Shown: in pieces, positions 1 to 44,045 of the stretch
Position numbering within the stretch: the first letter of the stretch is position 1
How the letters are laid out: each line of letters begins with the position of its first letter
Origin: an uncultured Clostridia bacterium
GTDB taxonomy: Bacteria > Bacillota > Clostridia > Christensenellales > Borkfalkiaceae
DNA length: 44,045 nucleotides
Direction of reading: 5' to 3'
Assembly: GCA_947625385.1 (NCBI GenBank)
Contig: CANQOB010000013.1
Coordinates: forward strand, 1 to 44,045
Program-made: the position numbers and the translations under genes
Notes under the pieces: model-generated
What the model was told of the DNA's origin: nothing
Databases searched by the model: none
The model's input: the letters and a program-made list of their open reading frames with translations, nothing else

Positions 1-129
1 CGCGCGATATTGCCCTCGATTCAACAATTATTTGAAACGGAAGAAGGAAGAAGAGAGTTTGAAGAGTGGCAAGCCGAACGGCGGAAACAACAACTAAATA
101 AAAAAGAAAACGATAAAATATCCCATTGA
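1..129 (+). CDS. C-terminal end of an unidentified protein (cut by window start)
   Basis: Frame 1 is open from the first base to a TGA at 127-129 and encodes 42 residues with no start in the window. The fragment is highly charged and probably helical, containing EEGRREFEEWQAERRKQQ and a lysine/asparagine-rich tail. A strong terminator follows about 75 bases later, which supports it being the end of a real gene. No function can be assigned from this tail. Confidence 0.5.
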   Translation, partial: RAILPSIQQLFETEEGRREFEEWQAERRKQQLNKKENDKISH

Positions 130-202
130 AAACCATAGGGATGTAGCCGCCGAGAATGGCGGTTGGGTTCGTCGCTTCGTATCCCGATCATAAAAAGCGG
201 CG

Positions 203-236
203 CGGCGGGCAGAGAATTTTCTGCCCGCCGTTTATT
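203..236 (+). terminator. Intrinsic terminator after the partial gene
   Basis: An 11-bp GC-rich stem (CGGCGGGCAGA / TCTGCCCGCCG, 203-213 with 220-230) has a six-base loop and is followed by TTTATTTT. It ends the transcript entering from the left of the window. Confidence 0.85.
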
Positions 237-298
237 TTAATCCACGTCTTTTTTAACTATTCTAACAATGAGGAATCAGGATTGAACTTGACCTTCTG

Positions 299-469
299 CT
301 AAAAGTTATATTTTATTTTGGTTTCAACAATAATTAATTGATTCTTTCGCTTTTCCGCCACACCTCTGTCAATGAGTTTTTTGAATCTTGTAATACTATT
401 CGAATACTTAATTTGATCTGGAGTCTTTTCTCTATTGTCGATTATTTTATTTACCTTTGTAGCAATCAT
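299..469 (-). CDS. 56-residue basic protein coupled to the SDH-like protease
   Basis: The minus-strand frame starts with ATG at 469-467 and stops with TAG at 301-299. Its start overlaps the stop of the upstream protease gene as TAATG, the classic arrangement for translational coupling. The product begins MIATKVNKIIDNREKTPDQ, is rich in lysine and arginine and has no membrane segment. It is shorter than the usual gene-calling limit. The overlap and shared AT-rich composition argue that it is a real gene. I do not recognise the family. It could be an adaptor or regulator of the protease, but that is inference from position only. Confidence 0.6.
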   Translation of the reverse strand: MIATKVNKIIDNREKTPDQIKYSNSITRFKKLIDRGVAEKRKNQLIIVETKIKYNF

Positions 470-1335
470 TATATTATTCTCCTTGTCTGGATAAAATTCC
501 CATAATTATGCTGGCGAATGTATTCATCCATATGACTATAATATTCATCAATTAGTTGTTTTAATACTGGATCTTTCCCATAGTCTTCAATTTGAAGCCG
601 CAAGTCTGAAATCAGCGTGTCCATATTGATGGGCCTTCCATGAGATTTCCATTTGTTATTATCACTTAATGTTTTTGCAATCTCCTGTGCTCTACGAACT
701 TTTTCTTGTTGAGTTACTGGTTTTCCATTTGAATGTGTGTTCCAATCTTTAAATTTATACTGCACAAGCCACTTCTCTAACATGACAATCGCCAAATCGC
801 GAGCTTGCTCATATTCTCGAAGTTCCGCTAAATCAAAATCTTTTAATATCATAAACTCAGCATCCGTAAGACTCCCATTTTCGGCTTTTTTGATTAATTC
901 GGCGATTTTATCCAAATAGTTGAGCGCTGGCACATAATGCCCATCCTTATTCACAACTTGAGGATCTATTGGCCCCAAAACACTATAATAATTCATGAAA
1001 ATTTTGTTGGCGCTCATGCACATAATCGTTCCGGCACTATAGGCGTGGTCGGGGACAATAAAGTAAACCTCAGAATAAAAATTACGAAAAACATTTACTA
1101 TCCTCTCTACTGGCGACAAACTCCCACCGTTCGTTGTCAAAATTACAGCAAGATGTTCATTGCTGATTGTCGTATCGGATTTTAAGTCTTCGATAACTTG
1201 CTTAATAATATTATCACTATTGGTTCCAATACTACCATAGTATACTAGGACATCTGAGTGTAAATATTCTTCTAAAGCGCGCAACTTTTCTTTCATAATC
1301 CTATTATTTTCGGTTTCCAATGGCTTATCGAACAT
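469..1335 (-). CDS. Clp-fold serine protease-like protein (SDH/SppA-like)
   Basis: The 288-residue product resembles the serine dehydrogenase proteinase (SDH_protease) branch of the ClpP/crotonase fold. Residues about 25-75 form the first beta-alpha units, including LAVILTTNGGSLSPVERIV, which matches the oxyanion-hole glycine region. DHAYSAGTIMCMSAN (about residues 97-111) contains the likely nucleophile serine in the Y-S-A-G-T context. YSVLGPIDPQV then matches the segment that follows the active site in this family. The C-terminal half is charged and helical. There is no signal peptide or membrane segment, so a cytosolic location is likely. It heads a two-gene unit with the 56-residue protein and has its own consensus promoter. 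Base composition is clearly more AT-rich than the downstream chromosome, which suggests acquisition. Family confidence is good; substrate and role are unknown. Confidence 0.75.
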   Translation of the reverse strand: MFDKPLETENNRIMKEKLRALEEYLHSDVLVYYGSIGTNSDNIIKQVIEDLKSDTTISNEHLAVILTTNGGSLSPVERIVNVFRNFYSEVYFIVPDHAYSAGTIMCMSANKIFMNYYSVLGPIDPQVVNKDGHYVPALNYLDKIAELIKKAENGSLTDAEFMILKDFDLAELREYEQARDLAIVMLEKWLVQYKFKDWNTHSNGKPVTQQEKVRRAQEIAKTLSDNNKWKSHGRPINMDTLISDLRLQIEDYGKDPVLKQLIDEYYSHMDEYIRQHNYGNFIQTRRII

Positions 1336-1371
1336 AATTATTTCCTTTGTGTTAACTTATTATTCATACTA

Positions 1372-1400
1372 ATTATAGCTGGTTTTCTCGAAGATGTCAA
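1372..1400 (-). promoter_or_regulatory. Sigma-A promoter of the protease operon
   Basis: Read on the minus strand, TTGACA (1400-1395), a 17-base spacer and TATAAT (1377-1372) lie about 37 bases upstream of the protease ATG, with AAAGGAA as its ribosome-binding site. Both hexamers match consensus perfectly. Confidence 0.9.
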
Positions 1401-1732
1401 TACTTTTTTCTCATTCTTCCTATCAGTACAAGTATAACATATGTATGTTACATTATAATGACTGTATGTCAAAAAATTCAATTCCGATTATAAAATCCGT
1501 GAGGAATGAAGCAAATCCCGCGGAAATTGTTTGATTTATTTACGAAAACAGCCGTTTTTATAGGTTTTTCAGCCGAATTACGAAGCCAAAGCCGTCTTTT
1601 ACGGGAAAAACGGTGTTCGGATAATTAACGTCCACCTCACCAAGTGGGACCCAGTAGAACCCGCAAAAAGGTTCTGCCGGGGTCTTTTTTGCACTTTAAA
1701 AAGATTCCAAAGCCGAGATGACAGGAAAAAAG
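1401..1732. other. AT-rich intergenic stretch with a possible gene remnant
   Basis: No convincing gene is present. A plus-strand frame beginning with ATG at 1466 runs 22 codons to an in-frame TGA at 1532-1534 and then stays open to TAA at 1622-1624. A second frame is open from 1564 through the terminator at 1648-1690 and includes YEAKAVFYGKNGVRIINVHL. A TATAAT lies at 1454-1459 but no good -35 element precedes it. These pieces may be the decayed end of a mobile or accessory gene. Confidence 0.3.
1648..1690 (+). terminator. Orphan intrinsic terminator
   Basis: A hairpin pairs GACCC (1648-1652) with GGGTC (1680-1684) and inner AGAACC with GGTTCT, followed by six T. It sits on the plus strand although no intact plus-strand gene precedes it, so it probably belonged to the remnant described for 1401-1732. 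Confidence 0.65.
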
Positions 1733-1766
1733 CGGCTCCCGTGTATTCGGGAGCCGCCGATTTTTT
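1733..1766. terminator. Bidirectional terminator
   Basis: CGGCTCCCG and CGGGAGCCG (1733-1741, 1748-1756) form a 9-bp stem. Plus-strand T at 1761-1766 and minus-strand T from the A run at 1726-1731 make it usable in both directions. It most likely ends the minus-strand membrane-protein gene that stops at 1820. Confidence 0.75.
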
Positions 1767-1819
1767 AAGATACCATTAAAGCTTGTGCCGATGTGCTTCG
1801 GTAAGTCTTTAAAAGATTT

Positions 1820-2266
1820 TTAATGCTTAGAATCGGCGTATTCTTGTTTTCTTAACCTCAAATTACCGAAAATCTCCGAAATGACCGCTATCATTAGGGC
1901 TACAAGAAAAATAATCACCATGGTAAGATATGTAGAATCTGTTTGGGAGACGATACTCCACACGGGATCCAAGCAAAGGTCGATGATGCATTCCACTGCA
2001 AATACGACAAGTAGTTTTATGATAGAGAGAGTTGCTTGTCCATATCCCGCTTTGCCTTTTCGGACAAGAAAGATGATTGCTTGACACAGAGACAGAACAA
2101 AGAAAAAGACGGTTGGGACATAGAGCCAACGATCGGGGACCTTAAATCCGCCTCCCGTCGTTGCCCATGCGTCTAAAGAGACGGAGACGATCATCGCAAT
2201 CAGGATGATCAGATAAGACAAGCACATCACAACGGTTTCGGGTAAAATTTTGCGCAAATTCTTCAT
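1820..2266 (-). CDS. Four-helix integral membrane protein of unknown function
   Basis: The 148-residue product has four hydrophobic segments at about residues 11-31, 47-67, 82-101 and 112-135. A short positively charged N-terminus (MKNLRKILPE) and a charged C-terminus (LRLRKQEYADSKH) point to both ends lying inside the cell. No catalytic motif or known family is visible. It is a single-gene unit with its own promoter at 2308-2336 and a terminator at 1733-1766. The neighbourhood gives no functional hint. It lies in the AT-richer part of the window. Confidence 0.7.
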   Translation of the reverse strand: MKNLRKILPETVVMCLSYLIILIAMIVSVSLDAWATTGGGFKVPDRWLYVPTVFFFVLSLCQAIIFLVRKGKAGYGQATLSIIKLLVVFAVECIIDLCLDPVWSIVSQTDSTYLTMVIIFLVALMIAVISEIFGNLRLRKQEYADSKH

Positions 2267-2307
2267 TTATTTCTTCCCAAAATGAACTCAAAATTCAAAT
2301 TAAGTTT

Positions 2308-2336
2308 ATTTTACCCGATTTTCGGAAAAAAGTCAA
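2308..2336 (-). promoter_or_regulatory. Sigma-A promoter of the four-helix membrane protein
   Basis: Minus-strand TTGACT (2336-2331), a 17-base spacer and TAAAAT (2313-2308) lie about 42 bases upstream of the ATG at 2266. Confidence 0.75.
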
Positions 2337-2400
2337 CACTTCATCAAAACTTTTTTCGGATCAGGTGTTCTGATAGGACCTCATGCGGGTCACCAACACA

Positions 2401-2429
2401 AACCTCAGTCGAATTCGGCTGAGGTTTTT
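2401..2429 (+). terminator. Intrinsic terminator upstream of the HAD gene
   Basis: AACCTCAG pairs with CTGAGGTT (2401-2408 with 2419-2426), followed by a T run. No intact plus-strand gene lies before it. It is either the end of a lost gene or a leader attenuator for the HAD gene. It argues against translation of the HAD gene starting as far upstream as 2383. Confidence 0.7.
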
Positions 2430-2508
2430 CGTATGCGGAAGGAATTTTGTTTTATCACGGGCAAAAACGGGTATATGTATCTTGAAATCTAACGGTTTGG
2501 TCAAGGAT

Positions 2509-3681
2509 ATGGAAACAAAGGTCTATGAAAGAAAAACAAAAGGGGACAAGCCCATTTTGGCGATCTGCTATGACTTCGATAAAACATTGTCTCCCGACGA
2601 TATGCAATCCCAAGGCTTTATCCAAAGTCTCGGGTACAATGTCGTTGACTTCTGGACGAAATCGAACGAGCTTGCCGAGAGCAACGATATGGACCAGAAC
2701 CTCGCCTACATGTATACGATGATCTCGGAGTCGGAAGGAAGAGTTCTGTTCAACAGAAAAACGCTGGAAGAACACGGCTCCAAGGTGAAGTTTTTCCCGG
2801 GAGTCGAGACCTGGTTTGAAAGAATCAAGGAATACGGGAGAAAGAGAGGGGTCATTGTCGAGCACTACGTCATTTCTTCCGGGCTCAAGGAGATGATAGA
2901 GGGTACGTCCATTGCAAAAAACGGGGCATTCGAAAAGATCTACGCCAGTTCTTTTTACTACAACGAGCAAGGCGCCGCGAAATGGCCTGCGCAGGTCGTC
3001 AACTATACGAACAAAACGCAATTTCTGTTCCGAATCGAAAAGGGGACGCTGGACGTCAACGACCCCGCCGTCAACGATTCCTTTGCGCCCGAACAGCTCC
3101 GCGTTCCCTTCCGCAACATGGTGTATGTCGGCGACAGCGACACGGATATCCCGTGCATGAAATTGGTCAACTCGCTCGGCGGGCATTCGATCGGCGTCTA
3201 CAATGCCGCCGGCAACGATAAAACGAAGGTCTATAAAATGATGCGCGCCGATAGAATAAAATATTTTGCGCCCGCGGACTACTCGGAGGGGAGCGAAATG
3301 GACGTGCTCGTCAAGGCGATCATCGACAGGACCGCCTCGAATGAACAGCTCGAAGGCATGTATGCCGTCTGTAAGTCCGAAACGGCGGAGGCGGATAAAC
3401 AAAGCAGCGAAGAGACGCGGAGAAAGAGAGAGCTGATCAATGCGCTGGATTGCAGCGGAAGCTTCAAGCAGACGCATGAGCTCATCGCGGAGATGAGCCA
3501 ATATGACAGCTGGACGGAGGAAGAGCGGGAATTTTTGTTTGAGATCGCGACCCACAACAGCCAAGTATTTTTCATCATCAACGATTACATCGTGAAAACG
3601 TTTTATACGGCTCTGTTGGAGAAAACAAAGAACCTCAAAGAGGACGCCAAGAAGATCAAAGAGATCCTCGAAAAGAAATGA
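2509..3681 (+). CDS. HAD-superfamily phosphatase (phosphoserine phosphatase-like)
   Basis: The product is a haloacid dehalogenase hydrolase of about 390 residues. Motif I is CYDFDKTLSP near the N-terminus, with the nucleophile and acid-base aspartates of DxDxT. HYVISSGLKEMIEG carries the motif II serine region, and VYVGDSDTDIPCMK is motif III/IV with the metal-binding GDSxxD. The middle and C-terminal parts add a long helical extension (residues about 290-390) not found in minimal phosphatases. The frame is open from 2383, but that start lies before the terminator at 2401-2429. I therefore prefer ATG 2509, which begins METKVYERKTKGDKPILAI, although its AAGGA is very close to the ATG. The physiological substrate is not evident. 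A strong terminator follows. Confidence 0.8.
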   Translation: METKVYERKTKGDKPILAICYDFDKTLSPDDMQSQGFIQSLGYNVVDFWTKSNELAESNDMDQNLAYMYTMISESEGRVLFNRKTLEEHGSKVKFFPGVETWFERIKEYGRKRGVIVEHYVISSGLKEMIEGTSIAKNGAFEKIYASSFYYNEQGAAKWPAQVVNYTNKTQFLFRIEKGTLDVNDPAVNDSFAPEQLRVPFRNMVYVGDSDTDIPCMKLVNSLGGHSIGVYNAAGNDKTKVYKMMRADRIKYFAPADYSEGSEMDVLVKAIIDRTASNEQLEGMYAVCKSETAEADKQSSEETRRKRELINALDCSGSFKQTHELIAEMSQYDSWTEEEREFLFEIATHNSQVFFIINDYIVKTFYTALLEKTKNLKEDAKKIKEILEKK

Positions 3682-3694
3682 CGACGGAGTTCGA

Positions 3695-3731
3695 AGGCGG
3701 GAAAGTCCCAAGGGAATGTTCCCGCCTTTTT
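3695..3731 (+). terminator. Intrinsic terminator of the HAD gene
   Basis: AGGCGGGAA (3695-3703) pairs with TTCCCGCCT (3719-3727) around a 15-base loop, followed by TTTTT. Confidence 0.85.
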
Positions 3732-3845
3732 GTACGCTCATCTGTGCATACATTCTTTCAAGTGTGCCGATCCTAAAACGAAGAGGCGGACTTTTCCGAT
3801 AGACTTTATGCTCAAAGTGCGCATAAGGCAATTTTTATTTTTATC

Positions 3846-3874
3846 TTGACAACCCTTTTTTGAGTTGTTATAAT
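3846..3874 (+). promoter_or_regulatory. Consensus sigma-A promoter of the LytTR/GHKL operon
   Basis: TTGACA (3846-3851), a 17-base spacer and TATAAT (3869-3874) match consensus perfectly. The ATG at 3873, which opens the longest frame, lies inside the -10 box, so it cannot be the start codon of a message made from this promoter. Confidence 0.9.
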
Positions 3875-3920
3875 GAAGTCGTCAAAGAGGGGAGAGAATT
3901 CAGGAAAAAGGGAGGCGGAA

Positions 3921-4634
3921 GTGGAACAGAACGTAAGAATCGCGATCTTGGAAGATGAACAAGAGGCGGCGGAGTTGCTCGAAAGCTATATTGCGCAGTT
4001 TTACGACGGCAAGGATGTTCCCGCAGTCGCGAAGTTTGAATCTGCCGTCAATTTCCTTGAAAAATTCCACAACAATTACGATATTCTTTTTCTCGATATA
4101 GAGCTCCCCGACGGGGACGGCATGGAAGTTGCGCGCAAAGTGAGAAAGACGGATAAGAATATCGTCATCATCTTTGTCACGAACATGGCGCAGTTTGCGA
4201 TCAAAGGATACGAAGTGCAGGCGTTCGACTATTTCGTGAAGCCTGTGACTTACAAAAATTTTTGTATCAAGTTCGCGGAGGCGCTCGACCTCTTCACGGC
4301 ACGGCGGGAAGTTCCTATTTGGATCTCCAACAAAGAGGGGAAGAGGAGGCTGCTTGCCTCGCGAATCAAATATATCGAAAGCTACCAGCACATGCTCGTC
4401 TATCATACGCTGGACGGAGATTACAGAGCGACGGGGTCGCTTGCCGCCCTCGAAGAGCAGCTTGCTGAGGGGACCTTCGCCATGTGCAACCGCTGTTATC
4501 TCGTCAATTTACGGTTTGTGACCCTGGTGCGCCAATTCGACTGTACGGTGGGAGGGGACGTTTTGCAGATCTCCCACGGAAAGCGAGGCGCTTTCCTGCG
4601 CGCGTTGACCGACTATCTCGCCGGAGGCGGCTGA
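3921..4634 (+). CDS. LytTR-family response regulator
   Basis: The product is a 237-residue regulator of the AgrA/LytR type. The receiver domain (residues about 5-125) has the acidic pocket EDE and a phosphoacceptor Asp59 in ILFLDIELPDGDG; a conserved lysine lies in DYFVKPV. The C-terminal LytTR DNA-binding domain (about 130-235) includes IKYIESYQHMLVYHT and CNRCYLVNLRFV. GTG 3921 is chosen because GGAGG sits 5 bases before it and the promoter -10 excludes the upstream ATG. The kinase gene starts one base after the stop, so the two form an operon. LytTR regulators usually bind imperfect direct repeats upstream of targets. The downstream glycosidase and lipoprotein genes are plausible targets by position only. 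Confidence 0.9.
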   Translation: MEQNVRIAILEDEQEAAELLESYIAQFYDGKDVPAVAKFESAVNFLEKFHNNYDILFLDIELPDGDGMEVARKVRKTDKNIVIIFVTNMAQFAIKGYEVQAFDYFVKPVTYKNFCIKFAEALDLFTARREVPIWISNKEGKRRLLASRIKYIESYQHMLVYHTLDGDYRATGSLAALEEQLAEGTFAMCNRCYLVNLRFVTLVRQFDCTVGGDVLQISHGKRGAFLRALTDYLAGGG

Positions 4635-4635
4635 A

Positions 4636-5973
4636 ATGGTCACTTCTCTGTTTATTTATAAATTTGTTTTTGTCGTGGAGCTCGCCGTTGCGGAGGTCCT
4701 GTTCACATTCCGCCTCAAAAAGCGTTCACGGTTTGTCCTGCGCGCCCTCGGGAGCGCCGCAGTGCTCTTGGCGCTCACGGCGCTCTTTCCCTCCTCGATC
4801 AGCGCGGAATGGTACACTTCGCTGATGTTCTTTGTCATTTTCGCCGCGAGTATCCCCCTTTTGAAATTTTGCTATGCGGAGCCGTGGAGAAACCTCTTGT
4901 TCTGCGGAATCGCCTCGTACACCATGCAGCATTTCGCCTATGAGCTGGCGGCGCTGGCGGCGTCCCTCATTGTATGGGGGAGGAGCCCGCTGTTCGGCGT
5001 TTACAACACCGACCCCGTTCTGTTTCATGGCTTCGGCAGAGAATTTTTCTTTGTCGTTCTCGTCTATCTCCTCTGCTATATGGGCTCCTATTGGGCGATG
5101 TTTGCCGTCTTTGCCAGCCGTATCCGCAAGAATGCCGACATGAAGATCAAAAGCGTTTCCCTTCTCTTTTTGATCGGCGTGGGACTTTTGACGGATATTG
5201 TCCTCAACAGTGTGGTGATCTACCGCAACAACGATCTTGTCGGCTCCGTGACGATTTGCATCTATAACTTGCTTTGCTGCGTTCTTCTCTTGTTCGGGCA
5301 GTTCAGCCTTTTGCAATCGAAAGAGCTGCAAGACAAGCTGGACGCGGTGAACAGGCTTTGGCGGGAAGAGAAAAAGCAGTTTGCTTCTCTGAAAGAAAAC
5401 ATGGATCTCATCAATATGAAATGCCATGATATACGCCATCAGATTCGCACCATCGGGGCGGACAACAGCGTATCGGCGGAGGCGATCGCACAGATCGAGG
5501 ACTCCATCCGCGTCTATGACGCGACGGTCAAGACGGGCAATGAGGCGCTCGACGTGATTCTCACGGAAAAGAGCCTGCGGTGTACGGCGAACGGCATTTT
5601 CCTCTCCTACATGGTGGACGGGACCGCTCTGAATTTCATAAACGGCATCGACCTTTTCTCCCTCTTCGGGAACGCCCTCGACAATGCGATCGAGGCGGTC
5701 ATGCGAATCGAGGATGACAAAGCGCGCATCATCGGCATCAAGGTCCATACGTCGGGCGAATTCGTCGCAATCAATGTGAGCAATACATATACGGGAGAAA
5801 TCGTATACGGGACGAACGGGCTCCCTCTCACTTCCAAAGAGGACACGAACTACCACGGGTTCGGCATGAAGAGCATCGCTTACGTCGTCGAAAAATATGG
5901 CGGAGAATGTTCCGTGCTCACGAAGAACGGAGTCTTTCACCTCAACATCCTCTTCCCGCTCAAAAGGGGATAA
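4636..5973 (+). CDS. GHKL-type sensor histidine kinase (AgrC-like)
   Basis: The 445-residue product has about six or seven transmembrane segments in residues 1-220, a short coiled-coil linker, and a kinase core. The phosphoacceptor is probably His264 in NMKCHDIRHQ. The ATPase domain shows FGNALDNAIEA (N box) and YHGFGMKSIAYVVEKYGG (G box), matching the HATPase_c_5/GHKL subgroup that pairs with LytTR regulators. It starts one base after the regulator's stop, with the GGAGG ribosome site inside the end of that gene. No agrB or agrD homologue is present, so the signal is not an obvious locally encoded autoinducing peptide. The terminator at 6005-6037 ends the pair. Confidence 0.9.
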   Translation: MVTSLFIYKFVFVVELAVAEVLFTFRLKKRSRFVLRALGSAAVLLALTALFPSSISAEWYTSLMFFVIFAASIPLLKFCYAEPWRNLLFCGIASYTMQHFAYELAALAASLIVWGRSPLFGVYNTDPVLFHGFGREFFFVVLVYLLCYMGSYWAMFAVFASRIRKNADMKIKSVSLLFLIGVGLLTDIVLNSVVIYRNNDLVGSVTICIYNLLCCVLLLFGQFSLLQSKELQDKLDAVNRLWREEKKQFASLKENMDLINMKCHDIRHQIRTIGADNSVSAEAIAQIEDSIRVYDATVKTGNEALDVILTEKSLRCTANGIFLSYMVDGTALNFINGIDLFSLFGNALDNAIEAVMRIEDDKARIIGIKVHTSGEFVAINVSNTYTGEIVYGTNGLPLTSKEDTNYHGFGMKSIAYVVEKYGGECSVLTKNGVFHLNILFPLKRG

Positions 5974-6004
5974 ATGCACGATCGGGAATTCAATTTGGAA
6001 GTTT

Positions 6005-6037
6005 AAGCGGTTGGACTTGCGCGTCCGCCGCTTTTTT
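6005..6037 (+). terminator. Intrinsic terminator after the two-component pair
   Basis: AAGCGG pairs with CCGCTT and inner GGAC with GTCC, followed by six T. A TATAAT at 6039-6044, with a weak TTGCGC 16 bases upstream, may restart transcription for the glycosidase gene. Confidence 0.8.
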
Positions 6038-6077
6038 CTATAATTTTCAGTGCAGATATCAGCCATGGAGGAGAATT

Positions 6078-9000
6078 ATGAAGAAAGTTCCCTACGGGAT
6101 CATAGCGTCTGTCTGTGCCATGATCACCTTCTTTGCCACGGCGGGGCTCATCCTTGCCTACTTTATTTTGAACGGCGTTGCCGCCGAAACGGGCGACACC
6201 GTCTCGTTCCTCGCGGACTGGTGGCAGATCGTCCTGTTCGTGGCAGATCTTCTTTCCGCGATTGCCGCGGTCGCCTGCCTTGTTTTGTTCCTTTTGCGCA
6301 GGAGATCGGAAGAGAGCCGCCCGATGCAATTTCCGAAAAAAATATTCAAGCGTTCGACTTGGACGATGCTGACTGTATTTTTTGCGGTATTGCTGGCGAC
6401 CGTCTGTCTGGGGAACAGCATCGCGAACGATTATCAGGTCGCCTTGAACTCCGTTATGCACACTAACCCTTATGATCAGGTAGAGACGGGGGCAGACGAG
6501 AACGAGGATAAGGAGTATTTCAAATCCGATTACGTCAATGCGGACGGCTCCTACAACGACCGCGCCATGCGGGATGAGACGGAGCGCGTCGCCTTGCAGA
6601 CGGCTGTGGAGGGGTCCGTCCTATTGTGGAACGATGCGATCGGGGACGGTGGAAAGGCGCTTCCGCTTCCGCAGGGGGCGGGCGTGAGCTTTTTCGGCAT
6701 CGGCTGTATCGACTATAAACTGCTCGGCACGGGTTCGGGCGGCATGAGCGACCCGCCGCCCGAAGATCTGCGCAGCTGCCTCTCTTCGGCGGGACTGAAA
6801 TTCAACACCGCGCTCTATGTCAGATACAACAGTCTGTTCCCTTCCTATCCCAAGGTCAACCGCCGCTCTGTCGCCGAGGTCCCGTGGTCGGAGATAGAGA
6901 GCACGGTCTCGGGGAGCATTTCCGCTTACGGTGACGCGGCGGTCATGATTGTTTCCCGTGTGGCGGGGGAGCACAGGGATATTCTGCCCACGTCCGACGA
7001 TACGTTCGTAGACAGCAAGAATTATCTCGATCTCTCCGTGACCGAAGCGGATATTTTGACGCATCTCAAAGGACTGCGCGACGCGGGCAGCATCAAGCGC
7101 ATCATTTTGCTCATCAACACGTCGAATGCCCTGCAATTCGAGCATATCCGCGACCAATACGGAATCGACGCCTGCGTCTGGGTGGGACAGGGCGGCATGA
7201 TGTCGTACAGGCAGATCGCGTCGGTCCTCTCGAATACGGGAGAGGGCGTTGTCTCGGGACATCTGCCCGATACGTTCCTGTATAAAAATTCCTCCGCGCC
7301 CGCCTATGTCAATTTGGGGGATTTCACCTGGACGCAATCCACGGGACTGCTGCCCAACGAAGGCGTGATGACGGGGACGCACAACGACAAATATATCGTC
7401 TATCAAGAGGGCATCTACGTCGGATACCGCTACTTTGAGACGAGATACGAAGATCTGGTGCTCAAAAGGGGAAATGCGAACGGACCGAACGGCATCTCCG
7501 CAGGAGAGGGAGACGAATGGTCCTATTCCTCGGAAGTGGCATTCCCCTTCGGTTACGGGCTGAGCTACACCGAGTTTTCTTACGAAAAGTTCAGCGCGGA
7601 GAAGCACGGGGACGAATATACGGTCAAGATGACTGTCCGCAACACGGGCACGCAGTATTCGGGGAAGGAGACCTTACAGGTCTATTTGCAAAAACCATAT
7701 ACCGAATATGACCAAGAGGCGTCCCATCCCATCGAGAAGGCGGCGGTGGAGCTCGTCGGCTTCGCCAAGACAAAGAAACTTGCGCCCGGGGAATCCGAGG
7801 AGCTTACCGTCACGGTGGCGGAAGAGGACTTCAAGACTTACGACGCCTACGGACAGGGAACGTATATCCTCGAACGGGGGGATTACTACCTCGCGGCGGG
7901 ACGCAATGCGCACGACGCGCTCAACAACATTCTCGCAGCCAAGGGCAAGACGACCGCAGACGGCATGGACGAGAACGGCGACAAGACGCTCGCGGCAAAA
8001 TTTACGGTCGAACAGGACGATTATACCAAGTATTCCGTCTCCTCGGCGACGGGCTACGAGATCGTCAACCGCTTTTCGGATGCCGACCCTAACCTCTACG
8101 AAGGGATGAAAGACCAACATATCACCTACCTTTCGAGAAAGGATTGGAACGGGACCTATCCCGAAGCGGGCGGCGCAAAATTGAAGTGCACCGACAGCAT
8201 GATGGTGCATGACATGGCATACGGCGACGACATTGAAGCCGACCCCGACGATAAAATGCCCGTCTACGGGACCGTCACGGCGCAGCAGGGGGCTTTGTCC
8301 CTCGTCATGATGATGGACCTCCCGTATGACGACCCTCTCTGGGAAGATCTTCTCAATCAGATGACGTTCGAGGAACAGGCGGTGCTCATCTCCTACGGGC
8401 TTGGGTATCTGGCAGGCGTTCCGAGCGTCAATTCGCCGCAGTTCCGTGCGAGAAACGGTCCCGTCGGCGTAAAGAGCGCCAACAGCAGATTGGGTTCCGC
8501 GATCAGTCTCCCCTGCGAGGTGCTTTGGGCGGCGACGTTCGATACCGACCTCATCCATGAGCTTGGCAGAGCCTTCGGTCGCGAGATTCTTCATCTTGAC
8601 GATTCGACTGCCGTCATCTACGGTCCCGGCGCGTGCATCCACCGCGTTGCGGAGAGCGGAAGAAACTTCGAGTATTTCTCCGAGGACGGCGTTCTTTCGG
8701 GAAAGATGCTCTCCGTAGAGGTCACGGGGTTGCAGGAATTCGGCGTGATCGTCCTCACGAAACACTTTGCCCTCAACGACACCGAAACCAACCGGTACGG
8801 GGTGACGACCTGGGCAAACGAGCAGTCTATCCGTGAGATCTATCTCAAAGCTTTCGAACCCGCCGTGACCGTGGGACACATGAACGGCGTCATGAGCTCT
8901 TTCAACCGCATCGGCTGTATTTGGGCGGGCGCCCACAAGGGGCTCCTCACGGAGGTCCTCCGCAACGAGTGGGGATTCAGCGGAATCGTGGAATCGGATT

Positions 9001-11861
9001 CCTGCACGGGGACGAACGGGTATGTCCACCATATGACGGCGGGCAATGCGAAGCCGCAGGGGCTGCTCGCCGGGAACGACATCTGGATGTGCGGAACGGG
9101 AGAAGCCACCTTTATGGATGAATGGAAGGACAATCCCACCGTTATGCTCGCTCTGCGCGAGTCCTGCCACAGAATTTTGTACAGTCAGCTCCATTCTTGC
9201 GGGATGAACGGTATCGGGAGCGGGACGAAGATCGTCAAAGTCAGGGTCTGGTGGCAAAAGGCGTTGGACGGTATCCAGTATTCTCTTGTCGCGCTCGTCT
9301 GCATTTTCCTCGCGATGGCAGTGGCGTCCTTTGTCGTGAATACCGAATGGTTCGAGCGGCGGAGAGCGTATGCGGCAGAACGGAAAGAAGAGCAGCCGCA
9401 TAGCGAGCAGCTCTCGGAAGCGCAAAACGGCGGCGGGAACGATGCGAGCGGTGAAAACGTTGAAGGCGGGAAGGATTCCGGCGGCAAGCCGCCCGAAAAA
9501 TGCCGACCCATTCGCGGAAAGCGTCTCGTCATCATGATTGTCTGTATCGCGCTTGCGGTCGTTCTGGCGGTCACAGCGACCGTTCTCGGCGTCGTGCTCC
9601 CGGGCAAAGGCGAGCCCTCCGCTTCGACTCATGAATGCGGACACGTCTGTCCCGAGTGCGGCAAGTGTCTCGACCCCGCTTGCGAGGACCCCGCTTGCGC
9701 GCAAAAGTGTGAAGGGCATGCCCATGCCTGTAAGCAAAAGTGCCCCGTCTGTGGCAAGTGCCTCGATCTCACCTGCGAGGAAGAGGTGTGCGCCGAAAAG
9801 TGCGGCGAGGGGAAGGCGGAGCATTCTTTCGAAGCGGAGAATGCGACCTTGCAAGACGGCGCCAAGGAATTGCAGATTCGTGCGACGAACGGCGTGACGT
9901 ATATTGCGCAAGTGAATACCAACGCGGGCGCCTCCATTTCGTTCACGATTCATGCGGAGACGGATACGACTGCTTCGCTGGTCGTCACCGTAAACCGCCG
10001 CGGCATCGACGTCGTGTTCTGCGACGCGATGATCGTGCTCGTAAACAGTGTCGAAGTCACCTCGCCCGCCGTCGTGCCCGCATCGGAAACGGGTAAGGAC
10101 GCCTGGACGGATTGGGTGGACGTCGATCTCGGATGCGTGGAACTGAAAGCCGGGGACAACGAGATCGAATTTGTTGTCGGCTCGGCTTCGCAGTACAGCG
10201 GGTTCAATCTGGATAAGATCGAGCTGCTTTCGGATACGGAACTGACGATGATTCATACATGCAATCATGTGTGTATCGTCTGCGGAAAGTGCACCAACGC
10301 GGACTGTCAGGAGCCCGCATGTGCACAGAAGTGCACGGGCGACCCGCATGCGACGGATTTTGAAGCGGAAGAGGCATCGGTCGTGAAAGGCAACGGACGG
10401 GATCTCATCCTCACGGCAGGGTACATCGAGCGGCTCAACCAAAACGTCGGGGCGACGGTCACCTTCCGCATCCACGCTGCGAGCGCGGCGACAGTCAGGC
10501 TCTTCGCCACGGTTTCGGTCCGTCCCGAAAACAACAAATTTACGGACTTCATGACCATCGACGTGAACGGAGAACCGTTCGAGAGCGAGGGGACGATTCC
10601 CTATGCCGCCGCTGTCTCGTGGAGAACGTTCAAAGAGACCGATCTGGGCTTTATTTCCCTGCGGGCGGGGGACAACACGATCGTGTTCACCGTCGTCTCC
10701 GCGGAGGACATCGGTATCAATTTCGATAAGATCACCGTCTGGTCCGAGGTCGAAATCGGCGCAGAGCACGGCTGTAAACACGCCTGCCCCGTCTGTGGAA
10801 AGTGCCTCGACCCCACTTGCTCCGATGCGAGCTGCGCGGACAAGTGCGGCGACGGACTTGCGGCGCATGTCTTTGAGGCGGAAGGCGGGAACGTACAGCT
10901 CGTAAAGGGGTATCGCGGGGCATCTGCGCTTCCCGCACGCGGAACCTCGGGAGCCGTCACATACATGAGCGGAATGTCCGGCAATTACGGCGCAGAACTC
11001 AACTTCTCCGTCACTTCGGACCGCGCAACGACGGCAACGCTCACCGTGACTGTGAGCAAAAATTCAGCCGAGACGGTATTTACCGACCTCATTTGCTTCT
11101 TCGTCAACGACCGTCTGATCGGGGCGAGACCCGCCGTTGTGCCTGCGGGCTCGGCGAACGATTTCTATGAGCTCACGCTCGGATGCGTTTCGCTCGAAGA
11201 GGGGGACAATCTCATCAGCTTCCTGTGTGTTTCGGAACAGTCGGGATACGCCTGCTTCGACAAGATCGCGCTCAAAACGGAGGCGGAGCTTACGCCCACC
11301 GATCTCTCCGCAAGCAAGGTATATCGCTTCGAAGCCGAGGATTCCCGCAATGAATTCACCAAGGGCTCCGCGACTTACAGAGACGGCGAGCTGACCTTCG
11401 GATACGAGGCGAATTCGGACGCCCGCAATAAAGTCGGGAATCTGACGCAGAACGTGGGCGCAAGCATCACCTTCCGGTTGTCGGCGGAAAACGACTGTAC
11501 CGTTGAGCTCATCGTGCGCGTCAGCAAGCGGAATACGGGCTCCTCCGTCTTTACCGATATGGTGGAAATATCCGTGAACGGCGCCTCCATCGGCGACCGC
11601 CCTGCGGTCGTCCCCCAAACTGTGGCGGGAGAAATGAATTATCGGACCTTTACAGATATCTCTTTGGGCGAGATCTCGCTGCGCAAGGGGAGCAACACGC
11701 TCGTCTACAAGATCATCTCGGAGGAGGATCTGGGGTACAATCTCGACTACATCAAACTGAAAGGCGAAACGCGCGTCACGTTTGACGACAGCATCGCCGC
11801 GACCTCTTCGGCGCTCCCTGCAAGCGTTCCGGCGATGTTGCCCGAAAGAAAGGACTTTTGA
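6078..11861 (+). CDS. Membrane-embedded reversed-order GH3 glycosidase with Cys-rich/CBM-like modules
   Basis: The product is 1,927 residues; GGAGGA at 6068 decides ATG 6078. Three membrane helices (about 7-31, 49-73, 95-115) leave the next part outside. The GH3 C-terminal alpha/beta domain comes first (about 160-430), then a fibronectin-III-like domain (about 490-640), then the (beta/alpha)8 catalytic domain (about 755-1030). That is the reverse of most GH3 enzymes but known from Ruminococcus albus and Butyrivibrio BglA. The catalytic barrel has GRNFEYFSEDG, Lys895-His896 in TKHFALNDTE, and probable nucleophile Asp974 in GIVESDSCTG. Two more helices (about 1065-1088, 1149-1174) flank a basic cytoplasmic loop. 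The outer tail has four Cys-rich motifs and four FEAE-type CBM6/35-like beta domains. It probably hydrolyses beta-linked saccharides at the cell surface. Confidence 0.85.
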   Translation: MKKVPYGIIASVCAMITFFATAGLILAYFILNGVAAETGDTVSFLADWWQIVLFVADLLSAIAAVACLVLFLLRRRSEESRPMQFPKKIFKRSTWTMLTVFFAVLLATVCLGNSIANDYQVALNSVMHTNPYDQVETGADENEDKEYFKSDYVNADGSYNDRAMRDETERVALQTAVEGSVLLWNDAIGDGGKALPLPQGAGVSFFGIGCIDYKLLGTGSGGMSDPPPEDLRSCLSSAGLKFNTALYVRYNSLFPSYPKVNRRSVAEVPWSEIESTVSGSISAYGDAAVMIVSRVAGEHRDILPTSDDTFVDSKNYLDLSVTEADILTHLKGLRDAGSIKRIILLINTSNALQFEHIRDQYGIDACVWVGQGGMMSYRQIASVLSNTGEGVVSGHLPDTFLYKNSSAPAYVNLGDFTWTQSTGLLPNEGVMTGTHNDKYIVYQEGIYVGYRYFETRYEDLVLKRGNANGPNGISAGEGDEWSYSSEVAFPFGYGLSYTEFSYEKFSAEKHGDEYTVKMTVRNTGTQYSGKETLQVYLQKPYTEYDQEASHPIEKAAVELVGFAKTKKLAPGESEELTVTVAEEDFKTYDAYGQGTYILERGDYYLAAGRNAHDALNNILAAKGKTTADGMDENGDKTLAAKFTVEQDDYTKYSVSSATGYEIVNRFSDADPNLYEGMKDQHITYLSRKDWNGTYPEAGGAKLKCTDSMMVHDMAYGDDIEADPDDKMPVYGTVTAQQGALSLVMMMDLPYDDPLWEDLLNQMTFEEQAVLISYGLGYLAGVPSVNSPQFRARNGPVGVKSANSRLGSAISLPCEVLWAATFDTDLIHELGRAFGREILHLDDSTAVIYGPGACIHRVAESGRNFEYFSEDGVLSGKMLSVEVTGLQEFGVIVLTKHFALNDTETNRYGVTTWANEQSIREIYLKAFEPAVTVGHMNGVMSSFNRIGCIWAGAHKGLLTEVLRNEWGFSGIVESDSCTGTNGYVHHMTAGNAKPQGLLAGNDIWMCGTGEATFMDEWKDNPTVMLALRESCHRILYSQLHSCGMNGIGSGTKIVKVRVWWQKALDGIQYSLVALVCIFLAMAVASFVVNTEWFERRRAYAAERKEEQPHSEQLSEAQNGGGNDASGENVEGGKDSGGKPPEKCRPIRGKRLVIMIVCIALAVVLAVTATVLGVVLPGKGEPSASTHECGHVCPECGKCLDPACEDPACAQKCEGHAHACKQKCPVCGKCLDLTCEEEVCAEKCGEGKAEHSFEAENATLQDGAKELQIRATNGVTYIAQVNTNAGASISFTIHAETDTTASLVVTVNRRGIDVVFCDAMIVLVNSVEVTSPAVVPASETGKDAWTDWVDVDLGCVELKAGDNEIEFVVGSASQYSGFNLDKIELLSDTELTMIHTCNHVCIVCGKCTNADCQEPACAQKCTGDPHATDFEAEEASVVKGNGRDLILTAGYIERLNQNVGATVTFRIHAASAATVRLFATVSVRPENNKFTDFMTIDVNGEPFESEGTIPYAAAVSWRTFKETDLGFISLRAGDNTIVFTVVSAEDIGINFDKITVWSEVEIGAEHGCKHACPVCGKCLDPTCSDASCADKCGDGLAAHVFEAEGGNVQLVKGYRGASALPARGTSGAVTYMSGMSGNYGAELNFSVTSDRATTATLTVTVSKNSAETVFTDLICFFVNDRLIGARPAVVPAGSANDFYELTLGCVSLEEGDNLISFLCVSEQSGYACFDKIALKTEAELTPTDLSASKVYRFEAEDSRNEFTKGSATYRDGELTFGYEANSDARNKVGNLTQNVGASITFRLSAENDCTVELIVRVSKRNTGSSVFTDMVEISVNGASIGDRPAVVPQTVAGEMNYRTFTDISLGEISLRKGSNTLVYKIISEEDLGYNLDYIKLKGETRVTFDDSIAATSSALPASVPAMLPERKDF
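9629..11290 (+). repeat. Repeated Cys-rich motif plus CBM-like domain within the GH3 gene
   Basis: Cys-rich motifs of the form HxCxHxCPxCGKCLDxxCxDxxCxxKC start near 9629, 9724, 10255 and 10768. The second, third and fourth each lead into a beta domain opening with FEAEN, FEAEE or FEAEG. A fourth such domain (FEAED, from about 11327) has no Cys-rich lead. The regular His/Cys spacing suggests disulfide or metal-stabilised spacers between carbohydrate-binding-like domains. Confidence 0.7.
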
Positions 11862-11908
11862 ACAGGAAATCACCCGCATGAGCGGGAAAAATCATACGGA
11901 GGTAAATT

Positions 11909-13450
11909 ATGAAGAACAAAACAAGAATCGGCGTCGGCGGCATTCTTGCAGTGGCGCTCGCAGGCATGCTGGTGTTTCTGTCGGGCTGCGAACTCGTTTC
12001 CCACGAGCACACCCTTGTGGAAACGCCCGCCAAACAGGCGACATGCACCGAGGACGGGAACATCCGCTACTGGACATGTACGGACTGCGGAAAGCTCTTC
12101 ACCGATGCGGAAGGCACCGTGGAAACAACGGAGGAACGCGTCAAAACGCCCGCCGCCCATACGCTTTCCAAGACGGATGAGCTCCCCGCGACTTGCACGG
12201 AAGGCGGACACATCGCTTACTGGACATGCTCCGTCTGCTCGCTGAAATTTTCGGACGCAGAGGGGAAAGTGCAGGTCGAGGATGTCTCTACGAAAAAACT
12301 CGGGCACTCGATGGATGAACATCCGCGGGTAGAGCCGCAGGTCGGCACGGCGGGGAGCATCCGATACTATTCTTGCTCCCGCTGCCAAAAGAAATTCCGC
12401 GACGAATCGGGCGAGGAGCCCTTGGAGGACGATGAGATCGGCATTCCCGAGATCAAAGAATTTTCCTTCGAAGCGGAAAACGCGGTGCTCAAAGGGGGCT
12501 GCTCGGGCGAGCTCGGGAATTCAAAAACAAATGGCGCTTACGGCGACAAGACGGACGAGGGCTATGTGGAGAACACGAACGGCAACGGAGGCGCGTCCAT
12601 CCTCTTCCATGTGCATGCAAGCAAGGCGGTTGAGGCAACGTTGATCGCAGCTCTTTCGCGCAACTCCTATAACCAAGCCGTCACCGATGTATTCGATATC
12701 TCCGTCAACGGAACTTCCTTTACGAGCGAGGCGACGATTCCCTATGTGGAGACCGTAGCATGGAGAGAATTCATCGACACGGAGCTCGGGACGATCTCTC
12801 TTCATGAGGGTGTGAACACGATTCTGTTTACCGTCCGCTCGTCGCAGGAGGGATGCGTCAATTTCAACAAGATCAAGTTGCAGGCGCAAAGCGTCGAACT
12901 CACCGAACCCCATGTCTGCAAACATGTCTGCGAAGTGTGCGGCAAGTGCCTCGACTCCGCATGCGAGGACCCTATTTGCGCCTCGAACCGCTGCGAGCAC
13001 GGGACGCAGTCCTATGAGTTCCTTGCCACGGAAGCGACCCTCACGGCAGGAAAGAACAATTTAAGGTCGGATAGAGGATATGTCGAAAATACGAACAACA
13101 ATACGGGTGCAAAGATCACCTTCAAAGTGACCGTTGCCCAACAGACGACGGTGCACCTGTATGCCAATATCTCCGTGCGGGAAGTTTTGGACAACCGCTT
13201 TACCGATTTTATGTCCATTACCGTCAACGGCGAAGTGCATACCACGAACGCTTTTGTTCCGTACAGGGCAAAGGGGGCGCAGTGGAGTAATTTTGCTATG
13301 GCAGTCGATCTCGGGTCCATCGAGCTTCACGAGGGCGAGAACACCATTGAATTCACCGTAAACGATACGAGCGAAATGACGCCTTCGGACAGAGGGTTCA
13401 ACTTCCAGAAAATCACGCTTTGGTCGCATGACGCCGTTACAAAGGCATAG
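11909..13450 (+). CDS. Surface lipoprotein with Cys-pair repeats and CBM-like domains
   Basis: The 513-residue product has a signal peptide ending in the lipobox LSGC (Cys27), so it is probably anchored in the outer leaflet of the plasma membrane. Residues about 30-180 hold three repeats built on ATCTxxGxxxYWTCxxCGKLF with paired cysteines. Then comes a CBM6/35-like beta domain opening FSFEAENAVLKGG, one Cys-rich motif (CKHVCEVCGKCLDSAC) of the same kind as in the upstream GH3 protein, and a second CBM-like domain. No catalytic domain is visible. A GGAGG site precedes the ATG by a few bases and the gap to the GH3 gene is only 47 bases, so the two are probably co-transcribed. It may bind the glycan that the GH3 enzyme processes; this is inference from shared modules. 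Confidence 0.8.
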   Translation: MKNKTRIGVGGILAVALAGMLVFLSGCELVSHEHTLVETPAKQATCTEDGNIRYWTCTDCGKLFTDAEGTVETTEERVKTPAAHTLSKTDELPATCTEGGHIAYWTCSVCSLKFSDAEGKVQVEDVSTKKLGHSMDEHPRVEPQVGTAGSIRYYSCSRCQKKFRDESGEEPLEDDEIGIPEIKEFSFEAENAVLKGGCSGELGNSKTNGAYGDKTDEGYVENTNGNGGASILFHVHASKAVEATLIAALSRNSYNQAVTDVFDISVNGTSFTSEATIPYVETVAWREFIDTELGTISLHEGVNTILFTVRSSQEGCVNFNKIKLQAQSVELTEPHVCKHVCEVCGKCLDSACEDPICASNRCEHGTQSYEFLATEATLTAGKNNLRSDRGYVENTNNNTGAKITFKVTVAQQTTVHLYANISVREVLDNRFTDFMSITVNGEVHTTNAFVPYRAKGAQWSNFAMAVDLGSIELHEGENTIEFTVNDTSEMTPSDRGFNFQKITLWSHDAVTKA

Positions 13451-13475
13451 CGAAAAAAGCTTGAATTCATTCCTC

Positions 13476-13515
13476 CCAAGAGGAAAGGAGCGGCTTGCCG
13501 CTCCTTTCTTCTTGG
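13476..13515. other. 18-bp stem-loop after the lipoprotein gene
   Basis: CCAAGAGGAAAGGAGCGG pairs with the segment 13498-13515 (one G-U pair) around a CTTG loop. There is no T run on either side, so it may protect the 3' end rather than terminate by itself. Confidence 0.6.
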
Positions 13516-13525
13516 AAAACAGGAT

Positions 13526-13563
13526 AAAAATAGCCGTTCGGCAGATGTCGGACGGCTATTTTT
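13526..13563. terminator. Bidirectional terminator between convergent genes
   Basis: AAAAATAGCCGT (13526-13537) pairs with ACGGCTATTTTT (13552-13563), giving a U-run in both directions. It serves the lipoprotein gene on the plus strand and the kinase gene on the minus strand. Confidence 0.85.
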
Positions 13564-13570
13564 CGATGCG

Positions 13571-14368
13571 TTATGCGTTTTTGAATGTGTCCGTGAGCAG
13601 ATAGAGCTCCCGCTCGTAATTCAAACCGTATTTTCTGTCCTGTACTTCCCGTGCGGTGCGCTCGATCGCGCGATGGCACAGCTCCGCGGTGAGCGAGAGC
13701 GCCCGCTCGAGCGGCATCCCGTTCGCGATGCAGCCCGCAAACGCCGAAGCGAACACGTCGCCCGCGCCGTGGAAATTCCCCTCTAAATGCCGCAGGGGGA
13801 GACGGCGTTCGCCGCCGTCCTCATAGCAGAGAAAGTAATCGCCGCCCTGTTCCACGCTCGTGATGACGGGGTGCGGGCAAAGCCCTTTGAGCTTTCCGAG
13901 CGCGGCGCTCGCGTCGTGCTCTCCCGTGAGGAAAAACGCCTCCGTCTCATTGGGCAAAATGTAGTCCGCGAGCGCACAGAGGGTACCCATGTCCGCGGCA
14001 AAGCCCTCATCGAAGCCCGAATAGAACTTGAAATTTTCCCCAAGAACGGGGTCGACGACGAACACGCCGTCCTCTTTGAGGAAGCGGCGCCTGACGTCCT
14101 TGACGAATTCGATCTGCGCACGGCTCCCGAGGTAGCCGCTCACGATGAGGTCGTATTTCAGCCCGAGCGTCTCCCAATGGTCGCAAATCTTTTTCATTTC
14201 CCCGTCGAGCGGGAGAAAGGTGTACCCCGTAAATCCGCCCGTATGGGTGGAGAGCAGGGCGGTGGGGAGAATGTCCACCGTCGCGCCGCAGGCGGAGAGG
14301 ATGGGCAGGGCGACCGTCAGGGAACATTTCCCGACGCAGGAGATGTCGTTGATGGCAAGGATTCGCAT
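13571..14368 (-). CDS. Pyridoxal/pyridoxamine kinase (PdxY/PdxK-like)
   Basis: The 265-residue product is a ribokinase-fold vitamin B6 kinase that would phosphorylate pyridoxal, pyridoxamine or related compounds for PLP salvage. The N-terminus ILAINDISCVGKCSLTVALP and the region TALLSTHTGGFTGYT are typical of pyridoxamine kinases. VVDPVLGEN is the ATP-site strand, and NFHGAGDVFASAFAG is the anion-hole motif with the catalytic aspartate (usually GTGD, here GAGD). Length is close to the usual PdxY size. GGAGG lies just upstream of the ATG and a good promoter precedes it. It is a single-gene unit. Hydroxymethylpyrimidine kinases of the same fold are less likely given the N-terminal motif. Confidence 0.85.
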   Translation of the reverse strand: MRILAINDISCVGKCSLTVALPILSACGATVDILPTALLSTHTGGFTGYTFLPLDGEMKKICDHWETLGLKYDLIVSGYLGSRAQIEFVKDVRRRFLKEDGVFVVDPVLGENFKFYSGFDEGFAADMGTLCALADYILPNETEAFFLTGEHDASAALGKLKGLCPHPVITSVEQGGDYFLCYEDGGERRLPLRHLEGNFHGAGDVFASAFAGCIANGMPLERALSLTAELCHRAIERTAREVQDRKYGLNYERELYLLTDTFKNA

Positions 14369-14396
14369 GGTTTACCTCCGATTTTACAATACATCT

Positions 14397-14425
14397 ATTA
14401 TAACAGGTCTGCCCGAAAAGCGCAA
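14397..14425 (-). promoter_or_regulatory. Promoter of the pyridoxamine kinase gene
   Basis: Minus-strand TTGCGC (14425-14420), a 17-base spacer and TATAAT (14402-14397) lie about 29 bases upstream of the ATG. Confidence 0.75.
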
Positions 14426-14490
14426 GCGGATTTCATGAACTGTTCGCCGGCAACTTTTCGGGAAAATTTTAGTTCACTTTGTGATTTTTC

Positions 14491-14519
14491 TTCACAACGC
14501 GGCGCGATTGTGCTATAAT
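14491..14519 (+). promoter_or_regulatory. Promoter of the Pr6Pr-like membrane protein gene
   Basis: TTCACA (14491-14496), a 17-base spacer and TATAAT (14514-14519) precede GAGGTGG and the ATG at 14551. Confidence 0.8.
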
Positions 14520-14550
14520 ACTTCGTAAAGTAAAACTTTTGAGGTGGTTT

Positions 14551-15288
14551 ATGCGCAAAAATCTCGTCGTACAGCTTGTTTTCCGCGTTGTCTTGTGCTG
14601 CGTCTCCTTTCTCGCCTGTCTGCTTTCCTTCCGCGTGTTTTATGCGGGGAGGGGCGGCTTTCCGATCAGCTGGGAGATTCTCAAATATTATACCAATCTC
14701 TCCAACTACTGCGTGTTCTTCGTGTCGGTCGCCGTGACTTTTGCGACGCTCCGCCGTGTTCTCAAAGGGGAACGGGAAGGGTACAACCGGGTGATGCGGA
14801 CCTTCAAATTCATGACGGTCGTGATGATTCTCGTCACCTTCCTCGTCGTCATCTTCTTGCTCCAAAGCCCGCTCGAAGGCGATTATTGGCTGAATATCGG
14901 GAATATGTCCTATCACTGCGTGGCGCCCCTTCTCTTTATCCTCGATTACATCCTGTTCGACGAAAAGGGGACGATCTCCGTGCTCGCGCCGCTCTATGGG
15001 TTCCTCCCGCCCCTCGTCTATGTGGCATATATCTTCATTCTCGGCGCGGCGGTCCCGAACTTCGAATATCCCTACTTCTTCCTCAACGTGAACGAGCTGG
15101 GGTACGGCGGCGTGTGCCTGTGGGTTTTGGGACTGCTCGCCGTGTTCGCGGTTTTGGGATACCTCCTCTGGCTTTGGAACCGCGTGATGAAGGTGGACGG
15201 CAAGTGGAAGCTTGATTTTCACAACATTCTGTTCCCGCTCAAAAAAAGAGCCGAAAACAGTTTACAACCGCCCGAAGAAACGGTATAA
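14551..15288 (+). CDS. Six-helix membrane protein, Pr6Pr/FAR-17a-like
   Basis: The 245-residue product has about six transmembrane helices. The motifs YYTNLSNYC after the first helix and HCVAPLLFILDYILFDEKG in the middle fit the Pr6Pr family of bacterial integral membrane proteins, distantly related to eukaryotic FAR-17a/AIG1 proteins. Its reaction, if any, is not established. ATG 14551 is preferred over the upstream TTG at 14539 because GAGGTGG lies immediately before it. Its last codons contain the promoter of the following small gene, and the frames overlap as TAATG. Confidence 0.75.
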   Translation: MRKNLVVQLVFRVVLCCVSFLACLLSFRVFYAGRGGFPISWEILKYYTNLSNYCVFFVSVAVTFATLRRVLKGEREGYNRVMRTFKFMTVVMILVTFLVVIFLLQSPLEGDYWLNIGNMSYHCVAPLLFILDYILFDEKGTISVLAPLYGFLPPLVYVAYIFILGAAVPNFEYPYFFLNVNELGYGGVCLWVLGLLAVFAVLGYLLWLWNRVMKVDGKWKLDFHNILFPLKKRAENSLQPPEETV

Positions 15289-15289
15289 T
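15261..15289 (+). promoter_or_regulatory. Promoter inside the end of the Pr6Pr-like gene
   Basis: TTTACA (15261-15266), a 17-base spacer and TATAAT (15284-15289) would start transcription near 15296, almost exactly at the ATG of the HMA gene. Confidence 0.7.
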
Positions 15290-15296
15290 GTTGTCT

Positions 15297-15521
15297 ATGA
15301 AAAAGGTGATCGAGCTCGCAGATCTGTGCTGCAAGACATGTGCGGAGCGCATCGAGCGGAAGCTCTTGCTCGCCGAGGGTGTCTCGGGGGCGCGGGCGAA
15401 TTTCAAAAAGAAGATCGTGAACGTCGAGACGACGCTCTCGGACGAGGCGCTTGCCGTCGTCGTCCGCGATGCAGGCTTCGTTCCCGCTTCCATCCGTCCC
15501 CGCAAAGGCGTCTTTGCCTGA
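15297..15521 (+). CDS. Small heavy-metal-associated (HMA) domain protein
   Basis: The product of about 74 residues is a single HMA/CopZ-like ferredoxin fold. The metal site is LADLCCKTCAERIE, a variant of the usual GMxCxxC with the CxxC pair kept as CKTC. The rest follows the beta-alpha-beta-beta-alpha-beta pattern (VSGARANFKKKIVNVET, DEALAVVVRDAGF). It is probably a cytoplasmic metal (copper-type) chaperone or sensor, but no P-type ATPase or copper regulator is adjacent. The start may be ATG 15288, overlapping the previous stop, or ATG 15297. Neither has a Shine-Dalgarno sequence, and the promoter at 15261-15289 puts the transcript start near 15296, which suggests a leaderless message. Confidence 0.75.
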   Translation: MKKVIELADLCCKTCAERIERKLLLAEGVSGARANFKKKIVNVETTLSDEALAVVVRDAGFVPASIRPRKGVFA

Positions 15522-15539
15522 AAAGTTGCCGCAAAACGC

Positions 15540-15568
15540 TTTACAAACGGCGCGGAAAGCGGTATAAT
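15540..15568 (+). promoter_or_regulatory. Promoter of the ileS T-box leader
   Basis: TTTACA (15540-15545), a 17-base spacer and TATAAT (15563-15568) would start a leader of about 270 bases before ileS. Confidence 0.85.
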
Positions 15569-15575
15569 GAGAACA

Positions 15576-15813
15576 ACCGAATAGTCAAAAGCGTTTGAGA
15601 AAGGACGCGTCCGTTCATCGGTTTGCCGTGTACAGAGAATCCCCGCAAGGTGAGAGGGGAGAGCGGTGCGGTGCGGGTATCCCCTTTCGAGCTTGCGGGG
15701 AGAACCCAAGTAACTCCGCACGGTGTCGCGAGCCGTCATCCTCTGCGGCAAATGATGGTTTGTTTTGGTGGTCGATATGCCTTCGCGTATTCCAAAACGC
15801 GGAGGATTTTTTT
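15576..15813 (+). promoter_or_regulatory. T-box leader controlling ileS
   Basis: The leader has T-box hallmarks. ACAGAGA (the AG bulge) is followed by the distal stem TCCCC/GGGGA enclosing an AAGGTGAGA loop. The isoleucine specifier codon ATC lies at 15679-15681 and is followed by CCCTTTCGAGC. A T-box-like element is present at 15718-15731 and a terminator at the end. Uncharged tRNA-Ile should pair with the specifier and stabilise the antiterminator when isoleucine is scarce, allowing ileS transcription. The seven-base bulge reads CGGTGTC instead of the usual TGGNACC, so pairing with the tRNA CCA end would be incomplete. Confidence 0.8.
15739..15813 (+). terminator. T-box terminator hairpin
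   Basis: TCCTCTGCG (15739-15747) pairs with CGCGGAGGA (15798-15806), with an inner GTTTTGG/CCAAAAC helix, followed by seven T. The competing antiterminator can pair CCGCA (15716-15720) with TGCGG (15744-15748). Confidence 0.8.
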
Positions 15814-15844
15814 GAATTTCGGCAAAATAACAGCGGAGTAAACT

Positions 15845-18800
15845 ATGTACAAGAAAGTAGACACATCTCTGGAATTTGTGGCGCGCGAACAGGTGATCGC
15901 GGAGTTTTGGAAGAAAAATCACATCTTCGAACGGTCGATCGAACAGAATGAGGGCGGGAAGGAATTCTCCTTCTTTGACGGTCCTCCCACGGCGAACGGC
16001 AAGCCGCACATCGGGCACGTGCTGACCCGCGTCATGAAAGACATCATTCCCCGCTATCACACGATGAAGGGGGAGCATGTCCTCCGCAAGGCGGGCTGGG
16101 ATACCCACGGGCTGCCCGTCGAGCTCGAAGTGGAAAAATCCCTCGGAATCGACGGCAAGCAGGAGATCGAGAAGTTCGGCATCGAGCCCTTCATCCAAAA
16201 GTGCAAGCAATCGGTCTGGAAATATCAGAGCGAATGGGAGAAGATGTCGGATGCCGTCGGCTATTGGGTGGACATGGAACATCCCTATGTCACCTACCAT
16301 AACGAGTATATCGAATCCGAATGGTGGGCGCTCAAAGAGATGCACAAGAAGGGGCTCTTGTACAAGGGTCACAAGATCGTGCCCTATTGCCCGCGCTGCG
16401 GCACCGCGCTCTCCTCGCACGAGGTCGCACAGGGCTACAAAGACGTGAAAGAGACCTCCGCCGTCGCGCGTTTCCGCGTACAGGGGAGGGAAAATACCTA
16501 TATTCTCGCCTGGACGACCACCCCGTGGACGCTTCCGTCCAACGTTGCGCTCTGCATGAATCCCAACGAGGACTACGTGGAGATCGCGGCGGAGGACGCG
16601 CACTACATCCTCGCCGAGGCGCTCGTGCCCAAATTTTTCGAGCGCTACGAGGTCGTCGCGCGGAAAAAAGGAAGAGAGTACGAGGGGACGGCGTACGAGC
16701 CGCTTTTCGACTATGCGAAGGGGAGCTTTTCCGAAAAGGCATACTATGTGGTGTGCGATTCCTATGTCACGCTGACGGACGGCACGGGCGTCGTGCACAT
16801 CGCGCCTGCCTTCGGCGAGGACGATTACCGCGTCGGGAAGAAGTACCGTCTGCCCGTCGTGCAGCTCGTCAACGAGCGCGGCTGTTTCGATGCGCGCTGC
16901 CCCGAACTGGACGGGCTGTTCGCAAAAAAAGCCGACAAGATCGTTCTCGATCTGCTCAAAGAGCGGGGAACGCTCTTCAAGAAGTTGCCCTACGAGCACA
17001 GCTATCCCCATTGCTGGCGGTGCGATACGCCGCTGCTCTACTATGCGCGGGCGAGCTGGTTCATCGAAGTCACCAAGGTCAAGGACAGGCTCATCGCAAA
17101 CAACCGCTCCGTCAACTGGATGCCCGACAACGTGAAAGAGGGCAGGATGGGGAACTTCCTCGAAAACGTCATCGACTGGGGGCTCTCCCGCGACCGCTAT
17201 TGGGGGACGCCGCTTCCCGTGTGGGTCTGCGCGGACTGCGGAGCCATCGAAGTCATCGGCTCGCGCAAGGAACTCGCCGAAAAGACGGGCGCGCCCGAGG
17301 ATATCGAGCTGCACCGTCCCTATCTCGACAAGCTCACCTGCAAGTGCCCGAAGTGCGGCGGCGCGATGAAGCGCACGCCCGAAGTCATCGACTGTTGGTT
17401 CGATTCGGGTTCCATGCCCTTTGCGCAGTACCACTATCCCTTTGAAAACAAACAGCTCTTCGAGGAGACGTTTCCCGCCGATTTCATCTCCGAGGCGGTC
17501 GACCAGACGAGAGGGTGGTTCTATACCCTTCTCGTCATTTCCACCATTCTCTTCGACCGTGCGCCCTTCAAAAACTGCATCGTTTTGGGGCATGTGAACG
17601 ACAAGGACGGCGTCAAGATGAGCAAGCACAAGGGCAATGTCGTCGACCCGTGGACGGTGCTCTCCAAACAGGGCGCAGACGCCGTCCGCTGGTATTTCTA
17701 CACCAACAGCGCGCCGTGGATTCCCTCCCGCTTCGGGGCGGAAGCCGTCTCCGAGAGCCAGCGAAAGTTCCAGGGGACGTTGTGGAATACCTACGCTTTC
17801 TTTGCCCTGTATGCGGAAATCGACGGCTACGACCCCTCGAAGCACTCGTTGAAGGAATGCAAACTCTCCCTCATGGACCGTTGGGTGCTCTCCCGTCTCA
17901 ACACCCTCATCAAGGAGGTGGACGGCATGCTCGCCGCCTACAATATCACGGATAGCGCGCGCGCCATCCAGGACTTTGCCGACGAACTCTCCAACTGGTA
18001 TGTGCGCCGCGGCAGGGAGCGCTTCTGGGGGAGCCGCATGTCGGAGGACAAGACCGCCGCTTACACCACGCTCTACACCGTTCTCGTGACGCTCTCCAAA
18101 CTTCTCGCGCCCTATATGCCCTTCATGGCGGAGATGATGTATCAGAATCTCGTCCCCGCATTCTTCCCCGAATCTCCCGTCTCGGTACACCTCTGCGCAT
18201 ACCCGGTCGCGGACATGGGGTGGGTCGATGCCGTCTTGGAGGCGGGAATGGACGACGTTTTGAAGGTCGTCGAGCTCGGCAGGAGCGCGCGCAGTTCGCA
18301 AAACATCAAGAACCGCCAGCCCCTTCGGGAGATGCTCGTTGCCTCCGACCGCGCCCTCGCGCTCACGGGCGAACTCGAAGCAGTCACCCTCGACGAACTC
18401 AACGTGAAGAAGCTGCGCCTCGTGCGCGGAGGGGAATCCCTCATCGAATATACGCTCAAACCGCAGCTGCGCACGCTCGGTCCGAAATACGGCAAAAAAT
18501 TGCGCGCGATCTCCGACTTTTTGGCGCATTGCGATGCGCGTGAGGTCGTCGACGCCGTGCGCGCGAACGGCTCTTATACCGTTGATTTAGACGGCGAAGT
18601 CACCCTTCTCGAAGAAGATCTGCAAATCTTCACGTCCTCGGCGGAGGGATATGCCGCCGCGCAGGGGTACGGCATCACCGTGGCGCTGGACACCGCGCTC
18701 GACGAGGCGCTCCTCGACGAGGGCTGTACGCGCGAGCTCGTTTCGCGCATCCAATCCCTCCGCAAAGAGGCGGGGTTCGAAGTGACGGACCGCATCCGGA

Positions 18801-18964
18801 TCTTCGCGAGCGCCGAGGGGGGACGCCTGCAAAAAATCATCGGGCGGGGCGCCTTCCTCAAAGAGGTTTTGGCGAGCGAACTTCTCCCGCTCGAAGCGGG
18901 CGGGGCGGCAAAGACGATCGAGATCAACGGTGAGAGCCTGTCGATCAGACTCGAAAAACTTTGA
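15845..18964 (+). CDS. ileS: Isoleucyl-tRNA synthetase, type 2 (IleRS2)
   Basis: The 1,039-residue class I synthetase charges tRNA-Ile with isoleucine. The HIGH motif is in PPTANGKPHIGHVLTR (about residues 45-60), and the KMSKS loop is KMSKHKGNVVDP (about 590-601). The editing domain lies in between, with TTPWTLPSN. YCPRCGTALSSHEVAQGYK and CPKCGGAMKRTPEVIDCWFDSGSMP are typical of the eukaryote-like second IleRS type, as is the long C-terminal part without the terminal zinc finger of E. coli-type enzymes. IleRS2 enzymes are generally insensitive to mupirocin; that is family knowledge and untested here. The gene stands alone behind the T-box leader and ends at a terminator. GGAG precedes the ATG by 7 bases. 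Confidence 0.97.
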   Translation: MYKKVDTSLEFVAREQVIAEFWKKNHIFERSIEQNEGGKEFSFFDGPPTANGKPHIGHVLTRVMKDIIPRYHTMKGEHVLRKAGWDTHGLPVELEVEKSLGIDGKQEIEKFGIEPFIQKCKQSVWKYQSEWEKMSDAVGYWVDMEHPYVTYHNEYIESEWWALKEMHKKGLLYKGHKIVPYCPRCGTALSSHEVAQGYKDVKETSAVARFRVQGRENTYILAWTTTPWTLPSNVALCMNPNEDYVEIAAEDAHYILAEALVPKFFERYEVVARKKGREYEGTAYEPLFDYAKGSFSEKAYYVVCDSYVTLTDGTGVVHIAPAFGEDDYRVGKKYRLPVVQLVNERGCFDARCPELDGLFAKKADKIVLDLLKERGTLFKKLPYEHSYPHCWRCDTPLLYYARASWFIEVTKVKDRLIANNRSVNWMPDNVKEGRMGNFLENVIDWGLSRDRYWGTPLPVWVCADCGAIEVIGSRKELAEKTGAPEDIELHRPYLDKLTCKCPKCGGAMKRTPEVIDCWFDSGSMPFAQYHYPFENKQLFEETFPADFISEAVDQTRGWFYTLLVISTILFDRAPFKNCIVLGHVNDKDGVKMSKHKGNVVDPWTVLSKQGADAVRWYFYTNSAPWIPSRFGAEAVSESQRKFQGTLWNTYAFFALYAEIDGYDPSKHSLKECKLSLMDRWVLSRLNTLIKEVDGMLAAYNITDSARAIQDFADELSNWYVRRGRERFWGSRMSEDKTAAYTTLYTVLVTLSKLLAPYMPFMAEMMYQNLVPAFFPESPVSVHLCAYPVADMGWVDAVLEAGMDDVLKVVELGRSARSSQNIKNRQPLREMLVASDRALALTGELEAVTLDELNVKKLRLVRGGESLIEYTLKPQLRTLGPKYGKKLRAISDFLAHCDAREVVDAVRANGSYTVDLDGEVTLLEEDLQIFTSSAEGYAAAQGYGITVALDTALDEALLDEGCTRELVSRIQSLRKEAGFEVTDRIRIFASAEGGRLQKIIGRGAFLKEVLASELLPLEAGGAAKTIEINGESLSIRLEKL

Positions 18965-18973
18965 CAAAAAACG

Positions 18974-19006
18974 AAGCCGTCCCGCATTCGGTGCGGGACG
19001 GCTTTT
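18974..19006 (+). terminator. Intrinsic terminator of ileS
   Basis: AAGCCGTCCCGC (18974-18985) pairs with GCGGGACGGCTT (18993-19004) around ATTCGGT, followed by a short T tract. Confidence 0.8.
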
Positions 19007-19064
19007 CCTATGCAAAAAAACAATTTTCAGAACCTGTTTTCGGACATGGTATGGGCATTTTCGC

Positions 19065-20333
19065 TCAACAGGTCAATTTTTCGATGGCTTTTTCATAGAT
19101 GTCAAGGAGTAGATTGACGCGTTCGACGGAGATGAATTCGTCCGCCTGATGGATGACGGGGGCGTCCCCGTCCATCTCGGGACCGAACGCGACGCCGTGC
19201 CGCAGCGCCCGCGCATACGTCCCTCCGCCGATGGCGACGGGGGCGGCACGCCTGCCCGTGCATTCCTCATAGACGGAGAGCAGGGTTTGGACGAGCTCGC
19301 AATCCTTGTCGACGAGCAGCGGCTCCTGATGGTGAAGGGTCTCGTATTTGACGCCGAATTTTTTGAGCAGAGTATGGACTTCCCGCACGTTGATCGTGGC
19401 GGGATAGCGGATATCGCAGACGAGTTGCAGGTCGTGTTTGCGGTATTGGACAAGGTTGGGGGATATGGTGAGCGCGCCCGTCTCGTCGTGCAGATTTTTC
19501 AGACCGTACACGTCCTCGAACACGCACTCATAGGCGCGGCGGACCGCCTCGCTCTTGTCGGAGAAATAGCGCAGGATGGGGGCGATGGCATTGACGCCCT
19601 TTTCGGGCGTGGAGCCGTGTGCGCATTTCCCGTGCGAGATAAGCTTTTTCCCTTCGGCTTGCAGTCCGAGGGCTTCCGCACGCTCAAAAGAGACGGAACG
19701 CAGACCCGCCTCGCAGTAGTCGCAGACCATATTCGCGCTCGAACCGCCTTTCAAAGAGAGGAAGGGCGGTTTTTTTGCGGGGAAGTGGAGGCGGATGTGC
19801 AAGATTCCCTTCTCCGCATAGATGACGGGGAAGTCCGCGTCGGGAGAGAATCCCGTTTCCGGCAGGGTGGCGACTTCGCGGTAATGCTCGATGCAGCCCC
19901 AGCCGCTCTCCTCGTTGCATCCCACAATGAGCTTGATGCGTTTGGAGGGGCGGAAACCGGAATCTTTGAGCGCTTTCATGGCATACAGGCAGCAGACGGC
20001 GGGACCCTTGTCGTCCACCGCGCCCCTGCCCCAGATCTTTCCGCCCTCCACGGCGCCGCCGAAGGGGTCTTTCGTCCAGCCCGAGCCGGCGGGCACCACA
20101 TCGAGGTGGCAAAGAATCGCAAAGGGCTCGCCCTCGCCGAAGATGACTTCGCCGATGTAGCCGTCATAGTCGTGCGTTTCGAAGCCGAGCGATTCGGCGA
20201 GCCGTAAAAAAGTATGCAGACATTCCAGCACGCCTTTGCCGAAGGGCGCGTGCTTGGTGTGTTTCTTTTCCGATGAATCAATGCGGATGAGCTCGGAAAT
20301 GCTCTTCACCGCCGCGTCGAGATTTCGGTTCAA
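19065..20333 (-). CDS. M20 dipeptidase, PepV-like
   Basis: The product of about 422 residues is a zinc metallopeptidase of the M20 PepV group that cleaves dipeptides in the cytosol. Metal and catalytic residues are in ILCHLDVVPAG (His-x-Asp), GRGAVDDKGP, CNEESGWGC (glutamates) and SPDADFPVIYAEKG. The last histidine is in VIHQADEFIS near the C-terminus. The long frame could start at 20549, but the promoter at 20364-20392 lies inside that extension. TTG 20333 has GGAGG about 8 bases before it and starts MNRNLDAAVKSISEL, which suits family length. GTG 20342 overlaps the Shine-Dalgarno and is less likely. It converges on ileS and is divergent from the NarL-type kinase. Confidence 0.9.
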   Translation of the reverse strand: MNRNLDAAVKSISELIRIDSSEKKHTKHAPFGKGVLECLHTFLRLAESLGFETHDYDGYIGEVIFGEGEPFAILCHLDVVPAGSGWTKDPFGGAVEGGKIWGRGAVDDKGPAVCCLYAMKALKDSGFRPSKRIKLIVGCNEESGWGCIEHYREVATLPETGFSPDADFPVIYAEKGILHIRLHFPAKKPPFLSLKGGSSANMVCDYCEAGLRSVSFERAEALGLQAEGKKLISHGKCAHGSTPEKGVNAIAPILRYFSDKSEAVRRAYECVFEDVYGLKNLHDETGALTISPNLVQYRKHDLQLVCDIRYPATINVREVHTLLKKFGVKYETLHHQEPLLVDKDCELVQTLLSVYEECTGRRAAPVAIGGGTYARALRHGVAFGPEMDGDAPVIHQADEFISVERVNLLLDIYEKAIEKLTC

Positions 20334-20363
20334 GAGTCTCACCTCCGAAGTTTCGGTGATTTC

Positions 20364-20392
20364 ATTGTAGCAAAAAAAGCAGGTCGTGTCAA
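20364..20392 (-). promoter_or_regulatory. Promoter of the dipeptidase gene
   Basis: Minus-strand TTGACA (20392-20387), a 17-base spacer and TACAAT (20369-20364) lie about 30 bases before the TTG start and GGAGG site. Confidence 0.85.
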
Positions 20393-20483
20393 GAAAAACC
20401 TCTTCCTCGTACGCTTCGAAAAACCCGTATGGAAAAAATTTTCTTAAATTATGAGCTTTTTCCGTGCAAAAACGGGCAAAGTA

Positions 20484-20492
20484 TGATACAAT
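20484..20492 (+). promoter_or_regulatory. Extended -10 promoter of the NarL-type pair
   Basis: TGATACAAT is an extended -10 (TGn plus TACAAT, 20487-20492) without a clear -35. It excludes the GTG at 20464 as start of the kinase gene. Confidence 0.6.
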
Positions 20493-20523
20493 ATTCGAAA
20501 AAGAGAGTAAGGGGGACGGTCGG

Positions 20524-21792
20524 TTGCAGCGCGCTTGGGAGAAGATCAATTACGGGGATGCGGACAGAAGGCTGCTCATCTTCCATAAATATGCGCGGTA
20601 TTTTATCTTCGGCGCCCTGCTCATTGCGGAGATCTTCCTCGTCGCCTATAATTGGGACGCGGACGGAGATAATTGCTTTGCGGGCTTCCCCGCATGGTAC
20701 GTCGTCCTGCCCGTCGCCATTTTGCTCGCCGCGGAGAATGCCGTCAAACTGTTCGCGGTGGACCGTTTCAACACCCGCATCGCGTTCTACGTCTTGGACG
20801 TCCTGTCCCTGCTCGTGCTCACGATGTTCACGGACGGCAACCTCATCTCGACGCTGTATGTCATCATTCTCACCGAATTCTATCTGAGCCAGCAGAAATT
20901 ATCGGGCAGCATCGCGATGGTGCTCTCCTGCATCGTCCTCTTTTTTGCCACGTTCACCCTTTCCGAATTTGTGCGGGAGGGCTCGCTCGGCAACTTTATG
21001 TCCCTTGTGACGGAGATGCTCGGGGATCTCATCCTCATCCTCATCCATTTCCTCGTCATCAATTTCGCCATCGTATTTTACAGGAAGAACGGCGAGCTCA
21101 TCAAGAAGAATGCCGAACTCAACGAGAGCAACGAAAAGTTGCAGCGCGCCTACCGCGAATTGCAGGAGATGACCGCGCTCGAAGAGCGGCAGCGCATCGC
21201 AAAGGACATCCACGACACGGCGGGGCACTCCATCACGACGGTCATCATGCAGACGGAAGCGGCGAAACTTGTCGTCGACACCGACCCCGAGGACGCCAAG
21301 CGCAAGATCGCCGCAGCCAATTTGCAGGCAAAGCATGCGCTCGAAGAGCTGCGCGAGAGCGTTCATCTGCTCTCCGGCATGCAGGCGGGGCAGACGCTCA
21401 AAGACATGCTGCTCGCGATCATCCACGATTCGACGGACGGGACGGGCATCGTCATCCGCTATGACATCGACGACGTCAAGCTGTGGGAGGCGAAGGAGCG
21501 GTTCGTCTGCAATACGCTCAAAGAGGGCATCTCCAACGGACTCCGCCACGGCGGCGCGACCGCTTTTTACTTCGAACTCAAAGCGCGGGAGAACTCCGTG
21601 AATTTCCTCTTGACGGATAACGGCAGCGGGCTGGAAACTTCCGAGCTCAAAGAGGGGTTCGGGCTGACGAGCATGCACCGCCGCGCAGAGAGCTTCGGGG
21701 GCAGAGTTTGGTTCGAAACGGAGCCCGGAGAGGGGTTCGAAATTCATTTGATATTGCCGCAGAGCGGGGAACAGGGAGAAGATCATGATTAA
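20524..21792 (+). CDS. NarL-type sensor histidine kinase
   Basis: The product of about 422 residues has roughly five or six transmembrane helices in residues 20-185, a coiled-coil stretch rich in N-E-L-N-E-S, and a HisKA_3/HATPase core. The phosphoacceptor histidine is in RIAKDIHDTAGHS, the N box in EGISNGLRHGGA, and the G boxes in DNGSGLE and GFGLTSMHRRAESFGG. There is no periplasmic sensor domain of any size, so the input is probably membrane-linked (cell-envelope stress or a lipophilic ligand). TTG 20524 is preferred because AAGGGGG lies 8 bases before it and the promoter lies between it and the upstream GTG. The gene overlaps the regulator by eight bases. Confidence 0.88.
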   Translation: MQRAWEKINYGDADRRLLIFHKYARYFIFGALLIAEIFLVAYNWDADGDNCFAGFPAWYVVLPVAILLAAENAVKLFAVDRFNTRIAFYVLDVLSLLVLTMFTDGNLISTLYVIILTEFYLSQQKLSGSIAMVLSCIVLFFATFTLSEFVREGSLGNFMSLVTEMLGDLILILIHFLVINFAIVFYRKNGELIKKNAELNESNEKLQRAYRELQEMTALEERQRIAKDIHDTAGHSITTVIMQTEAAKLVVDTDPEDAKRKIAAANLQAKHALEELRESVHLLSGMQAGQTLKDMLLAIIHDSTDGTGIVIRYDIDDVKLWEAKERFVCNTLKEGISNGLRHGGATAFYFELKARENSVNFLLTDNGSGLETSELKEGFGLTSMHRRAESFGGRVWFETEPGEGFEIHLILPQSGEQGEDHD

Positions 21793-22429
21793 AGTGCTGA
21801 TAGTGGACGATCAGGCGATTCTTGCGGACGGCATTCGCAGCGTGCTGTCCTCTTGCAACGATTTCGAAGTAGTGGGCATCGCGCAGGACGGCGTACAGGC
21901 GGTGGAGGCGGTCAAGGCGAGCGCGCCCGACGTGGTCCTCATGGACATCCGCATGCCGAACATGAACGGCGTCATCGCCACGCAGGAGATCAAACGGGTG
22001 CGCCCCGAGACGAAAGTGCTGATTCTCACGACCTTCGACGACAGCGACTATATCCTCAACGCCATCAACTACGGTGCGAGCGGGTATCTTCTCAAAGATA
22101 TCTCCGCAGCCGCGCTCATCGACGCCGTTAAAAACGCCTATACGGGGGACACGATTTTGCCCGCCAAGATCGCGCGGAGAATCGCGGACGCGGCGAAGAT
22201 GGTGACTTCCGACCGCGAGATTCGCTTGAAGCACAAATTTGCTCTCTCCGACAGGGAAGTGGAGATCGCGCTCATGATCTACGAAGGATTTACGAACAAG
22301 CAGATCGCCGTCGCCTTAAAACTTTCGGACGGGACCGCGCGCAACTATATCTCTTCGATCTACGAAAAACTCGGAGCCGCCTCCCGCGCGGACGCGGCGG
22401 AGAAGATGCGCGAAGCGCTCAAAAATTGA
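21785..22429 (+). CDS. NarL/FixJ-family response regulator
   Basis: The 214-residue partner of the upstream kinase has a receiver domain with phosphoacceptor Asp54 in DVVLMDIRMPNMNG, followed by the conserved threonine and lysine (LTTFDD, YLLKDIS). The C-terminal LuxR-type helix-turn-helix (about 155-212) reads LSDREVEIALMIYEGFTNKQ and onward to a recognition helix in GTARNYISSIYEKL. No target operon is adjacent, since the next gene downstream is rnpB; targets must lie elsewhere or include the operon itself. The start codon overlaps the end of the kinase gene, indicating coupling. Confidence 0.93.
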   Translation: MIKVLIVDDQAILADGIRSVLSSCNDFEVVGIAQDGVQAVEAVKASAPDVVLMDIRMPNMNGVIATQEIKRVRPETKVLILTTFDDSDYILNAINYGASGYLLKDISAAALIDAVKNAYTGDTILPAKIARRIADAAKMVTSDREIRLKHKFALSDREVEIALMIYEGFTNKQIAVALKLSDGTARNYISSIYEKLGAASRADAAEKMREALKN

Positions 22430-22487
22430 AGTTTGAGCGAAAACGGGCATACCATGTCCGCAAATGACCTCTGCAAAATGTAAAAAC

Positions 22488-22509
22488 GGAGCGCGCGGCG
22501 CTCCTTTTT
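22488..22509 (+). terminator. Terminator of the NarL-type pair
   Basis: GGAGCGC and GCGCTCC (22488-22494 and 22498-22504) flank a GCG loop, followed by five T. Confidence 0.85.
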
Positions 22510-22567
22510 GTTCGGAAAAATTTTTTTCTTCCGGCGCATGAAATCGCGGGACTTTTTTCGTCGGATG

Positions 22568-22576
22568 TGATATACT
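22568..22576 (+). promoter_or_regulatory. Extended -10 promoter of rnpB
   Basis: TGATATACT (TGn plus TATACT) lies 12 bases before the first helix of the RNase P RNA. No strong -35 is visible. Confidence 0.65.
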
Positions 22577-22587
22577 ATATTCGATTC

Positions 22588-22945
22588 GAGCGGGCTGCAC
22601 TATCGCGGCGTGCCAAAAGCACGATGAGGAAAGTCCGGGCATCGCAGGGCAGGACGCCTGATAACGTCAGGTGAAGGTGACTTCAAGGAAAGTGCAACAG
22701 AAATAGACCGCCCCCGAAAAGGGAGCAAGGATGGAAAGGCGAGGTAAGAGCTCACCGACGGGTCGGTAACGGTCCGTGCCATGTAAACCCCGTCCGATGC
22801 AAGTTTGGGCCTCTTCCATGTGGGCTGCCCGTCCGGAAGAGAGCCGTGAATAACGCTGGAGCCCGTCGGTGACGGCGGGCGTAGATAAATGGTAGTGCTA
22901 CCGCGCTTTGCGCGGGGAGACAGAACCCGGCTTACAGGCCCGCTC
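22588..22945 (+). ncRNA. rnpB: RNase P RNA, bacterial class A
   Basis: The catalytic RNA that matures tRNA 5' ends is complete here. Helix P1 is GAGCGGGC (22588-22595) with GCCCGCTC (22938-22945). The conserved core CRI-CRIII pieces GAGGAAAGTCCGGGC, ACAGAAATAGACCGCC and GGTAAGAGCTCACC are present, as is the 3' core ACAGAACCCGGCTTACAGG. The P15 loop contains GGAGGCCAG-like pairing material for the tRNA CCA in altered form. It is a free-standing gene between its own promoter and terminator. Exact mature ends may differ by a few bases. Confidence 0.97.
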
Positions 22946-22962
22946 GGATCCTTGCAAACACT

Positions 22963-22988
22963 CCTCCCCCCGCAGGGGAGGTTTTTTT
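22963..22988 (+). terminator. Terminator of rnpB
   Basis: CCTCCCC (22963-22969) pairs with GGGGAGG (22975-22981), followed by seven T. Confidence 0.9.
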
Positions 22989-23188
22989 GCGCTCGTTTGA
23001 ACCTCGGAAAGGGGCGCTTCCGGGGAGAAATGAACAGCAGGGGTCTCTTTTCCCGCAAGAAGGGCGTTTGCCCTCCAAAGAAATGCGTTAAAAATATCAA
23101 ATAAATTGAAACTATATAATTTATTTAATAAAATGCTGTTTTTTTCTCAATCTTTGTAGAGAATTTTTTCTGTTTTTGGCGATTTTTC

Positions 23189-23217
23189 TTGCCTTACACG
23201 CGCATTCTATATATAAT
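23189..23217 (+). promoter_or_regulatory. Promoter of the giant repeat-protein operon
   Basis: TTGCCT (23189-23194), a 17-base spacer and TATAAT (23212-23217) lie in a strongly AT-rich tract. The transcript would begin near 23225. Between the rnpB terminator and this promoter (22989-23188) I see no gene; a second TATAAT at 23115-23120 lacks a -35. Confidence 0.75.
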
Positions 23218-23224
23218 AGTAGTG

Positions 23225-23328
23225 AAAAAAGAGGCAAAAGAATCCGTCTGCCGAATCTCTTTCGGAGAGCGCACCCCTTTCGGGAGAGGGTCGGGCGGAA
23301 CAAAATTCCCAATCAAGGAGATCAAGTC
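23225..23328 (+). other. Structured 5' leader of the giant gene
   Basis: The leader can fold as a three-way junction. CCGTCTGCCGA (23244-23254) faces TCGGGCGG (23291-23298), enclosing hairpins CTCT-TTCGG-AGAG (23257-23269) and CCCT/AGGG (23275-23290). It resembles no riboswitch that I can name and may simply stabilise the long message. Confidence 0.4.
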
Positions 23329-26300
23329 ATGAAAAAGAAATGGATCGCTGCCGCAGCTGTATTTCTCTTCGGAGCGCTTGCGCTCTGCTTCGGCTGTGCG
23401 ACGGATGTCGCCGCAGAGAAGAGGACGGTCACTTTCCGGAACGGAGACGAGGTGTTTGCGGAGCAGGAAGTCACGCTCGGCGAAAAATACTCCTTCCCCG
23501 ACGAGACGCCCTCGCGCGAGCAGCCCGACGACGAACACCGCTATACGTTCGTCGGCTGGACGCTGGACGCAAATTACTATGAATACCGCAGCGAACTCAT
23601 CGAGGCGCCCGAAGAGGTGTATGCCGACCTCTCCGTGTATGCCGTTTTCCGCTTGGAGATCATCGACGGCAACACGGGGGACAACACGGACATCCCTTAC
23701 CGCGTGGAGTTCCGCATGCCGCGCGGCGAGGATTTCGGCGAGCAGTCGGGCGTCCTCCTCGAAGAGCAGACGGTCTACCGTCACGGCGACGCAACGATTC
23801 CCGACCCCGATGATATGCCGGTCATCAAGGGCTATCACTTCACGGGAAAATGGGAGGGCGGCTCGCTGACGGACGTCCGCGGGCACAGGCGCGTCACAGC
23901 CGTCTATGAGAAGAATATCTACAAGTATGTCTGGCACTATCTCGACCAAACGGTCGAGAGGGAAGCCGAATACCGCGAGAAGATCGACCTCACGCAGACG
24001 CCTGAGGCGGACAGCGCCTTCAAGTTCGAAGGCTGGTTCACCGACAGCGACCGCAAAACTCCCGCGACCCTCACGGAGATGCCCGACGGCGATGTGCATC
24101 TCTATGCCAAGCACACCGTCGATTTTTCCGTCGTGACCGTGTCCAAAGAGGGCAATATGGTCTACGGCGACCCCGCGAACAACCTGTTCATCGCGGGTCT
24201 CAAAGAGGCGGAGGGTTTAGAGTATTCTTTCCGCTGGACGGTGAACGGCTCGGCGGGGGATGTGACGGTAAACAGCTCGTATCCCTTGAAGGATGCAGGG
24301 ACGTACCATGTCGCCGTCCATGTCTTTGCGAACTATAAAGACGGCGTCCTCACCGACGAAGGGGATGCGTCGGTCGACGGAGACAAACAGTCCACCGTGT
24401 TCGAGATCGTTTTGGAACAGGCGACGCTCACGGCGGAACTTTCGATCTCGTCCCATTCCGTCGTCTACGGAAGCCCCGTCCCGCAAGCAACGATCACATA
24501 TTCTGGCTTTATGTTCGGGGAAACGGCGGAAAGCGTCGGCGTCCGCGAAGATTTCGTCTACCTTCAAGACGGCGAGGAGGCGGGACCGCAGTTCCATGTC
24601 GGCACCTATTCGGTGGAAGCGCGCCCGCATGCCCTCCGGAACTACAAGTTTGCGCCGATCGAACAGCCCGCCTTCGAGGTCACGAAGAAGCAGCTCGATG
24701 TCTCCGTGTCCTTTGCGGGCGGCGTCTACGGCGTCGAATTTGCCCCGACGTTCGCGTTCGAGGGCTTCGAATATGAAGAGAGCGAAAACGTCCTCGGGGA
24801 GCATTGGTTCACGGAGGGCGCGGAAAGGCTCGTCGGCGGCGAACGCCTCAACGCGGGCGCGCACAGCGTCAAACTCTTCGGATTTGCCTCGGACGACTAC
24901 GACGTCCGCCTTCCCGCGGAGGAGACGCACTTCACGATCGACAAGCGCACGGCGAGCGCGACGCTCTCCGCAGAGGGCGGTATCTACGGCGTCTCGCCCG
25001 AGCTCGGCTATGCGTTCGACAACGTGCTCGACGACGACAAGGGAAAATTCACGCCCGCATACTCCTTTGCCCGCGAAGGGACGGCGTATCCGGATACGGC
25101 GCGCTTTATCGTCGGCAACTATACCGTGACGGCGACCTTCACCGAGGAGGGGAGCGACAACTATGCGCCGCTCACGGTGACGGGGACGCACTTTACGATC
25201 ACGAAAAAGGCGCTCACGGTCGGCGTCTCTGTCCGTGAGAGCTATCTCTACGGCGAGACGGTCTCTCCCTCCCTCGTGTTCCGTGCGGAGGAATTCGCCT
25301 TCGACGAAAACGAAAGGACCCCCGGGTTTCTGACGGGCACGCTGCGCTATATTTACCGCACTGCCGCCGCGCCCGAAGCGGAGTACTCTTCCCCCCGCCA
25401 TGTCGTGGACAGCTACACCGTAGAGGCGTCGGGCTACGATTCCGCAAACTATGCGCTCTCCTTCCCCAAGACTTCTTTCGAGGTGACGCAGAAGGCGCTC
25501 ACCCTCACCGTGCATCTCCAATCGGATTCGCTGCTCTACGGCGAGCGTCCCGCACCCGCCTCCGCGTTTGCCGCTTTGAACGGCGTGGAGTATAACGGAT
25601 TTATCGCGGGCGAGACGCCGAACACCGTGTTCGGCAATAAGCTTCCGACGATCTCCTATCAGTCGGAGAGCGGGGAGCCGCAGAGCGAATTCCATGCGGG
25701 CAGCTATGTCGCGACCACGGGCGCGGAACTGCGCAACTATGCCGTGAGCGTCGTTCCCGCACGGTTCACGGTGAGACCGCGCACCCTGTATGTGGGCATC
25801 TCGCTCGTGAAAGCCGCCCTCGTTTACGGAGAAAAGCCGCAGGCGTCGGTCGTCTACACGCATGCGGGGTACGACGGCTTCCTCGAAGGCGAACAGTCGC
25901 TCGCCGCGGGCGCCTATCTCGAATACAGCGGCGCAGAGACCTATACGCAGAGCACGCTCTCGGACAGCGCGACCAAGATGATCGCGGGCAGTTATGCACT
26001 CTCCGTAAAGGGAATCCCCGCGCTTGATGACTATACGCTCACCTATCAGCAGGGCGTGACGGTCTCCGTCGCCCGCCGCGCGCTCACCGTCACCCTCACC
26101 GAGGGGAGCGGCGTCTACACCTACGGCGACACGCCGAAGGTCACCGTAACGTTCGGCGCATTCGCCTACGATGAGGATGAGACCTCGCTGTTCGGCGAAA
26201 GGGCGAGCACGATCCTCTACTTCAAGGACGGCGCTGCGGAGCAATATGCCGTGAAGAAGTACTTCGACGCGGGCAGTTATACGGCGACGCTCCAAGGACT

Positions 26301-29300
26301 CGAAAACGCGAACTACACCGTTGACGTCAAGGACGCTTCCTTCACCGTCAACAAGAAACTCCTCACCGTCACCGTGACGGCGGGCGGCTTCACCTACGGC
26401 GACCAAGACCGCCCCGCGCCCGCGCTCGGCTACAATGGGTTTGTTCCCGAGGAGGATGAGAACGTCCTCGGCGGCGAGCCCGTCTATACCTACCTGCGCG
26501 CTCGGGAGGATTACAGCGACAGACCGTACTTCGACGCGGGCAGCTACACCGTCTCCGTCAAGGGCTATTCCTCCGACAATTATCAGATCGAATATCAAAG
26601 CGGCAACTTCACCGTTGCAAGGCGCACCGCGGTCGCGACGCTTTCCGCACAGGGCGGCACCTACGGCGATACGCCCGCAGTGAGCTATTCCGCCCCCGCG
26701 GTCCTTGCGCGCGACCTCGACGGCTTCGGTTTCCGCTATACTTATACCTTCTCCCGCACGTCCAACGGCGGAAAGACGGAATACACCCCCGCAAACTATG
26801 CGCACTATCAGGCGGGCTGGTATCAGGTGACGCTCACCTACACGGCGAATGACAACTACACGTTCTCCGTGCGCTCTGCGACCTTCCGGATAGAAAAGAA
26901 ACCGCTCACCGTCGGCGTGGACGGCGTGGACGGCTCCTATGTCTATGGCAACGTGCCGTCGCCCGAACTCACCTTCCGCGGATTTGTGGGGGACGAGGGC
27001 GAATCGCAATTCACAGCCCGCCCCGAAGAGCCGTTCACCTATTACGAGGAAAGCGGTCGGAGCACGAATGTCCGCAACTTCCCCGTCGGGAGCTATTCCG
27101 TCGGCGCAACGGAGGGCTACACGGCGGACAACTACACCGTTTCGTCCGAAGAAAAGACGCCTTTCCGTGTCACGAAAGCCGACCTCACCGTCACCGTCAA
27201 GGCGGAGGACATCGTATACGGCGGCACGCCGAATCCCACCGTCTCTTATAGCCCGTTTGCCTTCGGGGAGGACGCCCGCGTTCTCAAAGGGAGCGCAAAC
27301 TATACCTATTTCCTCGGAGAAGCGCAAAAGGACGGCTTGCTCCATGCGGGCAAATACACCGTCAAGGTCGACGGCTTCACGTCGGCGAACTATGACATCC
27401 GCTATGTGAGCGGCAATTTCACCGTTGCGCAGAAACAGCTCACCGTCTCGGCTACCGTCGCAAACATCACCTACGGCGAGGAGCCTGTTCCGTCCGTAAC
27501 GTACCGCGGACTCATCCCCGGGGAAAGCGCCGACGACCTTCAAGGCGAACTCGTCTGCACCTATTCCGACGCGAAGAACAGCAAGGGCTTCCTCCGCGCG
27601 GGAGAACATACCCTCACGCTTTCCGGCTATCTGTCGGACGACTATGCGATCTCCTACGAGACCGCGACGTTCCGCGTCTCGCCCAAGCCCATCACCGTCT
27701 CCGTGACCGACGAAAACAATTTTGCGGACTCTATCTATGACGGAAGCCGCAAGCTCGGACTTTCGAGCACGGTCGAAGGGCTCGTGGACGGGGATACGGT
27801 CGAAGGGCTCGGAAGCCTTCGCTATGTCCTCAAAGGCACGCGCAACCCGAGCGCAGACGTCAACGGCGTGCTGCATGCCGACAGTTATACATTCACCGCG
27901 AGCGGCTATTCTTCGGAAGATTACACCGTTTCCTACGTCTATGGGACGGAGAGAAGGGACGAGGTCTCCTTCACCGTCTCTCCGACCGAAGTCCGGCTGT
28001 CCCTCAAAGACGGTTGGAGCGTCTACGGCGACGACACCGAGGGCGAATGGCTCACCGCAACGGGCTCTGTCTACAACGAAGAGCTCACATTCACGACGTC
28101 GATCGACAAGGACGGCACGACCTATACGGGCAAGGATCTCTATCTCCCTTGCGGCAAGTACACCGTGACCGTTTCGTATGATGTCAATCCCGACTACCGC
28201 GTCACTTCGGAGGGCGCAGAGCTCGAAGGCAGCGTTTCCGTCACCTTCACGGTCGCGCCGAAGAGCGTCAGGATCTCCGCTTCCGGCACCCAGCCGTGGG
28301 CGAAGAGGAGCGATTGGGCGTATGTTCCCACGCTCGACGACGATCGTTTCGTCCTCACGGGCACCATTGTCCTCAATAATCCCGCAGGGCTCGACGCCAA
28401 GGACTATCATGCAGACAGCGTGGGGGATGTGTTCGTGTGGCAGACCCCCTGCAAGATCACGCTCAAAGACAGCTCCGTCGAAGTGACGGACAACTTCACG
28501 TTCACCTATGCGTTCAACCTTACATTGAGCAATTCCGACTTCCGCATCGAGAAGCCCTCCGAAAGCACCGTCTCTTATGACAGCAGGGAGCATTCCTTCC
28601 AAGTCACGGCAACGGCGGAAGGCGTCGATACGAAGGACATCACGATCGAATACAAGACGGAAGAAGAAGGCGTATACAGCGCCTCCGTGCCCGCATTTAT
28701 CAACGCCGGCACGTACACCGTCTATTTCAAGGTGACAGCCGACAACTGCAAACCCGAAGAGGGGAACTTTACGGTCACGGTCAACAGAGCGACTCCCGAC
28801 CTCAAAGCCGCTACGGACAGCTCCGTCTATGTCTACAACAAGAGCACGCATCTCACCGAGGAGACGGTGCGAGGCGCCGTCATCCGTGGCAACGTGTATC
28901 ACGATGCGACCGTCGAGTACAGCCTCGACGCTTTGGGCTTCGGCGCGTTCCCGCAGGTCACGGACGCGGGCAGCTACACGATCACCGTCAAGGTCTCGGG
29001 CGACAACTACAACGAGAAGTCGGAGACGTACAGCTTCGTCATTGCCAAGGCGACGGTCGAAGTGCCCGAGATCGCGCACAAGACGTATAACAAAGAGCCG
29101 CAAAAGGCGGACGTAGACACGGAAAACGCGCTCTACACCGTCAGGAAGAACGACGGCGGCACCGCCGCAGGCAGCTACGACGTCGTGCTCGCGCTCACCG
29201 ACGGCTCCAACTACAAGTGGGCGGGACATGACGACGATGAGGAGAGCGCAGTGCTCACGCTGACATTTGTCATCGACAAGGCGACCCTCGACATGGGTAG

Positions 29301-32300
29301 CGTCAAGTGGAATTACGTCGAGGGCGCATTCACCTACGACAAGACTGCGCACAGCGTCGCGCTCACGGGACTTCCCGAAGAGGGCGACATTGAGGTCGTC
29401 TATCAACAGGAGAGCGGGACTGCCGCGGGCGAGTATCACGCCGTCGCGACCCTCACCTATGACGACACGAACTACAACGACATCACGACCGAATGGACGC
29501 TCACCTGGAACATCGCCAAGGCAAACTACACCGTGAGCGCCGTGACGGATGATGCGGGCTACACATACAACGGTGCCGCACAGGGGCGCACTGCGGAAGC
29601 CCTCAAAGCGCTCATCGAGGCGCTCGAAGGGGACGAGTTCGAAGTCAAGTTCGTCGGCAACAATCAGTTCACCGGCGCGGGCGACCACCCCGTCAAGTAC
29701 ACCGTTACGGGCAACAGCAACTATCACGACATCGAAGAGGGCACCTACACCGTGAAGATCGCCCAAGCCCAAGCCGCGATCGACACGAGCGCGATCACCT
29801 TCGGCGACCTTGCAAAGAACGATGAGTACACGTACAGCGCGACCTACAAGGGCGCGGCGTACACCGTCGACTGGAAAGCGGCGAAGCCCGCCGACGACTT
29901 CCACGGCACCCTCACGAAAGAGCACATTCATGTTGTGGGCGCAAGCTCCTTCACGAACTATCGAGACGGCGGCTACACCATCACGCTCACCATCGACGGC
30001 ACCGACAACTACAAGGGCGCGTCGCTCACCTATACGGTCAACATCAACAAGGCGACGCCCGTTGTGTCGGAGGGAGACGGCTCTTTCACCTACGACACGC
30101 ACGACAAGAAGGACGAGATCGCACAGAACTTCACCGCTACGGGCGTGTTCGGCGACGATTACACCGTCAAATACAGACTCGCCGAGGGCGAATGGCAGGA
30201 TAGCCTCCCCGCGATCACGAACGCGGGCACCTATCAGATCGGCGTGCAGATCTCGGGCGCGAACTACGAGACGGTCGAAGAGAGCTTCTCCGTCACGGTC
30301 GCAAAGGCCGAATTCAACACGGAGAGCGTCACCGATCCCGCAGCGGTCACCTACAACGGCAAGCCGCAGGGACGCACGCTCGACGAATTGAAGAGGCTCG
30401 TGACTGCGCTCGGCAGCGACGGGTTCGAAGTCACCTTCGAGGGCGAAGGGCAGTTCACCGACGCGGGCGAGCACACCGTCACGTACAAGGTCTCCGGCAA
30501 CGACAATTATGCGGAAAAGACGGGCACCTACACCGTCAACATCAACAAGGCGCAGGCGCAGCTCGACGTTGCGGGAATTACGACGGAATACACCTTCACC
30601 GCGGCTGAGCAGTCCGTCAACCTCAGTGCGGCAAAGGCGACGAGCGGTATCGTCGGCGCAGACGGCTACGGCGAAATTACGTTCGAGAAGGACGGGACGC
30701 TCATCACCGAGTTCAAGTTCACGAACGTCGGCGAGGGCAATGGCGTCACAATTACGGTGAAACTTGCCGACGGCAAGAACTTCACGGGGACGGAGGAGAC
30801 GATCACCCTCACCGTCGCCAAGGCAAATTATACCGTCAACGCGCCCGCGCAGAACTATGATTACGACGCGACCGAGCACGGCGAGGCGATCACCGTTTCG
30901 GGTCTCGCGGGAGACGCGCTCCAAGCGGGCGACTACACCGTCACCTACAACGGCGAAAAGAGCGTCGCAAAGTACAAGAATTATCAAGACGGCGGTTACA
31001 CCGTGCAGTATGCGGTCAGCGCGTCCAAGAACTACAACGCGGCGAACGGCAGCTACAAAATCACTATCAACAAGGCGAAACCGACCCTCGATGGCTTTAC
31101 GGACGAGAAGTCCTATACCTACGACAAAGATACCGAAACGCAGGTCGACGAGACGACGGTGCGCAGTGCGGTCGTCAAGGACAACGTCTTTGGCGACGAG
31201 ACCGTCGAGTACAGCCTCACGGGGTCTGCTTTCGGCGCGTTCCCGAACATCAAGAATGCGGGCAGCTACACGATCACGGTCAGGGTCTCGGGCGACAACT
31301 ACGAGACGAGGACGGCGACGTACACCCTCACAGTCGCAAGAAAGACCGTCACGGTGGAAAAGCTCACCGATATTGAAACGACCTACGACGGCAAACCGCA
31401 TAACCATGAGGTCAACGTCAATTTGGACGGCGACACGAGAGAAAACGTGGTGCAGGATATCAACTACGTTTACTCTGTGGGTGGCTCGGGCGTAGAAGAG
31501 ACGCCCAACTTTACGGATGTCGGCACCTATTCGGTCACCGTCACCGTCACGCCTACCTCGAACTACACGTTCGGCGACGGCATCGTATTCTCCACAAATT
31601 ACACCGTCACCATCAACAAGGCGCAGGCAGTCATCGACACTTCCGATATCGACTTCGGCGAACTTACGGGAGAGGGCGACGCGCGCTCCGCGACCTATAA
31701 GGGCACGCCGTACACCGTCGACTGGACGGCGGCGAAGCCTGCCGACGACTTCAACGGCACCCTCACGGAAGAAATTCAAGTCAGCGGTGACAGCTCCTTC
31801 ACGGACGCCAACACCTACACCGTCACGCTCACGCTCGCAGGTAACGACAACTATGAGGGCGACACGAAAGTGTTCACGATCACGATCGACAAGGCAAAGG
31901 CGGTCATCGACACGAGCGCGATCACTTTCGGCGACCTTGTAAAGGGCGGCGATGAGTATACGTACAGCGCGACCTATCGCGGCACGCCGTACCCCGTCGA
32001 TTGGAGCAAGGCGACTTCCAACTTCGGGACCGTCACATTCAACGAGACGGAGATCAAGAACGCCGCCACCTACACCGTCACCCTGTCCGTTGCAGAGACC
32101 CCCAACTACGAGGGTGATACGAAGGAATTCACGATCACGATCAACAAGGCAAAGGCGGTTGCGCCCGACGAGAAGCCGACGAAGATCGAGGATGTGCTTC
32201 GCGCCAAGGGCAAGACGCTCGGCGAGGTCGAACTTTCTGCTCCTTACTTCTGGGTGAATGCAGGGGAGGAGCTCGGAGTTCAGCCGAGCAGAACGGCGCA

Positions 32301-34872
32301 GGCATACTATAACCCCGATTCCGCAAACTACGAAAACAGCGACCCGTTCGCTGTCACGATCACAACGATCAAGACGACGATCACCGTCAACGAAAATGCG
32401 GTTTACGGCGTCGATTGGGCGGAGACGTTCGATGAAGCCGCGTTCAAGACATGGTTCTTCGAAACGGCATGCGGGCTCTCTGCATTCGATATCGATTTGA
32501 ATTTGAATTCCGCGGATACGAAGATCGGAAGCACCTATCTTTCGACGTTCACTTTGCCCGCGGTAATGCAGGATTACTACGAATTCAGCACGGGCGAGAT
32601 CTCTGTTGACATCGTATTCAAAATCAAATCTGTCGACGTCGGCGGCACGCTGTACACTATTGAGGACGCGCTCGAGACGGCGCAAAACGGCACCGTCACC
32701 GTCAAGCACGATACGGCATTTGCGACGCAGGACATCGCCGACAGGGCAGGGTATAAGGACGGTTGCTACACGGTTAAAGCAAACGTCACACTCCTGTTGC
32801 CTTATGATGGCGGCAGTGCGTGGAACGGTACGCCTGGAACAAATAGTAGCGGGACAAATACCATGTCCTTTGGGAACGCCAACAATTGCAAATTAACTTT
32901 GCAAATACCTGAGAGCATAGTACTCACCAATCATGGTACAATCAATGTCGGCGGTTATACAACGGGCAGCAGCGGCGGTGCTACGGCGGGGCAAACCTTT
33001 GGCGACTATGCAAAGATTGAACTTGGTGAAGCAGCCAAGATTGATTCGTACGGCAATATCAATGCCTATGGCTTTATCGTAGAAGCAGCACAAAATAATA
33101 GCTCCGAAGTCCACATGCACACGGGCACGCTCACCATGCCGTTTATTGTGGTCGAGTTCCGCGGCGGTTCGGCTTACTTCGGAATTTATGGCAATATGCA
33201 AGGTACGCCGTTCAATCGGTTTATGATGCACAATGTTACATCAAAACTTATTGTGGAATCTCTGGCGAAATTGAACGGACATGCAAACCTGCATACGGGC
33301 ACCCCGAATCAGGATAACACCACAGATATTCAGCTGATCGGAAGCGATACAAGCCATTTGATTCAATTACTTGACGATGCACGCTTGGAAGCGAAATTAC
33401 AGGCAAAGGCATTTGATACAAATAATGCAGTTGTAGAAACGAAAGTTGATATATACGGCAATATGAAGTTGAATGCTATGACTTTGGAAATCAGTGCGCT
33501 TGGGCAAGAATTGAAACTTTCAACTGCATCGGTATTTTTCCCGCTCTCCTGGCAGTGGCAGGTCTCGTTGAATAAGTTGGGCGATCAAAATGTCACAGCA
33601 GATTTGCTCAGCCAAAAGATCAAACTTCTTCCTGGTGCTTCGCTCACGATTGGAGAAGGTGTAATCGCAACAGCTTCCGAAATTGCGGTTTATGGCGCAA
33701 AAGATTGGACTGATACAAAAGTTAGCGCCCCGAGCGTGTACCCGAATAAAGACGATGCAAGTCTGACCGTCAACGGTACATTAAATATTGATGTTTTGGG
33801 TGGCAAAATTTCGTCTAAGCATGAGGGCGCGGAAGTCAAAGTCGGCACGACTTCGGTTGTCACACATGAACTGACTTCGGCTAGTATGACGAGCTCTAAG
33901 TGGACAGATATAAGTCTTACTTTAATGCCAGTCAATAGCGATAATACAATAAACGATGCGGCAAGTGGCACATGGTATTATAAGGATAATGTGTGGGTTG
34001 GACCCGATACACAATTTGAGATTGATTATGCATTTGTGTTCAAGGATGCAGAAGGCAATGTGCAAAAGGAAGAAAGTGTGCCTATAAATCCCAATCCTTC
34101 GATACGCACGCCGGGAATGGGTTCATTTGCGTTACAGCCTGCATCCTGCGAAGGTTGGACCTTTATCGGTTGGTTTACCGATGAAGCTTGCTCTGAACAA
34201 AATGCAATCGGTCAAATCAGTGGAACATTGTACGATAATTGTCAGCTCTTCGGTTTGTTCCAAAAAGTGGATGCTTACGTCATTTCTTACAATACGGAAT
34301 ATCCGGATGACTATACGTTGCCGAGTGATAAAGCAATGGCTATCGGTTCGGAAACCGTGCTGGCACAGGATATCCAAACCTTTGATCCGAAAAAATACGA
34401 CGATATCATGACGAAATACGACTATGATGTGAACGTACAGTATTATTTCGATGGTTGGTATGTCGACCGGCAGTTGACGAAAGAATATTCTCTCGACAAT
34501 CTGAAAGAGATGTATGGCGAAACGACCGGCGCAACGCCTGTCAACCTCTATGCGAAATGGACAAAAAAAGTCACTTTGACGATAAATCTTGAAGCACTAG
34601 GGGAATATGGATTTTTAAGCCCTGGTGCAACTAAAACTGCAAGTGTGGTCGTGACTTTTAGCGGTACAGACTTTTCATTGCAGAAGAGCGTGACAAGTGA
34701 GGGAGGAAGCATGTTCACCGGCGGTCCTAATAAACAGACTGACACCATAACCATTTATCTAAAACCCGAGCAAACATATACGATTAGCAGTCATGAAGGC
34801 ACACTATCCGGCACCGCGAACGGTACGGCAGAAGCGGGTAAGGACATCACCATTACCGTCAGCAACACATAA
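23329..34872 (+). CDS. Giant exported repeat protein with InlB- and MBG-like repeats
   Basis: The product is 3,847 residues; AAGGAG 8 bases upstream selects ATG 23329. A signal peptide ends near LALCFGCATD, with a plausible but imperfect lipobox (Cys23). InlB B-repeat-like units follow (FVGWTLDANYY, KGYHFTGKW, FEGWFTDSD). About 15 MBG-like repeats of roughly 85-95 residues span nt 24160-28260, typified by YGDxPxPxVxYxGF ... AGSYTVxxxGYxSxNY ... FTVxKKxLTV. About 14 shorter repeats (TYNGKPQGRTLDEL type, ending YTVNINKAQ) span 28560-32160. The rest is a beta-rich region with many T/N/G turns and final InlB-like units (FIGWFTDEACSEQ, FDGWYVDR). There is no LPxTG motif or C-terminal membrane helix, so retention must be by lipid anchor or partner proteins. 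It is probably an adhesin or surface-layer scaffold; specific binding is unknown. Confidence 0.85.
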   Translation: MKKKWIAAAAVFLFGALALCFGCATDVAAEKRTVTFRNGDEVFAEQEVTLGEKYSFPDETPSREQPDDEHRYTFVGWTLDANYYEYRSELIEAPEEVYADLSVYAVFRLEIIDGNTGDNTDIPYRVEFRMPRGEDFGEQSGVLLEEQTVYRHGDATIPDPDDMPVIKGYHFTGKWEGGSLTDVRGHRRVTAVYEKNIYKYVWHYLDQTVEREAEYREKIDLTQTPEADSAFKFEGWFTDSDRKTPATLTEMPDGDVHLYAKHTVDFSVVTVSKEGNMVYGDPANNLFIAGLKEAEGLEYSFRWTVNGSAGDVTVNSSYPLKDAGTYHVAVHVFANYKDGVLTDEGDASVDGDKQSTVFEIVLEQATLTAELSISSHSVVYGSPVPQATITYSGFMFGETAESVGVREDFVYLQDGEEAGPQFHVGTYSVEARPHALRNYKFAPIEQPAFEVTKKQLDVSVSFAGGVYGVEFAPTFAFEGFEYEESENVLGEHWFTEGAERLVGGERLNAGAHSVKLFGFASDDYDVRLPAEETHFTIDKRTASATLSAEGGIYGVSPELGYAFDNVLDDDKGKFTPAYSFAREGTAYPDTARFIVGNYTVTATFTEEGSDNYAPLTVTGTHFTITKKALTVGVSVRESYLYGETVSPSLVFRAEEFAFDENERTPGFLTGTLRYIYRTAAAPEAEYSSPRHVVDSYTVEASGYDSANYALSFPKTSFEVTQKALTLTVHLQSDSLLYGERPAPASAFAALNGVEYNGFIAGETPNTVFGNKLPTISYQSESGEPQSEFHAGSYVATTGAELRNYAVSVVPARFTVRPRTLYVGISLVKAALVYGEKPQASVVYTHAGYDGFLEGEQSLAAGAYLEYSGAETYTQSTLSDSATKMIAGSYALSVKGIPALDDYTLTYQQGVTVSVARRALTVTLTEGSGVYTYGDTPKVTVTFGAFAYDEDETSLFGERASTILYFKDGAAEQYAVKKYFDAGSYTATLQGLENANYTVDVKDASFTVNKKLLTVTVTAGGFTYGDQDRPAPALGYNGFVPEEDENVLGGEPVYTYLRAREDYSDRPYFDAGSYTVSVKGYSSDNYQIEYQSGNFTVARRTAVATLSAQGGTYGDTPAVSYSAPAVLARDLDGFGFRYTYTFSRTSNGGKTEYTPANYAHYQAGWYQVTLTYTANDNYTFSVRSATFRIEKKPLTVGVDGVDGSYVYGNVPSPELTFRGFVGDEGESQFTARPEEPFTYYEESGRSTNVRNFPVGSYSVGATEGYTADNYTVSSEEKTPFRVTKADLTVTVKAEDIVYGGTPNPTVSYSPFAFGEDARVLKGSANYTYFLGEAQKDGLLHAGKYTVKVDGFTSANYDIRYVSGNFTVAQKQLTVSATVANITYGEEPVPSVTYRGLIPGESADDLQGELVCTYSDAKNSKGFLRAGEHTLTLSGYLSDDYAISYETATFRVSPKPITVSVTDENNFADSIYDGSRKLGLSSTVEGLVDGDTVEGLGSLRYVLKGTRNPSADVNGVLHADSYTFTASGYSSEDYTVSYVYGTERRDEVSFTVSPTEVRLSLKDGWSVYGDDTEGEWLTATGSVYNEELTFTTSIDKDGTTYTGKDLYLPCGKYTVTVSYDVNPDYRVTSEGAELEGSVSVTFTVAPKSVRISASGTQPWAKRSDWAYVPTLDDDRFVLTGTIVLNNPAGLDAKDYHADSVGDVFVWQTPCKITLKDSSVEVTDNFTFTYAFNLTLSNSDFRIEKPSESTVSYDSREHSFQVTATAEGVDTKDITIEYKTEEEGVYSASVPAFINAGTYTVYFKVTADNCKPEEGNFTVTVNRATPDLKAATDSSVYVYNKSTHLTEETVRGAVIRGNVYHDATVEYSLDALGFGAFPQVTDAGSYTITVKVSGDNYNEKSETYSFVIAKATVEVPEIAHKTYNKEPQKADVDTENALYTVRKNDGGTAAGSYDVVLALTDGSNYKWAGHDDDEESAVLTLTFVIDKATLDMGSVKWNYVEGAFTYDKTAHSVALTGLPEEGDIEVVYQQESGTAAGEYHAVATLTYDDTNYNDITTEWTLTWNIAKANYTVSAVTDDAGYTYNGAAQGRTAEALKALIEALEGDEFEVKFVGNNQFTGAGDHPVKYTVTGNSNYHDIEEGTYTVKIAQAQAAIDTSAITFGDLAKNDEYTYSATYKGAAYTVDWKAAKPADDFHGTLTKEHIHVVGASSFTNYRDGGYTITLTIDGTDNYKGASLTYTVNINKATPVVSEGDGSFTYDTHDKKDEIAQNFTATGVFGDDYTVKYRLAEGEWQDSLPAITNAGTYQIGVQISGANYETVEESFSVTVAKAEFNTESVTDPAAVTYNGKPQGRTLDELKRLVTALGSDGFEVTFEGEGQFTDAGEHTVTYKVSGNDNYAEKTGTYTVNINKAQAQLDVAGITTEYTFTAAEQSVNLSAAKATSGIVGADGYGEITFEKDGTLITEFKFTNVGEGNGVTITVKLADGKNFTGTEETITLTVAKANYTVNAPAQNYDYDATEHGEAITVSGLAGDALQAGDYTVTYNGEKSVAKYKNYQDGGYTVQYAVSASKNYNAANGSYKITINKAKPTLDGFTDEKSYTYDKDTETQVDETTVRSAVVKDNVFGDETVEYSLTGSAFGAFPNIKNAGSYTITVRVSGDNYETRTATYTLTVARKTVTVEKLTDIETTYDGKPHNHEVNVNLDGDTRENVVQDINYVYSVGGSGVEETPNFTDVGTYSVTVTVTPTSNYTFGDGIVFSTNYTVTINKAQAVIDTSDIDFGELTGEGDARSATYKGTPYTVDWTAAKPADDFNGTLTEEIQVSGDSSFTDANTYTVTLTLAGNDNYEGDTKVFTITIDKAKAVIDTSAITFGDLVKGGDEYTYSATYRGTPYPVDWSKATSNFGTVTFNETEIKNAATYTVTLSVAETPNYEGDTKEFTITINKAKAVAPDEKPTKIEDVLRAKGKTLGEVELSAPYFWVNAGEELGVQPSRTAQAYYNPDSANYENSDPFAVTITTIKTTITVNENAVYGVDWAETFDEAAFKTWFFETACGLSAFDIDLNLNSADTKIGSTYLSTFTLPAVMQDYYEFSTGEISVDIVFKIKSVDVGGTLYTIEDALETAQNGTVTVKHDTAFATQDIADRAGYKDGCYTVKANVTLLLPYDGGSAWNGTPGTNSSGTNTMSFGNANNCKLTLQIPESIVLTNHGTINVGGYTTGSSGGATAGQTFGDYAKIELGEAAKIDSYGNINAYGFIVEAAQNNSSEVHMHTGTLTMPFIVVEFRGGSAYFGIYGNMQGTPFNRFMMHNVTSKLIVESLAKLNGHANLHTGTPNQDNTTDIQLIGSDTSHLIQLLDDARLEAKLQAKAFDTNNAVVETKVDIYGNMKLNAMTLEISALGQELKLSTASVFFPLSWQWQVSLNKLGDQNVTADLLSQKIKLLPGASLTIGEGVIATASEIAVYGAKDWTDTKVSAPSVYPNKDDASLTVNGTLNIDVLGGKISSKHEGAEVKVGTTSVVTHELTSASMTSSKWTDISLTLMPVNSDNTINDAASGTWYYKDNVWVGPDTQFEIDYAFVFKDAEGNVQKEESVPINPNPSIRTPGMGSFALQPASCEGWTFIGWFTDEACSEQNAIGQISGTLYDNCQLFGLFQKVDAYVISYNTEYPDDYTLPSDKAMAIGSETVLAQDIQTFDPKKYDDIMTKYDYDVNVQYYFDGWYVDRQLTKEYSLDNLKEMYGETTGATPVNLYAKWTKKVTLTINLEALGEYGFLSPGATKTASVVVTFSGTDFSLQKSVTSEGGSMFTGGPNKQTDTITIYLKPEQTYTISSHEGTLSGTANGTAEAGKDITITVSNT
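24160..28260 (+). repeat. About 15 tandem MBG-like repeats in the giant gene
   Basis: Units open with YGD, YGE or YGV near 24160, 24468, 24723, 24981, 25240, 25531, 25822, 26118, 26390, 26657, 26938, 27214, 27466 and 28018, a period of about 260-300 bases. One divergent unit with YDG lies near 27735. Units have diverged at DNA level, so they are not recent copies. Confidence 0.8.
28560..32160 (+). repeat. Second repeat class in the giant gene, with near-identical DNA copies
   Basis: About 14 units contain TYNG, TYDK or ATYKG near their starts and AGTYT or AGSYTITV near the middle. Some are close at DNA level: about 29786-29900, 31640-31740 and 31898-32010 share long identical stretches, and 28950-29020 resembles 31230-31300. 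This suggests recent duplication or gene conversion. Confidence 0.75.
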
Positions 34873-34879
34873 CCAACCA

Positions 34880-34909
34880 TTTCCTGCGCGGCGGGAGCCG
34901 CGCAGGAAA
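34880..34909 (+). other. 13-bp hairpin between the giant gene and the ABC ATPase gene
   Basis: TTTCCTGCGCGGC pairs perfectly with GCCGCGCAGGAAA around a GGGA loop. It is followed by A-rich sequence, not T, so it is not an intrinsic terminator. It could stabilise or process the message between a very long and a short cistron. Confidence 0.75.
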
Positions 34910-34943
34910 ACAAAATAAACCAACTCTACGGAGGATATGAATC

Positions 34944-36164
34944 GTGAATCTTGAATTACTTGCACTTGTCGGTTGGCAAATTCCCGTCCTTGCGGTACTT
35001 GTCGCCGTCATCGTACTCATTGTCGCGTTCCAGGGGTACCTGCTCTTTTTGCTCTTCAAAAAACCCAAAAAGAAGGCAGAAAAGTCCGATGAAACGCCTC
35101 GGGAACTCGCCGTCTGCTGCGTAGCGGCGTCATCCGCCGAGGAGCCTGTCGAAGAGCCCGTCGAGGAGCCCGCTCCCGTTGAGGAACCCGTCGAGGAGCC
35201 CGCTCCCGTCGAGGAGCCCGCTCCCGTCGAGGCGCCCGCTCCCGTCGAAGAGCCTGTCGAGGAACCCGCTCCCGCCGAAGAACCCGTCGAGGAACCCGCT
35301 CCCGTCGAGGCGCCCGCCAATGAAACGGCGGAGGAGATTCTCGAAGAGTACGGTCTTGAAAGCGTGGAAGAGATCACGCCGGAGATCGCAGAGGAGATCA
35401 TGGCGGTGCCCACCCACCACGACGAGGAGGCGAGGGAAGTCGTCTGCGTCGAGGGGCTCTACAAGAAGTACTCGAAGAAGGCGGATTACGCCGTTGCGGA
35501 CGTGAATTTCCGCTGCTATGAGGGCGAGATCGTCGGACTTTTGGGACATAACGGCGCGGGGAAATCCACGACGCTCAAATGTCTCGAAGGGATGCTTCCG
35601 TTCGAGAAGGGGAACATCTCCATCTACGGGCACGACGTCATCAAAGAGCCCATCGAAGCGAAGGCGAACATGGGCTTTGTCACGGACAACCATGCGACCT
35701 TCGTCAAGATGACGGGCATGCAATATCTCTCCTTCATGGCGGACGTGTATAAAGTGCCGAACGAAGTGCGCAAGGAGCGCGTGGAGCAGCTCGAAGAGAT
35801 CTTCCAGCTCGGCGACGCGATCAACAACCTCATTTCCTCTTATTCGCACGGCATGCGGCAAAAAGTGTGCATGATGGGCAGTCTTATGCACATGCCCAAG
35901 CTGTGGGTTTTGGACGAGCCGATGACCGGTCTCGACCCGCGCACCATGCACGCGGTGCAGCAGTTCATGCGCGAGTATGCGAACAAGGGCAACTGTATCA
36001 TCTTTTCGTCCCACGCCCTCATCACCGTGGCGAGGATGTGCGACCGCGTCGTGCTTCTCCGCACGGGGCATCAGCTCGACGATCTCAACATCAAACGTCT
36101 CATGACGGTAGACCCCAATTTCGACTTCGAGGAGTATTTCTTAAAGCATGAAAGACAGGATTGA
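34944..36164 (+). CDS. Membrane-anchored ABC transporter ATPase with acidic Pro-Glu linker
   Basis: The 406-residue product has an unusual front end: a transmembrane helix at about residues 13-38, then KKPKKK, then an acidic proline-rich linker (about 64-128) made of EEPAPVEEP-type repeats. Only then comes an ordinary ABC ATPase, with Walker A GHNGAGKST at 201-209, signature YSHGM at 300-304 (common in ABC-2-type exporters), Walker B LWVLDEPMTGLDP with Asp324-Glu325, and the switch histidine in SSHAL. GTG 34944 follows GGAGG at 9 bases; the nearer ATG at 34937 is out of frame and closes at once. The permease gene overlaps its end by 17 bases. The ATPase should energise that permease at the inner face of the membrane; the long linker suggests tethering to another partner. 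Confidence 0.88.
   Translation: MNLELLALVGWQIPVLAVLVAVIVLIVAFQGYLLFLLFKKPKKKAEKSDETPRELAVCCVAASSAEEPVEEPVEEPAPVEEPVEEPAPVEEPAPVEAPAPVEEPVEEPAPAEEPVEEPAPVEAPANETAEEILEEYGLESVEEITPEIAEEIMAVPTHHDEEAREVVCVEGLYKKYSKKADYAVADVNFRCYEGEIVGLLGHNGAGKSTTLKCLEGMLPFEKGNISIYGHDVIKEPIEAKANMGFVTDNHATFVKMTGMQYLSFMADVYKVPNEVRKERVEQLEEIFQLGDAINNLISSYSHGMRQKVCMMGSLMHMPKLWVLDEPMTGLDPRTMHAVQQFMREYANKGNCIIFSSHALITVARMCDRVVLLRTGHQLDDLNIKRLMTVDPNFDFEEYFLKHERQD
35138..35320 (+). repeat. Tandem repeats encoding the Glu-Pro-Ala-Pro-Val linker
   Basis: Copies of gaggagcccgctcccgtc and close variants repeat about nine times. They encode alternating EEPVEEPAPV units. Copy number is likely to vary between strains. Confidence 0.85.
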
Positions 36165-37836
36165 TTTCAGACAAGTGGGAACGCTCCTCCGCAAACAGCT
36201 GCAAGAGCGTGCATCCGCCTATAAAAAGGGAAACTTCGATGTATTCGGGTTTCTTCTTCGCTGGTTTCTCGTTGCGGTGTTTCTTGCGGTGTTCATCGTC
36301 TTTTTCGGACGGTTCACCGACATCTATCTCTCCGTCAAGACGGCGGGCGTCTTACAGGAAAGAACGCGTCTTTACGAACTTCTCTCCATCGTGTACACGC
36401 TCATCCTGCTCTTCCTCGTGATCGGCGGAATCTCGCAGATCAACCGCCGTCTCTTCGACGCGGACGACATCAAGCTCCTCATGGGGATGCCCGTGGGTGC
36501 GCGCACGATCTTTGTGGCGAAGCTCATCTCTATCTATTTCGGGCAGCTCTTGGTCTCTGCGGCGTGCGTGCTCTCCGTGAACGTTACGGTCGCCATCCAT
36601 GTCCCGCAGGATTGGATCTTCTATCTGATGACGGCGGTGTTCTGCTTCCTGCTCCCGCTCGTCTCGCTTGCGATCTCCGCTTTGGTCGCGATGCCGTACC
36701 ATGCCGTCAAACAGTTTCTCAAAAACCGTTTCGTTCTGTACTTTATCCTCATCACGCTGCTGACGGGAGCGCTCTTCTATGTGTACTCCGTCGTGCTCGG
36801 CGCGGTGCGGGATATGCTCCTCGGGGATTCTCTCCGCTATTTCTTCAACGAACAGGTGATGAGCTTCTTGCAGACGGTGACGAAATACCTCTATCCCGGC
36901 GTGTGGATAGCGGACTTCCTTCTCGGACAGAATCTGCTCGTCGCCGGGCTCGGGCTTCTGGGCGTGCTCGTGGTCTGTCTCGTGATTGCGCTCGTCGTCA
37001 TCCGCAGCCTCATGCGCTGGGTGATGCAGTCGAGAATCGCGGGGGACGTCAACTTCATTCGCCGCAAGAGCGAGATAAGACAGCAAAAGCATCCCTTCCT
37101 TGCGCTGATGAAAAAGGACTTCTTGCTCATCTTCCGCACGCCCTCCTACACGTTCTCGTACTTTTCGGTCGCGGTCGTCATGCCGCTCATGGTGTACTTC
37201 TGTATGACGATCGGCTCCTCCATCGTCACGAAGCTCGTCGGCATGAACTGCAATGTGGAGATCGCGATTCTCTTGACGTTTCTCTTCGGTGCGCTCACGA
37301 ACGTGTTCTGCGCGACGAATATCAGCCGCGAAGGGGAGATGTTCCTCTCGGAGAAGGCTTATCCCATCGACTATAAAGCGGTGTTCTTCTCCAAAGTGCT
37401 GCTCTGTTTGTTCGTGACGGCGGTCTCCCAGCTCATCAGCGCGGTGCTGCTCGCCGCCACGGGCTATATCGTGTGGTGGGCGGCGCTCTTCATCTTCCTC
37501 GGCGGCGTTCTGTGCAGCTTTGCGCAGATCTGTTTCGCCACGCGCTACGACTTCAATCACGCCAAGTTCTCCACCGAGGAGGACGGCGAGATCAAGGAAT
37601 CCGGCAATACGGTGAGCGCGGTCATCGTGCTCGGCATGGCGGTCTCCTTCCTCGTCGGCGGGAGCGTGCTCCTCTTGCGCCTTGTCTTTGCGCTCCGCCC
37701 CGTCGTCGGGCTCGACTATCTCACCTATCTCATCGTGGGCGTCGTGTCGATGTGCGCCGCCGGACTTGCTTATTATTATCTCATACGCAAACTCGGAAAG
37801 AAATACCATGAGTTCAGCGGGGGAGGTCAAATGTGA
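36148..37836 (+). CDS. ABC transporter permease (ABC-2-like exporter, about 12 helices)
   Basis: The 562-residue product has about twelve hydrophobic segments in two sets of six, separated by a basic cytoplasmic loop (RRKSEIRQQKHPFLALMKKDF) around residues 305-330. The layout fits the large single-chain permeases of the putative ABC exporter group (ABC-2 superfamily) in Firmicutes. No extracellular domain of any size is present. It overlaps the ATPase gene upstream and shares the ATGTGA junction with the surface protein gene downstream, so the three are translationally coupled. Substrate cannot be read from the sequence; the neighbouring surface proteins, a lipid or a drug are all possible. 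Confidence 0.85.
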   Translation: MKDRIDFRQVGTLLRKQLQERASAYKKGNFDVFGFLLRWFLVAVFLAVFIVFFGRFTDIYLSVKTAGVLQERTRLYELLSIVYTLILLFLVIGGISQINRRLFDADDIKLLMGMPVGARTIFVAKLISIYFGQLLVSAACVLSVNVTVAIHVPQDWIFYLMTAVFCFLLPLVSLAISALVAMPYHAVKQFLKNRFVLYFILITLLTGALFYVYSVVLGAVRDMLLGDSLRYFFNEQVMSFLQTVTKYLYPGVWIADFLLGQNLLVAGLGLLGVLVVCLVIALVVIRSLMRWVMQSRIAGDVNFIRRKSEIRQQKHPFLALMKKDFLLIFRTPSYTFSYFSVAVVMPLMVYFCMTIGSSIVTKLVGMNCNVEIAILLTFLFGALTNVFCATNISREGEMFLSEKAYPIDYKAVFFSKVLLCLFVTAVSQLISAVLLAATGYIVWWAALFIFLGGVLCSFAQICFATRYDFNHAKFSTEEDGEIKESGNTVSAVIVLGMAVSFLVGGSVLLLRLVFALRPVVGLDYLTYLIVGVVSMCAAGLAYYYLIRKLGKKYHEFSGGGQM

Positions 37837-40800
37837 GAAAGAATATCATTGCGCTCATGCTTGTTCTGCCCATTTTGTTTGTGCTCGTCGTGTACAGCGC
37901 GGTGAACACGGCAAGTCTGGACGTGCCGATCACCGCAAACGGGATAGAGATCATGGAGCGCTATCCGAACGATACCGTCACCATCGACCTTGCAGACTAC
38001 GGCGAGACCTTCGAGATCACGCCCCGCGTCACCCCGGCGAACGCGAGCAACCGCGCGTTCGAATACCGCTATGAGCGCATCTCCGGCTCGATGTCCGAGG
38101 AAGAGGTCGCTGCGGGCGGCGTGGTGGAGGTCGTGACCGACAGCAGCGGTACGGACAAGATTCGCGCGCATGCGGTGGGAACGGTGCGCATCGTCGCCGT
38201 CAGCAAGGACGGCGGCTTCGAGGACAGCATCACGGCGATCGTGGGTGCGTCCAAGCCCTATGCGTTTGATTTTTCGCTCTACAAGGCGGACGATGCGGGC
38301 AAAAACGACGTGCTCGAAGCGGACGGAGACGGCTACACCGCCGCCGTCCCCGCGGGGCAGTACGGATACAGTATCCGCTTGAAACCCAACACCTACCTCA
38401 GCCCGTCGTTCGAGATCTCGGAGGGCTTTGTCCGCCCCGATCTCTCGCGGGGGACGCTCATGCTGCCCTTCACCGGGAAAACGGCGTTCGACGTCGTCAT
38501 CCCGAGCGGGGTGGACGGAACGCTCGTGCGGCACGTGGAACTCGATGTCGTCAATCCGGAGCTCGCCTCGGCGGGATTCTCCGTCAACGGAGAGACGGAC
38601 GCACGCACCGCCGTGCAGTATGACAGGGAAGCCAACCGCGCAGAATTTTTCATCGAGGCGGCAGAGAAACCCGCGGTCGAATGCGCAGACGCGGAATCCG
38701 TCGAAATCTCGCAAGTCGAAGGCACCCAAAACGGCTGGCAGGTCGTAGCGGAGCTTCCCCCGGTCGAGGACGGCGAGGAATTCACGTTCTATGTCACCGC
38801 GGGCGGAAAATCGAGGACGGTCACCGTCACGCCGCAGGAGTTTTTGTTCAGCATCCGCACGGATATGCCCGTATTTGACGAAGAGGCGGGGACCAACATC
38901 CTGATGGGCACGCCCGTCTCCTTCTATGCCGTCCCCAACGTCGCGACCACGGGCATCACATACCGTTGGGACGCGTACAACGTCGAGGACATGAATAAAC
39001 TCGACATGGATCTCTCCGCCGGGGAAGATCATTCGGTCTGTACGATCACCGCGAACGAACGGGATACCTTCATCCTCGTCGTCGAGGCGCTCCGCAACGG
39101 CGAGCCCATCTATAATTCGGACGCGCACGAAGTCGTCGTGGAGGTCATCAACAACGTCATCGAGGTGACGGGCGTGGACACCAGACTGGGACTTGCGAAG
39201 AGCCGCGCCGTTGCGGGTCTGAAATACGAGAACGGAGAGAAAGTCAAGAACATCTATCCCGTCCCCGTGACCGCGTACAGCCCCTCGGGCGCCCTCGCGG
39301 ACGGCATTTACGACCTCGACTTTTCGGTCTCCTCCAAGATCGCGGAGGTCGTCCGCGATGACTTCGGCGAACCGCTCATGGAGGACGGCTGCATCTTCCT
39401 CGACATCAAGGGGAAGGGGACCGTCACGCTGCATGCCGACTGGAAGGGCAATGCGGAATGGCGCGCAGACGAGACTCCCGTGGGGAGCGATATCGTCCTC
39501 ACCGTGGACAGCGAAGCGGTCGAAGTCACGACGAGCAACCAATTCTTCACGGAGACGGCGGCGGGCAATCCCGTTGTCCTCGGGGCGGACATCATGCTCG
39601 GCACCGACGACTTCGGCAGGGCGCTCGATGTCGAGACCAGACGGGGCATGATCAAGAGCATGCGCTCCACCTATAACACGCAGTTCTACGAGACGACGGG
39701 GCAAGACGAGCAGGCGTACGTCAGCTATGTGGCGGAGATCAAGAACGATCTGTACGGCAACGGGTATACGGTCTGCGGGGAATATTTCTCCAACGCGCAG
39801 GGGAATGCGGGAGAGCCGCTCTTCTTCAAGGGACCGCGCGCCCTCGTCAAGCTGGGCGATATGGCGTCCGTCGCCGCACAGGACAATATCGTGTTCCTCT
39901 GCCGCACGGACGGGGTGACGATCTATAACGCGGAGCTCCTCGGGTGCAGCGACGAATCGCGCAGAAATCCCGAGACGCAGCTCGACGATCTGACCACGCT
40001 CAACAATACCGGCACCGTTCTCGAGATCAACGCGGACGTCAACGTTTTCAACTGCCGCATCCGCAACGGGCGCAATGTCGTGCGCGTGTACGGCGGGAAC
40101 CGCAGCGGCACGAACTACTTCATCGAATCGTTGTCCGAGAACCGTACGACGTCTCAGGACCGGATCGTTGTGCGCATCGAGGGATGTATCCTCTCGCATA
40201 GCAGGGAATTTATCGTCAAGACGGGGACGAACCGGGCTCTGCGCGCAAGCGCCCGCCTCGGAAGAGAGCCCTATCTCACGGACAGAAACGGCAGAAATTA
40301 TCAGTCGCAGACGGACAGCTATCTCGACGACGACTTCTTCTATTCGACGTATGTGCTCACCGACCTTACAATCGCCGACTGCGTGCTCTCGACAAGCGGA
40401 CTGTTCTGTGTGGGCGTCGAGTCGAACTTCGCGGGGGAAGCGCTGTGCGAGGGCGGACGGTATGCCGGGCACGAGGTCATCGGACAGTGGGTCGGCGTGG
40501 GCGGCACGTCGTTTGCGGCGACGGTCAGGCTTGAAGGGGACGTGAGAATGTACGACTGGAAAGATTTGAAAAACGTCAACAGCGAGACCCTCATTCAGGC
40601 GAATTCCCCGGATTTTCCGCTCAAACTGGATATCGGTGCCATGATCGAGTACGTCAGCAGCAACGACCCGTCCCGTTACGGGAGCATCGTCGACGCGCAG
40701 GACGGCGTGAACTATGTGCACGGCGGCATCGCGGTGTACGGCGGCGGCAGAAATTATTCACAGCTCTCGCTGCGCGGGCTCGACCCCGCTCGGGCGAGCG

Positions 40801-40994
40801 GACTCGAGGAGTTCGATGTCAATCTCAGCGAGCTCGAAAGCGCCGAGGGCGAAGTGGGCGGCTTGGGACAGCTCCTGCCGCTCGCCGCGGGAACGCAGAG
40901 CTTCCGCTTCTTCCTGTACGATTCGAAGAGCGCCAACAACAGAGCATGGCAAGAAAACGCGTCTTACACCGTACAGCCCGTTCCCTTCGAATAA
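37833..40994 (+). CDS. Large surface protein with Ig-like and beta-helix-like regions
   Basis: The 1,053-residue product starts at GTG 37833 inside the permease stop (ATGTGA), with GGAGG 6 bases before. Residues about 5-24 form a signal peptide or signal anchor (NIIALMLVLPILFVLVVYSA) without a lipobox. Residues about 30-450 look like several beta-sandwich Ig/BIG-type domains (ITPRVTPANASNRAFEYRY, HAVGTVRIVAVSKDGGFED). Residues about 580-960 are rich in short N/G-turn strands (LYGNGYTVCGEYFSN, VTIYNAELLGCSD, INADVNVFNCRIRNGRNVV), typical of right-handed parallel beta-helices. No catalytic triad or family signature is visible. It is last in the operon and ends at an 18-bp terminator hairpin. 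It may be a substrate or extracellular partner of the transporter. Confidence 0.8.
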   Translation: MRKNIIALMLVLPILFVLVVYSAVNTASLDVPITANGIEIMERYPNDTVTIDLADYGETFEITPRVTPANASNRAFEYRYERISGSMSEEEVAAGGVVEVVTDSSGTDKIRAHAVGTVRIVAVSKDGGFEDSITAIVGASKPYAFDFSLYKADDAGKNDVLEADGDGYTAAVPAGQYGYSIRLKPNTYLSPSFEISEGFVRPDLSRGTLMLPFTGKTAFDVVIPSGVDGTLVRHVELDVVNPELASAGFSVNGETDARTAVQYDREANRAEFFIEAAEKPAVECADAESVEISQVEGTQNGWQVVAELPPVEDGEEFTFYVTAGGKSRTVTVTPQEFLFSIRTDMPVFDEEAGTNILMGTPVSFYAVPNVATTGITYRWDAYNVEDMNKLDMDLSAGEDHSVCTITANERDTFILVVEALRNGEPIYNSDAHEVVVEVINNVIEVTGVDTRLGLAKSRAVAGLKYENGEKVKNIYPVPVTAYSPSGALADGIYDLDFSVSSKIAEVVRDDFGEPLMEDGCIFLDIKGKGTVTLHADWKGNAEWRADETPVGSDIVLTVDSEAVEVTTSNQFFTETAAGNPVVLGADIMLGTDDFGRALDVETRRGMIKSMRSTYNTQFYETTGQDEQAYVSYVAEIKNDLYGNGYTVCGEYFSNAQGNAGEPLFFKGPRALVKLGDMASVAAQDNIVFLCRTDGVTIYNAELLGCSDESRRNPETQLDDLTTLNNTGTVLEINADVNVFNCRIRNGRNVVRVYGGNRSGTNYFIESLSENRTTSQDRIVVRIEGCILSHSREFIVKTGTNRALRASARLGREPYLTDRNGRNYQSQTDSYLDDDFFYSTYVLTDLTIADCVLSTSGLFCVGVESNFAGEALCEGGRYAGHEVIGQWVGVGGTSFAATVRLEGDVRMYDWKDLKNVNSETLIQANSPDFPLKLDIGAMIEYVSSNDPSRYGSIVDAQDGVNYVHGGIAVYGGGRNYSQLSLRGLDPARASGLEEFDVNLSELESAEGEVGGLGQLLPLAAGTQSFRFFLYDSKSANNRAWQENASYTVQPVPFE

Positions 40995-41002
40995 TCTGTT
41001 TT

Positions 41003-41041
41003 CCAAGCAAAAATCCGCCGAAACGGCGGATTTTTGCTTGG
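41003..41041 (+). terminator. Terminator of the giant-protein/ABC operon
   Basis: A perfect 18-bp stem (41003-41020 with 41024-41041) with an AAA loop contains TTTTT in its 3' arm and is followed by T-rich sequence. Confidence 0.8.
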
Positions 41042-41104
41042 TTTTGTTTTGGTTCTCCCCAAAAAAAACTTTAATTCGATTATTCTCGAAATACATTTTT
41101 CCGC

Positions 41105-41133
41105 TTGACAACGGCGATTTCCTGTGATACAAT
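41105..41133 (+). promoter_or_regulatory. Promoter of the ArsR-family gene
   Basis: TTGACA (41105-41110), a 17-base spacer and TACAAT (41128-41133) precede GGAGGAG and ATG 41159. The open frame extends back to 41105, which is inside the promoter. Confidence 0.88.
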
Positions 41134-41158
41134 AAAATCACTTACGGAGGAGAAAGCG

Positions 41159-41416
41159 ATGAAAAAGGGCATTTGGGAGGCAATGGCGGACGCAACGCGG
41201 CGGGAGATCGTACAGCTGTTGAAGAGCAGACCGTACACGGCGGGGGAGATCGCCGACCAATTTTCTCTCGCGCCCGCGACGGTGTCGCATCACCTCTCCG
41301 TGCTCAAAGAGAGCAAGCTCGTGACCGTCACGCGGCGTGCGCAGACGCTCATCTACTCCCTCAACGTCCGCGAACTGCGCGTCATCCGCCGCACCGTCGA
41401 CGAACTCATCGAATGA
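41159..41416 (+). CDS. ArsR-family transcriptional regulator, SdpR-like
   Basis: The 85-residue product is a compact winged-helix repressor. MADATRREIVQLLKSRPYT and SLAPATVSHHLSVLKESKLV (recognition helix), followed by the wing TVTRRAQTLIYSLN, match the ArsR/SdpR autorepressor group. It lacks the cysteine metal site of ArsR/SmtB sensors, so it is not an obvious metal sensor. SdpR in Bacillus is sequestered by a membrane partner; no SdpI-like protein is adjacent here. It stands alone between a strong promoter and a bidirectional terminator, which suits an autoregulated gene. Confidence 0.9.
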   Translation: MKKGIWEAMADATRREIVQLLKSRPYTAGEIADQFSLAPATVSHHLSVLKESKLVTVTRRAQTLIYSLNVRELRVIRRTVDELIE

Positions 41417-41420
41417 ACGA

Positions 41421-41447
41421 AAAGGAGGCACACAGCCTCCTTTTTTT
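41421..41447. terminator. Bidirectional terminator of the ArsR and SDR genes
   Basis: AAAGGAGGC (41421-41429) pairs with GCCTCCTTT (41435-41443) around ACACA, with a T run to 41447. The minus-strand SDR stop codon touches the hairpin. Confidence 0.85.
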
Positions 41448-42093
41448 ACCAGATAAAGTTTGCACGCGCCGCCTCTCCGTTGTCGACGAGGAGGTCCTGC
41501 GCAGTCATCGACCTCTGCACGGCGGTGAGGAAATACGCCCATTCCGCGATCTCTTCGGGGGTCGCCCATTTTTTGAGCGGGGTTTCTTCCATGATCGCGC
41601 GCCACTTTTCGGTGTCCTGCATGACGGGTGCGTTGAGCTCCGTCGTCACGCCGCCGGGGGAGAGGCTGTTTGCCGTCGCGCCCCACGCGCTCACGCGCAG
41701 CGCGACGTTTTTCATGTAGGCGACGACCCCGCCCTTGCTCGCCGCATAGGCGGGAAATTCCGCGCCCGTGGAGGCGCTCGCGGAGGCGATGAAGAGGACG
41801 CTCTTTATCCGCGGCTGCATCGCGTAGGTCTCCGTGACGCGCATCGTCCCCTGCAAATTGACTTCGATGTCCCTGCCGTCGTTCTGGACGCCCGCATTGT
41901 TGATGAGAATCTCCACCCCGTCCGCCGCGGGGAGAGCGTCCTTTGCGATGTCGGCGACCGAATGGGTGTAGCGCGCATGCGAAAGGGAGGGGGGAAGGAC
42001 GTCGATGCCCAACACGTCGTGTCCGCACGCGAGGAATTTTTCCGCGATCGCCCGCCCGATGCCCTTGCTTGTGCCTGTGACGAGAATTTTCAT
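41446..42093 (-). CDS. Short-chain dehydrogenase/reductase (SDR)
   Basis: The 215-residue product is a classical SDR Rossmann enzyme. ILVTGTSKGIGRAIAEKF is the N-terminal TGxxxGIG cofactor motif, INNAGVQ the NNAG motif, FIASASA the catalytic serine region, and YAASKGG the catalytic Tyr-x3-Lys. SPGGVTTEL is the usual PG motif. ATG 42093 overlaps the stop of the transporter gene as ATGA, so the 60 codons upstream in this frame are not used. Being coupled to a VUT/YhhQ transporter, it might act on a related small molecule, but SDR specificity cannot be read here. It is at the short end for the family. Confidence 0.88.
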   Translation of the reverse strand: MKILVTGTSKGIGRAIAEKFLACGHDVLGIDVLPPSLSHARYTHSVADIAKDALPAADGVEILINNAGVQNDGRDIEVNLQGTMRVTETYAMQPRIKSVLFIASASASTGAEFPAYAASKGGVVAYMKNVALRVSAWGATANSLSPGGVTTELNAPVMQDTEKWRAIMEETPLKKWATPEEIAEWAYFLTAVQRSMTAQDLLVDNGEAARANFIW

Positions 42094-42860
42094 AAAGCAG
42101 ACCCCTGTGTCCCGTTTTTGATGCCCGCGAGGTAGGTGAAGTACTCCTTCCCGACCTCGCGCGTTTTCCATTTTTTGCAGATGCGGTAGCCCACGGGCGA
42201 GAACACAAGTTCGAGAAGGAGCTCTGCGACCATGCCCGTCGCCGCGCAAGTCAAACACTGCACGATGCTCCAACCGAAGAAATTCAGGCTGACGATGAGC
42301 GCAAAGACAAGGTTGTCCGCGAACTGTGCGACCGCCGTCGAAAGATAGGTGCGGCAGGCGTACGCCCCGAAGCCGTCGGGATTTTTCCGGAACAGTTTTC
42401 CGATGGCAAAATTCGTAAAATTATTGATGACGGCGGAGACGGCAAAGGCGACCGTGCTGCCCATGACGACATACCATGTCCCGCCGAAGGTCGAATCGAG
42501 CGCTTCGTTGACGACGGGTTGTTCTCCGAAGTCGTAAAACGCGCCCCATGTGCCCGGAATGAGCTTCGCGAGGAAGAAAATGAGGCAGAAGAGGAGATTG
42601 ACGACCACGGCTGTCAAAGAGAGAAGAGTCGCCGCCCCGGGTCCGAAGTGCTTGGTGAGTACGTCCATGCACAAAAAGGACACCCATGAGACGATGATTC
42701 CGCAGTCGAGGGCGAGCCAATCGAGGGGGATGTTCAAGCTCTTGTTGGCGAGCAGGTTCATGGCGAAAACTGCCAGAAGGAAGAGGGAGAAGGTGAGCGC
42801 GGGGACACTGCGCAAAAGTAGTCCGAACGCCCGGAAAAAGGTTTGAAATTTTCGCTTCAT
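42090..42860 (-). CDS. VUT/YhhQ-family queuosine-precursor transporter
   Basis: The 256-residue product has about six transmembrane segments and belongs to the vitamin-uptake-transporter-like (VUT_1, YhhQ) family, members of which import the queuosine precursors preQ0/preQ1. Family features are the first helices with MNLLANKSL and LDCGIIVSWVSFLCMDVLTKHFG, and the later FADNLVFALI region near the conserved GxxxxQxxD-like segment. ATG 42860 is chosen because AAGGAG lies 7 bases before it; the frame upstream runs through the promoter and leader. It is followed by a coupled SDR gene. Its 88-base leader can form a pseudoknot that hides the ribosome-binding site. Confidence 0.85.
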   Translation of the reverse strand: MKRKFQTFFRAFGLLLRSVPALTFSLFLLAVFAMNLLANKSLNIPLDWLALDCGIIVSWVSFLCMDVLTKHFGPGAATLLSLTAVVVNLLFCLIFFLAKLIPGTWGAFYDFGEQPVVNEALDSTFGGTWYVVMGSTVAFAVSAVINNFTNFAIGKLFRKNPDGFGAYACRTYLSTAVAQFADNLVFALIVSLNFFGWSIVQCLTCAATGMVAELLLELVFSPVGYRICKKWKTREVGKEYFTYLAGIKNGTQGSAL

Positions 42861-42949
42861 ACAGCGCTCCTTGTTTTTTATTGCACATCTGTGCACTTCC
42901 GCAGGGCGGAGCGTTGCGAGGATGGTTGGGCAAGGAACATCCTGCAACG
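42861..42949 (-). promoter_or_regulatory. Candidate preQ1-type riboswitch leader
   Basis: On the minus strand the leader begins with a 12-bp hairpin (42949-42938 with 42924-42912, one bulged base). Its 13-base loop contains TCCTTG (42936-42931), the exact complement of CAAGGA (42873-42868) overlapping the Shine-Dalgarno AAGGAG. Two small hairpins, CCGC-CCT-GCGG (42909-42899) and TGCAC-AGAT-GTGCA (42895-42882), and an A-rich run lie between. This loop-to-SD pseudoknot with inserted small stems is the architecture of preQ1-II and preQ1-III riboswitches, and the gene controlled is a preQ1-type transporter. The class is not determined. Confidence 0.6.
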
Positions 42950-42955
42950 GTGTCC

Positions 42956-42985
42956 ATTATACACCCGCAGGCAAGGCGCTGTAAA
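42956..42985 (-). promoter_or_regulatory. Promoter of the transporter/SDR operon
   Basis: Minus-strand TTTACA (42985-42980), an 18-base spacer and TATAAT (42961-42956) give a start close to 42949, the first base of the leader hairpin. Confidence 0.8.
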
Positions 42986-43000
42986 GCGATTTTCGGTGCA

Positions 43001-43690
43001 TTATGCAAAATAACCGTCGAGTCCGAGGACGGTAAAGAGAAGTTTGACCTGCAAATAGCGGAGGTCTTTCGCAAAGAGAATGCCCGCGGAGAGTTCCCGC
43101 GCACGCTGTCCGATGCGGGAGAGCTCGGGATTGAGCAGGGAAAAGGCGGCTCCTTCGTTTCCGCGCACAAGCCCCGCAAGCGATTGCGCGGCGCCGAGCA
43201 CGGCGGCGCGCGCCCCTTCCTGCGAGAGCGTGTTCCGTTCGAGCCCGTTCGCTGCGTCGAAAAGGAGACGGGCGGCGTCGTCCATGACCTCTCCGCACGC
43301 CTCGATGCGCTGCGCACAGGACGCCGCTTCTCCGTTGACGGCAAAGGGGGAGAGCTCTTTCATCAGAACGCGTACCGGAACGCCCTTCGCGGACATGGTA
43401 CCCTCGACGAACGCCGCGTCGCTTTCGGAATAGTATCCCGCGAGCACCACGGCGTTCTCCGATTCGAGCAAAAATCCCGCGCCGCCCGCGAAGTAACTCT
43501 CTCCCGCGACGGCGCCCGCAGTCGTGCTCTCGCAGTCGCGGATGAGGAAGTAATACCGCTTGGAAAGGGAGACGGTGGCGATATCCCTGCCCCGATAGGC
43601 AAAGACGCCGATCAAGACGGAGACGGCGATAAAAAAGATGAAAACAGCGGCGAAAAATACGATTCCGCCGCGCCTGATATGGGTCCGCAT
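43001..43690 (-). CDS. Single-pass membrane protein of unknown function
   Basis: The 229-residue product has a basic N-terminus (MRTHIRRGG) and one strong hydrophobic segment (about 10-31), with the rest outside. After it comes a small alpha/beta region (VSLSKRYYFLIRDCES, VVLAGYYSESDAAFVE) that faintly resembles a SPOR-type peptidoglycan-binding fold, then a helical alanine-rich tail. I cannot assign a family with confidence. It lies 35 bases downstream of the XRE regulator on the same strand and may be co-transcribed. A hairpin (43687-43704) covers the start codon and no clear Shine-Dalgarno is visible. Confidence 0.65.
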   Translation of the reverse strand: MRTHIRRGGIVFFAAVFIFFIAVSVLIGVFAYRGRDIATVSLSKRYYFLIRDCESTTAGAVAGESYFAGGAGFLLESENAVVLAGYYSESDAAFVEGTMSAKGVPVRVLMKELSPFAVNGEAASCAQRIEACGEVMDDAARLLFDAANGLERNTLSQEGARAAVLGAAQSLAGLVRGNEGAAFSLLNPELSRIGQRARELSAGILFAKDLRYLQVKLLFTVLGLDGYFA

Positions 43691-43725
43691 ACTCTATTGT
43701 ATGCGCCGCTTGCCGCGATATGAGC

Positions 43726-43944
43726 TCAGTATCTTCTTCCCGCGAGATCGTCGAGAGAGACTTGAAAGAACTCCGAAAGGGCGATGAGATTGGAGAGCGT
43801 GGGCTCCCGTTTGCCGTTTTCCCACAGGCTGATGATGCCCTTGCTCACGCCGATCGCCCGCGCCAACTCGACTTGCCCGACGCCGCGCTCCCTGCGCAGT
43901 TCGAGCAGACTTTCTCCAAACGGCATGTTCTGTTCCATATCCAT
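43726..43944 (-). CDS. XRE-family helix-turn-helix regulator
   Basis: The product of up to 72 residues is a minimal Cro/CI-type DNA-binding domain. LLELRRERGVGQVELARAIG and GVSKGIISLWENGKREPTL are the two helices of the HTH, followed by NLIALSEFFQVSLDDLAG. There is no effector domain. The start could be ATG 43944 or ATG 43926 (MPFGESLLELRRE); neither has a strong ribosome site. Two matching palindromes occupy the space between it and the divergent gene at 44041, so it very likely represses that gene and itself. Confidence 0.88.
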   Translation of the reverse strand: MDMEQNMPFGESLLELRRERGVGQVELARAIGVSKGIISLWENGKREPTLSNLIALSEFFQVSLDDLAGRRY

Positions 43945-43945
43945 A

Positions 43946-43967
43946 TTTTCTCACAAAAGTAAGAAAA
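43946..43967. promoter_or_regulatory. Operator palindrome O2 beside the XRE start
   Basis: TTTTCTCAC-AAAA-GTAAGAAAA has 9-base arms with one mismatch. It ends one base before the XRE ATG at 43944 and shares its core with O1. Confidence 0.75.
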
Positions 43968-43972
43968 ATTGC

Positions 43973-44001
43973 TTGACTTCTTACAAAAGTAAGAATATAA
44001 T
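43973..44001 (+). promoter_or_regulatory. Promoter of the gene at the right edge
   Basis: TTGACT (43973-43978), a 17-base spacer filled by operator O1, and TATAAT (43996-44001) precede AAAGGAG and ATG 44041. Confidence 0.88.
43978..43995. promoter_or_regulatory. Operator palindrome O1 in the promoter spacer
   Basis: TTCTTAC-AAAA-GTAAGAA is a perfect palindrome with 7-base arms, lying between the -35 and -10 boxes of the plus-strand promoter. Its centre is 30 bp (about three helical turns) from that of O2. Confidence 0.85.
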
Positions 44002-44040
44002 AGACGTATCCGCAAACGGCGGACAAAGGAGAAAAGTTTT

Positions 44041-44045
44041 ATGAA
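44041..44045 (+). CDS. First codons of a gene cut by the window end
   Basis: ATGAA follows AAAGGAG by nine bases and a regulated promoter by about 40 bases. Only the start is visible, so the product is unknown. The operators indicate control by the divergent XRE protein. Confidence 0.7.

Follow-up and report, generated by a model that had tools for sequence, protein, structure and literature searches.

A conserved ABC gene trio that co-occurs with giant surface proteins in one order of Clostridia

The window analysed here, a stretch of 44,045 nucleotides, is one entire contig of a 1.66 Mb genome (63 contigs, 95% complete) whose named relatives are assemblies of 'uncultured Clostridia bacterium'. 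Between positions 23329 and 40994 it carries four large genes, all on the plus strand, encoding a giant surface lipoprotein (23329..34872), an ABC ATPase (34944..36164), a permease (36148..37836) and a further surface protein, here called the third subunit (37833..40994). The ATPase and permease genes overlap by 17 nt, and the permease and third genes by 4 nt. A first-pass annotation of this DNA had described four large genes on one strand, with overlaps among the last three and no clear terminator between them, and all of this was borne out: the only strong terminator, an intrinsic one with a stem of 18 pairs and a T-rich tail, closes the unit at 41003..41041. The terminator scan listed no site in the spacer between the giant and the ATPase genes, and the sites listed inside genes were weak, the region having 27 terminator-like sites vs 18.8 expected. 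The open frame of the giant spans 23176-34872; read from the ATG at 23329 it yields the 3,847 residues given earlier, a length identical to that of the database prediction P0020, whereas the start previously assigned to the region, 23225, lies upstream of this likely start codon. A promoter-like site upstream of the giant (TTGCCT-17-TATAAT, 23189..23217) is a weak candidate, since 11 such sites occur in the region vs 7.1 expected.

By eye, the N-terminus of the giant, MKKKWIAAAAVFLFGALALCFGC, reads as a lipoprotein signal when set against what we take to be the lipobox pattern. Pfam profiles recognized in this protein Flg_new repeats and at least 8 MBG_2 stretches, the latter with 109.7 bits vs a cut-off of 25, which places it among the MBG-repeat surface proteins. 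Residues 3147-3538 (P0001; 32614..33789) make up a domain of ~390 aa that is common to the giants found with this system and is called CORE hereafter. Its predicted structure (pLDDT 83.8, pTM 0.87) is probably a right-handed beta-helix. Searching with CORE retrieved nothing below E 0.001 from a viral library and no informative relative among PDB sequences. The giants, which we regard as candidate clients of the ABC genes, come in two layouts: a lipoprotein giant immediately before the ATPase, as in the window, or a giant with a signal peptide, a C-terminal hydrophobic segment and a KGG-like tail, followed by a lipoprotein of ~200 aa. Several CORE giants of the loci L155-L160 end in such a hydrophobic segment and KGG-like tail, often with the ~200-aa lipoprotein next; this ending may be a signal for anchoring or sorting that has not been described. 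As the giants have signal sequences of their own, their export needs no ABC protein.

The spacer that follows the giant gene holds a 13-bp RNA hairpin lacking a U-tract (34880..34909; -30.3 kcal/mol with z -5.4, equalled by 0 of 200 shuffled sequences), which perhaps serves in 3'-end protection or partial attenuation. As a conserved element, this hairpin was set aside: stems of at least 10 Watson-Crick pairs come after 12 of 39 CORE giants vs 44 of 222 other ORFs, a weak trend in a comparison whose control ORFs are unverified frames and whose stem finder misses bulged stems (e.g. that of L133). Stems of 10-19 pairs lie near the hairpin place in the lipoprotein-type loci L030, L032, L034, L045, L048 and L147, and their printed sequences differ.

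The ATPase (406 aa) starts with a hydrophobic segment, continues with KKPKKKAEKS and a linker containing 36 Glu and 21 Pro in 116 residues, and ends in the nucleotide-binding domain. It matches the Pfam family ABC_tran (PF00005) with 91.9 bits; a Walker A (GHNGAGKS), a signature-like SHGM, an LDEP and an H-loop SSH can be read in its sequence, and having Walker A, signature, Walker B and H-loop it belongs to the ABC superfamily. The solved chains nearest to it are ABCA-type domains, with NosF also listed. The variable part of the protein is the N-terminal anchor with the Glu/Pro linker: a hydrophobic N-terminus was found in 5 of 44 scorable ATPases, representing 4 distinct contigs, and a CxxC...CxxC motif in 5 of the 44, the rest being without either. 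The ATPase 'with its own anchor', on which the first-pass annotation proposed to base searches, does have a hydrophobic N-terminus here; given its frequency among relatives, we rejected the anchor as a hallmark of the system in favor of a local variant.

The permease is a single chain of 562 aa. It had been announced as a 12-helix protein; a crude hydrophobicity window gave 14 segments and, given the crudeness of this window, we describe it as having 12-14 helices. With all of these in one chain, it shares the single-chain layout of the transmembrane domain with type V ABC exporters. The match of the window permease to PF16949 (ABC_tran_2) stays below threshold, at 15.2 bits vs a gathering cut-off of 25.7; nevertheless 9 of 13 permease relatives match this family at E 0.1 or better (best 1.3e-8), so that the permease is likely to be distantly related to PF16949 (ABC-2 type). 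When compared with PDB sequences the permease (P0003) gave no match at E 1. In one locus (L143:827-2490) the permease is encoded by two genes with an overlap of 4 nt, for products of 304 and 250 aa, an arrangement that fits two halves in one chain.

The third subunit (1,053 aa), of which the window member was scanned, has no Pfam match and no NCBIfam name. An AlphaFold model built from 18 rows (mean pLDDT 84.8, pTM 0.79) predicts a transmembrane (TM) helix at residues 2-27, about five Ig-like domains at 37-565, according to our own reading, and a beta-rich region at 568-1053. This last region, the head, is perhaps a beta-helix, as suggested by its strand pattern and by a sub-threshold Beta_helix match in one distant relative. 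The beta-helix that the first-pass annotation saw in this protein is thus consistent with the strands of the full-length model; the fold search could not speak for it, because its lists were filled by Ig domains. Indeed, the matches listed for the whole subunit were almost all Ig-like or S-layer chains, including the S-layer proteins SbsB, SbsC, EA1 and Sap, and in this Ig-filled list NosD was absent. A PDB sequence search with the subunit retrieved no informative relative, and the only match of the head among PDB sequences was a designed protein at E 0.33. Sequence kinship between CORE and the head was also considered, and none was found by hhalign. Across 40 non-redundant members the mean pairwise identity was 0.51 for the TM segment, 0.48-0.51 for the head and 0.23-0.37 for the stalk; such conservation of the TM segment would be expected from packing against the permease.

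A conserved neighbourhood across related species had been named beforehand as the test of the proposed gene set, and such a neighbourhood was found. Of 61 related genomes, 15 contain relatives of the third protein: 14 among the 37 of the genus (the source genome included) and 1 among the 24 from other families. These 61 genomes hold 19 close permeases (at least 39% identity, E 4.5e-95 or better), and all 19 adjoin a third-gene match. One further third gene (G033 C36) begins at base 5 of its contig, which puts its permease out of view. The source genome itself contains a second set on contig C8, made up of a 2,918-aa giant, a 204-aa lipoprotein, the ATPase, the permease and the third gene. Among 51 mapped third-gene loci, one of them a duplicate (L130, on the same contig as L031), the permease gene lies directly upstream on the same strand in 49, the remaining two (L051 and L140) being contig ends; in 43 of the 49 the permease and third genes overlap by 1 or 4 nt. 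A CORE giant is present within the fetched stretch in 33 of the 51, on the same strand every time. The trio of ATPase, permease and third gene was mapped in eight families of the order (f1, f3, f6, f16, f19, f24, f29 and f32). With the head as query, 3 of 391 genomes of the class matched, all from the genus of the source genome, and 1 of 299 genomes of the phylum, namely the source genome; the third-gene family is confined to one order in these class and phylum samples.

The presence of CORE giants follows that of the third gene. In 297 genomes of the order, 45 had both, 12 the third gene only, 2 CORE only and 238 neither, when CORE was scored at E 1e-6 or better and strong third-gene matches down to E 6.2e-52, a cut of our own choosing. 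Hence 45 of the 47 CORE genomes carry the third gene, CORE appears in 2 of the 240 genomes without it, and 12 of the 57 third-gene genomes are without CORE. Within the genus the counts were 14, 0, 1 (G004) and 22 in the same order, so that all 14 third-gene genomes have CORE vs 1 of the 23 others (Fisher p 2.5e-9); both the counts and the test treat genomes as independent, ignoring phylogeny, and a single loss can remove neighbouring genes jointly. A strong third-gene match is found on the contig of 41 of the 83 CORE places, in every case within 16 kb and in 40 cases on the same strand. The remaining 42 overcount the unlinked places, because no more than two third-gene candidates were scored per genome. 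Thirteen CORE stretches from contigs without a strong third-gene match were inspected: one (G104 C10) has the trio and 12 do not, among them two each in G054 and in the CORE-only genome G222; in four of the trio-less stretches (L153, L154, L157 and L161) the contig ends near the giant. In G054, G269 and G303 the trio stands beside other genes without a CORE neighbour, the CORE giants being on other contigs, and the stretches fetched around those giants contain no trio. That the third gene and CORE track each other by genome also when they are not adjacent points to a functional, and not only a positional, link, and we consider the association itself firm.

These results bear on the two outcomes that the first-pass annotation had listed against itself. 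The four genes lying apart in relatives describes part of what was seen, as some giants do lie apart, but the trio is conserved and linkage held in 41 of 41 same-contig pairs; an ATPase and permease that always pair with unrelated neighbours is contradicted by the 19 close permeases adjoining the same third gene. With 19 of 19 pairings and 41 of 41 linkages, neither outcome holds as worded, the first applying in part. The four-gene set does vary, in that 12 of 57 third-gene genomes lack CORE and the giant lies downstream, not upstream, in 16 of the 41 same-contig places. The single machine that had been pictured is in keeping with this conserved gene unit, although a machine is a conjecture drawn from gene data.

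Outside the order, five genomes of the class sample have CORE without the third-gene head. The CORE proteins in question are smaller than the giants, and the stretches fetched around them, some of which are short, show no ABC pair of the trio kind. Three such loci in one genome (L176, L177 and L181) have CORE proteins that adjoin long pilin-like proteins of 481-544 aa. Taken with the 12 third-gene-only genomes, these five imply that neither partner requires the other everywhere. Over 30 loci, one pair of which is a duplicate, distances of CORE and of the third gene correlate with a Spearman coefficient of 0.33, compared with 0.87 for permease and ATPase, and the window CORE is unlike that of its nearest third-gene relatives (distance 0.70 vs 0.36). 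On these grounds the pair does not look tightly co-evolving. The low co-evolution with the trio and the CORE proteins without a third gene outside the order weakened the proposal that CORE is an exclusive docking domain; it may rather be the working end of the client. In L087 and L162, CORE proteins adjoin small exported proteins that share a GFSSW motif at the N-terminus and that we take to be reminiscent of fibre proteins such as TasA.

The N-terminus of the third subunit, comprising the TM helix and the first Ig domain, also matches proteins of the order that differ in their remainder. In 12 of 14 loci with such a match, hand-picked from the listing, the gene immediately upstream encodes an ABC permease and has the same orientation (the exceptions are L193 and L195). 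Four of the loci (L184, L185, L191 and L192) show a tandem pair of anchored outside subunits after one permease gene. Starting instead from the permease, we fetched 16 of its 32 weaker matches: five are clearly followed by an anchored protein (L084, L085, L089, L090 and L095), the distant permease of L087 by a protein related to the third subunit over its full length, those of L091 and L097 by weak matches, and eight by none. The anchored protein is therefore a frequent, not a constant, partner of trio-type permeases, and we regard it as a regular subunit of ABC systems, one whose outside portion is exchangeable.

Several known systems resemble the trio in part. NosDFY, which serves N2O reductase maturation, consists of the ATPase NosF, the ABC-2 permease NosY and the beta-helix protein NosD. 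Like the trio, it is an ABC unit of three genes, one of which encodes a beta-rich protein outside the membrane; this protein acts (in our case, is proposed to act) on another extracytoplasmic protein, and the solved chains related to the window ATPase include NosF. In contrast, the permease and the beta-rich head have no sequence match to Nos chains in the PDB, no NosD Pfam match was obtained in 38 third-subunit members, and the trio differs by its Ig stalk, membrane anchor, single-chain permease and giant surface partner. By analogy, we read the trio as possibly working like NosDFY without being NosDFY. An ABC complex alongside a giant surface protein recalls the giant adhesin SprB. The Flavobacterium ABC complex GldAFG is required for a process using this surface adhesin (PMC5682007). 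The GldA equivalog TIGR03522 is the second best NCBIfam match of the window ATPase, whose score of 170 falls short of the cut-off of 402.6, and the source genome is without an outer membrane marker: an Omp85 search gave no match in it and was positive in 7 of 14 control genomes, from which we conclude that the cell is probably monoderm.

Closer in architecture are the type V exporters of Bacillus subtilis, EcsAB, YthPQ, AlbCD and SkfEF, which combine one ATPase gene with one permease chain holding all transmembrane helices, as in the trio (PMC11466899); loss of Ecs alters cell wall proteins in Staphylococcus aureus (PMC2996298). The available portions of these two descriptions mention no stalked third subunit or giant partner, and profile scans found no EcsB family match in the window permease or its relatives. 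The teichoic acid exporter TagGH offers a precedent for a membrane helix within an ATPase, as its ATPase subunit has a TM helix and an outside domain (PMC11466899); in that subunit the outside domain is C-terminal and reached through the helix, whereas the anchor of the trio ATPase is N-terminal and a local variant. Mechanotransmission of the MacB/LolCDE type, in which ABC energy acts on partners outside the membrane, is what we propose for the trio in general terms; those transporters have a type VII fold with FtsX-like bundles of 4 TM helices, and not the ABC-2-like permease of 12-14 segments found here (PMC10094684, PMC11466899). The earlier impression that no described system has exactly this set agrees with our own: in the literature reachable by search, which leaves subscription journals largely aside and absence unproven, we found no account of an ABC trio with a giant, or of an ABC system that combines giant partners with an outside subunit on a stalk.

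Gene order, overlaps, conservation, co-occurrence and domain make-up are best explained, in a tentative reading to which we give somewhat less than an even chance, by a tripartite ABC complex that would touch giant CORE surface proteins with an outside arm and handle them mechanically. The products of the last three genes would form one membrane complex of two ATPase copies, one single-chain permease with two halves and the single-pass third subunit, whose TM helix and first Ig domain would dock on the permease. According to the predicted model, the Ig stalk could place the head, which is beta-rich and perhaps beta-helical, inside the monoderm wall or beyond it. ATP binding and hydrolysis would drive the permease, and the movement would pass through the membrane to the anchored arm, which would assemble, extend, position or release membrane-anchored CORE giants, encoded either beside the machine, as in the window, or elsewhere in the genome.

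The main rival keeps the same structure without the contact: the trio would export a cargo other than the giants (a glycan, a lipid or a small peptide) that anchors or decorates their surface layer. The resemblance of permease and ATPase to ABC-2 or type V-like exporters speaks for such an exporter, as do the third-gene genomes without CORE and the related ABC pairs that accompany other outer proteins in the order; we nonetheless consider it rather unlikely, since the third gene and CORE go together genome by genome, even where they are not neighbours. That same pattern weighs on the simpler notion of a surface-gene neighbourhood gained and lost as a block, in which the ABC system and the giant have separate jobs. 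The patchy presence in the genus (14 of 37 genomes) is like that of fast-turnover surface loci, and CORE exists without the third gene outside the order, but a mere neighbourhood would hardly recur as the same set in eight families, nor would CORE sit on other contigs of third-gene genomes while being found in only 2 of 240 genomes without the third gene; we judge this account improbable.

A sensory or protective ABC system, whose outside arm would be a receptor for host or microbial molecules as in Bce-type transporters with an extracellular domain, would suit a constant ABC core whose large ectodomain is exchangeable and a two-component pair upstream in the window (20464-22429); it does not predict any link to CORE giants and appears very unlikely to us. 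Least probable of all, with hardly a chance, is a gliding-like apparatus in which the ABC complex drives or loads giant adhesins in the manner of GldAFG and SprB. A giant repeat protein and a GldA-like ATPase do invite the comparison, yet Flavobacterium gliding uses an outer-membrane type IX system, the GldA score is far below its cut-off and the source genome has no Omp85 marker.

To return to the complex that handles CORE giants, an ABC pump usually inherited with enormous surface proteins suggests an undescribed machine that builds or operates the cell surface. A broader proposal, doubtful at present, is that of an undescribed, order-wide tripartite ABC family of monoderm gut Clostridia, with a constant core of ATPase, single-chain permease and anchored Ig stalk and with exchangeable heads, the window subtype being an ATP-driven handler of CORE giants whose clients would be encoded both adjacently and elsewhere. 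To our knowledge, how surface proteins of several thousand residues are assembled or moved in monoderm bacteria is still mostly an open question. A testable handle on it is offered by a conserved ABC core that accompanies the giants, with defined proteins, a common client domain and naturally occurring variants that have or lack clients. This core also indicates a family of accessory ABC subunits made of a TM helix, an Ig stalk and an exchangeable head.

The surroundings of the four genes contain further features. Directly upstream of the giant lies a class A RNase P RNA gene (22587-22950), followed by a terminator-like site (to 22981), and before it the two-component pair at 20464-22429, composed of a HisKA_3 kinase and a LuxR-type regulator. 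Another pair, at 3873-5973, encodes a LytTR regulator and a GHKL kinase. The frame at 5907-11861 (1,984 aa) has glycoside hydrolase family 3 domains in an unusual order, the C-terminal domain coming first. Right after the terminator that closes the unit there is an ArsR-type regulator (41159-41416), and small frames that resemble it by eye come after the trio in L032, L046 and L047.
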